Shown: piece by piece, positions 1-64,000 of the stretch | How positions within the stretch are numbered: the stretch's first letter is position 1 | Layout: each line of letters opens with the position of its first letter | Source: Ascidia mentula | Lineage: Eukaryota > Chordata > Ascidiacea > Phlebobranchia > Ascidiidae | Length of the DNA stretch: 64,000 nt | Direction: 5' to 3' | NCBI GenBank assembly: GCA_947561715.1 | Contig: OX387198.1 | Span: forward strand, 8,184,001-8,248,000 | Program-made: the position numbers and the translations under genes | The notes under the pieces: generated by a model | Told to the model about the DNA's origin: nothing | Seen by the model: the letters and a program-made list of their open reading frames with translations, nothing else | Database searches by the model: none

Positions 1-1538
1 TTATCTAATTTAACAAGACTGAAAGATTGTAGCCTTAAACGAAAGTTTCTTAAATAGTGTTTTGCTTATAACTGAAGTTCTTCTTTATAAACGATTCGTA
101 TGGACAGCATGACTAAAGGACCATAACTGCTGCCTTGATTTGACACAAAACCACTGTCAAAAGACTAGGACAGAACAATTACGTCCTAAATAATCTGTGG
201 TTGTAATTACTTTTGAAATTATTTGTAATATATAGGTTTGTTTTATTCTTTTGTGAGATATATGAATGTGGAACGCACGAGTTTGTATTGTAGGAATATT
301 TATAGCAAACTGTAATACTTACTCACTATGTTCCCTTCAACAGATGCAATAAGCTATAGCAAAGCTGTGTGTTTACGGAAATCGTCGATAATCATTGACA
401 TTCGTATTGGCCCACAGTGTGACGTGTGGCAAAATTTTTATGGCTTGATGAATTGTTGTTATTTATTTAATAATAAGTTTTGAAAGCTAATGTTATGATA
501 TTAAGTGTAAAAGTAAGGCAGTCCTCATTCGAGCCACCAATGCAACGTATGCCGCAATAGATAGCTTTTAGTTTAGGTATAGAGTTTCTAGGTGAACTTT
601 CTAGGAGTTTATGGTCCTTTACCCTTAAAGACCTAAGCCTTGGGGGTAGAATTTGGAAAATTCCTTACTTCTGGTTTCGAATGTACAATTTTATTCTTAC
701 TAAGTGCCAATATGAAGACACAAGGCAGGCAATGTTAACTTCAATCCTTTTCACATAAGCAGTTTACGTGGATGCCAGGCACAGTACTTGCAAAAGCAAA
801 CGATGGTCAGAGAGGACATGGCCACATTAAAGGCAAAGCAAACTTGCGTTGACATGGTCAGACTTGGGCCAACGGCAGCGAAGACGATATATTGGATTGG
901 CTTTGGTGACATCACAATAGGACCTTTATGTATCACTTTTTTGTTTATTATAAAATCGTTGCAGTGCCCACGTAACAGTGGCAGTATCGCGTCCGCTAAA
1001 TTCTATGAATGATTAATAAAAACCACGCCTGGGGGAGAATGTTTCAGACAATATATTACTGAACGACATTTACGAGTGTGGAAATTACACTACTATTTAC
1101 AAACGAAATTTCTAGCGGTTGAATTTATCTTAGAATATCGGTTTAAGGGATCCGGGTATATGGTTCTAAATACCAGCTAAGTATTTTTTCCGCTAAGCCA
1201 TTCAAACTCTTTCGAACAAACATGTATGAAATGACAACCAATTTTAGTTGTTTAGGACCTTTGTTAACTGGAAAAAAAAACAACAGCGACCAACGACAAT
1301 CATTTTAAAACGGCGACCGAAAATTTGGTGTCTTTTGGATAAAGCTCATAACGATACAAATGGAGGGCTATGGAGCAGTCCAAAGAGTGGCCCAAGCAGA
1401 GGACGAAACGCCATTCTGTGAGTTGGTTTGAACAAACAAATTTTAAAATCTTATGATGCACATGTCCGTGGGTATCTTTAAGTTTGTCTTGTACAATTTT
1501 TTGGATCAAATCAATCAAGTATTTTTATGTATTAATAG
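1..1538. other. Upstream region of KAP1, no gene recognised
   Basis: I see no exon that I can support here. The first coding exon of the KAP1 gene should lie in this stretch: the first visible KAP1 exon starts at 1539 with two bases that complete a codon, so an upstream exon ending in phase 1 is required. The paralogue KAP2 has a 52-base first exon placed about 400 bp upstream of its second exon. No convincing ATG followed by a phase-1 donor was found. Short open frames here are spread over both strands and resemble no family. Confidence 0.4.
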
Positions 1539-4500
1539 GCGAACTTCTTGTCGATAACGACATAGGCACAGATCATCTCGGATATGGAGTTTATGCGGAA
1601 ATGCTGGCCAACACTATTGCAAAGGCGCAACCTCCTTTAACAATAGGCATCTATGGGCGGTGGGGCTGCGGGAAATCTTTTTTTGTAAACCGCACCCTAA
1701 GTACGTTTGTAGACTAAACCTTACTTGATCAGCATAACCAAGCTAAACGTTCAGATACCAGGATTAGTCAGGTTATTGACGTAAAAAAATGCTAAATTTT
1801 GATAAAGCGTTGAGTTGTTTATTTAACAATTTTAGAAAGGAATTCAAACTCGTGTATTCGAATTTTCGTTTTATTTGGCATTACAAGCTTGCGATGCCTC
1901 CAACAATGTTGAAACGACGTACCAGTGAGATGCGACGTTTCATTTGAGCTTGATGATTAAAGTTATTGGGGCTTAACACACAGGCTAAATTTTTTAAAAT
2001 CACTTTTTGTAATTGCAGACCAGTTGCGTTGCAAGCAAGACGGAAAATCGCCCCCAGAAAGCAGAGGCAACAAAGTCATAAAAACAGCTTGCTCCATTAT
2101 ACTTTTGCTTGTCGCTTTAGCCTGTTCGATCGTCAGTTTCTGTGCCCTAATTCTTCCACGAAGTGACAAAAACATCTCCCCAGACAACAGAAACACCACC
2201 GTAGAGGTCAAATCCAATGCGACAGCAAACCACAATTTGGATTATTATCAGAAACTTGCTTTGGCCGCATTGATATCTTCTGTTATAATTGTTGTCATTC
2301 TTTTTATCTGGTGTTGGTGCTGTCGCCTACCCATGAGGGTGTCGGGCTGGAGCAACTTTAAACTACTTTCAATAGCAGCCTTTACCAAATTACCCGCCAC
2401 ATACGAAGAGATGTCGATTCTGGGTGGAGAAAGTAGAGAAGATAAAATACCCGGAAAGTTAGAAAACAAATTGCTAACTGTAATTCGTACAAATAATTCA
2501 AAACGTCTTTGTGTTCGCAGTTACATCATTGTGAAGTTTAACGCTTGGGCTTACGCCAGAAGCGAGAATCCATGGGCTGGTATTGCGAAGAGCATTTCAG
2601 AAGCCGTGGAAGCTGAGTTTGGTCGAGTTACGTGGCGACTACTTCGTCTTTTAAACATCAAGACAGTTTTGCCTGATCCGAACAACAAAAACCCAACAAC
2701 GAGCCCACGATTTTTTGCAATTATAAACGAAGAAGAAAAAACAACACTTGAACGGTTTGGATGCCTTCGCAGGTAAGAATATGCAAAGCAATAGTTACAT
2801 TCATATTTCGGTTAAGGAAAGAAAAAAATTAGGTTTTATACAGTATTTAAAATTATTCCAGTGCAAGCGACTTGAAATTTAATGGATGGTTTGAAATAGA
2901 ATACAGCCACAAATTGGAATCGGACGCCGCCATTAAATTTCTCAAAAACAAAAAACCAGAGGTTGAGATAAGCTATGCTCATCCCACAACGAAAGGCTTA
3001 GACAAAGCAAACAAACAAATTGTATCAACCAATGCTGCAAAGAAAGGGTTTCGATACCTCCTGTGGAATTTTCCAAAAACTGCATGTAATGTGCCCCTGG
3101 CGCTATTGGTATTTCTAGCAATAATCTCGTGGATTGTGATCATCGTTGCATCAGTAGCCACTGCAGTAAGTGTTAAACCTTTAACTGTAAACAAGGTTCC
3201 ACTGTTTTTTCAGCGATAAATTGAAGATAAGATACGTTTTCAGGAATAAAACGTTTATTTTTCCAGGACACGCAAGCTGTTAAAATTGATTCGTACGTGT
3301 TTACGTACATATCAGTCATACTTCCGGTTGTCGGTTCCATGGTTGCCTTTGCGTGGGCCATGTGTCACTCGCAGACTTCGCGAATCAACTCAGCGCTGTC
3401 AGGCATCAAACATGACATGGCTGACGAGCTTGGGGTAGTGGAGAAAATAAAAACAGAGGTTTGGTCTGATCGTTTTTTGCTAATAATATTTTTCGAAGTT
3501 CGTGTAATTATTCGTGACTCATCGGCGACTGTTTTCTGCTGTCCAGACTGTATACCAATATATTAAAAAACGACGAAAAAAAAAACACAACAGCAGGCCT
3601 GAGTCTGCAATTATAGGCGGAACATGACCACTATTACAGCAGGTTTTTTGTTTGTAGATCCACATCATAAGCAAACTTTTCCAATGTTTGCCATTCTCAC
3701 ATAACAGAAAGTATAAAATCATTTTGGCAATTGATGACCTTGACCGTGCGCCTTTGGAAAAGGTATGCCTCTTACAGTCCTCTGCCAAGACATTTGACAT
3801 AATATAACACATAGTAAGACATATTGAACATATTGAATAAGCTATCTTTGCAGGTGAAGTCGGTGATTGAAGCTGTGCACATACTGCTTAGTGATACAAC
3901 GTCTCCGTTCGTTTGCATGATCGCAATCGACCCACGGGTGATCGAAAATTGCGTTGAACATGGCGAGGAAAATGTTCTTCACCAAAATGAAAATGGACGC
4001 GAGTATCTTAAAAAGATTACCGACCTGCCTTTTTTCCTCCCTGAGGTTAATTGAAGTTGTATATACAAGTTTTGGTGCAAGGTTGTAAAAGTGCTGTGAC
4101 AACGTCAAACTATTAAATTTGGTCGTACCAATTCACAACAAATTGTTTCATTGTGTTGATATATTTTTACAGAAAATGGAAACAAAAATGTACATTGAAG
4201 GGTTGATGAATGAGATAGGAAAAATTGAGGGAGAGAGGAATGCAAGAAACGACATACAACAACAGCTCGGAGAAGAAGAATTTTTGAAAGCATGCATGTG
4301 GGTGTTCAACTTACAAATTTAAACACGACAAATAAATAAACTTGAACTTTAAAGGAACGCATTCAAAAAGGAACCTGTTACATCCTATCTTAAAAGCAAT
4401 CCAAGAAACATTAAACATATATGTAACATTCTCAATCTCACAGTGGCCATGATCAATTGTCATCAAAAACCGGTACGCGAATGTTTCAGTTGCGTTATTG

Positions 4501-5140
4501 ACGGCAGTAATCAGCTGCTTTTTTGGACAAAAAAAATAATCATAAAATAAAAACAACAAATATTTTTAAAACTATGAAATTTTGTTTGAGGCCTTTGGTC
4601 CGAAGCGACAAACTTTAACTCTTTATCTAAATTTCTTCAAGAGAACCGAACACCTGGCTGAGAGCATCGCTCGGTGGGTGGTGCTCACGGATCAGTGGCC
4701 GTATCGCACGAGTTGCATCCTTCAAATGATCGATAAAAAAGAACAGCGGAAAACTAAATCAATTTCTGATGAAACGTCACTTCGGGACATTTACCGGTGA
4801 GAAATATTTGCTACCTTGGGTTTCGTCCGCTTGTGGTCTTTCAAAATCGCATCTGTGTGCGACAAGTAATTTTTAAGCCACATATTTTTCTGCATTTCGA
4901 GCTTCTGACAAAATGTTATTACAAAAAAATAGAAGTATCGTGAAAACGAAACTACTCGAGGTCAATCCAAACAAGCGTCTTATTGCTTATGACTGGGATG
5001 CTGACAAATTCACATGCTACCTTGAAAAGTTGGGGAAAAAAATGACGAAGAAAGATGCCTGCGAACTCCGCAATTTCACTCCAAACCTCGATTACATTTT
5101 TCGCCAGAGGATTGCAAAGATGCGAAATGGAAACAAATAA
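1539..5140 (+). CDS. KAP-family P-loop NTPase with membrane segments (KAP1), 5' exon missing
   Basis: This is a membrane-anchored P-loop NTPase of the KAP family (named for Kidins220/ARMS and PifA), which has membrane helices inserted into the NTPase domain. I read exons at 1539-1700, 2019-2457, 2521-2772, 2862-3165, 3267-3458, 3658-3762, 3854-4045, 4173-4297, 4355-4472, 4642-4796 and 4933-5140 (TAA). All phases join, giving about 750 codons plus a missing first exon. Seen: Walker A GIYGRWGCGKS in the first exon; a helix pair in the second, separated by a loop with NIS, NTT and NAT glycosylation sequons; the FNAWAYARSENPW block; a second helix pair near 3090-3360; Walker B ILAIDDLDR at 3658-3762; and the CMIAIDPR block. 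Exons of 162, 192 and 105 bases match KAP2 exactly in length and phase, so the two are paralogues. KAP1 lacks the long disordered linker of KAP2. The family and the exon chain are firm; its cellular role is unknown. Confidence 0.85.
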
Positions 5141-6003
5141 GGGAAACTGTCTTTGGGTTTTAGCTTGGTTGTTTGTTACCGGTTAACATCGTAGTGACAC
5201 CCATGTATTAATTGTTATGTATTTTGTTTGACAATACTGTCTATATTAATTGTATTGCTATCTGCGCAGCTTAAGACAAGCATTGGACAACCAATTTTAC
5301 AACTGCAAAATGTTATCCAGTTATTTTTTTCAACGACTGCAATTGAATTTGAATTTTTCTGTTTCCGAAAGTTGAATTCTTTGACAAGCAACCATGTGTA
5401 ATTATATTAAACGGAGTTTCAGTTTGAAAGAGTACTTTTTATCATGGCACAAGAGTAACTAACACTATGAAATATAGTTTGGGTATATAGCGTGAAAATC
5501 CCTTCTCTCCTGTCTAACTTTCTCTAAAACAACTACTGGATTCACGTAAAGTGCGAATTTTATTAACTACCAGTGATACAAAACAAGGTTGCTACCAACC
5601 GGACACACCCCAGTTGCTGTTAGGAAAGTATAAATAGACGTCTTATTAATGGGTTATATCGCCTATGTCCAATGCACCAAACGACCCCCAAAACGGGGTT
5701 GGGAATAACAGATGGATTGCTTACATTTTCTTCGGCATAATACTTTGCACATGCCGTCAAGCGCTTTACGAGGTAGGACGTTCCATTACTTGATGGATTA
5801 GAATGTTATTATTTGCGTCTATAGGGGCCGGTGTGCCTGTTGCAGTGGGTTCGGAATGTGTGTGGGGGATTAGGTCGGCAAGAAAGTGAAAGTTTTGCAA
5901 CTGCGCGTACGGGCAAGCAGGGGGAACGTGGGGATTAACTCAGCGCCAACAAAGGTTGATGCTCCCCACGTGTTTTAGTAAAAAAGTTTCCGCTCCGAAT
6001 CGA
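5141..6003. other. Convergent intergenic region between KAP1 and the SDR gene
   Basis: KAP1 (plus strand) and the SDR gene (minus strand) end towards each other across about 860 bp. The stretch should hold both 3' untranslated regions. I see no coding exon, repeat or RNA gene in it. Confidence 0.5.
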
Positions 6004-9000
6004 TTACAAGACACCGTTTTCCGCCAGTTGCTTAAGCTGGTCCAGATTGTTCACGGTGGATGTCTTTCCCCGTCCCATTCTCTTCATGGCGACCAGAGAG
6101 ATGGCGTCACCGGCGTCCTGGTTAAAGATCCATTGAAAGGCGGGCGGCATTTGGTCGGGCACCGGCGTCACACCCAGCATGAACGAGATCTGTAATATTA
6201 CAGATATTTATGATTGTTTGCCGCTAGATGGTGCGATTGGTGTAGTTATGGTTCAACAACGAGCGAGTTCGTGTAACGCTGTTTGGCACTTTGAATCGTT
6301 TCTACATTTCATTGCTCCTTTTTTTGCTTCACGTTACTAACAAAGCATGTGTCAAATAATAGTGCAATCAGTATCAACGCAAGTAGATAGTTATCATTGA
6401 AAATTGCACTTGTCTCCCTGATCCCGGTTTAATCATGCTCTCACAAAAGCAACGTTCATATCACAAAGTAACTCACTTCCGTCACACACACTGGATCTTC
6501 GATGTGTTCCTTCAGAGAAACTCGCGCAAGACCCTGAGCGGCCGCCCCACCTACAGGCATGAATCCAGTGCCGGGAATAAGATACATGTCCGCACCACCG
6601 CCTGTAAAATGTGCAACATAAAATAGTTATTGCGACGTTTCAAACTTTTCATGTCAATCGCGTTTGTTTTGCGTTGAAGCATTTCCCACCTTAACAAATT
6701 TGCAGTTTTTGCATCAAGAAAATCAGAAGAATATTCTAGAGTTTATGCATTATAGAAATGTTTGATGCAAAGACCGCAAAGTTGGCGCGGAAGGGTTTCT
6801 TTTTTGAAAAGTAAATATTTGGTTTGTCCTTTTATCTGACGATTTTCATTAACCATAACCTATTTTTAAATGTCACGTTTCGATTGGTCTTATATATGAT
6901 GCTTTGGTGCTTCTTCAGTAATGCTCGTGATCACGCCATCCCCCTCTCATTTATAATTTAATCCGGCGGAAGGCGCAACCAAACACCACAACCTTTGATC
7001 AACTTCAGGGCGATCGTGTGAGCAAGTGACGACACTCACTCCGAGGCGTTTCCACTTCACTGAGTTTCGCCACCGGCCTTTCTGCGCCCCATCCACCGGC
7101 AAGTCAAGCCCCACCGAACAACAATGCCAACCCTGATCCGTGCTCGCTCTTGCGCAACGGAGGATACATTACGTCACGCTACATACCGCAGGGCCGGGAG
7201 CGGGAAGATAAAAAGAGCGGTTTGGGGTTGGCAAAACTATAGGGTTCGCTTGCAGTAAATATTCATGGAACCGTTGCAGTTAAAGTTGAACATAATGTAA
7301 ACGGTCCTTGTTTCGATATTTCTTTGCACACAAAACTCCACCAAATGAGTCAAGCGTAATGTTGATTTTCCGCTGTTGACATAAATATGGTAATAAGCAC
7401 TAGTATTTTTGTGAGTCATTGTGTAGTGCAATTATAAAGCATTGACGTTGCTGCCATTAAATAAATATTTCCTCTGTGTTTGATAAACACAAACGATTCG
7501 TGGTAATGTTTTTATTCACCACCTCGCCTTATCACGACGGCAGAACAAAGGAGTAAAGGGCTTGCAATATCGGGTGCAGAGGGGAAGCAATTAAGTCATA
7601 GCACCCTTTATTGTCCGGCGAAGCTTGACAGAGTGGGCCCACAATATACTCAACTGAACAGCAGCCAAGCATAAATATGGCACGGCGTCAATCGCAGTTT
7701 TTGTCTCGTTCGGGGTAAAGCCATTGGAGGTCGCGTTCCTTCTGCGAATTCCAACTGTCCCGGTCGCAGACAATAGAAAGCGTACGTATTAAAAACTGCC
7801 CCTCCTTTAATTGCTTCTGTGTAGCGATATTAAATCGGTTTCTAATCGCGTCTTCAACTTTTCGCCTTTGCCTATGGCGCGAAATTGGAAACTCATTGGC
7901 TTTAGTATAGCTTATAAGTCACGATAACTCCCATGTCCTCTCAGTGGCCTTTTAGTTGACTCTATTTTCAGCAAGTTGCCGAGAACTGCACAACAAGTGA
8001 ACAAAACAAACGGTATCGAAGTTCCTCGATAAGCCGCAGCACTTGGGTGAGTTTAAGCCATGGAGGTATGCGATACGGGGACGTTAAGTTTTCTTCGGTG
8101 AAGTATTTGGTGACAAAGGGAGCGGTTTGGCAAAAATGCCTTGGGCATAAAAGCCGCGTCAAGGATTATGAGTCAAACATAAACATTTGGATGTTAGTTA
8201 ACATTTGTATGTTAACTATTACAACGGTACTATTTTCCTTGGGTTTTATGCAGATAATCACTGCGATTTGCCAAAATGGCCAGAATACTACTTCAATATT
8301 CTAATCTGTAAACGAACATTACATTCAAAAGATGTCCTAAAGCGGCTAAACCAAAAAGGCATTACCTGTCACAAAAGTGTAGGAACCGGTGGGGTTATTT
8401 TTCACAAGGTCGATGAAGACTTTGTATGCGACAAAAGGCACGACGACAAGTGAATTTAGCGTTGACTCCAATTCAATCTTGCTCTGCTGGACCAAGGGGC
8501 CTTTTTGCCACCACCCAAACCCGATAGCCGATACGATATCATCTACCCTGCCTCCGCATTGACGTAAAACCTGTTGACGAGAAAATTTGGGCGTTGTTTC
8601 CAGGTTCAGTGTAGTTTGTTGCAAATTTACTAAAAGAGATAATCAACATTTTCATATCTTTCCATATTTTAACAGTAGCAGAGAAAGTATTTACCAACAA
8701 TGCAGGAGAGCGTAACACCCACACTGCTTTTAAACATGCTGGTAAAAATCTTTACGAACACATGGATTGTATTTAACAAAGAGAATTTAGCAGTCAAATA
8801 ACCTCGGCTTTTGCTGCCTCCGCTCCTGCTTCGCTTCCGATGTCCCCGAGAATCAGGACGACCTTTTCCGCCATTGGTCCAAGATTACGACGCAGATTCT
8901 CCAGTCGCGTTGGGTCGCGAGAAACAACAGCGACGCGGCCGTAACCCCTGCGCAGAAATCCGGCCACGGTGCCGGAGCCAACGTTGCCGGCCCCGCCCAG

Positions 9001-9033
9001 CACGAGAGCAACTCGTTGACTGCAGTCTGTCAT
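6004..9033 (-). CDS. Short-chain dehydrogenase/reductase-like protein without the YxxxK pair
   Basis: Four minus-strand exons, 8803-9033, 8366-8570, 6477-6601 and 6004-6189, join in frame to give 248 aa, the usual size of a classical SDR. The ATG at 9033 is followed at once by beta-alpha-beta sequence with the glycine motif GGAGNVGSG, so the start is natural and there is no targeting peptide. This motif and the following VVSRDP suggest NAD(P) binding. The middle has DDIVSAIGFGWW, then a helix with LNSLVVVPFVAYKVF, then SYTFVTGGG. Where classical SDRs have Ser...Tyr-x-x-x-Lys, this protein has GFMPVGGAAAQGLARVSLKE, so both the Tyr and the Lys are absent. It may be a cofactor-binding pseudoenzyme or an atypical SDR with other chemistry; no substrate can be assigned. 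The second intron is 1.76 kb, long for this window. Confidence 0.82.
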
Positions 9034-12000
9034 TCTGTTAGCGGCAGAACCTAATGGCTTTATAGTAAGTTTGACCGAGGGCTGCAACAACAACAAAAGG
9101 TGGTTGAAATGTCTTTGCTTAAGCTTTTGCGCGTACTTCACGACAACTCGGTTTCCGGAACACCGTAATTTGGGGATATAACTAATGTTGTTCCGTTTGA
9201 ATAAATGCGACTGGCGTCAAATGGTGATTTTCGACAAACACCTATATCGATGCTGGCATTCCTAAATTTCAGGAGAAATAAAAGAATCCTTGCAACAACA
9301 TACAACACTGATTGAGCGTTTACCATTTAGGTTTAGACAACCGGCGCATTGACAACACACTTGAGCGTTGCCGGCGGATACAGGGAGCCGGCGAGTCGCA
9401 ACATTACATGGACTTAGACCACAACGACACGTTTCTTTGTAAGCAAGAAAATCCTTCAATCGCCCGGAGCGAAACTGTCAAGATTTCGTAAACTTGGTAT
9501 CACTGCTGATACGATCACCATAAAGGTTTGTTTGTTTGTTTGTTTGACCCTTGCAAGGAGCCGAAGATCGAACATGAGTAGTTTTAGGGGCTTACCTCAA
9601 AACTAACTCAAAACTAACTAGGGCCGTTTTTCGAAACATGCAGCAGAATAGAGTTTGGTAAAATGGTGCGATCCACTTTGTCATAATCCAACGAACTGCC
9701 AACATTGATGATGCTGTCTACCGATACTGCGTACACAGCATTTTACGAAAAGAGGAAAAGAAACAGTAAAAGTAACCATTTCACTCAAACACTCGCAGGA
9801 ATTAATCATATACTACTAAACCCAATAAGAAAAGAAAAACTTAACCATCGCGACGAAATTCCACGACGGTGACGTAACAAAGAAAACTCCTCAATTATTA
9901 ACGAGTTCTCTTGTAGGCGACTTTCCGTCTACGGTGGGGGTCTGCAGCAAAAGGCGCATTCCACTGTCCCCGTGTTCAAAGCCTACTGAAAGTCCCGTGC
10001 CACAAAACTGCGTTCGTATTTTATTTAAGAGCTTGAAATTGCGTTCTGTTGGGCATGGCTGAGGACACAATGCCAGTGAGGAGCAACACAAACACGAATT
10101 TGTTTGCTATCAGACCAGAGACATATGCCGGGAAAGCGCAAGTATACGAATCCGCGTGACAATTCACAATGACAGCACGTCGAAACTGAACTGATCTGGC
10201 CTGTCTGCGGTAATTGGCAGCTTGGCACTACTGGTACTAGCAACTAAGTGTCCTATGCTTCCCATGCAAACTTTTGGTTGAACCTGCATTATAATGTTTG
10301 GGAGACAAAACTATGATGGCAAAGGTTATGTGCTCTGGCACTTTCTACTCAAGGATTTGCCACAACTCTTTAGCTAGTTCTACGTTGCTTCATTGTGTGA
10401 AGCCAAACAGGATTTTGCAAATACATTTCCGGCCGTGGCGTCGTATTGACGTATGTGCCCGTCTTGCACGACAATCGTTCAAAAAAACAAGCTTTCTACC
10501 GTCTCAAGGCAAACTCTTGCGTTTGAAAACTGGTTTAATGACTTTGCCCTTCGACGTTCCTTCCGACGCCAATCACAAAACTTTTCAGCCAACATATGAG
10601 GAAGGCTATGCCACAAAAAACTCTCCCTTTTGCAATATGCCTGTACTAAACTGGCGGTTTCCGTAAAAGACAAACTCGTCTAAACGCGTTACAATCGAGA
10701 AACTGAGCTCACTGACTGACTGGCTGGCAAATATTTCAACACTTACGATAGCCGGCAATACCACTTTTTGCCAGTCTGTTTGCAGACTAACGCAGGTAAG
10801 GTTCGTGCTCAGTAGCGTAGCCACTCGAGCGTAAACCTCCCGGGGTAGATACGGCCTCTTTCTCTCTCGTTTGGTGCACCGGCAGTCGCATTTTAGCTCT
10901 GCCTGTCGTTTGGACTGGTCCTGCGCAGCCTACGTGCAACGTTTTTATGCCCAAACTGACAAAACAAAATGTGCCGGACATTTTCTCGGTGGAGACGCGC
11001 TAGAGCCGGAAATACAGAACGTGATTGCCTTCCAGCGCGCAGCGCGGGATTGTGACGTGCGGCAAATAACTGTGGAAGTAAACAAACGTCATTGCAAAAA
11101 CACCATTGGTCGGATTCCGCCCGGCAAAGGTGGAGTGTCAGCCGACGAAATGTTCAATCCGTAACATTAGCGCCTCAGACTTAGACCGCTACACGTTTCA
11201 TAACCAAATAATTGGAAGGACGAAAAGAATAAGTATAACTATGTTTTATAACGTAATCGCCAACCTTGTGACCTTCAGCAAAGCTTCTGACGTTTGATTT
11301 CCAGGAATATCAGGAACTTTACGAGACTAACACAAGTGAGCAATTCCTTAAAACCACGACGCCTGTGGTTTTCGCAACGGGCGCCTTGGGAAATTGGCGA
11401 TAAGACCACGAAGTTGCCAAACATCGTCCACGCCTTCGAACACGTCGTCAAACGAGGTTAGCTTGTTTGTTTTTGTCGCTCCAGACCAGCTACCGCCCAC
11501 AGCCGCAAAACACGATTTACCATTTGGCTTCATCGGCTTCCGATTGCTTTCTGAATTGAGCCCTACATCAAGGCGCTATGACATCCAATTCCGCACTCGC
11601 CCTGTACTTGCTTACGAAAACAACTCGGCAACTTCCGCCACACTTCCAATCGCAAAGCAAGTAAGAGTGCCAGACTTGCCGGTTCAAGTGTTTCGAAAAG
11701 GGTATTGCAGATTAAACGAGTTTCTAACTTTGGATTGTCACGCGATCACTCGCAAACAAACAAAGTCGCTATCTGCATTCGATTATCGCTTCCGGAACAA
11801 ACCCAAACGCGGGATCTCGACGTCTCTCGCGACTCTTGCGCCAACAGAAAACACACAAATGTCAACACTTACCCCGAACACATTCAACACCTCCACGCTC
11901 AGTCGCGACTCGTCGAAATGAACGGTGCAAAGGCCGTATTGGCAAAGTCGACGCCGCGGGCGTTCCACTAGCAAAACAAACTGTATGCTCACACGATTCG

Positions 12001-15000
12001 AGATAAATAAACAGGGGATGCGATAACCCAAAATGGTTCAACGACAACAAGTGTAATTTGGAGGGCGCCCAGGTTGCCATATCCGGGCAAAGGGGTGATG
12101 GTAAGTTAACAACGCAATCTCGAGATTTTGCAAAGTCATTGTCAGAGTCGGATATAGAAAAAACGCAATGCGCGGGGCACACCCTTCGTAAGTTCTATGT
12201 TGAACTGGAGTTAATAGTCGCTAACATTGCGGTAAAAAGGCACACGTTTGCTGAGTACCAATGTCAATATAACACGATACTCGACACAAGACTATAGTAT
12301 GAACTGCAACACCGCAGCCTGTGTGAACGCCGCAACTAACTGGGCTTGACTTAACACTGTGTTGCTTTTCAAAATTATTTAACAACAAATAGTTCGCAGA
12401 CCTCAAACAGGAAAAAAAGGCGAGGACATGGTCTGGGCAGATTTCATCATCATTTTGGTCTAGGCGTTAAATTATTCAGACTTCCAACTGCAAGCTTCCC
12501 AGACAAATGGAATTGCTCCATTATCATCGGCCTTGAAATTATAGGACACGCTTGATGATGCTGTCAAGTCATTTCAAGAGTTCAAAAGCGCATCAAGACG
12601 CAACGGCGAATAAGGTCGACCGCAAGCTTTCCGCGAAGCTCCGACAGGAAGAAGCATATCTCAAACAACGCTCGCCGGTTTCAACGCTATCTGGAAATCT
12701 TTTCGTCGAAAATTGCCACTTTACATTTCACCACAATAGAGTTTTTGTAGTCGATTCGCTTTAGCGCCCGGCACACCATTTGTAAGGAAGTTCGCTCCGA
12801 AAATATTATCTTTACACCCGTTGAGTAAATAACGCCAGTTTGCTACAGTAACAAGGGTTAACTGTATCTGTTTGTGTTACCGGAGAGAATGCGTCATAAA
12901 GAATTTAATAAAGTTAACGGTCGCGTTTGGGTGAGTGGCATTTAGCGATGGAGCATGCACAGTTCGCAAAGTGTTCGCTTTCGTGTTTTGTTAACAAGCA
13001 GAGGCGGAAACGATAGGACTGGTATGAACGGTAAAGGCGATATTCGGGTGGGTGAGTTCAAACCTCAACGTTTCACACTTGAAAGACCACCAAACCGGGG
13101 CAGGGTTAAGAATTATACACACACCAGACCTCTGCACGCAATCTCTGCATTTGCTATTCATTGTCGGATGCTATACGGCCATGTGAAAGTGAAGATGTTT
13201 TGGTTTGCAGTGCAACTCTGAAATGGATATTTCAAAAATACCCAAATTTTGTTGTATCATGAGAAGGAGTGGATTTAAGGACTAAAATACAGAAATTAAT
13301 GAACATCACAAAATCGTAAATCATGTTTATTTTGCGCAAAAAAAAGCAACAACTACGTAGATGAACAATATACAAAGAAATAAAATTGCAAGGTACCGAT
13401 AAAACCACATGCTTTGACGACTATTAATTGACAGTTTGAAGCGCACATCGAGGCGAAAACGTCACCACGCCGGAAAACAGCCATAAATGCAAAGCAAACT
13501 CCAATCAACGAGGCGGTCGCGCCATTGATGAGCACGCCGGGAAGGCGCCACAAGCTCAATTTGCATTCTCACAAGCGTTGAAAACGCAACGAAATTGAAA
13601 TCTATGGATCGCGTGCAGCAGATTGGACTGCGTGCCGACAACCAAGATCACGGAGTCTTTGCGGTCGACCGATTAGCGCTTAGTGTTTGCAAATGTCTAT
13701 TTAGCGCGTTTACTGGTCTTCTATACGCTCTCACGCAAGCCCCGGATTGAATTACGCTTGTGTGTTTGATGGGTCACACTCTCCAACGAAGGGTTAAGAA
13801 GGTTCCGTATCGTTGTTGTCAAGCGACGAGGGCCCATTTTTCTGGGTAATATTTTCACAACGTGGCAATTAGCAGCTCGATTGGAGTGTACGATTGCCAA
13901 CAACCACTTTTAGGCCCAGTTAAACTGAAAGTTTACAGGGGTGCACATATTGACAGATCGGCTTTAATTGCTGGGTTTCAATTAGCGGTTTATGAAGAAT
14001 CTAGGGCTATTTGCGAACGCTATGTGGGGTCAAACCCGACTTCGCTTTTGTTTGGACTCCGTTCACTTCTAGTTAGGACGAAATGGTGGTCAGGCATTGG
14101 GTCGAAGCCACTAAATTTTGACAAGAAAATGAAAAGATTTCGCTTTTGAAAATATAAAAATGCTTGTTTTGTTCCAGTGCTGACGTCCACAGCAACACTG
14201 ACTTTGCACTTGGCACGAGCTGTTACATTCATGACAATATGATTTTAGAATTTGGAAAATATGATTAGTAAGTGACATTATATTATTCAAGCAATGTATG
14301 GGAAAAACCAAAGTTGGAAATTTAAATTTTACTCCAGTCCGGAATGCAATCAATAGAAATTTGGCAAAACATGCCAGCGTTCCGGTCAGCAGTTTCTAAA
14401 AATACACTCGATCGGATTGACCGACGCGTCGCCCTATACAGCGTGCATGTAACCGTTCAATTAATTCCATTAGCGTCTGGAAAACTATTCGAATGTTGGC
14501 TATCGTGTGAGCCGCACAAACACCCGTTTCTTACTTCCAAAACTTCAACACGATTCTCTAATTAAGGCCTTAATGTATAGGCTTCAAACCATCCACCTTT
14601 AATTCGGTCTACATATATCACAATACATGGGAAAGGCCACAGATACCTGACATTCGATTATTTTGCGGTTACAAGCAGCGGTGTAACCGGACGGGGAATA
14701 GGGATCTGACCACAAAACAAATCTTCGGAGTTAAAAGATTTAAATTTGAGGTTTTTTCAAATGTACAGTACTTTTGCCTATAATTTATCAAAACTAAACT
14801 GGATGGTCGATTTCCGCGGACCCCATCTTTATCACAACTGCGGAATTTTGAAAGTTGAAGTTTATTTGTTTCGATATAAATTGTATTTCTCATAAAACTG
14901 CTCGGGAATATGTCGTCATTATAAAAACACCCGTAACGGTGGATAAAATTTCACTAAAGCAGCAAGAACAGAGACTAACAAACGCAAAAGGCTACGATAC

Positions 15001-16545
15001 TTGCATAGCAGTTCAGTGTCGAATAATAATACAGGGACAGAGCATCAGGTGGGTGTGAACAGATCCACTTATTTTGCGGGTATGACTGCGATTTACAACT
15101 TCTTGTTGAATCTTGCCTGCAAGGGCTTTTTTCTCCTTCTCCTGCTGTTTACCTCCGCCCTACCTTGTGGAGTCAAGTCAGTTTCATCCACTAAGTAGCC
15201 TTGAAATTGTAAGCATAAAGTTTAGTCACGATTTTTTATGGAACCGAGCCTCAGAAATTGGGGACGCGATTTTGTCAATTATTCGCAGAGCGGGTTTTGA
15301 CCACATTCGCTTCGCTTTTTGGAAACATGAAACTGGGAAACTGAGCTTCGAGATTTTTAACGCCGAAGTGTTCACTTAACTTTCAGGCCACCCGCAAAGA
15401 TATTTAATAACTTTTGTCCGCAATGTGAGACTTGAGGGACGCCGTACGTGCTCACGGTGACATAATCCCTTTTGGATAAAACAGCGAGACATTCACAACA
15501 ACGTAAGAGATATCGTTGGACATTGTCGGCAGACAGAAAGCAAATAATTTGACGCGGCGAAAGCTTGAATGTACAGTGTACAGCTGCAAAAGTTCGGCTC
15601 GTACGAGACCCTGTGGATTACAAGCGTATTCTCCCAGCTGTTTGAACTTAGAATTGGCCCCGAACGGGGCATATCACGATTACCGCTCGCTTTCCATTAC
15701 ACGGGCATCGATCAGCGATACAACATGTGATAAAGCGGGTCGAGTTACAACGAAATATGAAAATAGGCGGCGATTTATATATTATGCGATCTGGTATGCA
15801 GGCATAACATCGTCGAACTACGAAAGGAATTTAACTTCATTCCTTAATAATGTTAAAAAAAACGACTACAAGAAAACATTTCTTGGCTGAACAGAGAAAA
15901 AATTATCAATTAGTTGGTTGCGGCTGGTGAGTGTTTGGTGGGCAATGTTTACGTATTTTAAGTAGTGAAACTAAGGCGGAACGCGCTTCGGGCAAAAAAA
16001 GCAACGGCTGATATGCCCCGAATAGTCACGAAAAATGTATTTTAGTGAATTTATTTACTTCTCACACAGTATAGGAAACTTTTTGAATTATGGTACGCGA
16101 ACCACTATTTGCACACGAAAGGTATCGCGGCGGCACTTAAGTACATTTGACAAAAATGTTTGGTGCGGACAAACTATTCTATGCAATTAAAAAAATGAAA
16201 ATTAATTAGAAGTTATTCACTCATATACAGTCCGGCCCTTAAATGCGACCAAACGAGGTTAAAATGGGGTTGACTTATTTGCGTCATATTTTTTGAAATT
16301 AACGAAGGTGGTTCGCGGCAAGTGTGCAGAACTTTGAAGTGGTTCGCGTTGGACTTGGGAACAACTGGTGTTACGTGGATAGTTAAGGTTGGAACTTTTT
16401 CAATTTTACTACTGCGCATTCATAACATGTTACGTCGAACACTGTTTCGTAATATCACACAAACGCCGACTAATATTTTTAGGTATAATTATCACTGCAC
16501 AGAAGCGGGGGAATTTTTAAACAAGGATACAAACAGGGACTTTCT
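9034..16545. other. 7.5-kb region with no recognised gene
   Basis: Between the SDR start and the RBBP8 stop I find no exon chain with family resemblance on either strand. The longest open frame (about 11394-11921, plus) gives 175 residues rich in Ser, Thr and Arg with no domain, and stops without a good donor. The region appears a little richer in CG and GA than its flanks. A short TTTG repeat lies near 9525-9545. It may hold 5' regulatory sequence for the SDR gene, a noncoding transcript, or a fast-evolving gene I cannot recognise. Confidence 0.4.
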
Positions 16546-19500
16546 CTACAACAAACCTCTTCGTCGGCATTCAGCTGTGTTCGGTATTCCTATCTCCCAA
16601 AAATGTTCGGGCGACGAAGGCGGGGCGAACTCGTGGCGATGGCGGCATATTTCCTTTAGCGCCCTCTCGCGTTCGTCTGGTGGGAGGTCGCTAAACACAG
16701 GGTGGCGCACGTTATCTTAATGTTGTCAGATTTCAATACGCAGATATTTCGCATTTTTACCACAACAGGGTAGCTGAAATTTGCCTCATTATTCAACAAT
16801 AAACACTGATAGATATGATGCCTTGGTTTAATATTATAAATGATTACATTTAAAACCACCTTAGTTTCAATAACAATAAAACATCCCAAAAATTAAAGCA
16901 TTTCTGTCACCTGTAATACGCTTCACATTGTGGGCATGATTTTGCATTCAACTTTTCTCTATCTGCCCTTTTCCTTACAACAGATTGGTATTTGAAACCT
17001 AAGTCTTTGCCCTTTCTCGGCACAATGTTGAAACTATCGTTTTCACTTTGTTTGCTAGTTGAAGCGATGGAGCTATAAAGTAAAAGCATGAATTGTTTTA
17101 ACAGTTTATGTATTCTTATCAGCAATAGTTGCATAAACTCCATGAATAATCACAGCCTGGCTAATTTATTTTGTTGTTAAATATATGTAAGTAGCTAAAG
17201 CATAAGTTTATTAACTCTTATAGATTTGGTAAGAAACATAATAAAATACATGTTTAAGTTAAATGAATGCATTTTCTTGGCTAATACTTCAACCTAACAT
17301 CGCGTTTTACCACTTTTTCCTTTTCGGTGGTTGTCGAGGAGTTGATACAGTAAAATCATCTAAATCAGACATCCCTTCATTATCATCATCGTCATCATCA
17401 CTTATAACAATGCTTTCATTTTGCTTTTCAGCCACCAGAACTTCATCAGTCACATTGCACAAGTTGGTTTCATCCAGGTCATGTGTTTTAGAGACAACAT
17501 CATCATCAAGGAATGACTTGAGTTCTCCATCAGTTTTTTCAAACAGTTCATCTATGCTTGTGTGACCATCCTAAAAAATATAAGTATTTAAAATAAACGA
17601 TAGTACAGTGGATTGGTAACAAGTTCTCACAACTTCTTTGGGAAATTTAATGGGTGATATGGACTTTTTTACTGGTTTCCTATGGTACAGTAAACTGTCC
17701 TTGAGGGTGCCATTATGAAAGTCAAGTTGTGATTCTTGCAGATTACCACTTGTCGGTGGCAGAGCAGTGGAATCCATGCTTCTTGGTGGTTTCTGCAAAG
17801 AAATGACATGAGTTTAATGTCAATAATGCTTTCAACCATACTTGTAAGCTAAGGCTGCACCTGTTTCTCCAACATTTTCCTTGTTTTCAGCAAACTTGGT
17901 GAATCAGCATCTGACCGATTACCATCCTGCATGCTGACTTCAAGATCATGTGCATTTTTATCAATAATTGGGGTTTCTGTGTGTAATTGACTCTCTTGCA
18001 CATTCAAGGGCCATTTTGTGGCAAGAACGCTACCACTTAAAACAGGAGAAGGTGGGATAGAAAAGTCTTCCTCTTCTGTATCACTGTGAGGTCTTCCATC
18101 GGAAAGTAAATGTCCTTGAAGGCATGTTTCATCAGGGTCTACAGAGCAATTCACTAAATCCACTGTACAGTGCCGTGTTTCGATCGCATGTTTAGCATTG
18201 TGTGATTTTGCAGGAGTCGCAGGTTTGGCAAACACACTCTCATCTCCACTGTTGTAATTTTCTTCTTCTTCTGGGTCTTCATTTTCCATCCACTCACGTT
18301 CCTGACCTTGTGGACAACATGTATCGGGTGCCAAGATAACTTTTGGATTTTTTGAAGTCACTTTAACAACTTTAAAGGGATATGATTTCTTGATATTTTC
18401 CTCTAAAAGAAAAAAAAGTTTATTCTAAGAATTTAAGTGATTTTTTTCTGGCCAAACCTTTGCTTTGTTCTGGTTTGCTGCATTTTTTTGAGAGTTCTTT
18501 GTTTTTGTTGTGAAGCTCTACCAGGGAATCCTGAGCACTAAAAGTAATGTTTCAAAATGTTAAGCACACTCTGATGCAGGACCTATACGGCAATAAATTC
18601 AGAAAATACTCTTTTTCAAGCCCCAGGTGGGTGGCCTTTTTTCCAGAGACTAGTTTTGATCAAAATGTGTAGATCTATGGACCTTTCATAAAGTCTAGAA
18701 TGATTGGCCACTTAAAACAATTCATTTTTCCACAAATACAGGCTGAATTTTGTTGTCTATTTTCACCATATTATTTAGCCACACCCACCACCTGATTAAA
18801 CTAGCCCAAAACACGCTAAACTTCGCCATGGCAACAGCACTTACACATGTCCTCATTCAACCCCCTATGCATCCACTGATTGCTTTGTGGCGAACTCTTT
18901 CCATTGTGACAGAGGTGTACACATGGGCATTTCCCAGCAAAACTTATTTCATAGAAATACCAATATAGGTCCTAAAGAGTAAAAATTTACCCCAGGAACT
19001 TGTTTTTGTAGTGATCTGATCTATTGCGAGCAAAACTTAATGTTGTGTTAAGTTGTTTGATTTCTTGCTTCAGCTTATTATTTTCAGCAGTCAATGCTGC
19101 TATTTCCTCCTTGCGAACAGAAATGTTGTCTTCTTTTTCCTGTAGGAGCAGTTGATCTGCAAAGTCCATAAGATTATTCATTGACTTCAGCATTTTAATG
19201 TTTTGTCTAAAATATTTATTTCATAAATTTGAAAAAATCTTCTGTCATTTCAGTTCATTATGTAAACAATTTTTAACTAACAACAGAACCAAAGTTGGTT
19301 AAGTTAACAGAAAGCAAAATTCATAAAATATATTTTGAGAATCTACAGTAAAAGTTTGTATTTCTAAAAAACGATATTCCTTTGGAGTAAAGACATACCA
19401 TCGAGGTAAAGGTTTAAAACCAATATATTTTTACCTTGTGAATCCTTTTTGACAAGCGATTTTACGACCTGCTGAAGAGCTTCTATTATTATAGAAGTAC

Positions 19501-19555
19501 TTGGTTTATAATTGTCATTTTCTTGAAGTCTGCACATGCAGCATACTTGTGCCAT
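16546..19555 (-). CDS. rbbp8: CtIP / RBBP8 DNA-end-resection factor (Sae2/Ctp1 family)
   Basis: CtIP promotes nucleolytic end processing by MRE11-RAD50-NBS1 at DNA breaks, in the nucleus. Minus-strand exons: 19435-19555 (ATG), 18991-19206, 18458-18537, 17861-18402, 17631-17792, 17311-17570, 16911-17072 and 16546-16690 (TAG). The C-terminal exons carry the family signature: FKYQSVVRKRADREKL, then CPQCEAYY, then LPPDERERAL, CRHRHEF, and PEHFWEIG. The second exon encodes a coiled coil (AALTAENNKLKQEIKQL) and the first has CCMC near a position where human CtIP has a CxxC. The middle is acidic and disordered (DDDDDD, EDPEEEE), followed by basic PPKRKK, a possible nuclear signal. Every junction agrees in phase except the first: exon 1 ends in phase 1 but the next exon needs phase 2. 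A 55-base exon at 19309-19363 would close the gap but has a weak donor. At about 560-580 aa it is shorter than human CtIP. Upstream N-terminal exons could also be missing. Confidence 0.88.
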
Positions 19556-20395
19556 TTTGATACAATTTATCACAACTTAAAAGAAGTTTTTCCTTGTCAG
19601 TAAAAATTATATCTTTATTACACAAGCAGCATGATGTTAAATAATCACCCACTCAAACAATTTTTTTTTAAATCTAACCATGTTGACAGGCTGAATGTAC
19701 GAAACAGGCAGTGATCAATTGCAAACACGTTGTGTTTCTTTTTTGTGCCAAAAGGTGTATATTTAATGTTTTACCAAAATTAAAAATGTACGAAAAGTTG
19801 CAAGACGACTACGATTTCCCCACAAGGGGAATTTTCGCCACAAACATCATAAATTAAATGTTTTGAATTTGTAGTATTAAGACGATCTGAAATTTTCCTT
19901 ATTTTTTGCTCTCTGCACTAACAGGCCCACAGATTTTCTATTTTTTCCACTTCCAGGTCGAATTAACATTTTATTTATACGATCGGACAGTGGAACGCGA
20001 AGAAAACATCCCACACAAAATCAACTCCTGTTAAAAAGTGGCAGTTAATATTGATTGTACAAAATTAGGCCTCATTGTGAAGTCACACGACCTATGTATG
20101 CTTTATTTTGTTGGTCTACAGTACAATATGTCATGAGTTATTGGTTTAAAGTTATAATAATAAGTTCACCTTAAGTCGCAAGGCGCCTATTTGTACAGAA
20201 ACCCAATTAGGCGCGTACCATCACCACTTTCCAAACAAATATAAAACAAGTATAACGCTGCGACACCCATTTTGAACTTATCGAAAACCCACGGATGTAA
20301 AAGATACAAACACAAACCACGACCAGGGTAAAAAATACAGAATGTGTGAAATGCAAATGGCATTTGTTTTACAATACAAAAGTAATTGGAAATCT
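19556..20395. other. Intergenic region between KAP2 and RBBP8
   Basis: These 840 bp separate the KAP2 stop from the first recognised RBBP8 ATG, both genes on the minus strand. The stretch must hold the RBBP8 promoter or 5' leader and the KAP2 3' end, and might hide an extra RBBP8 5' exon. I see no other feature. Confidence 0.45.
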
Positions 20396-23300
20396 TCATG
20401 CTTCTTCTAAATTTGCTTCGATGTCAAACGAAAACTCATGTTTATTGGGTGAAGAATGTTCATCACTGATAACAAGACCGTCATGTTGGGGCGAAACCAC
20501 CGCCTTCTTAACGTCATCTTCATTTGCGTTACCTGCAACTACAGCAACTGATACTTAAACTACAGCAAAACTGTCATTAGAAATGCATTTGAAACTTACC
20601 ATATTTTCGTTTCATGGCTTTGGCATACTTCGAGACAGGTTTCTCGGCATCGATGGTAATTTGTTTTTCCGTTTCTGACTCCTCGATGTCATCATTGTCA
20701 CTATTTCCTTCGATGTCAAGCCGTTCGCGTTTCTTTGCTATGCTCAGACGAATGCTGTGGTCTAGGTTGATTGTGTATTTTAACAATGACGTTGCCGTTT
20801 CTTTGCTCATGTATTCACTGCCCAGCCTTTTCAGGTAACTGTAGAAGGTGTCACCATCATCATCCAGTGCCAAAAAATGGTCGTCTAAGCCGTTTTTTCG
20901 AAGTTCAGGTAGCACATTTTTTCTACAAACAAAAGGATTTTCATAGTGGTAACGCATGATAAATGAAACGATCATTTTCAGTTTACAGATTGTGGTTTAT
21001 TCACGCTTTGTTTGGGCCTGTGAAAGGATTCTATACTTTTCGTAGCAATGTTTGTGTAAAACTATATTACTTGTGTAGAAATGATTTACAAAACAAACAA
21101 AAAAAACAACGTAAAAGCTGCAATAAGATTATTTTAAACTATTTACTCGTATATATCTAGCAGCGAATCGGAAGACTGAATCTCGACTGTCTCTCTCCCG
21201 GCGTCGCCCCTTTGATCTGCATCTTCAATCACTTGCAGGATGTAGCTGGTACGATACGGCCACTGATCCGTGAGCACCACCCAGCGGGCGATTTTTTTAG
21301 CAAGGTCTTCTGTTCTCTCGCCTGTATATGGTGTAGGTTTGTAAAGAAAAATCTTAAACTAGAGCCACAATAAGGTGGGTATTTTGTGTATAGTGACACA
21401 TGGGTTATGTAAATCGGTCGATGCAAACCGTGTGAAATGTAAATCTGTGTTACAATCTACGGGGTAATAACTGTTGTTTGTGATTTTGCCACAAAACTAT
21501 ACGAGTCAATCAAATGCGACAGTAATTCAATGTGTCGTTGAAATTTAGGCAAATCGGAATGATATGAACTTGACAACGAGGCGACAACGTTTACTCATAT
21601 AAGAACACCCAAAGTGGTGGGTCGTAATTTGGTCTGCACAAGTCAGACACCAAACTTATATAGGTAAATAAACTACAGTAATCTTTGTCCAGAAATACCT
21701 GCGGTAATCTGGTGGAAAGATTTTCCAACCTCTCGTGCATTTTTGCGAATTTTCTCGTTTCGAAAATACATCTTTCGTTTCTCCTGCAACAATTAACCTT
21801 GTTAATTACATGTACTTGTTCTTAGATTTCCCGAAACTTATACATGAAAACCTATTTTTTTGGTATGAGCTATTTCCTTTGGAGAAAATATGGCATGAAA
21901 GTTTTGCGTAGAAGCAAGGTTTTACAATACAAATTCCTTAGTTTTCAAGCAAACAATGGAATTAGTGCGTTTTGCTCTTTTGCTATTGCCCTTTTGCCCT
22001 TTTGCCCTTTTTTCCCTCCTAGACTAGTATTGTGCGCCACACCATGCAGCCACACCCCCGCTCGTGGTCATGGTATGAGTATTCACCATTCTATGGTGAC
22101 AGTTAATCATTGCTGCTGTCAGCGTAAGGACGTTGAAAATACGTTTGATATTCCTTGGATTGCTGTGTAGATGCGATAAGATGATTTGATCTTCGTTGAA
22201 GAATCTCCTATGTAATAGAAAGGATATTGTTAGCGCCATCCACCGGTTCCCGCACATACTTTTATTGTTTTAGAGGTGCCCGAATCTACTTACTTGCATT
22301 CGAAGAGAAATTTTCTTTCGCCGATATCTTCCATTTGGCGGGAGCTCCTCTCCTCCTGGATTTTGCCTTAACAATCACAACAAAAAACTAAAACACCTTT
22401 TTTAAGATTCAACGTTTGACTGATTCGACAACAATTGTGGTTTCATCGGTTCCCATGCAATTGTATATATCAAATTTCTTTTGGATTTACAAAGCAGTCC
22501 ATTATTTAAAATCCTATCTGTAAATTTGTTTGGAAACATAATGTTGTAACATACATATGATGCTTGGCTAACTATAACTAAGCCAAGGAAAAGTAGGCCA
22601 AGCATTTGTAGTGAGGGATGAACAAAAATGAAACTGTTAGGGTTGAAATGATCAACTACGATCAAGGGGTTTATAATACACACTAAATTAAAAGCTTTGA
22701 TTTAAAAATTAAAGAAAGCAATTACGCTTTGATTTAAAAATTTAAAAAATGCCTTTTTCTGTTGCATCATTATGAAACAATAAGGCGTGTCATATAGTAG
22801 CAAAGTTCAACAATACCGGAACTCACCTCCGTGCTCTCGTGCTGCATATCGAGTGCGAATTGGGTTACTTATAAGAGTTGTTATGTTTACAGTGCGCGGT
22901 GTTGGTGCGGAAGGTCCAGAATTACTGGCATCACCCGTTCCAGGGTCTAAACAAATAATTGTTTCAAGAGTTTTCCATTACTGCTTTACAGTTTTTTTTG
23001 TATCATAACTTGAACAAGCTGTATTTACGTAAGTAATATGTAAAAGTATGTAAAAGTGAATACACGTTGTTCTTGATTCGATTTATGTTTATTTAGTAAA
23101 TTGCGCAACAATAATCAATATTAGTTCTATTTAGCTTTTAGATCAGTTTGTTACTTTAAACGTCTTGAAAAGGTATAGTTAGCCGCAACACTAATTCTGC
23201 ACTAAATACCTGCATTCAAACGAAGACCGAACGCAAATGACTGCTACTGGTATATAATAGTTTAATAGAAACCGCCGAATGCAGCATTGCAAAATCATCT

Positions 23301-26300
23301 GTTCAGCCAATTTAATCTTTTTTATACCTTGGGGAGAAGCAGAATTTGGTGGTAAAAGTGCCGATACGTCTTCGTCACTTGAAGTGAGAGGAGCGCTGTC
23401 AACAACGTCATGGCCTCCACCTGTGCTATCTAAAAATAGTCATAAAAATATCAAATTACAGCAAAGAAATATAATGCTATGTCAGGTTTTTTCTAGATTG
23501 TTTGTTCTGTTATATAAACCTTTATGAAGTCTTTAGGAAGTTGTAATATGACAGATAAAATTCTTCATTTTATTTTCCAACAAACATCCAATTCGGCCGC
23601 GCACAACTACATCAACTCTCAATGCAAAACTATAGCTGCGATTCTACAGCAGTGGTGAATTTTCGCGGGGAAATTACGTGTTAACTTGGACAACAGATTG
23701 GCAAACATTATCGGTGCCCACGTCATTTCTCCTATGTCTTTGTAACTAGGCAAAAATAACTGGTTTAACTTGCGTACCTGCGTTAAAAAATCCCGGAGGT
23801 TTGCCCACTTCCTCGCTTGAAGAGGTGTCGCCTGCGTAACAAAACATCTTGTGCTTCTACAAACCTTTACCGAAGTACACAAAAAACTTAAGGGAAAACT
23901 TATAAACTTACTGCGATTCAAAGACGCGTATCTTGCTCTATCCAACATGCAATTTTTCGCATTGGGCGGTTGCACACTGCTACGACGACTTGCGCCTGCA
24001 GGCAAACAACTTTTAAAACAAAATTCAGTTTCACACGTATAACATATGCAAGGGCCGAATGAACTTGTAGGAGTTTTGAGTAACAAGTAATTATCCAACT
24101 TTTATTCCATCTCTGACTATTTGTAGACGCTGTAAGAAAATGACAGCCTGATTTAATTTCAGTGTAGCTGCAGAAAAGGCCACTGTTCCGACCTATTAGG
24201 TCTCACCAGGGGAGCTTTAATGTGACTTACAATGATCTTGCCAGCTAAATAGCCACGCCAGCCTTACAGCCCTGACTGCAGCCCACTACAAATACATTAT
24301 TGGCTCTTTTGCTTATACTAAGGTGAGGTCACCTGGAAGAATGCCGCCTCCATAACTGCTTGTACTTGAGAAACCTTTAAAAAACAAAATGTATGTCATA
24401 AAATTTTGCTTACAATCTTGTTCATTACCCTAAATCACAAGTCACATTTCTCTTGGAACAAGCGTGTGAATTTTATATCTTTATAAGAGGATTTTCGCTG
24501 ATGAATCCTCGTTTTTCAACAATACGGGTTTTTAACAATAAAGTGTCCAATACGTTTTTGCTACACCAACCAACTGATGATCTTGAACCGTTGTAATTCC
24601 GACAAACAAAAAATTAAATGCAATTTTAATATCGAACGCTTTTTGATCTTATCTTAACTACACTCTGCGAAACTTCAATTACACTGTTTTAAGTTCACTT
24701 ACTTTGTCGTGGATCTACTTGATTGGAATTTTGATTCGTTCCGTTTGGCCTGCTCAAGAAAATTGGGGTAAAGTTTCACTCTTAATTTTTACCGTACAAA
24801 GGAAATGTCACAAACGTCCACCTGTACACGCTGTGGAGTAAAGCAGCACCTCCAGATTGTCGTGTTTGTGCCGTTGGATGAGTTGCTCGATCGGAGTTTA
24901 TACTATCAAGTGACGTGGTGGTTGATCCTTGCCAAACTTTGCTACCTGTCGGTGTAGGTGTCGCTGCGGCGTCCGAGGCTGCCATTTTTGGTCCTTTTCC
25001 ATCCGTTTCGTCTTAAAATCATGGCATTTTTTTGAGAAGGAGTTACTGCTCAAATATCGCACTAAAATATAACTGAATATCTTTAAGTTTTGACAATTCA
25101 GAGATGTTATTTACAAAAGGAGAAAGTTTTCCAAGCAAAGGTTATTTGGTGAAGTTGGTTAACTCCCGTACAATATTACCTTGTCTGGCTTTCCTGATAC
25201 TGCTCACAACTGTTTTAGTTTTGTCTGCTTGGTCGATCAATCCGCTGATATACTGCGGTTTCATTCCGACCTGATGTAAAATGCAAGATTAAAGTTAGAT
25301 TTAAAATTAAAGTTTTATTTTTGCTGGGTTGGTTTTGTGCCAAGGAACATTTTGCGAAAAGCGAATCAAAATGTTGTACTAACATCAGGCAGACAGAAGG
25401 GAAGGTTTATAATCTTCTTCAGGTACTCGTGACCGTTGACATTTGTCTTTAAAAGAGTGTCGGCCATTTCCACCTCGACAGAGCTCACAGCCACCCGCGG
25501 GTCAACTGCTATCATGCAAACGAACGGCGACGAAGTGTCACTGAGCAAAATGTTCACAGCCTCCAGGACCGATTTTACCTGCAGACAAACACGCAAACTT
25601 GAACACACCGTTACGTAGCACATTCACAGGTGCTTTCCTAGTAAGTCAACTTTGATAACAAAACTTTTACCAAAGTTTTTCACACTTTTGCCCACCTTAT
25701 TCAAAGGCACTCTGTCCAAGTCGTCGATAGCCAGGACGATTTTGTAGTCTTTGAAATGCGAAAACTGGGTGCACTGGACCAGTTTGGTGATTACTTGAAT
25801 CTGCAACCAAACCAAGGTGTTTTTGGATAAGTTACATCGCTACGAAACCAAGGTGTCAGGATGTCGCACACACATATAAGGCTCTGGTGGTCATTTTTGT
25901 GTGATACTGTGCACATCGTTCGGGTGTACTTTTTTGGCAAAATTGTAAAGGAATCCAGTCCGATAAGCTAAACCGCGCACGTAAATTCTGGCTGTATATA
26001 GTTTAAAAAGGTTTCCAGGCTTGGCAGCCCAGGCAAATTTCTTCGGGAACCCGATGTGATGCAAATATTATTTTCCACTCATGGGTCGGTTTAAGGAAAC
26101 TGTTCTCACCTCATACTTGATTTTTTCCATCGCCCCCAACTCGTCGGCCATGTTGGATTTCATGCCGGTCAAAGCGGAGGTGATGCGTGACGTCTGAGAG
26201 TGAAACATTGCCCAGGCGAATGAGACGATGGCAGTAACTATGGGCAACGCTGCGGCGATGGGACCCAGAACCAACGGCGCAATCTTGATCGCTTGCGTTG

Positions 26301-28969
26301 CCTAGAAAACACGGATAAGTTGATTTATTCCAGAGAGCTTTTTTCCAGAGAAAAAAAAAAAAGTCCCATATACACAAAAACTCAAGGAAACGTAAATAAC
26401 TATGGCATGTTTAATTTAGCAAAGTGGTTCAAAGAGAATTTTGCTTCTTTTGCGAACTACGTATTTGGACAGGAAGGCCGAAACAAGATTAACCGTTTAA
26501 CCCTTCTGGTATTGTCCTTTGCAATTACATAACAGGGCTTATGTCAATTTTCCTTCATGTGTTTAAATTCAGAATTTTTCTCCACAAGGCCTTTGGACAG
26601 ATTAGGTAATATGCATACGCAATTGGGCTTTTCCGGGCCAATTGGAAAACTTCAACACATAACTTACTGCAGTTGCCACGGAAGCCACAAAAACCAGAAT
26701 GCACAGCAATATAGCAACGGCGACAAGAGTTGCGACAGGAAGGTGACATGCAGTTTTCGCGTACTTGCGAAACAAGTACCAAAAGCCTGGCGTTCTTGGC
26801 TTGCTGTGCGCATTGCTGTTGTTACTTTTCCTGCTGATTGGGTTTGGGTTTTGCGTGCTGACTTGGTCTGCGCGATTGTCGGCCTGTTTGTCCTGACGTC
26901 TTTTCAAGTTCCCCATTTCAATGTTGTTTTGTTGATTAGCATTATTTCTGGCCAGGTTGGAACTTTTTAGATCAAGATTTTTCGGCTTTTTCACCGAAAT
27001 ACGCGGCTCGTCATACTGCACGATTACGTTCTGTTTCTCCAGATATGCGTAGGCTTCCTTGGATTGCAACTTGTTTAAGTATTCCACCACAAACCATTCT
27101 TCACTGTCGTTTTTCTTCGAACTTGCAGCCGAACTGGTTTTATTGTTCTTTAAGTTCTGGTTCCCCGCATCAACCCAGTCCTTGTACTTTTCAAAAACGC
27201 AAATCACGCCAAAGTCTTGTAGAATTTCATGCAGCGTCGAGTCGTGGTCTTTACTGAACATCGCGAAGAAACGAGTAGACATTACAGCCTCGCATTCCTC
27301 GGGCTCCTTAGTAACGGTGGTAATGTCCAAGAGACGAAATAACCTGGAAGTTACGCTGCCGAATTCCAATTCCACTGCTTCAGAAATGCTGGTTGCTATT
27401 CCTGCCCAAAGGTTCTCGCTTCTTGCGTAAGCCCAGGCATTGAATTTCACCACGATGTACCTGTGTACAAAATTATAACGCTCTATAACTTCTACTGCTT
27501 TCCAAAGGTTAAAGTTTGAAACATATAGCAGTAACTACTTTATATCCCTCGGTTCTTTCCAAACCAAAATAAATCCGTACCTTTTAGCAAGGGTGTCTTG
27601 GTTTGCATCGGGGGCATTGTGCTTCGAGCAGCATTCCAAACTTTCTGTAGTGTTTGGCGATTTCGTGATTCCGTTCTCGGATGGTGCATATTCCAGTTGT
27701 GCCTTTTCGTCATCTCCGTGTACGATCGGTTTTTCGTCGCAACCGACCGGAAGCTTGGTAAAAGCGGCGATCAGAAGCAATTTAAAGTTGCTCCAAAACC
27801 GAGTGTTGGCCTGCCGACAGCAACACAGCATGAAAACGACGACGCACAGCAAACCGACAGAGAAGCACAGAGTCACCAGTGCCAGTGTTTGGTGAACGGT
27901 GAAGTTGTAGGTTTTTGCCATATCTGTGGTGTTTCTTGTGCAGTTGCTGCAAACACCAGATAAAGGCTGTTGTTGTTTGATCTCAGGCACGAAAAGGGCA
28001 CAAAACGGGGCGGCGAACCCGCCCAGAATAACGATAAGAAGTACGATCGACAACGCAAAGGACTTTTTGTGGCTGCGTTTGCCGCTCATCGAACGTAAAG
28101 TGACGTCTTCTTGTTGTTGCATTCGCCACAAGATACCTGAAAAATGCACGTGGCTGCTATTACCGCACTGCATGTAGAGTACATTTGCATAATGTATGTT
28201 GTGATTCAAATTTTTCGCAAAAAACATTTCCATTTAGTTTGCGCATTCGTTGCCTACAGTCTGACGAAAAGACTCAACCATATAAAGTGAATTTTAAATC
28301 TTGCCAAATGTCCTGTTGTTGGAACAGCGGTTTTTCGGACTTACCACACACGTGGTTTAGGAGAAAAGATTTCCCACTTCCCCATCTCGCAAAGATGCCA
28401 ATAGTGACGGGGGCTTTTACTGTTGCAATTGTGTTGGCGAGCATCTCCGCATAAACTCCATGTCCGAGATGATCGGTTCCAGTGTCGCTATCATTGAGAA
28501 TCCTGGCTGGAGAGTTTAATGAGAAAGTGTCGACACATTATAGCACTACATATCTTAGCATTCACGAGCAAGGAAAAGCGTTAAGTCACATGCTATATAT
28601 AAAAGAGCATGTGAGTCCGAGTTTTCTGAGATTGGAACTCTCTTTTCCACATGCGACACGGAAAGAACTTATTTTGAACATTTCCTCATTTTTCAAAGGA
28701 AAGAACTTATTTTGAACGACCTATTGTGGTACTGATATTAAAAAATGTGTTCCCGCATAAACACACCGCATACCAAAGCAACAGGATTGTCCAAACCAAC
28801 GAGCCGTAAATAAATGCGCAACCACGTGTAACATCGGCGCCAAAAGACCGAAAGAAAATGTCCAACATGCGATGTAGTTTCACGACTTAACTTTAATCCA
28901 AAGCAAGTTTAACTTACCTGACGGGTCCACCTCTTTCTTGGTGTATTTCCCATCACCCTTGCGCGTCAT
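20396..28969 (-). CDS. KAP-family P-loop NTPase with membrane segments (KAP2)
   Basis: A complete 20-exon gene, 1204 aa plus stop, with all phases closing. Exons in order: 28918-28969, 28345-28506, 27581-28136, 26668-27460, 26110-26301, 25696-25800, 25384-25578, 25180-25270, 24822-25011, 24703-24749, 24333-24374, 23778-23831, 23328-23429, 22827-22946, 22294-22366, 22087-22207, 21699-21783, 21147-21321, 20600-20922, 20396-20532. Walker A GIFARWGSGKS is at residues 54-64. A first helix pair (about 97-175) encloses a loop with NCT, NTT and NFT sequons. A conserved KFNAWAYARSENLW block follows, then a basic Asn-rich stretch and a second helix pair (about 490-560). Walker B IVLAIDDLDR is near 606-615 and CMIAVDPR follows. 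Residues about 716-900 are a Ser/Pro/Gly/Thr-rich linker made by six exons that KAP1 lacks. The C-terminal part again matches KAP1 (HSNPRNIKRIFNVLT, ARWVVLTDQWPYRTS), and the tail is acidic. KAP proteins are thought to work at the cytoplasmic face of membranes; the target here is unknown. Confidence 0.92.
21969..22019. repeat. Short pyrimidine-rich tandem repeat in a KAP2 intron
   Basis: An array of CCCTTTTG-like units on the plus strand, lying inside the KAP2 intron 21784-22086. It is a simple low-complexity repeat and does not touch the exons. Confidence 0.6.
22827..25011 (-). other. Six-exon, frame-neutral linker block within KAP2
   Basis: KAP2 exons 9-14 (190, 47, 42, 54, 102 and 120 bases; 555 in all) encode only disordered, Ser/Pro/Gly/Thr/Asn-rich sequence with acidic patches such as SSSEEVGKPPG and TSSDEDVS. 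The preceding exon ends in phase 1 and the following exon begins in phase 1, so the whole block can be skipped in frame. Exons 11-14 are each a multiple of three with phase-1 borders, so each can be skipped alone; exons 9 and 10 must go together. KAP1 has no counterpart between the same conserved flanks. This arrangement suggests a lineage-specific insertion and possible alternative splicing, which is inferred. Confidence 0.7.
28660..28717. repeat. Short direct repeat, 20 bp, 38 bp apart
   Basis: GGAAAGAACTTATTTTGAAC occurs exactly at 28660-28679 and 28698-28717, in the first intron of KAP2. It looks like a local slippage duplication. Confidence 0.7.
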
Positions 28970-31900
28970 TTTTAATTACTGTTGCAGCAGCTACCTTACA
29001 GTGTATATAGCAGACATCTGCAACGAACGAGATAAGGCTTTTATACCAACATTGGTCGGTGACTATACCTTGAAAACCGGTTAATTGCTACCGGTAGTTA
29101 GCAGTAGCAGAGAACAGGCTTGAATGGGCTTTCTGACAATTTAAAATAACCTATAGGGTTAGGCCTGTATCACACATCAACAGCATAATAGGAAAACCGA
29201 AATATTCATAACAGGGTATATAGGCAAAACTCATTCTAAACCGCCTCTTTGTCACAATATCTAACACTCATTGCGAATGAACACAAGTAAGTGTGACTAT
29301 TTTGGTCCAAGCCAAACTTCCCGTCACAAACAACTTCCGAGTGAATCGAGAGTGAAAACTCTCGCGGCGATCAGCACGTTTGGTATCAACACGGCGATAG
29401 CTAAGTTTTGGTTTGGAGAAAAGTGGAACCATTTTTTTAGGCTCTGTCCTCTTCCGGTCCATTGAACTGCATTTCGCGTCTCTGTACCATGGACAAGTGA
29501 CCGTTTAAGATGAAATGCCCTACAAATGGCTTTTAGGGCATTTGCAACGACCGAACAAATCGTGTTAAAATTGATCGATTGAGTGAGTTTCTTTTTAATC
29601 GACAAGTGTATTTAACGGCTAAAAACATGTTCGTAACGATACCAAAAATTTGCTGAAATAACACAGCTAGAATGGACATGAAAAAAACAGCTAATACCAT
29701 GCCCACATGTCGTTCCTATGGATGATTCCAAACTTTCATGACGTGACTAGTTTATGACGCAATGCGTCTATCCGGCAATTGTCAAATTTTGTCTTTCATA
29801 TTATGTGAAACAGAAACGGTGAGGTGGCTTGGACATATCTTTTTACCTGTGACCCAACTCAGTGCGGTCAAACGAGGAATATACACTCATAACAGGAAAC
29901 ATGCTGCCCCCGCAATGACATCACCATGATTACAAGTCACTCATTGAGTGAACAACAATACTAACAACCACTACATCACTTATTACTTTACTTTCCCTTC
30001 TGTTACACTCTTCCATAGCCTATACCTAGCACCTAAATAAGTAGTTTCACAATGCAAAAGGTTGCAAGTCATGTTAAGCCCCCGTTTTAATGCTCCAGTA
30101 CCACGGAAGCACAACCAATTAACTTAGACTGCTGACAACTGATCTTTGCTTTCCGAACACATATTTTACCTCTACAAGGTTGTGTAAAGCTTTGAAATAA
30201 ATCTCATTTAAAGCAGGAAAAATTCAGGGTCGGATCTGAAAGCTTTTATACACAGCTTTATTCACAGCGCCACTCTGAATAACCGCACGATTGGTGGTTT
30301 ATATTCACTTTCGGGGAAAAGCTACCGCCACGGAAGCACCAAAATATTTGGCGACGTAATTCACAAATATTCCGCTTAATTAAAGTTAATAACCACGGAC
30401 TCCTAAAGTAAATCGGCAGCTTTACTACATTTGAGTAAATTTTCAAAGAAATGTCACACATCTTAAAGATACTAACCGTATGCTCAAAACGAAAATCTGC
30501 AGATTGGCTGCATTTGAGTAAAAGTTTCGCAAGCAAAGACACATACTTCATCAAAGGACGCTATAAGGCCCACACTTGCGGCTGACCAAGTCTTGGATTG
30601 TGCAAACTCTGCGTGACTGTAATGACAAACCGGCGTTTAGTCATGTTTGGAGGTTAAGCGTATGACGTTTTGTCGAGCTTGGTAAATCAACCCACGCTGT
30701 CAACCCGTTGTAGGCTTCGTTTGAATGAAAACAATGAATCAGACGAAAGCCGTCTCGAAAATTCCATGCACATGCACGCATGCATATTTAAGTGCGCGAA
30801 AGAGCACACAATCCAGCTAGGAAGACAATGAACCCTGAATCTACGTTTACTTGCTTACGGTATCGTTTCAGACAGGAAAAACTGCATGTTTTACAATGCA
30901 CTGCCTGATATACCATATTTAAATGGTGCGCCAAAATTTCCTCATGCACACAGGTTCTTACTTTTTAAACTGACTAGCTTTTTAACCTAACGAAAACAGT
31001 GTTGGTCGATTGAGTTAACACAAGACTATAAGAATACATCCATAATACTTATATCAGAGCTACTTTTTGCAGTGGGTCCTTTTAAGCATCGCCTTGTACT
31101 AAAGTCAGAAGCGGCGTTTTCTATTAAACCATTCATCAACGAACGGAAAGTCCCTTCACCCACTTCCGCGGACCTGACGCGAAGTAAAATTCATCTTGCT
31201 AACAAACAATTAGGCTTCCTGTGAAGTTCATAATCAACATGCCCGTACGTAGAGGAGCAACAAACAGGTACGCTTTCGGCTAAAACCAGGCAATGTCAAC
31301 CGGCCAAGTACCTGCGGCCCAATGAGCTGAATACCAGACTTACAAACACGTAGGCTTCCACATCAGTTGTGAAATGCCTGAGGCAATACCGCTTGCTGCT
31401 AAATTTTCGTCTTATTAAAGAAAACCTTACACAAAATCCGGAAGCCAAGCAACATAATGATTGTGTTAATGAAATGCGTCACGGAGGGTTGTCACGATTT
31501 TTCTGATGCTTGTAACGTCGTTCGGGTTATGTAGTATAAGTGCTTGTACTGATATCATCACATTGCTTGCGTTTATATCTTGAACGTGATTGAAGAACAA
31601 AACCGATGACCGTTCAATCCATGCACACACTTCAAAACAATTGAGGAGCGAGACGTGAAGTCTGCAGTATTGTTGCAGTTTTAAGGACGACAAAAAATCA
31701 AGGCAGGAAGACTAAAAACAACCTGATGAAATACGTGGGACTACGTAGATGGTCTTTATCAGGGTTAGTAAAGCTTAAAACAGTTACTTGCCCAACACCA
31801 AATCACTGCATAAAAGTCAAATTTCAACTTCATTCAATAAATGCACAGCTAAAAGTGTAAAACGTTGCCCCTTGATGTCAAGATTTTTCGTAAGGGTGGT

Positions 31901-33344
31901 AATTATGTACCCTGAACAAATGGGCGTCATATATGTGTAAAGACAGCATGTAACCTGAATTGTGTTCAGCGCCATGAACAGCTATGTAAAATATATCCAG
32001 CTATCACGTTAGGGCAATCTGAATATGAATTCAAATGAAATAGGTCCAGTCTACTCGACACAAAACATGCTTCAACGAAATTAATATAGTTCCATTATCA
32101 TTGTTATTCCTTGAAATCTTGGGTAAATCACAACAAATGCAAACACACTAACTTTAAAAAAACAATGTACTGCTCATACAGTTTCGTCCTTCACGTTCCT
32201 ATTTTCAATTTATAGCAACGAAACATTTTCATATAACAGTTGTATCTTCCGTGATTCATTCAAATGTTTTAGGACAAATCAACTACTCGCATAAACATAC
32301 TTGTTTTTTTGGCCCGACCAGGCTCCTTTGCAGAAACACCAGCATATTCGCATTCAAAGCAGACCAAACCAAAAGGCAAACCTCTTCTGCTGAATTTTGT
32401 ATTTTCTAGAAACTTAGAAATTTACTAAATCCAGAACATGAGCAATAAAACGAATATGTTGGTATCGAACGACACGCTGATAGGTCACCTATTCTGAAGC
32501 AATTTTCTATTCTTGTTCAAGATCCGGAAGATGAGCAATTTAACCAATGCGCGAATGCCGACCGCCATGACGTAAATGTTTAAAATGCTCGTATATCGTA
32601 TGCACTATAGTGTCATCGGATGATGGTTAGTATCGAAGTAACTTTACGGTTTATCCCAAAAAATATGTATACATATGTAGATAAATATATAAACACACAT
32701 TCCCCGAATCTTCTAAACAGCAAACATTTAAACGAAAAACAAACATACTTCACTGCATGCATAGTGACGTTCTTATAAACTATTGAAAGTAAGCTTCACT
32801 ACGACTATTTTCGCGGAACTATCTTCCTCATATAGGCCATATGCGAAATGAACGGAATTGTGTGGTTTGTCTGTGGCGAGGTGCGTATATGAATGCCCCG
32901 TCTACGCGGAAGTTGACAATATGATTCAAATTCCAATCTTACTTGCATATTACCTCGTGCCTAAAATAACTTCCACTTGCCTGAAAACAACTGTTGGTTC
33001 GCCTAAGAAGAGATTCAATGGAAAGCAAGACGTTTAAGCAACGCGTGGATAAAAAAGAATCTTCCCAAAGCGTTGATAGAAATTGTACTCTGGCCAACTA
33101 CGAAATATTATTCATTGAACTTTATAGTGCGACGTCATTGCAACTATGACGTTCAGTGACTGCATTAACTTATTTTTAGCTTTGATTTAGAGAAAAGGGA
33201 ACCCACGATTTCGTAAAGTCTCATAATATCACAAGAAAGTTTTATTGCATAAGTTATTGCCTTGTGTTTTCATTTTTTTGTGTACGCTCTAATGTGTGTG
33301 TGTGTTTATAGTAAATACCTCCACTTTCTCCCGGAAGCTCTTTG

Positions 33345-33364
33345 ATAACCGCCTAGGCGGTTAT
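33345..33364. other. 20-bp perfect palindrome
   Basis: ATAACCGCCTAGGCGGTTAT reads the same on both strands, with no spacer. It lies in noncoding sequence about 2.4 kb downstream of the last Aldh1a exon that could be placed. It could be a dimeric protein-binding site or chance. Confidence 0.85.
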
Positions 33365-34460
33365 ATACGGTTCCAAGTTGTTCGGTTCTCGTCAGTTTAT
33401 TGAATCCGTAACCACACTTGCTATCACGACGGGGAAAATGAAATTATCAATTATACACTTGAGCGGTTTGGGGTAAAAAAGTTTGTCATCTATCTTACGA
33501 TTCACACAAAATCGCCATTACATGAGGTTTTATCGGTGTCCAATTTTTCTTCATGTTATTGTTCATTTGTGTAGCACGTTTTACGCGCAAAACGTAAATG
33601 ACTGAATTTGATTTTGACTTGACACCGATTCAGAAACCTTACAGAAAGAAACAACAGCGAAGAACACTTTTAAAGCAACGAGGCGATAAAAGCTCTGCAT
33701 GCATAAACTCAATGACACCCGATCTTTATATTGTAAACAACATAATTTGAATCTCTAAAATACAGAAAGTTATAAAAATAACTACGCAAACACTAAAGGC
33801 CATGGGTATAAGGCAACTAAAAAAGTACTGGCGTAAACGTAATTTTTCAGCAACACGTGAGTTGCGTCATGTTGAGTGAAACTGGCGAAGCATCAACACA
33901 ATAGATGCAATCGGGAAACTCCCGATAGCAGAGTTTGGGTTTGGGAAAAATCGGATTGGGAATTCATTAGGAAGCACGAGCCTATTTAAAAATACCACAA
34001 TAAATTTTCTAATCGCGAGAATTGCACAAGTAATAAGCGGTTATTAGGAATCGCACGTTTAAACTTTGGAGCATCAAAAACCTACAATAAACCATCATAT
34101 GAAAGTTACGACAATCGTTAATGCCCGTTTTCGTAACTTCTACTGTTTGCGCAATTAAAACCATGAACTTTTGTGTATGTGTATGTTTTTTAACATCTAC
34201 ATCAAGTATCAAATACAACGGTGCACTTGGATCCTATGAATAAGTTTGCGGCATAATTTATAAATCAGTTCCATATAAAAAAAAACTATATTGAACAGCT
34301 CTTATCAGAAACCATGATGTTGAGGTATAAATACAAATGACACAAGTCTAAACATAAGTCCTTGCAGCTATATTAATCGCTTTCTGTGGTTGAATGTTGG
34401 CAGGCGGTGGTTCTACTCAAGTGTATCAAACTCTTCACTGGTATTTACGGCGTTCAACCG

Positions 34461-34550
34461 CATTTCGAATATACTGGGCACGAATCTCGTCAGGTTTTCT
34501 TCTCGGTATATAGGTCGGGCGTTAACCGATGTTGCCAATCGCCCGCCCTA
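34461..34550 (-). mobile_element. Decayed tRNA-derived SINE, second copy
   Basis: Read on the minus strand from 34550, this begins GGGCGGGCGATTGGCAACAT, continues with a tRNA D-arm-like GGTTAACGCCC, and reaches GATTCGTGCCCAG before diverging. It clearly matches the SINE at 44090-44196 along about 75 bases. Here the B-box part has drifted and I see no A-rich tail or target duplication, so it is older or 3'-truncated. Being found twice in 64 kb, it should be a dispersed family. Confidence 0.75.
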
Positions 34551-35742
34551 GTCTTATACCTTTAATCTGCATAGTGACAACATTTCTGCATAACTGGTCC
34601 CCTCAGGCCCAACTAAAGCTGTGTGTTGGCCTATTAAAAATTAGCACGAGAAGCCTTGCTTGCTATAGTCCTTGCTGGTAGCGCCGGTGTGAAATAATTG
34701 TTATCTAAAAAAATGTATAATTTGAAATAGTGGTCGTATAATAAACAAATTTGTGTACATTTAAATTGTGTGCTCTGTAACGCCACGTATAGTGCCTGCT
34801 CTGATGCGTCGCTACCAAACCCCTTTTTAATTAACACGGTTCAAGTTATTACCATGTGAAGGTACTGACAACGCCATAAACACAAAGCGATCGAATCAAT
34901 AAGATGTACACTTGCTAAGTTAATTTTTTTTAATTCTTTTCGAAACTTGTACACCGAAGAAATTGATGCTGATTGAATGATAAATAATCGATGCATGTTT
35001 CAGTTGCAGCTCAGGGTCAAAACCTGTTGATAACCATTACATTGCCAATCTCTTCGATCGACATTGGGTATAATCGTAAAGTAAATGCAGTAATTACAAT
35101 TACAAACCATGAGGTGAACACAAGACAACACTCGCGCGCAAACCTGTACAGTTACACACAGACGTAAAATTAGTAGATTAATTTGATACATGTCACAATT
35201 GTACAATGCTGCAGGTGGATAGAATTGCAATGACTGAGATCTTTGAACATTTAAGAATTCTTCTTTGGAATTGCAGTGACCACCTGAGAAAAAAGAAAGT
35301 GACCACATTAGGTTCAATTTTAGCCACCACTAGAAGTCGCTACAGAGACAATTTCATGACATATACTCATGGCGAGCTCGATTTAACAATTTGTGTGCGA
35401 TTGGAAAAGTAGAGCACACGTTAGAGTTACACAAATACTAAATTAAATTGTTAAATAACTGCTATTTTAAACGTGGTAACTTGAGCACAGCATCCACAAA
35501 ACTTTAAATCAAATGCGGTCTCTTAGTGCTTTACAAGTTTGCATCAAATAGAATGACAGCAGTTCCCATGGGACTTGCTGACAGGAAGCATTCCCGCGCA
35601 TAACTTCCCACGATTCTGACATTCGCACGCGAACAATGTCAAATTATATGCGCAAAAGAGCCATAATAATCAATGAGAGCTGCAGACAGGGTGTATACAC
35701 GCACTGTGTCAAATTATGAAAGCGAAACAGGCATCGACTCAC

Positions 35743-38700
35743 GCATTTCACTTCAGTGTAACCTTCCAGTGCGTACTCGCCCAGCTCGCGCCCTTGGCCC
35801 GACATCTTAAATCCACCAAACGGAGTCATCGCCGAAAAGCAGTTGTAGCAGTTGATCCTAGACAATAAAAATGCGACCCGTAATACCACCAGCTTCAGAA
35901 ACCAAATACACTTTTGTCATGGACTTCTATTTCGAAATGTGTACGTAGATTTCATAAGCCAAGCAAAATCGAACTAAAACTTGAACCACAAAAGCTATTT
36001 CAGGCCCTTGTGTATTTATAGAATATTGGCAACTTAACCTACAAATGCAGATTTGGCCATGGTAGTTTACATGTACCACAATGCAAGCATATGGCAACGT
36101 GCCATTTTAGCTTGACACGTTTGTCGATTTGTGGACGTTTCGACTTGCGAAGCCTGAATGCATGTGCAAGCAGCAATGCTCGCCGCTTGTGTGACGCGCT
36201 GAAAGTCGGGCGTACTTAGCATCTGAAGATAAATAGTCCGCCTGGTGGGAAACAGCAATTCGTGTAAATATTTGCACGCACGCGCGCGACTTGGCGCACG
36301 TCTACAACGAATTTAGAACACGGACATTGCAAGAAAATGCTAGAAGATGTCAACACGTGTCTGCTCTCCCACCCAGTTTCGGCAATTGCGGCATAAAGGT
36401 GCACGCTTCACTATCAGGCCAGAAAATAAGACCTATATCGTTCGCTTCATTAGGCACGCGGGAGTGCCCAGCACATTCGGATACGCTTGGTATAGTTTGA
36501 ACCAAATTGCTGGTCTGCTGAATTGTTTGGCTGCTTGCCACCCTTGTATTTCACCGCTGTCAATCAATCTTATTTACCCAAATGTTACAAGAAATCACGA
36601 AGGTTTTAGTTTTTAGTAATTGGAGCAGGAGTACGGTTTTCTTTCCCTCACACAGCAAAACGACCTGTGTATTTTGCACAAGTAGGCTTTCTTAACATTC
36701 AAACTATTTAAATGTTACTATTTGGTTTTCCAACTATTTTTTTTGTCAATTTATACCCACGTGGTCCCATGTACAGACTCAGTTAAACAGGATCGAGCAA
36801 CATTGAGCCAACTTGCTTCATACATAAATATTTCGGAGGTCACACATCTGTATGTGACGAGAGCCTCTAATTTATGTAACTATCGTTTTACACATCGTGG
36901 CTCTGTAACAATCAATATCTGTGAGTGCATAATATAAAAAACGTAAAACTGTCTGTCCTAATAGTTTTATTAGACCTACAACCATAAAAAAGCGATACTC
37001 ACCATACTGTGCCTGCCCGCACGCCATTGGACACCATGATAGCTTTGTTCAAGTCATTGGTTATGACGGCGGCTGCTAGACCGTAACATGTTCTGTTGGC
37101 ACGTTCTATTACTTCGTCCATCGTTTTAAATTTTAGGATCTGTTGCACTGGACCAAAGATCTGCTCGGAAAATACACAATAATACAGGTGGAATTAACCA
37201 AGTTAGATTACCCCAAGAGTAATACACTTCTACACGTTCGGAATCGTGTATAGGGCGTGTTTTGGCCACAGCCTCGCAGTGTTGCTCGGACCGTGCAAAC
37301 ACTACAATGGCGTGGGATCGGGTATCTGATCGCGTGCGGAAGGATTTCACCCCAACAGCTAAACATGGTTCGAGCGAGCTGTTTGTCAATTCGTCGGCAT
37401 TCATGTGTTTAATTTCAATGAGTACACATCAAAGTTTATTTTAAACAAATTTAAATCATATGGAAAAAAACTCGCGATCTCTGCTGTACAGTTTGGTAAT
37501 TAAATTTTCCGAGGACAATATAAAACACCTTTTAACACATATACTGCGGTAGTTGCTGCACCGTTTGTTTGCATAGGCACGCAGCTGCAACCCATCAGGC
37601 AGCAAATCCAAAACCAACAATTACCTCTTCCGTGGCAATCCTCATGTTATCTGTGACGTTTGCGAAAACCGTCGGTTGAATAAAGTAGCCCTTGTCACCC
37701 CAGCGACTTCCGCCACACAAAAGTTCGGCGCCTTCCTGTTTGCCACTTTCAATGAGACCCTGGATTTTCTTGAATTGCTCGGCATCCACCTGTAAATGCA
37801 ACATACAACTTTTATTGTGGATCTGCAAGGCCATTTCGGGGTACATCGGCAATAGGGATTTGTTGTAACAACTATTAGTGGGGAAATATACTCTGTATTG
37901 ATATTTCCTCAACATGAATCCAGGTTTATAAACAGTTGCAACCCGTCTAATAGTGATGTAGCATACAATATTTAATTGAGTTGTCATAGCTATTGCCAAT
38001 ATGTTAGCTGACAGAATGGAACCGGATTTGATTATAAGCACAACATGCCGTCATTCCTTGGAATGCGAATTAACAGTAAGAGCTTCAATTATATTACCAA
38101 CATTCCAACAGACGCCCAGAACTGGCACTAAACACGCGTGGTGCAAAATAAACCTATTTGTTTTATCTTACGGATATCAAATAGGGCGATCGCTAATGGT
38201 GCTATTACTGCTATGTTGCTTTTAAAGCTTACCAGGCCAATTTGCGACATCCACTTTTCAGTGGAACTGGCTGCTGTGCGAACTACTCCGCATATTTCTC
38301 ATATAAAGGCTAAAGTATGCAGCCCCGCGGGGCAAGCGTTTAAACCAGGATAGGTTGAAGCCACGGAGAAATACAAATAAACCGAGAAATCTGGAATTAT
38401 ATTTCCTAGATGCTTGCAGCACTGTCATGTAAGCGAGGCGAAACTTAAACTTTGCACAACATAAGCAGATGCTGTTTGCTCGGTAAATAGTTGCACGACG
38501 TTAGCGATTTAGCTCAGGCGATTTTCAGTCGAAGGAAACCTCACAGGAGCGTATTGGTTTCCAATTTTCTGTTGCTTTGGACAACAGCACTTCAAGTCAG
38601 ACAAAATGACCTGTATGCTTTTCGTTGGTTGCGTATTGGAAGGTGCGTTTCATACAGGACTGTTATAAAATATGCCTTTTTGACACTTAGCACAATTAAG

Positions 38701-41700
38701 GTGACTAGGACAACAGAGGCCTTAAACAAATTAACGCAAATTGTATTAACGGGAGGAAAGTCCACAAAATCCACGGCAAAAGTACGAGGGACAATTATAG
38801 GCTTCATGGGACGTGTACTTGCCACTAAAGCGATATCACTCAAGCAAAACATTCTGGTTCACAGTCCGTTTTCTTTACCTGTGGTCCTTGTTCACAGCCG
38901 TCGTCCCACGGGTTACCGACCGCCTTCTTCTTTGCCCTCGCAACGCTGCGTTTCACAAACTCGTCGTAAATCGTTTCCTCCACAAAGATACGGGAGCCCG
39001 CAGTACAACACTGTCCCTGTAAGATAGATTTCCGGTTACTTTATTGAAGTTCCGACGGGTACAATGGTATGTGAACTTTTTGAATGCCGTACTGGACTCA
39101 GTAAAGCAAAGGTAATGATGATATTACGCACGGATGGTCTATTACAGTGGTTTCCGACAGTAACGCTAAGCCCTGTGACAATAAAAAATGATTTTTAATA
39201 TGGAACGGGCACCTTCAATGGCCCCCAGGGTAGCCAATAATCTCCAAGGAGAAACTCTGGTTTATTGTGTGTAACCATATTTATGCAACAGCTGCACTTT
39301 TTCTCCAAAAAACTAGTTATGTCAAACGGACATTATTTCAGAATAACTAAATCGGACAAAAAACACCCTTTTCGCAAATCCAAAAACGGGTCTTTCAAGA
39401 CCACTTCCACGGGCGCTGGGAAATACTTACGTGATTGAAGAAGAGACCGTGGTGAGCAGTCTCTACAGCATGATCAAGATCCGCGTCGGCGAAGATTATG
39501 TTCGGACTCTTTCCGCCCAACTCCAAACTAACGCGCTTTAAGTTGCTCTTGCCGGCTGCTTGCATGATCACGTGACCAATCTGACCAACAGGAAATGCGT
39601 CGCTGAATGCGTGCGGTCAAATGAAGTATTGCAATTTTTCTGCAACCTTAACTATGGCGAATGAGAGAACCACTTGTAAGGATTTAGAAGTAAAAATTTG
39701 ACGAGATTTTAATCGGGCATTCTTTAAAATGCAAAATATTCCGATAACAGTTCTAAAATGCCTGAGGCTGTTCATGAATCGACCAAAAGTAATATTGCTT
39801 ATTAAGTCGGTTCATACTGCTTGTTCACGCACAATGTTACAACCTCGGGCTGAACGAAAAAGTAGCTTCATAAGGGAAATGATTAACCAAAGACTGGTGA
39901 CAAATAGGTGTAACCTACCTCCGTGGATCCAGTGAAGCAGACTTTGTCAACATCCATATGCTCGCTGATGGCTGCGCCCGCCGTCGGCCCATAACCTGGC
40001 ACAATGTTCAGCACGCCTGGCGGAAAGCCTGCCTGTGTTTGCAACAGCGTTTTAAAAGATACGCCTGACAAGTACTCTATAACCCGCAATAAATTGGGTA
40101 TGCGGAGAAAAATAAATTGCTATTGTACCTTACGCAAGTTCGTTACGACAAGAGATGCCAAGTCTTATAAATAATTGCAAAAACATGCGGTTTCCTTTGC
40201 TGTGGTTTAATGCTGACATCCCCGAGCAGCTGGTCGTGGATTAGTGCTGAGGAACGCGCTTCGTAGTACCACAATACTTACTATTAATTACATCTCGTGG
40301 TGTGCATAAGGAGCTTAGAGCAGAGCACAAGACGACCCGTGTCGAAGTCCGGGCCACAGGAAGTTTTGTTAAATATGTTAATAATCTGTTTTTGCGCTTA
40401 CCGAAAATGCTAAAGTAAAATTCTCCGGACATATTTTCCGCGAAATAGGGCGGCACGTAGCCGAGGATAAATAGTTGGCTCGATGCCGATGCGATAAAGC
40501 TTGGGTTAAGTCTCACGTAAATGTTTTTGAAACCACCAGCTTATGTAAGTCGGATAAAGGGAAACACAACTTTGTGGAATTATGCTGCAAATCTGCACCT
40601 GACAATTTCAATTGCTTGGTATTCACGGCAACCACAAAAGATAACCGAGTCCTATTTTACACAAATGCACACGTTATCTGTATGTCGTTATGTACCCCAG
40701 TTCATAAAGCGTTAAGTACTGTTTTTGCGAAAGACTGACGTGTTTATTTATGGCGCGTTTACGGCCAATAACTTCCTTACCTCCTTTGCAAGTTGTCCAA
40801 CGTAAAGCGCAGTTAAGGGAGTCTGTTCGGCCGGTTTCATCACAACCACATTGCCGCATGCAAGCGCCGGGCCCAACTTCCAAGCTTGCATTAGCAGCGG
40901 AAAGTTCCACGGAATAATCTGACCGCAAACCCCCACCGGCTCATGACGCGTGTACGCCAGAAAATTTCCGTCTAAATGTAAGAAAAATGGGGAGTTATGT
41001 TACAGAACGGACGTGATGTAATTTCCTCTGCACAAGAATTGCAATTTAACACATATGTTCTAATACGCGGAAATATGGAGGAACGAATGCTGAACCATTA
41101 ATTCTTTAGTGGCGGGAGCGATGGTTAGTTGTTAGAAACGACGGAAATGGCATCTTGAAAAACGGGCAACAATGACAGGGCGTTATAAACGCAAATGTCC
41201 CATCGAATATACGCAAACTTAATATTACATATGAGTAAGTGCTCCGGTCATCAAAGATAATTGTGCTGAATATCCTGTGAAACGGTTAATCAGCTTTTAC
41301 TTGTATGCAAACACCGTTCGTGATTCAAGGTTTTTGTATAAAATTTGGATTTTAGGAGCTTCCTGTGTTCGTATCATGAGCAAAAACTCCCTGACATTCT
41401 TTGAAGCATTATTATTTGCTCGGCAGTCTGGTGTAGGTTAATAGCGTGTTACGTCACGCTAAATGCCCATGCTGACATGCCATCATGACAGGCGGGTAAA
41501 GCAAATTCACAGAAAAGTGCTAACCGGTCGGGTGCTTTAACTACGAGTTTGTGATAAAGGCAATAAAAAGCAATACAGGACGAACCCACGCGTCGCAATG
41601 CTATAATACCTCAGAGATTTCCTCTATATTAGCTTCGGGCCCAGCATGATCTTTACTTGTTTAATTTATGTTAACAGTGCGCTGTTTAACTGTATAACAA

Positions 41701-43434
41701 GAAGGTCGTATCAATCGCTTACGATCCCCGGTGACCACAAAGCAATCAAACGTCACGGTGTCAACACATCGTGCCGACGCCAAACATTAATTTCACAATG
41801 TCCACGTTTCCTATCGCTTCGTGCGGCAAGATTGCGCTGACATGCAAATGCAGCTACACGGTAAATAACGTTCTGTAAAACAAGTTTTGGGCGCTGCATA
41901 CCAACGTGGTTCATTGCAGTATGAAATCCACCGGCCCTACAGCGCATTTTAAAGACTTCCGTGTTTGTCATTTGCCCTGTCTCTCAATGTTATAGTTGCG
42001 GAAAAAGAATGTTCGCTTGTGTTGTTTTCATAAAGTGCAAACAGTCGTAGCACAAAATCAGAAAATAACTTACCCATTGGTATGACCTTGCCGTGGTTCT
42101 TGTCAGCCCAACCAGCGAAATATCTGTGTTACAAAACAAAAGGTTACGCAAGTACAAGCGGGATATAAACCTCAAGGCGAGGCTCTTTTGCAGCAACGTA
42201 GTGCGGTCAACCATGACGTCTAGTAAATTAGGGTAGGATTGAACTTTCAGGAGCAAGTGAAAGCCAAATTAGGACTGGTTTGTTGAGTGTGTGTGCATGC
42301 TGGCTTGGGCACAAACAACACGATGGATTGTGCGACAAATGTCGGTTAAAACGTTTCAAACGCGTTCTGAATGACCATCGCAAACAAAGCGTAACACTAC
42401 CTCTCTCTTCGCACTGGCCTGTTAAGCGACATCTTTTCAAAACAAACTTACTCTGAAAGCACTTGATTAAACTGGACTGTAGGTCCAGCTTTTAGTGACA
42501 TTCCATGCATTTATGCAGAAATGAAATCGCCAATCCTGTCAACAAAATTTTTACCTGTAACATTCAATAACCAGGTGCAAGTCAATGTTGTAGGCGATGT
42601 GGTAAGGTTTGCCATTGTCCAAAGTTTCCAAACACTGTAGAATGGTAATACATAATGAAAGTTTTTGCAATTTACATGTGTATATAAGTGCATCAGTTCT
42701 GCTCAATGTTTTTGTTAGCTTGTTTTTTATAAACACCCTGGCAGTAGTTTGATCACAAAAGGTTTGTGTTAGATCGGACTTACCAAAGCATTAGCAAAAA
42801 AAAACTAGTAGACACAAAATCGATACTTACAGCTAAGTAATGTCTATCACGTTCAATCAAATCTGCAAGTTTAATGAGCAGTTTGCCCCTGGCAGAAGCA
42901 TCCATGGTTCTCCAGGGTGATCCCAATTTAAAAGCTTCCTGAGCTGCAGCAACAGCTTTGTTCACATCAGCCTGTAAAGGACATAGTCAGTAAACTTCAA
43001 AATACTACACAAATGCCCAACAATGAATACCCACCCTGTCTCCCTCTTGGACTTGACAAATGACTTCTTCATTGCATGGGTTTATGGTAGGGAATGTCTT
43101 CCCACTGACTGAGTTCACCCACTCATTATTTATCAAAATCTGCAAAACAAACCACGGAGCTAGTGAGTAAAATTTTAAGGTGTTCACATCAACAATGCTA
43201 CAAACACACAATACAATACTCCATTGTATATGAATGAAATATCACCAACCACAATACACTACCACAGCTGGATACATCAATACTGGAAAGTTTGCAGCAA
43301 TTGAATACTTAGTTAGAACCAGCAAATTGTGCTTGAACTACAAACGAGTTCAATTGGCAGTTGCATTCTAATGTGGTGGAGGTTACCTGAGTGTACTGAA
43401 TCTTGGGCGTAAGATCAGGCTTTGGGGTCGACAT
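35743..43434 (-). CDS. Aldh1a: Aldehyde dehydrogenase, ALDH1A (retinaldehyde dehydrogenase)-like
   Basis: This enzyme class oxidises aldehydes with NAD+; ALDH1A members make retinoic acid in the cytosol. Twelve minus-strand exons join in frame: 43387-43434, 43035-43139, 42831-42971, 42555-42634, 42074-42123, 40781-40971, 39919-40032, 39431-39580, 38879-39016, 37625-37789, 37003-37160 and 35743-35857, giving about 485 aa. Seen: [19 protein letters not shown], cofactor-site GFPPGVLN and FTGSTE, the general-base ELGGKSP, the nucleophile region [34 protein letters not shown] and [17 protein letters not shown]. The pattern is nearer to ALDH1A than to mitochondrial ALDH2, and the start [11 protein letters not shown] carries no mitochondrial presequence. 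The last placed exon ends ...TEVKC at a GTGAGT donor, so a final exon of roughly 10-15 residues remains unplaced below 35743. Whether the substrate is retinal cannot be read from the sequence. Confidence 0.9.
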
Positions 43435-45428
43435 TGCGTTTTTTTGCAGTGAAACAAAGCCTCAGTGAACGCTAAAGCTGTAAAAGAAGCGGTTGATCAA
43501 GTTAACTGCCTCGAATAACCCTTGCAATGTGTGTTGGTTACGTCCGCTACTTCTGCCTATCCTGCTACTGTGCAAAATTTCGTGGTGGGAGGAGCGTTTT
43601 ATGTGCGCTTAAAAACACGTGACAACGAACAGCTAAAAGATTACGAAATACCTTTCCTAGGTAAAAAGGGCGTAGCCTTATGGCTTTTCACAGTTTACAA
43701 GAACTTCGTTGTAAGTAAGTAACGCTCCATCTACATCAAGTTACCAATGACGCAATGATGTTTTGTTCTGTGACAAGTCAACCGGAAAACCGCCATACCC
43801 TTTTTTGACTAAAGCACAAGCTCAGTGTCAGTTGCAAAGCCTACAATAAGTACCTATCCCTGCAATCACTTTCGTTACACTGATAACTAGCAAGGTACAA
43901 CATTCTGACAAGAGCATTTTAAATGTCCTGTGAATCCACCACGTGCCTTTTTCATATTTTCCCATCACGACGGTACGTCATTGTCTTGCGCTTTTACGTC
44001 ACCTTGCGGTGAATTTTTTTTAGGGAATACACCACAAAAAATAAAAATTGGTTGATGTCCTGTAAATTTTTATCCTACAATAAATGGATGGGCGGGTGAT
44101 TGGCAGCATTAACCAAGCGCCCTACCCGTATACCAAGAATAAAAAAACCTGATCGGGTTTCGTGCCCAGTTCAAATCCTGGTGTGGTCAAAAAAAATACA
44201 ATAAATGGATCGAACATGAGTGACAGAATTGCCGTTACTCACTTCCTGGTGTCAAAAGTAATTATACAAAACCGAAATGGTTCCATTTTGCATATTTTAT
44301 CATAAAGGATCACTTTCGACGAATTTACAGTTTTATTTAATTTGATTTATTATTCAAAGATTTTATTTGGCCGTAATACAAAATTAAGTTTGAAGTTTAT
44401 AATTTCTCTATGAAGCAGTTAATTTGGAAATTAAAGTTTGCGGTAATATTATTTGTATAATGTAACTATACAAGCTATACTTAAAGGATTTAATGATACA
44501 TTCTGGTGTTCTTTACACCATACATTTTTACTGGCAGCCAATAAATAATTATTAGGTAGTAGCTAGGGGGTGAGGGGAAAAGGTTAAAATCACAAAAGAC
44601 ACATAATGCAACAAAACGTTTCAAGGGCAACGGGTTTGGATTAACATTTGTGAAATTGAAACACAACAAACAGTTTACCTGCGTCGCCGACTGTTGTGAA
44701 CAAAAGAACGGAAATATTTGCGATGTCACAGTGCGTTGTGTCGGTTAAACCCAACCTAAACACCGGACACGGAAGTAGAACAAAAAAGGTCTCGCATTGT
44801 TTCCCACAAACCGCGAACGCGAACAATTTAGCAAGTTTTTTTGATATTTTGATTTGGATTAGATGATCATCACATAGCTATGTTACGTACTGCATTTTCA
44901 GGGAAGCCTGTAGTGAGCGCGACTGACAACTAGGTCTAACAGTTTTTGGAATACTTGGTACACAACTCGGCTAGCTTGCCAAACAGCAAAGCTGGGGAAT
45001 GTTTGGGAGAGCATTAACTTTTACAGCTTGGTTGCTGGTGATGCCAAGGAAAATCGCAAGTCGATCAAGTAAGACACGAATACAACAAGTTCTACACCAA
45101 TCTTTAAAAAAAATAATGATTCAGCAAGAGTTGACGTTTGCATTTCGGGCTAAATGTTTAACATAATTTTTGAAATGAGGAGAACTTAGGTGTGTCCGTT
45201 ACTATGCCGGGAATTATTAAAAAAATTTCGTATTCTTCAGCCATAATTTAATAACGAAGTTTGTAAGGTCACACGTTAGTGCACAATTAAATAATGGGCT
45301 CCACAGTATTGTGAATTGTAGCTCGACTGTTTTAGTTCCACGACATAGATAAAAGCCTATTTATCTACTAAGTAAATTAATATGGTGAAAACGAACGTAA
45401 GCTAGAATTTTATGTCTTACGTTTTTTT
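43435..45428. other. Intergenic region upstream of Aldh1a with a SINE
   Basis: About 2 kb carrying the Aldh1a promoter side. Apart from the SINE at 44090-44196 I recognise nothing. Short open frames near 44490-44830 (minus) have no family resemblance. Confidence 0.45.
44076..44210 (+). mobile_element. Young tRNA-derived SINE with 14-bp target-site duplication
   Basis: The element occupies 44090-44196. It starts GGGCGGGTGATTGGCAGC, has a D-arm-like TTAACCAAGCGCCC and a B-box AGTTCAAATCC near 44169-44179, and ends in an A-rich tail. It is bracketed by the exact direct repeat TACAATAAATGGAT at 44076-44089 and 44197-44210, a target-site duplication. The intact duplication and short A tail mean recent LINE-dependent insertion. 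A partner copy lies at 34461-34550 in the other orientation. Confidence 0.88.
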
Positions 45429-45731
45429 TCATAGTTTGCTTATCCGATTATTCTCAGACTGAACCAATGTTTGTGACACACTTTTAACTTTCCTAACAGC
45501 TTCTTGCCCAACAACAACACCACCTCCAAGTATTACCAGTGCAACCTTGCTTTCCTTCACAAACTTGCAAGTTACTTGTGGAACGTCTGTAGTTGAAGCA
45601 ACGTAAGGGGTATTTACGTCATCACCGATGGGGTTATTCGTATCGGAGTGCACCCTTTTGAAATCAATAAGCTGCGCTGAAATACGAATTATTATAACAT
45701 TTTGAAAGGCAATCAAATTGAAAGTTAACAC
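45429..45731 (-). CDS. Possible 3' exon of a small membrane protein, unrecognised
   Basis: A minus-strand open frame ends at 45429. A good acceptor (TATTTCAG) inside it would leave about 80 codons encoding a polar segment, then a single hydrophobic stretch VALVILGGGVVVG, then a short basic and polar tail. I do not recognise the family. An upstream exon would have to lie in the narrow gap before, or overlapping, the plus-strand ZP gene. The composition looks more protein-like than most stray frames here, but without a matched upstream exon it stays doubtful. Confidence 0.3.
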   Translation of the reverse strand: MLTFNLIAFQNVIIIRISAQLIDFKRVHSDTNNPIGDDVNTPYVASTTDVPQVTCKFVKESKVALVILGGGVVVGQEAVRKVKSVSQTLVQSENNRISKL

Positions 45732-45890
45732 AGCCCACGAAATATTTTATTATTCTTTATTCGCTAAATGCGGTGGGGGTGTAGGTCAAGTGACGCACGA
45801 TGGGTACTTCGAAATAATTGGGACAAAAAAACGCTACATAATACATAAGCGAAATCAATTTTTTCAATTAAATCTGCTGACATAAATTAG

Positions 45891-48731
45891 AGGCTTGTTA
45901 CTTCATAACACATGCCAATTCCCGATTTACATCATTTCTTGTAAAGCTCCGATATGCAAAGTATATTTGTGTTCAAGCATGGACGATTGTGCGGTTCAGT
46001 GTCTGGGGCACAACCCTATTTACGAGCTCGGAATAACAAGTCCAAACTTGTCCAATGTTACTATGAGTGACGTGGCGGAAGGTTGCTATCCGACTATTTC
46101 GGGAAACAACACATTGTTCAGTATCAACATCACGGATTGCTCGCCGACAAAAACGGTGAGGCCACACAAAAACGAGTTACCTTACTCTTATAATGGATTG
46201 TATTTGATAAACTATATCGTCTGCAATGCACAAGTGAAAGCGATTTTTTGGACTATTAAATCAGCCATAACACTTGTCGTGGATAACGTTTTTAATGGAA
46301 CTTTCCCACTGTAACAATATATGGATGAGGGAAGGGTAATATTCTAGATAAACATAACCTGGCCAATATTCACTGACCTGAATTATGTTTGACCCAGGTC
46401 AAAAAGTGACTGAAAAAAGATCTAGCTAGTATTTGTGGCACTGGACAAGCTTTTAAACTAACATGCACACAAATTTCCACGTTGTGGTACCTTTCGGTCA
46501 ACGTCGATCTGTTAGTAACCTAAATCGGATAGTGCTCCCGAGTTTATTTGATTGAATTGCATAACTTTCTTACGTTACAAAACCATCTCTCTGTATTATC
46601 GAACAAAAACAGTTTTTCTACTGTTAACGTTTTTGCGCTTTCTTGCAGGGCAATAAAACACACTCTATCTACACGTATGCGATCAACTCGTTCACGAACA
46701 CCAACCTCCAGTCGACCACTTCAAATTCAATCGATATATCGTTCCGGTTCAGCTGCATCTACAATCTTGGAGTCCAAACCTCCCTTTCACTAGGAGGCTC
46801 AGTTTCGCAGTAATTACAATAAATATTACGAAACTATTTGATTTTATTAGGATCCGTTTTTATGCTGAAAAGTGCTTATCCCTTTGTTACCAAATAGCTT
46901 CTTTAACAAATATTACCAAGGAAAAAGAAACATATTTAAAAAAGAATTCAATTTTTTGAAAAAAACATTTTATGCAGGTCGTCAAGTCTGTCTTTTCAAC
47001 CTGTTTCCGTGGAGTTAGCTATTGCAATGGCTCTCTTTAACGACTCAACCTTCTCCGTTCCGATAGTGGGAGACCACAACATCACCGTTCCCGACTATAT
47101 TTACGTGGGCCTTACTTTCACTGATGGAAATGCAAACTATCTCGTCTTGCAGGTATAACCGAGCTAGTCAATCTGAGAAAAGCTTCAGATGATTTGCGAC
47201 AAAAGTGATCCAACATCGAAAAAACAGATATATTCAAACACGATCTGCTCACGCTATAGATATAATAAGATTGCGCATTTTTGGTCTTTTATATTCGTTT
47301 TGTATTGGCACGTATTGGTGAAACACAGGATTTTGTTGACATATCGATAAAAAGGTACTTTCTAAGATAACAGTTTCTATCCATACTAGTAGCAAAACTA
47401 AGTATTCCAAGTAGTTAACGAATGCTCTTCTATTTTAGGCCACAACATGTTGGGCCACTCCTTCCAGCAGCTCCTCAGACGCAAGACAATATTCTATTAT
47501 AGCAAGCGGGTAAGTTTATAGCCTCTTAAAGCTACACAAAACCGAGCATGGATATGCTACAATTTGTAATTTTAGTTGCCCAGCAAACCTAAGTGATCCG
47601 ACTTTGGTGTTGCTCTATGAAAACTACTATTCTTCACAAGCACGATTCGCCCTGCAAGCTTTTACATGGGCAGGTCTCGCTTTAGCCGACCAGAACATTT
47701 ACATACACTGTGATGTTGCGGTCTGCGACACAGTGCTTAACGATACTTGCACAACGAAAGTACGTATACGTGCGAATACTAATGGTCAAATCGTTGGCTG
47801 TGTATTAATGCGGCTACGATTTTTGTTCATGATTGCAGAATTGCGTTGGAAGTTTGGAAGCGCGACGCAAGAGATCGATAGACGGTCATCTAATAACAGT
47901 TGGTCCCCTGAAAGTCGTGGCCGGAGACTCAGCTTGTTCAAAGGTTTGATCTGTTGTGTTTTACCGGTCCCATATACGGAATAAAAACATAGAACTCACT
48001 GTTTCGACATGATACGTACTCCAGTGGTTTTAGCAGCTAAATTTTACTCTGATTTTTAATGCAATGTGGTATTCGCAAACAAGTTTTTTTTTCTGAAACA
48101 GATGAATGGTGGATGTTCCCATATGTGTAGTGAGGACTTTTATGGTTTCGTGCGCTGCATCTGCGGTCCGGGTTTTGTGTTGCTCAGGGACAGGAAATCG
48201 TGTGGATGTGAGTAATATGAAGCAACTATAAGGCGTGATAAATGTTTGAACTGGTGAAAGGGTAAATGTGAAGAACAAGTGGAAACGTTTGCACTTCCGT
48301 AGTGTTAACACGTTGATACGAAACAAGGCTTGGATTTTGTTTTAAAAACTGGTAAAATGATGTTGTTTTCGTAACTACGACCTAAAGCAAACATAACTCA
48401 CCGTGCATCCGATATTGTCGTTGTAAAGATATCAAAACGCACAAAATTCGGTCGATCAGGTTTTATCTTTAGGGGGTTTGAACACAAGCTCTTCTGAAAC
48501 AGGAAGATTTTACTTTCAGTGATTGGAGGACGAGGAGTGAATGAGTTTGATTGGCACGAAGGAGTTCATCTTTCGGCAGGGGAGGATGTGATGGAAAGTT
48601 CAATGAGCGACTACATCTTATTCGCGGCATCATCCCTCATTCTTTTCGCTTGTGTTGGTCTATTGATAGGAATATGCCGCAAGAAAAATCGCTCCAGGAA
48701 AAGAAAATACAAAGGCGCGCACGAGTTGTAG
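45891..48731 (+). CDS. ZP-domain, EGF-like, single-pass membrane protein (5' end uncertain)
   Basis: ZP modules polymerise into extracellular filaments such as egg coats. Exons: about 45891-46155 (start uncertain), 46649-46809, 46978-47152, 47439-47509, 47576-47759, 47839-47943, 48102-48207 and 48520-48731 (TAG); the phases agree. The first exon has ZP-N-like cysteines (DDCAVQCLGHNPIYELG). The ZP-C part shows FRFSCIYNLG, PDYIYVGLTF, CWATPSSSS, then YSSQARFALQAFTW and IYIHCDVAVCD. RRKRS in the next exon is a furin-type site. After it comes a six-cysteine EGF module built around NGGCSHMC and CICGPGFVL, then a helix (LFAASSLILFACVGLLIGI) and a basic tail. No signal peptide is visible, so upstream exons or an alternative start are missing. 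An EGF module between the cleavage site and the membrane is unusual. Its 3' half is echoed in the decayed copies at 55150-56050 and 62230-63130. Confidence 0.85.
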
Positions 48732-49196
48732 ATGATGTGATGTTTTTTTTCCTAACGAATCAATCACGCTCACACTGAAGCAATGAGTTTGAAACAGACA
48801 CTTAATATTACAGACAAAACGGTTTTCATTGCAAAACTGCCTTCCATAGATTTCTACATGTAAATGAATCACATCTTTCGTTCTGCCTTCGTTCAATATT
48901 ATTGTCAGATATTTTGTACAGCAGTTGTAGACGCATGTTATATACAAAATGTTGGCGTTATATCATCGATATCTTTTGTTCAATTATATGTACTGTACAG
49001 TGTGAACAATCACAAGTAAACATGTCTGCAAGAAAACGAGGTTCAACTACAAACGTGATGAAATTTTAAATCTGCGCAGACAAGTTGACCCAACCGACTA
49101 CTGAAATGCGTAAATTGAGCAAGACTTCAAGCGACTCAATCGGCATTAACATTGATCACAAGCAACATTTGAGACATTAGTAAAACCAAAAAGAAT
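48732..49196. other. Convergent spacer between the ZP gene and receptor copy 1
   Basis: About 465 bp hold the 3' ends of the two facing genes. A part near 48850-48890 is similar to sequence near 56080-56120 in the next unit, so the spacer was part of the duplicated segment. No other feature is seen. Confidence 0.55.
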
Positions 49197-52100
49197 TTAC
49201 ACTGCTGACGTAACCGGGGATCGAGCTAAACCTTCTTCCGTTGAAGGCTGCTTTGCCACAGTCCTTACTTTAGTAGCGCTGCCCCTCACCAGCCGAACAA
49301 AAAACCTTGCCGCCAATGGCAAAGTGTTGGAATAGATAATGGGATTAAGGGCGCTATTCACAGGCAAAAGAATAATGGCCGAAAAAGCGTAGGCATATGG
49401 TGGTATAACCCCTCCTGACATGCTGATAAAAGTCATCACACAAATCGGCATCCAACAACAAAAGTCAGTTCCGATGAGAAAGGAGATTTTGCGCTGCATC
49501 GCCTTGTTGTCGGTTTGCTTGGCGCTGCGGACCGCGTTACCTCGTGTTGAATGTCTGTAAATGGCCAAGTAGGAGGCCAGGATGTACAGCAAGGCTACGA
49601 AATTGAAGGTGATGACCACTGCAGAATATGAACCAAATATCGACCCGTCACCGGGAAGACGAAAAAACTTTGGAATGCAAACACTGCTGGCGCTGTAAAA
49701 GCCGTGATAGCCGAGTGATTTGGGAGCAAGACTTGGAAAGTGACTTAGTAAAAAGCTGTTTAGAGCGTTCCAATCGTCGGGGACATTGTCGCGACTGCTG
49801 TTTGTTGGGACAAGGGCGTTTAAACGCAAAGCAAATCGTTGTAACTCATCAAATTTCACTGCTCCGCGTTGAAAGTACGGGTTACTCTGTATGAGCATTT
49901 CGCTGACCATCTGCCGCGAGAGGGCGGGCGAGAGTGGAAGCAATGATGTGATAAGAGAGAAGATCCAAAGCATCGACAACCAGACGAAAACCCATCTTAC
50001 GCGTACTTCCCTACTCTTGAATGGCCGAAAAACGCCATACAAGCGATAAGAGGTCAAACATATGAGTGTTAGAACTGAAGCCTCGCTTGAAAGGGTTGTC
50101 ATCACTCCAACAGAGTTGCAAGTTCCGCTGGCTCGCCACAACCGATCACGCAGGCAATACTGGGAAGAAAACTGAACCGACTTGACGCCTATAATCACTA
50201 GACAGACACCCATAAGAAAATCTGCCAAGGCCAGGTTCAAAATAAGGATGTTGTTGATTACAGCGACTGGGGACACGCGCTTGTTATGGCGAACAGAGTA
50301 CAGATACTTGCATGTGATTACCATAACAGCACTATTGCCTATTAACGCCAGAAATGCTGAAATCCAGACAAAGATGCGCAGTCCTGGTGATGCAATCATG
50401 TCAGATTTTGAAGAGACAGCGTGAGTTGCTTCAAACTCTTCAGGACATTCGTCGGAAAGATCGGTGCAGTCAGTTATACCGTCGAGCACCTGTAAGTATT
50501 TAATCAGATGTAGAAACAAAAATGTGTAGAAAACACACAACAGAGGTTATTTCTTACTTTGCTTCTTGAGACGAACAAGGGGTCGCCGTTGTTGCAGTAA
50601 AAGTGTGTTTTGGAACTACAGTTCATTTCATCTTTGGCATCACCAACACAATCCACCACACCATCGCAAACTTTTAAAAGTGCCACGCTAACCTTTGGTC
50701 GTGGACCTGAAACATAAAATTAAAACTACTGGTATTGTTTGTCGGAACTTTGCCATTAACAATGTCATTTCTTTTGGCAACTTCACTTTCAGTTCTAAGC
50801 CACTTTATCATCTGTTAGTATTACAAGAATTTTGCTATTCGTGTCCATCTCTGCAAATATACCAGCTAGCTTCATTGATACATAACATAAACACACTAGT
50901 TTTTACCATGAGTCCACTCAACCGTTCCTGCATTGCAACCGAATCTGGTACTTTCGCAGTCTTCCTCGTCTTCTGCTTTACTGCATTCACTTACTCCGTT
51001 GCATATCGACAAACCAGCCACATATTCTGCGAAATTGCCACATAATCTCGCAGTCTCGTTGCCATTAACCGGAAGAAGTCGTTTCATAAAACTTGGAAGC
51101 TGTACCTAGAGGTGTAAAAGGGCTTTAAAGTAACCAGCTTACAAACGTTACAAAAATTACCTTCTTTAGAGGAATGGTATCGCAAACTTTTGGTCTAACG
51201 CTGCAATTTGCCTCCGCCGAGCATTCGTCCTCAAACAATAAGCACTCAACTTTTCCATCACACCTACAACAAAGTAAGAAATTTGTGGACCTTTACTTTG
51301 AAAAAAATGTCGCTATGCATGTACCCAGCAACGTCATCAACGTGACTCAACGCACCTTGCTGCATTTCCCTGGAAAGCTTCCTTTCCGATGGTCGTGAGG
51401 TTGAACATGGATAGGATAATCCGGAATAATTTAGGAATAGGAAAGCAGGAAAAGTTTTTAGGTGACTGTTTGGGTTCTACAGGAGTCGGTTGTGAGCAAA
51501 ACTTCTCATCAATCCCACTAGCTGAACAGTCTTTATTGCCATCACATACCGCTCCCGGTTTCAAACACTTGCCGTCGCACTCGAGTTGTCCACTTTTGCA
51601 CTTTCTGCATGCATTGTTTTGGTAACAAATCTTTGAACATATTTCGCGTTGCGCCGAAGTATTAAAACTACTGGAACAAAGGCATTCGTCCGAGAGATCG
51701 GGACAGTCGATCACCCCATCACAAATTTGCCTTTTGGCGATGATAGTGCGGTTGTCAAGACAAAGCGAACAGACAAATACACCATCTACAAAACACACAT
51801 CCGATGCGTCATCACACCAGGGTAGGCTGTCACGCAGAGACCACTGCGGAATAGAACAATATTTCTTGTGTGTTTTGAGGCTTGACACTTGTCTGAAGCA
51901 TTTGAAACCAGGCAAAGAGGTGATGTCGTCTTTTTCACCTTCGCAATCAGTGAAGGCGTCACACGAATAATCCCACGACAGACACTTTTTCTTGTGCTCA
52001 GGACAACGAAACATTCGCGGGTCAGAACACGACTCGATTTCATCGCTGCAATCCCCACAGTTGTCAACGCCGTCACACATCATGTTTTCGGGAATGCACC

Positions 52101-53525
52101 GTCTTTGGTTAGCACAAAGAAACATGTCCTTGGCACATGACCCGGTCATGTTGCGAATAACCTCGTCGCTCCCGTCAGGGCAGTTTCTTTCACCGTCGTT
52201 GAGCCATTGCTTTGGAATACATCGCTCCGTTCCCATGCAACGAAACTCATTTTCTTTACATTCAAGTGGCCTTTGTTCGTCAGCTTTATCTGGACAATCA
52301 TTAAATCCGTCCATGACCCTGTACCTCAGTAAGCATCTCCCAGTACTCGGGCAACGGAATTCAGTTTTGGTGTAACACGCGACAAAAGGCTTATCCTCAT
52401 CGCTAGAGGACCCAGGACAGTCAATGTTGTTGTCCATGACCCATTCGCGGGGAATACAGCGTCCAGCGAAAGTATTGTTCTTTCGATCGTGTGGTGACTG
52501 GCAGCGAAATTCAGAAGACGTACAGTTAGAAAGAGATGACTCTTCATCACTGCCATCAGTCAAGGACAAACTGTCACAGTCTCGTTTGCCATCCATAACC
52601 ATCCAACGCGGAATGCAACGTCTTGTTTTGTCGCAAGTGAATTCTGCGTGAAAAGATACTGTGACTAGGGTTTAGAGGTTATAATAAGTCGTTATAAGTC
52701 TTTTTCTAGTTAGCAGAAAATGTTTGCCAAATGAAATAGGGTTGGTTGTAATGTTATACTCAGTTTAAATTTAAGTAACGTGTTTTAACAGAAACATAAA
52801 TTTGTTGAACTGTAAGTGTCCCCACCTTCCCCCTCTCTGCAGCGGATCATGACATTCATTTTGTGTTTACATCCATCCACTGATGACCTTCTCGCCACAC
52901 ACTTCGATGTTAAACGACACGTAAACTCGGCATCAGTGCAGTTCAGCACTAGGTTAAACAGTAAACAGTTTATATGTGTTGATCTATCCAGTAAAAACAC
53001 TGTTTTCAATCCACCAATAAAACTGCATATTTTGCTATTACTATACTGCTTCTATCTGCCTTTCGTCAAGAAAATACAACAAAAATACAACCACTTAAAA
53101 ACGTACCCGCATTCGTTTTCAAAATTTAATCACATTTTCTCAAAACTCACGTGCTCTTTGGTCGCTTCCATCTCCGCAATCATCATCAAAATCCCGGACT
53201 TGATGGCGCTCTTTGCATTTGGAATTGTCGCATCGAAAGAACCCATCCTCTGGACGACAAGAGTCATCTCGCCTATCAAACTTCATTGTGTGACTCCAGT
53301 AATATTCCATTGTTGACTTTCCTGTACAACAATAGTCGGGACTGTTTATCCAATATTCGTAAAGAGTATTCTACCGCAAAATAATATTTCTTTATTTTGT
53401 TTAGTTTAGTTTTTGCAGCACTTTTAAATTTTGTTTTTGATTCTGTTTCCATACGTACCGGTACAAGTTGATAGTAGTAGAAATATAATAACTAAACCGA
53501 CAAATCCACACAAACTAAGTTTCAT
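49197..53525 (-). CDS. LDLa-repeat seven-transmembrane receptor, relaxin-receptor/GRL101-like, copy 1
   Basis: A rhodopsin-type receptor with a large extracellular region. Eight exons join in phase: 53459-53525, 53151-53321, 52871-52948, 51356-52658, 51161-51263, 50907-51105, 50558-50706 and 49197-50489. The ATG at 53525 opens a signal peptide (GLVIIFLLLSTCTG). About a dozen LDLa-like modules follow, most in the 1.3-kb exon, several with the calcium loop (NCPDGSDE, DCPDLSDEC). A single LRR-like piece lies near FNLTTIGKEAFQG. The last exon holds all seven helices: IGNSAVMV in helix 1, NLALADFLMG in helix 2, TDFCCWMPI in helix 6 and PVNSALNPIIYS in helix 7. These resemble the relaxin receptors and the mollusc receptor GRL101. 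The helix-3 end reads LTSYRLYGVFRP, so the acidic residue of D/E-R-Y is missing. The ligand is unknown. It faces the ZP gene tail to tail. Confidence 0.9.
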
Positions 53526-55149
53526 TTTGGGTTTCTGACAAAATTGCTTAACAATTTGTTGAACAACAATTAATCGAAACTGGTATCTATTTTTAATAGA
53601 ATTAACACACAAGAAGAAAAAAGCGGACGAGTTATGACTGATCGAGCGCTACTTCACTTTGCGTGTCATCGCAATTCCGGCCCAAACTTCCACATCATCA
53701 TATTTATTTTAAGCTTTCGCCTTCGTCTAACTATACAGTGAGAGACAAATTCTTTACTGGTCCCCCAAAATGCAAATCTACTCATGCGCTGCATTTAACT
53801 GGATTTATATAAAAAGACAACAACACTTTTAACATTAAATAGAATCTTCTCATCCCTTTAATTGTTGTTTTTTCAAATCACCGACCCTCGAAAGTTGTTT
53901 CAAACAGTTACCAATACGATCGTGTGAACGGGTTGAGAAGCTCTGTTCCTAATAACATACCAAAGGTTATGACTGAGTGTAAACCGACTTTACATAGGAT
54001 GCAGAAACATTTTAATTCAGATTTAAACACGGTTTGTGGTTGTTTACTGTGTTGTATGACAGTCGCATGAAGAACTGTATTGGATAACGATGGATAAATT
54101 TTATTTTAGGCAAATGTGATATCGAAGGACTGCAAACTGTCATAGTTGTACACTGTGGCAACTAAATTTGACGTCTGGCTTGAATGTTTCTGAAAGCTTC
54201 CCTAACTTTGTCATAAGTCATTGCATGATTGTAAGGGACTGTCAACAATGAGTCAAGTTCGTGAGGACCACTTTTTCCGTGGACGAAGTAAATCGAAACT
54301 ATTTGTAGAAACGTCGCAATCTCTCGGCGTCAAGAATCATCTCGTCAAGATATTGTGTCAAAAAACGAGTGTAGTGTCATTGCAACACTCGGCTAAACGG
54401 GTTTTGCGCTATCACGTTATTGAAAACAAAAGCAACCACAAAGTTATTTAAAGATTTTAATCACTTTTCAAACAACTTCTTCCAACCACTGTTGGGCATC
54501 ACGTCCTTAAAGGGTGCTCGGTACTGAGATGTTTTCCCACATTTTTTATGTCGTGAAATGTAAATCCTACGGACGAAAATTTTGTTTGATTAGTTACTTA
54601 GTTACAATAAACAACAAACAATAATGGTTTTGAGAAATAATTTCTTTTCCAAAACTGAATAACTTATTGCTATGAAACTGTTTTCCTCTACCGCCTTGAG
54701 AAAAAACTTCCATTTTTCCATATGTACAGATCCTACCACCCATGGATTCTGCAACCTCAAAATTCTAAATCCCGAAACAGGACTTCGTTCCGCATATTGC
54801 TTGGGATAAAAGGGTTTGTTCAAAGTCGAGTTCTTTGTAATGTCGGAACGTTGAGAATCTTTCCAGTGTTACTTGTGAAATAATATAGCGTTCAGGTTTC
54901 GTGACTTAAATACACTTAATTTCTGGGTTTTGAGTACACAATAATCTATTGTTTTAATGACGGTCTGAAATATTTATAGCTGTATGCTGGCGTCGGGCTG
55001 CGCCGCAATCGACTGAATAACACACGAATACAAACCTCACTGCTTAATTCAAAATTACTTTTACTAACTAAAATCATTCGGAGTTAATACAAATCTTACC
55101 CAAAACACAAGTTTTAAATAAGCATGTAAGATGGGATTGTTTTATATTT

Positions 55150-56050
55150 TTAGCAATTCGATCCTGTCACTTTTACATTAACTGCGCCTTCATGGTCTGC
55201 CATACAATGTTAAACGATACTAACACAACAAAAATACGCATACCTGTTACTCGTTGCAAGATGCTTTTTCACCTACTATGTGTCAATGCAACCGATTGCC
55301 ATCCTATGGCAGATCGTGATTTTCTGCAAAGGAATCGCTGTCACATGAACGCCAGGCTCGATAACATTTGTGATTTTATTGGTGTTAATGTCATACAAAT
55401 GATGTTATTGGGAGTTTGTAAAAAAAATCAACACAATTTTGTTTGTGCAAAACAAGATGTATTCCTGTAACTTATAACACGATCAAAACTTAGTGAACAA
55501 TCGATAAATTCTTATTCATGTTGACATAGAGGATTAGATGTCGCATTTGTTGCAAAACTTCTGTTATTTCAAATGAACGGTGGGTGTGGCCATACTTGCT
55601 GCGAGGCCTTTTCGGATACGTGCGCTGTATCTGCGGACCGGGTTATGTGTTGCACAGGGATAGGAAATCATGTAGATGTGAGTAATACCAGGAAACACGT
55701 GTCGTATCAGAAGAATCAGTGAAAGGTTAAATGGTGAATGCAAAATATAGTGCTTTCGTAACTGAAGGAGTCTATAGGCAGAAGTAAAACAAACAAGCGT
55801 TTAAAACAAACAAAACACCAGGCCAGTATTGACCATCATGTGATCACGATACATACTTTTAAATACACAACACGTTAAGCAATAAGTTACTGACTTGGTA
55901 GTTTTGACTACAGTGAACAAGTTAGGTTGGAATAATGGAGTTTATCTATTAACTAGAGAGGATGCAGTGAAAAGTTCCACGATCAGTTGATAGGATTGTG
56001 TCACAAGAAAATTCGCTACATACGAATGTGCGAACGAGTTACAGAAGATA
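55150..56050 (+). pseudogene. Decayed 3' half of the ZP-EGF gene, copy 2
   Basis: Three remnants keep the order of the intact gene at 45891-48731. Near 55153-55250 is the ZP-C exon end (TGTTAAACGATACTAACAC against TGCTTAACGATACTTGCAC). At 55573-55677 is the EGF exon, including its GTGAGTAAT donor, but with a one-base loss and lost cysteines. Near 55925-56020 is the membrane and tail exon with its helix deleted. The ZP-N and early ZP-C exons and the furin-site exon are absent. It lies downstream of receptor copy 2 in the same relation as the intact pair, so it came with the receptor duplication and then decayed. Confidence 0.82.
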
Positions 56051-56378
56051 ATTTTCACTTGAAATTTTCTTTTAGCTATTTCTGCATGTAACTAAATAAC
56101 ATCTCACGTTTTTCTTTTGTCAAATATCGTTAGAAGAACCGTAGCATGCCATATGCCTTATGGGGTAACATTTATAAGGCAACAAGTCGACAAGAAAATG
56201 TTGTGTTGATAATTTTAAGCTTCAGTGTAGCCGGGTTGGAAATTCAATCTAACAAGCAAATACCACAACCCATGTGATCCACTGGAAACACAACCTGGCT
56301 GTTGCTTCCATTTGAGTCGATGGCGTCGCATTCGTTTTTGCAGGGAATTTTTTTCAATATTTAAGTCGACGACGTAAC

Positions 56379-59300
56379 TCAGGATCGGACTAAACCTTCT
56401 TCCGTTGATGGCTGCTTTGCCACAGCTCTTACTTTAGTAGCGCTGCCCCTCACCAGCCGTACAAAAAACCTTGCCACTAATGGCAAAGTGTTGGAATAGA
56501 TAATGGGGTTAAGGGCGCTATTGACAGGCAAAAGAATAATGGCCGAAAAGGCGTAGGCATATGGTGGTATAAACCCTCCTGACATGCTGATAAAAGTCAT
56601 AACACAAATCGGCATCCAACAACAAAAGTCAGTTCCGATGAGAAAGGTGATTTTGCGCTGCATCGCCTTGTTGTCGGTTTGCTTGGCGCTGCGGGCCGCG
56701 TTACCTCGTGTTGAATGTCTGTAAATGGCCAAGTAGGAGGCCAGGATGTACAGCAAGGCTACGAAATTGAAGGTGATGACCACTGCAGAATATGAACCAA
56801 ATATCGACCCGTCACCGGGAAGACGAAAAAACTTTGGAATGCAAACACTGCTGGCGCTGTAAAAGCCGTGATAGCCGAGTGGTTTGGGAGCAAGACTTGG
56901 AAAGTGATTTAGTAAAAAGCTGTTTAGAGCGTTCCAATCGTCGGGGACATTGTCGCGACTGCTGTTTGTTGGAACAAGGGCGTTTAAACGCAAAGCAAAT
57001 CGTTGTAACTCATCAAATTTAACTGCTCCGCGTTGAAAGTACGGGTTACTCGGGATCAGCATTTCGGTGACCATCTGCCGCGAGAGGGCGGGCGAGAGTG
57101 GAAGCAATGATGTGATGAGAGAGAAGATCCAGAGCATCGTCAACCAGACGAAAACCCATCTTACGCGTACTTCCCTACTCTTGAATGGCCGAAAAACGCC
57201 ATACAATCGATATGAAGTCAAACATATGAGTGTTAGAACTGAAGCCTCGCTTGAAAGGGTTGTCATCACTCCAACAGAGTTGCAAGTTCTGCTGGCTCGC
57301 CACAACCGATCACGCAGGCAATACTGGGAAGAAAACTGAACCGACTTGACGCCTATAATCACTAGACAGACACCCATAAGGAAATCTGCCAGGGCCAGGT
57401 TCAAAATAAGGATGTTGTTGATTACAGCGACTGGGGACACGCGCTTATAACGAACAGAGTACAGATACTTGCATGTGATTACCATAACAGCACTGTTGCC
57501 TAGTAACGCCAGAAATGCTGAAATCCAGACAAAGACGCGCAGTTCTGGTGATGCAATCATGTCGAATTTTGAAGAGACAGCACGAGTCGCTTTGAACTCT
57601 TCAGGACATTCGTCAGAAAGATCGGTGCAGTCAGTTATACCGTCGAGCACCTGTAAGTTTTTCATTGGATTTAGAAAACGTGTGGAAAAACACACAACTG
57701 AGTATATTTTTTTTACTTTGCTTCTTGAGACGAACAAGGGGTCGCCGTTGTTGCAGTAAAAGTGTGTTTTGGAACTACAGTTCATTTCATCTTTGTCATC
57801 ACCAACACAATCCACCACACCATCGCAAACTTTTAAAAGTGCCACGTTAACTTTAGGTCGTGGACCTAAAACATAAAATTAAAACTACTGATATTGCTGT
57901 TCTAAGCCACTTTATAATCTGTTAGTATTACAAGAATTGTGATATTCGTGTCCATCTCTGCAAATAGCTTCATTGATACATAACATAAACACACTAGTTT
58001 TTACCATGAGTCCACTCAACCGTTCCTGCATTGCAACCGAATCTGGTACTTTCGCAGTCTTCCTCGTCTTCTCCTTTGCTGCATTCACTTACTCCGTTGC
58101 ATATCGACAAACCAGCAACGTATTCTGACAAGTTGCCACATAATCTCGCAGTCTCGTTGCCATTAAGAAGTCGTTTCATAAAACTTGGAAGCTGTACCTA
58201 GAGGTGTAAAAAGGCCGTTAAAGTAACCAGATTACAAACGTTACAAAAATTACCTTCTTTAGAGGAATGGTATCGCAAATTTTTGGTCTAACGCTGCAAT
58301 TTGCCTCTTTCGAGCACTCGTCCTCAAAAAGTAAGCACTCAACTTTTCCATCACACCTACAACAAAGTAAGAAATTTGTGGACCTTAACTTTGAACAATA
58401 TGGCGCTATGCATGTACCCAGCAACGTCATCAACGTGACTCAACGCACCTTGCTGCATTTTCCTGGAAAGCTTCTTTTCCGATCGTCGTGAGGTTGAACA
58501 TGGACAAGATAATCCGAAATGATTTAGGAATAGGAAAGCAGGAAAAGTTTTTAGGTGACTGTTTGGGTTCTACAGGAGTCGGTTGTGAGCAAAACATCTC
58601 ATCAATCCCACTGGCTGAACAGTCTTTATTGCCATCACATACCGCTCCCGGCTTTGAACACTTGCCGTCGCACTCGAGTTGTCCACTTTTGCACTTTCTG
58701 CATGCATTGTTTTGGTAACAAATCTTTGCACATATTTCGCGTTGCGCCGAAGTATTAAAACTACTGGAACAAAGGCATTCGTCCGAGAGATCGGGACAGT
58801 CGATTACCCCGTCACAGATTTGCCTCTTAGCGATGATAGTGCGGTTGTCAAGACAAAGCGAACAGACAAATACACCATCTACAAAACACACATCCGATGC
58901 GTCATCACACCAGGGTAGGCTGTCACGCAGGGACCACTGCGGAATAGAACAATATTTCTTGTGTGTTTTGAGGCTTGACACTTGTCTGAAGCATTTGAAA
59001 CCAGGCAAAGAGGTGATGTCGTCTTTTTCACCTTCGCAATCAGTGAAGGCGTCACACGAATAATCCCACGACAGACACTTTTTCTTGTGCTCAGGACAAC
59101 GAAACATTCGCGGGTCAGAACACGACTCGATTTCATCGCTGCAATCCCCACAGTTGTCAACGCCGTCACACATCATGTTTTCGGGAATGCACCGTCTTTG
59201 GTTAGCACAAAGAAACATGTCCTTGGCACATGATCCGGTCATGTTGCGAATAACCTCGTCGCTCCCGTCAGGGCAGTTTCTTTCACCGTCGTTGAGCCAT

Positions 59301-60618
59301 TGCTTTGGAATACATCGCTCCGTTCCCATGCAACGAAACTCATTTTCTTTACATTCAAGTGGCCTTTGTTCGTCAGCTTTATCTGGACAATCATTAAATC
59401 CGTCCATGACCCTGTACCTCAGTAAGCATCTCCCAGTACTCGGGCAACGGAATTCAGTTTTGGTGTAACACGCGACAAAAGGCTTATCCTCATCGCTAGA
59501 GGACCCAGGACAATCAATGTTGTTGTCCATGACCCATTCGCGGGGAATACAGCGTCCAGCGAAAGTATTGTTCTTTCGATCGTGTGGTGACTGGCAGCGA
59601 AATTCAGAAGACGTACAGTTAGAAAGAGATGACTCTTCATCACTGCCATCAGTCAAGGACAAACTGTCACAGTCTCGTTTGCCATCCATAACCATCCAAC
59701 GCGGAATGCAACGTCTTGTTTTGTCGCAAGTGAATTCTGCGTGAAAAGATACTGTGACTAGGGTTTAGAGGTTATAATAAGTCGTTATAAGTCTTTTTCT
59801 AGTTAGCAGAAAATGTTTGCCAAATGAAATAGGGTTGGTTGTAATGTTATACTCAGTTTAAATTTAAGTAACGTGTTTTAACAGAAACATAAATTTGTTG
59901 AACTGTAAGTGTCCCCACCTTCCCCCTCTCTGCAGCGGATCATGACATTCATTTTGTGTTTACATCCATCCACTGATGACCTTCTCGCCACACACTTCGA
60001 TGTTAAACGACACGTAAACTCGGCATCAGTGCAGTTCAGCACTAGGTTAAACAGTAAACAGTTTATATATGTTGATCTATCCAGTAAAAACACTGTTTTC
60101 AATCCACCAATAAAACTGCATATTTTGCTATTACTATACTGCTTCTATCTGCCTTTCGTCAAGAAAATACAACAAAAATACAACCACTTAAAAACGTACC
60201 CGCATTCGTTTTCAAAATTTAATCACATTTTCTCAAAACTCACGTGCTCTTTGGTCGCTTCCATCTCCGCAATCATCATCAAAATCCCGGACTTGATGGC
60301 GCTCTTTGCATTTGGAATTGTCGCATCGAAAGAACCCATCCTCTGGACGACAAGAGTCATCTCGCCTATCAAACTTCATTGTGTGACTCCAGTAATATTC
60401 CATTGTTGACTTTCCTGTACAACAATAGTCGGGACTGTTTATCCAATATTCGTAAAGAGTATTCTACCGCAAAATAATATTTCTTTATTTTGTTTAGTTT
60501 AGTTTTTGCAGCACTTTTAAATTTTGTTTTTGATTCTGTTTCCATACGTACCGGTACAAGTTGATAGTAGTAGAAATATAATAACTAAACCGACAAATCC
60601 ACACAAACTAAGTTTCAT
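56379..60618 (-). CDS. LDLa-repeat seven-transmembrane receptor, copy 2
   Basis: The same eight-exon gene as copy 1: 60552-60618, 60244-60414, 59964-60041, 58449-59751, 58254-58356, 58005-58197, 57717-57865 and 56379-57650. The first 310 or so residues of the large LDLa exon are identical to copy 1; its last part has five differences. The membrane exon differs far more, at about 20 positions, for example HN replaced by Y after helix 1 (YSVRYKRVSP) and changes in the long extracellular loop 2 (EMLIPSNPYF, FLLNHF). The exon beginning at 58197 has lost two codons relative to copy 1 (KRLLNGNE). The reading frame ends earlier than in copies 1 and 3, after EEGLVRS. All splice sites are kept, so it should be functional. 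The helix-3 motif is again LTSYRLYG. Confidence 0.9.
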
Positions 60619-62229
60619 TTTGGGTTTCTGACAAAATTGCTAAACAATTTGTTAAACAACAATGAATCGAAATTGGTATCTATTTTTAATAGAATTAACA
60701 CACAAGAAGAAAAAAGCGGACGAGTTATGACTGATCGAGCGCTGCTTCACTTTGCGTGTCATCGCAATTCCGGCCCAAACTTTCACATCATCATATTTAT
60801 TTTAAACTTTCGCCTTCGTCTAACTATACAGTGAGAGACAAATTTTTTACTTGTCCCCCAAAATGCAAATCTACTCATGCGCTGCATTTAACTGGATTTA
60901 TATAAAAAGACAACAACACTTTTAACATTAAATAGAATCTTCGCATCCCTTTAATTGTTGTTTTTTCAAATCACCGACCCTCGAAAGTTGTTTCAAAAAG
61001 TTACCAATACGATCGTGTGAACGGGTTGAGAAGCTCTGTTCCTAATAACATACCAAAGATTATGACTGAGTGTAAACCGACTTTACAGGATGCCGTAACA
61101 TTTTAATTCAAATTTAAACACGGTTTGTGGTTGTTTACTGTGTTGTATGACGGTCGCATGAAGAACTGTATTGGATAACGATCGATAAATTTTATTTTCG
61201 GCAAATGAGATATTGAAGGACTGCAAACTGTCACAGTTTCTTAATGCACACTGTGGCAACCAATTTGACGTCTGTCTGCGAATGTTTCTAAAAGCTTCCC
61301 TAACTTTTCCATAAGTCATTGCATGGTTGTAAGGGACTGTCAACAATGAGTCAAGTTCGTGAGGAGCACTTTTTTCCGTGGACGAAGTAAATCGAAACTG
61401 TTTGTAGAAACGTCGCAATCTTCCGGCGTCAAGAATCATCTCGTCAAGATATTGTGTCAAAAAACGAGTGTAGTGTCATTGCAACACTCGGCTAAACGGG
61501 TTTTGCGCTATCACGTTGTTGAAAACAAAAACAACCACAAAGTTATTTAAAGATTCCAATCACTTTTCAAACAACTTCTCCCAACCACTGTGGGGCATCA
61601 CGTCCTTAACTATAAAAAGGGTGCTCGGTACTGAGATGTTTTCCCACATTTTTTATGTCGTGAAATGTAAATCCTACGGACGAAAATTTTGTTTGATTAG
61701 TTACTTTGACAATAAACAACAAACAATAATGGTTTTGACAAATAATTTCTTTGCCAAAACTGAATAACTTACTCTACCGCCTTGAGAAAAAACTTCCCTT
61801 CATCCATATATACAGATCCTACCACCCATGGATTCTGCAACCTCAAAATTCTAAATCCCGAAACAGGACTTCGTTCCGCATATTGCTTGGGATAAAAGGG
61901 TTTGTTCAAAGTCGAGTTCTTTGTAATGTCGGAACGTTGAGAATCTTTCCAGTGTTACTTGTGAAATAATATAGCGTTCAGGTTTCGTGACTTAAATACA
62001 CTTAATTTCTGGGTTTTGAGTACACAATAATCTATTGTTTTAATGACGGTCTGAAATATTTATAGCTGTATACTGGCGTCAGGCTGCGCCGCAATCGACT
62101 GAATAACACACGAATACAAACTTCAGTGCTTAATTCAATTACTTTTACTAACTAAAATCATTCGGGGTTAGTACAAATCTTACCCAAAACACAAGTTTTA
62201 AATACGCATGTAAGATGGGATTGTTTTAT

Positions 62230-63130
62230 ATTTTTAGCAATTCGATCCTGTCACTTTTACATTAACTGCGCCTTCATGGTCTGCCGTACAATGTTAAACG
62301 ATACTTACACAACAAAAATACGCATACCTGTTACTCGTTGCAAGATGCTTTTTCACCTACTATGTGTCAATGCAACCGATTGCCATCCTATGGCAGATCG
62401 TGATTTTCTGCAAAGGAATCGCTGTCACATGAACGCCAGGCTCGATAACATTTGTGATTCTATCGGTGTTCATGTCATACAAATGATGTTATTGGGAGTT
62501 TGTAAAAAAAATCAACACAATTTTGTTTGTGCAAAACAAGATGTATTCCTGTAACTTATAACACGATCAAAACTTAGTGAACAATCGATAAATTCTTATT
62601 CATGTTGACATAGAGGATTAGATGTCGCATTTGTTGCAAAACTTCTGTTACTTCAAATGAATGGTGGATGTGGCCATACTTGCTGCGAGGCCTTTTCGGA
62701 TACGTGCGCTGTATCTGCGGACCGGGTTATGTGTTGCACAGGGATAGGATATCATGTAGATGTGAGTAATACCAGGAAACACGTGGCGTATCAGAAGAAT
62801 CAGTGAAAGGTTAAATGGTGAATGCAAAATATAGTGCTTTCGTAACTTAAGGAGTCTATAGGCAGAAGTAAAACAAACAAGCGTTTAAAACAAACAAAAC
62901 ACCAGGCCAGTATTGACCATCATGTGATCACTATACATACTTTTAAATACACAACACGTTAAGCAATAAGTTACTGACTTAGTAGTTTTGACTACAGTGA
63001 ACAAGTTAGGTTGATATGATGGAGTTTATCTATTTACCGGAGAGGATGCAGTGGAGAGTTCCACGATCAGTTGATAGGATTGTGTCACAAGAAAATTCGC
63101 CACATACGAATGTGCGAACGAGTTACAGAA
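62230..63130 (+). pseudogene. Decayed 3' half of the ZP-EGF gene, copy 3
   Basis: The three remnants match those in unit 2: ZP-C exon end near 62236-62340, EGF exon at 62657-62762, and tail exon remnant near 63009-63100. They share the same losses as unit 2, including the one-base loss in the EGF exon, so the decay began before units 2 and 3 separated. Confidence 0.8.
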
Positions 63131-63445
63131 GATAATTTTCACTTGAAATTTTCTTTTAGCTATTTCTGCATGTAACTAAATAACATCTCACGTTTTTCTT
63201 TTGTCAAATATCGTTAGAAGAACCGTAGCATGCCATATGCCTTATGGGGTAACATTTATAAGGCAACAAGTCGACAAGAAAATGTTGTGTTGATAATTTT
63301 AAGCTTCAGTGTAGCCGTGCTGGAAATTCAATCTAACAAGCAAATACCAGAACCCATGTGATCCACTGGAAACACAACCTGGCTGTTGCTTCCATTTGAG
63401 TCGATGGCGTCGCATTCGTTTTTTGCAGGTAATTTTTTTCAGTAT

Positions 63446-64000
63446 TTAAGTCGACGACGTAACTCGGGATCGAACCAAACCTTCCTCCGTTGATGGCTGC
63501 TTTGCCACAGCTCTTACTTTAGTAGCGCTGCCTCTCACCAGCCGAACAAAAAACCTTGCCACTAATGGCAAAGTGTTGGAATAGATAATGGGGTTAAGGG
63601 CGCTATTGACAGGCAAAAGAATAATGGCCGAAAAGGCGTAGGCATATGGTGGTATAAACCCTCCTGACATGCTGATAAAAGTCATCACACAAATCGGCAT
63701 CCAACAACAAAAATCAGTTCCGATAAGAAAGGTGATTTTGCGCTGCATCGCCTTGTTGTCGGTTTGCTTGGCGCTGCGGACCGCGTTACCTCGTGTTGAA
63801 TGTCTGTAAATGGCCAAGTAGGAGGCCAGGATATACAGCAAGGCTACGAAATTGAAGGTGATGACCACTGCAGAATATGAACCAAATATCGACCCGTCAC
63901 CGGGAAGACGAAAAAACTTTGGAATGCAAACACTGCTGGCGCTGTAAAAGCCGTGATAGCCGAGTGGTTTGGGAGCAAGACTTGGAAAGTGATTTAGTAA
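63446..64000 (-). CDS. LDLa-repeat seven-transmembrane receptor, copy 3 (partial, runs off window)
   Basis: Only the 3' part of the membrane exon is inside the window; the frame is open to the window edge. It encodes extracellular loop 2 through the C-terminus: NHFPSLAPKPLGYHG, helix 5, TDFCCWMPI in helix 6 and PVNSALNPIIYS in helix 7. It is close to copy 2 (RKITFLIG, GGFIPPYAY) but keeps the longer tail, ending LVRSRVTSST. The rest of the gene should lie beyond 64000. Confidence 0.88.
   Translation of the reverse strand, partial: LLNHFPSLAPKPLGYHGFYSASSVCIPKFFRLPGDGSIFGSYSAVVITFNFVALLYILASYLAIYRHSTRGNAVRSAKQTDNKAMQRKITFLIGTDFCCWMPICVMTFISMSGGFIPPYAYAFSAIILLPVNSALNPIIYSNTLPLVARFFVRLVRGSATKVRAVAKQPSTEEGLVRSRVTSST

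Follow-up and report, generated by a model that had tools for sequence, protein, structure and literature searches.

LDLa receptors and ZP proteins in ascidians

In Ciona, the LDLRR-GPCRs form a lineage-specific expansion of receptors with several N-terminal LDL-A repeats, no leucine-rich repeats (LRRs) and a seven-transmembrane (7TM) region that is nearest to that of the relaxin receptors (BMC Evol Biol 2008, PMC2396169). In the 2008 survey, they were described without a known ligand (PMC2396169). The RXFPs carry only one LDLa module, and GRL101 additionally contains LRRs (PMC2396169). Ascidian egg-coat ZP proteins include CiVC57 and HrVC70, the latter derived from the precursor HrVC120 (PMC9265791). 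A literature search found no papers on GPCRs of Ascidia mentula.

The window analysed here is a stretch of 64,000 nucleotides of A. mentula chromosome 2 (contig OX387198.1, positions 8,184,001 to 8,248,000), and array positions are given in window coordinates. The locus is a clear but fairly ordinary receptor cluster that has been reshuffled by unequal exchange.

Structure of the array

An earlier note on this DNA had described an intact ZP-EGF gene opposite an LDLa 7TM receptor that recurs twice downstream at about 7.1 kb, each time beside a decayed ZP 3' half that had travelled with it. The intact pair was confirmed: the ZP gene I1 and the receptor R1 lie tail to tail, and both are supported by Pfam. 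Direct repeats start at 49207, 56371 and 63456 (spacing 7164 and 7085 bp; identity 94 % over 300 bp and 95.8 % over 7.7 kb), and every 7TM gene in them lies opposite ZP-like sequence. The period of the earlier note thus stands but its count does not: comparison of the flanking sequence beyond 64000 revealed three whole receptor copies, three remnants and a copy of the 3' half of I1 (I2). The array holds six tandem receptors (R1 to R6) and reaches approximately 88.9 kb, three of the six lying wholly past position 64000. Joint transport of the ZP piece and the receptor is supported. The order of the six units is I1-R1, D2-R2, D3-R3, (D4, truncated)/I2-R4, D5-R5 and D6-R6, all of which are tail-to-tail ZP/receptor arrangements. 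The features are as follows.

45891..48731, plus strand: I1, intact ZP gene (sequence, frames, Pfam)
49197..53525, minus strand: R1, receptor of eight exons (GT/AG junctions, open frame, Pfam)
55169..56049, plus strand: D2, ZP remnant (colinear local alignment to I1; lesions)
56379..60618, minus strand: R2, receptor (open frame; 5' end placed by offset from R1)
62253..63133, plus strand: D3, ZP remnant (colinear local alignment to I1; lesions shared with D2)
63456..64000, minus strand: 3' end of R3, which goes on to approximately 66549 past the window (by offset)
68687-70422, beyond the window: I2, copy of the I1 3' half (94.5 % over 1768 bp)

The truncated D4 abuts, at the junction 68686/68687, a 5.7-kb segment that repeats 47441-53149 from its start (96.8 % identity).

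The receptor genes

R1 is an eight-exon gene of 1137 amino acids, more than the 7TM exon alone. A hydrophobic N-terminus, read by eye as a signal peptide, is followed by LDLa repeats and a rhodopsin-type 7TM region (Pfam Ldl_recept_a, PF00057, E 1.2e-35; 7tm_1, E 2.7e-18). The ectodomain contains at least two tandem LDL-A repeats; five stretches pass PF00057 on their own and eight LDLa-like stretches were found by a simple text motif which misses others, for which reason the modules are not counted exactly here. Relaxin receptor 1 (RXFP1) was the best of the 86 solved-structure sequences that match the 7TM region (E 2.5e-25). No LRR family was detected by Pfam at E 0.01 or better in spliced R1, the one copy scanned whole. 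A receptor of the LRR type, as in GRL101 or the RXFPs, was rejected on this ground, and R1 does not show the single LDLa module followed by multiple LRRs that marks type C LGRs. Set against the family description, the receptors are, to judge from their sequence, LDLRR-GPCRs, a known ascidian kind with LDLa repeats, no LRR and a relaxin-receptor-like 7TM region.

Five of the six copies have open frames, the exception being R3, which is broken by a 1.2-kb internal deletion at 64264/64266. The R2 open reading frame encodes 1128 amino acids, nine fewer than R1 overall, with its stop six codons ahead of the R1 stop. Whole-gene dN/dS was 0.17-0.27 in all ten pairs among R1, R2, R4, R5 and R6 (the broken R3 was left out of the dN/dS and dS comparisons), and the receptors are under purifying selection. 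The receptors most likely still work as cell-surface receptors; by analogy with the family, the LDLa ectodomain may capture a large extracellular protein or lipoprotein, and the 7TM region would signal via G proteins.

Two further observations were made on these genes. In R6, the exon-4 acceptor is absent at the position used in R1 and the frame is open only with an acceptor 21 bases further on, which was counted against the preferred history given below. R1 and R4 differ in the 7TM alone by six non-synonymous versus one synonymous change, an excess that was likewise counted against the preferred reading.

The ZP gene and its remnants

The exons of I1 lie at 45891-46155, 46649-46809, 46978-47152, 47439-47509, 47576-47759, 48102-48207 and 48520-48731, the donor of the second (46810) having been read directly from the sequence. 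They encode a ZP module (ZP-C, PF00100, E 4.7e-26), one EGF-like module (FXa_inhibition, E 4.3e-8) and a C-terminal TM helix which, like the basic tail of the last exon, was identified by eye; I1 thus encodes a ZP module with a TM anchor. No 5' exons were found upstream of 45891 when the sequence was read by eye. The gene is a putative extracellular-coat or matrix protein gene.

D2 and D3 align in unchanged order with the 3' end of I1 and its ZP-C, EGF and TM exons (best local E 5e-27 for D2 and 6e-28 for D3), and the similarity of the region 55150-56050 to the ZP exons, on which the earlier note had relied, is significant. Chance similarity was rejected on these E values and the colinear order. 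D2 contains parts of the ZP-C, EGF and TM/cytoplasmic exons, with a frameshift, lost splice sites and a TM deletion. The one-base loss in the EGF exon that had been noticed in both remnants of the window is present there and in the three beyond it (5/5), the EGF-exon acceptor is lost in the same five, and a 52-bp deletion in the TM exon occurs in all four remnants that extend that far. With lesions present, exon pieces colinear and intervening sequence kept, the remnants are duplicated rather than processed pseudogenes. The one-base loss common to all five argues that ZP decay preceded their multiplication.

When the first remnant was used as the query in a whole-genome DNA search, which skips very common words, all 12 of the listed matches lay inside the array, the query included. 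At the DNA level, no other ZP gene thus matches the remnants better, and their derivation from another ZP gene was rejected, despite the presence of at least 141 ZP-C matches in the genome. The view that the receptors were kept is borne out by the five open frames and the dN/dS values. Of the six copied ZP pieces, five are dead, and I2 is a nearly unchanged ZP 3' half.

Exchange between the units

Receptor clusters, such as those of odorant receptors, commonly undergo concerted evolution with unequal crossover. In the present array, the introns of R6 are only 47-55 % identical to those of R1 from the first to the sixth, while intron 7 is 97 % identical (66/68 bases), with the break at the border of intron 6 and exon 7. 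In pairs with R6, dS is 0.39-0.42 in exons 1-7 versus 0.05-0.08 in the 7TM, and the 7TM differs from the rest in all four such pairs (Fisher p 9e-14 to 1e-19). Controls were four of the six pairs among R1, R2, R4 and R5: no difference was seen for R1-R2 (p 0.14) and R2-R5 (p 1.0), and the 7TM was more alike in R4-R5 (p 0.024) and R1-R4 (p 1e-6). R1-R2 runs in the opposite direction, with a dS of 0.093 in the 7TM and 0.061 in the ectodomain.

Towards the 3' end of the receptor gene, ten sites split the I-flanked R1 and R4 from the D-flanked R2 and R5, and of these sites R3 is D-type at ten and R6 at nine. In the gapless columns of the four full-length units U1, U2, U4 and U5, the pattern U1+U2 was found 113 times (89 in one tract), U1+U4/U2+U5 24 times and a third kind ten times. 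These conflicting patterns are clustered, with 14 runs versus 56.5 expected and none of 5000 shuffles reaching 14. The lesions and tracts of the remnants also yield groupings that contradict one another. No one succession of duplications can therefore account for them, and exchange between units must be included. The pattern U1+U4/U2+U5 is the one predicted by a clean block duplication; its being in the minority was counted against the preferred history, so that the case for the block duplication comes chiefly from the junction and from I2, on the assumption that the units exchanged sequence afterwards.

The split between the I and D lineages (JC distance 0.22-0.26 in the EGF exon and 0.43-0.45 in the three ZP exons) and that of the R6 ectodomain (dS approximately 0.4) are of similar age, the equality being approximate only.

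Probable history of the array

The locus is probably an LDLRR-GPCR tandem array that grew by unequal exchange and carried along fragments of its convergent ZP neighbour, through an old duplication of the pair, loss of one ZP copy, conversion and duplication of a block of approximately 21 kb. An old duplication of the ZP-receptor pair would have given rise to the ZP lineages I and D and, among the receptors, to the array type and the lineage seen in the R6 ectodomain. In ZP-D, the acceptor of the EGF exon, a single base and the greater part of the TM helix would then have been lost, after which misaligned exchange within the similar 7TM exons may have multiplied the D-bearing units. Conversion would have kept the receptors alike, overwriting exons 7-8 of one partner to yield the mosaic R6. 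Tandem duplication of the block 47441-68686 would have produced I2 and the D4/I2 junction, and a deletion would finally have broken R3.

The order of events given in the earlier note was simpler: the I1-R1 pair was duplicated, the ZP half decayed, and the unit of receptor plus remnant was duplicated again. The one-base loss common to the remnants and the 7.1-kb period agree with it, and decay before the remnant-bearing units multiplied is retained here. A recent origin from 47576-48731 is not: D2, D3, D5 and D6 differ from I1 at 132-145 of 405-435 exon bases (32.6-33.6 %) and D2 at 465 of 869 aligned non-coding bases (54 %), whereas the six pairs among U1, U2, U4 and U5 show differences of 2.7-6.8 % in the receptor introns, roughly the level expected of a ZP copy that had decayed after the receptor duplication. 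Intact I1 is not the recent parent of the remnants, and decay after the receptor duplication is not supported. The conflicting lesion groups and the second, near-identical ZP 3' half at 68687 also speak against this history, which is unlikely; it is contradicted as to age, and to rescue it by homogenisation of all receptors after a much older duplication is to adopt the preferred model.

A false haplotypic duplication, in which the assembly joined in tandem two haplotypes that each read I-R-D-R-D-R, would explain why this order is present twice, and the difference of approximately 3 % between I1-R1 and I2-R4 is possible between haplotypes. The junction, however, brings together non-homologous sequence with few shared bases and offers the assembler no long overlap, the ZP 5' half left of 47441 occurs once in the genome (a dispersed repeat of approximately 90 bp aside), and a fourth remnant closes the left half while the right half shows none. 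No N occurs in the 154 kb examined and the assembly, made from HiFi reads, has a QV of 64.9 (PMC11109543). An error of this kind is rather improbable. A simple doubling of one unit, against which the earlier note had warned, is opposed by the lack of N together with the differences of several per cent and the private indels among the units.

That the ZP protein and the receptor are a co-selected functional pair, such as ligand and receptor or gamete recognition partners, is very improbable: the tail-to-tail linkage, the sperm-egg binding role of ascidian ZP proteins with EGF repeats (PMC9265791) and the I1-I2 exon changes (8 synonymous in 111 sites, 8 non-synonymous in 387) would fit, but five of the six copied ZP pieces are dead, whereas five of the six receptors are open. 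In addition, among the ZP matches listed for chromosome 2, the one nearest to any of the 36 other listed family receptor hits is 92.7 kb away, so that none falls within 50 kb; the two lists give minimum numbers. The pairing therefore looks like hitch-hiking, and a functional tie was rejected as a strong claim.

Under the preferred history of unequal exchange with hitch-hiking ZP pieces, the locus preserves a clean, naturally occurring record of receptor-cluster growth. The dead, unrelated neighbour serves as a neutral tag: measured by it, the receptors seem much younger than the duplication from which they first arose, since continuing exchange overwrites them again and again.

Possible homogenisation of the 7TM exon

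A more tentative proposal is that in Ascidia LDLRR-GPCR clusters conversion may repeatedly homogenise the 7TM exon, whereas divergence continues in the LDLa part and the flanks, so that sensing varies and the output is common to all. The clearest example for this reading is R6; R1-R2 of the main array, as given above, goes against it. A second cluster at 9.65-9.79 Mb has at least 23 listed copies, 17 of which were compared. Among 12 close copies, in effect the tightest group of a family tree that held five main-array copies (R3 excluded), third positions differ by 8 % in the 7TM versus 20 % in the LDLa exon; LDLa shows the greater difference in 53 of 66 pairs, and in 55 of 66 the divergence of the downstream flank is more than threefold that of the 7TM. 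The pattern weakens with all 17 copies, which differ by 25 % in the 7TM versus 31 % in LDLa (LDLa larger in 79 of 136 pairs; flank more than threefold in 60 of 136). The identity plateau over the 7TM is 80-87 % for the 17 copies versus 92-97 % for the 12, and in both sets identity climbs again within the LDLa exon, reaching approximately 94 % 1.6 kb upstream. If true family-wide, 7TM-centred homogenisation would single out the LDLRR-GPCRs as receptors that diversify in sensing and share their output.

Comparison with known systems

The array shares with the Ciona LDLRR-GPCR family several LDL-A repeats, the lack of LRRs, an INSL3/relaxin-receptor-like 7TM region and lineage-specific expansion; it differs in that six copies stand in tandem with ZP remnants between them, and in that the species belongs to another ascidian family. 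A relaxin-receptor-like 7TM region and LDLa modules are also found in the type C LGRs, snail GRL101 and vertebrate RXFP1/2, but R1 showed no LRR and has several LDLa modules where the RXFPs have one. Like CiVC57 and HrVC120, I1 combines ZP and EGF-like modules, and a C-terminal TM segment is also present in CiVC57; the egg-coat proteins have a long EGF array before the ZP module (PMC9265791), whereas I1 has one EGF-like module after it, more modules being possible in its 5' exons. Tandem copies, mosaic exchange and broken copies are shared with receptor clusters under concerted evolution, from which the Ascidia array differs in that it carries a fragment of a convergent, unrelated neighbour gene.

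Structure of the receptor array

Six copies of a receptor of the LDLRR-GPCR type (R1 to R6, in units U1 to U6) were found by self-comparison of the window (bases 8184001–8248000 of contig 2, C2) and neighbouring sequence, with starts at 49207, 56371, 63456, 70423, 77601, and 84793 (positions beyond 64000 continue the numbering of the window). An earlier note had described a receptor with two downstream copies; the repeats were confirmed, but their number rises to six copies in total once the sequence beyond 64000 is included.

Main features of the array and of a second cluster on chromosome 2 (C2)
53525 to 49197, minus strand: receptor R1, 8 exons, 1137 amino acids
45891–48731, plus strand: intact ZP gene I1, at least 7 exons, encoding a ZP module, a single EGF-like module, and a TM helix
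68687–70422: I2, the 3' half of a ZP gene only, its last three exons with open frames
C2:9645060–9791636: a bigger cluster of receptors from this family, at least 23 matches

The R1 protein has a hydrophobic N-terminus followed by LDLa repeats and a rhodopsin-type 7TM region, of which relaxin receptor 1 is the nearest match among solved structures; its gene is arranged tail to tail with I1. R1, R4, and R5 have 1137 open codons and GT/AG borders, R2 has 1128 with a stop 6 codons ahead of that of R1, and the R6 frame is open provided that exon 4 begins at an acceptor 21 bases past the R1 position. R3 misses 1.2 kb, from exon 5 through the middle of exon 8. A genome search gave at least 94 matches to the R1 7TM exon; among the matches listed, only the six array copies exceeded 90 % identity, the next being at 51 %. 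The five open array copies formed one group in a tree (support 1.000), separate from 24 other family members examined. Whole-gene dN/dS was 0.17–0.27 in all 10 pairs of open copies and the receptors have therefore been kept, which bears out the earlier proposal that the receptor was retained while its ZP neighbour decayed. The exception is the 7TM region of R1 versus R4, which taken alone shows 6 nonsynonymous changes against 1 synonymous change.

The upstream region of the receptor in unit 2 contains a 130-amino acid open frame (61083–61475, minus strand), for which a Pfam scan gave no match. Another tandem array, with a period of about 12.5 kb and main pieces 91–98 % identical in DNA, occupies window positions 1–8316 and C2:8164001–8184000; its ORF at 1961–2776 is a borderline match to KAP P-loop NTPases (E 5e-4; 19.8 bits, cut-off 20).

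Intact and decayed ZP pieces

The ZP pieces facing the receptor 3' ends are of two kinds, namely I (I1 and I2) and the decayed remnants D2 (55169–56049), D3 (62253–63133), D4 (truncated), D5, and D6. I1 and I2 are 94.5 % identical across 1768 bp, with 8 changes in 111 synonymous and 8 in 387 nonsynonymous sites; I2 may still be constrained, although it has no 5' exons. A stretch of some 90 bp inside an I1 intron (about 46433–46524) is a dispersed repeat present at 37 or more further places on several contigs.

Alignment showed that all five remnants lack one base of the EGF exon and have lost the acceptor of that exon, and that the four extending far enough all lack 52 bp of the TM exon. The ZP-C exon donor is altered in D2 and D3 and deleted in D4, D5, and D6. 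These units therefore multiplied only after the ZP piece had died, in agreement with the earlier view that decay preceded multiplication of the remnant-bearing units. Other differences do not fit a single tree: D2, D3, and D6, unlike D5, share an 11-bp loss; D4, D5, and D6 have a loss of 57 bp in common; and TM-exon substitutions pair D2 with D5 and D3 with D6.

I1 differs from the four longer remnants at 132–145 of 405–435 aligned exon bases, and from D2 at 465 of 869 aligned noncoding bases. Among U1, U2, U4, and U5, in contrast, receptor introns differ by 2.7–6.8 %; their upstream stretch differs by 3.3–10.3 %. The split between I and D is therefore far older than the receptor copies look. 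This excludes the intact gene as a recent parent of D2 and D3, as the earlier note had it, save if the receptors were homogenised later.

Exchange among the units

The 147 two-against-two sites in U1, U2, U4, and U5 fall into 14 runs versus 56.5 expected, a clustering attained in none of 5000 shuffles. Identity runs went beyond any of 2000 shuffles in five of the six unit pairs (p 0.0005), the U2-U5 run being weaker (p 0.016).

Mosaic structure is clearest in R6. Compared with R1, its exons 7–8 and intron 7 are 97–98 % identical, exons 1–6 are 72–90 % identical, and introns 1–6 only 47–55 %. Its synonymous divergence is 0.39–0.42 in exons 1–7 versus 0.05–0.08 in the 7TM region (Fisher p 9e-14 to 1e-19). 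Coding selection alone does not account for this pattern, as conservation extends to intron 7, a short one of 68 bp. No uniform 7TM-versus-ectodomain trend was seen in Fisher tests on four pairs of the other copies: R1-R2 and R2-R5 were not significant, R4-R5 was weak (p 0.024), and R1-R4 was strong (p 1e-6).

The 9.65–9.79 Mb cluster was compared as 12 closely related copies and then as 17 copies. Identity among the 12 was 92–97 % in the 7TM exon, about 76 % at 0.6–1.0 kb upstream, again 87–94 % in the LDLa exon (1.2–1.6 kb upstream), and 44–68 % in the downstream flank; the contrast between the 7TM exon and its flanks was less marked among the 17. Third-position differences in the 7TM and LDLa exons were 8 and 20 % among the 12 copies and 25 and 31 % among the 17, where the LDLa exon differed more than the 7TM in only 79 of 136 pairs. 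These figures hint at 7TM-centred homogenisation among recent copies, which is not established for the whole receptor family.

Proposed history

From the copies, lesions, divergences, mosaics, and junctions, all observed directly, we infer the following order and mechanism. A single old duplication of a ZP-receptor pair would have produced two pairs, one joining I to an array-type receptor and the other joining D to an R6-type receptor; the I/D split and the R6 receptor split are of similar, large age. ZP-D would then have died, and misaligned exchange within the 7TM region could have produced the repeated receptor-plus-D units. At the 3' end of the receptor, ten sites distinguish the I-flanked copies (R1, R4) from the D-flanked ones (R2, R5); R3 carries the D-type state at all ten and R6 at nine of them.

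The sequence from 68687 is a copy of 47441–53149 (96.8 % identity) that abuts the truncated D4, with only a few bases shared at the junction, which may be read as tandem duplication of a 21-kb block. Sites uniting U1/U4 and U2/U5 number 24 versus 113 for U1/U2 and U4/U5 (89 of the 113 in one tract), and this majority counts against a clean block duplication. The excess would be ascribed to exchange after the block was duplicated.

Relation to known systems

In conclusion, the array is real and well preserved; its receptors are of a known kind, and fragments of a ZP gene have hitch-hiked with them. A literature search for Ascidia mentula and G protein-coupled receptors found no paper, and LDLRR-GPCRs were named in one, so the locus appears to be undescribed in the literature searched. 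Sequence context gives no sign that the ZP gene and receptor work together, since none of the 36 other family receptor matches among those listed for chromosome 2 has a listed ZP match within 50 kb. The ZP gene resembles ascidian egg coat proteins in its ZP, EGF, and TM parts (PMC9265791). The array receptors share the domain plan of the Ciona LDLRR-GPCRs, for which PMC2396169 gives 14 members with LDL-A repeats and without LRR, EST matches mostly from blood cells, and lipoproteins or large protein complexes as proposed ligands. The array is thus of interest as a record of concerted evolution rather than as a new kind of system.
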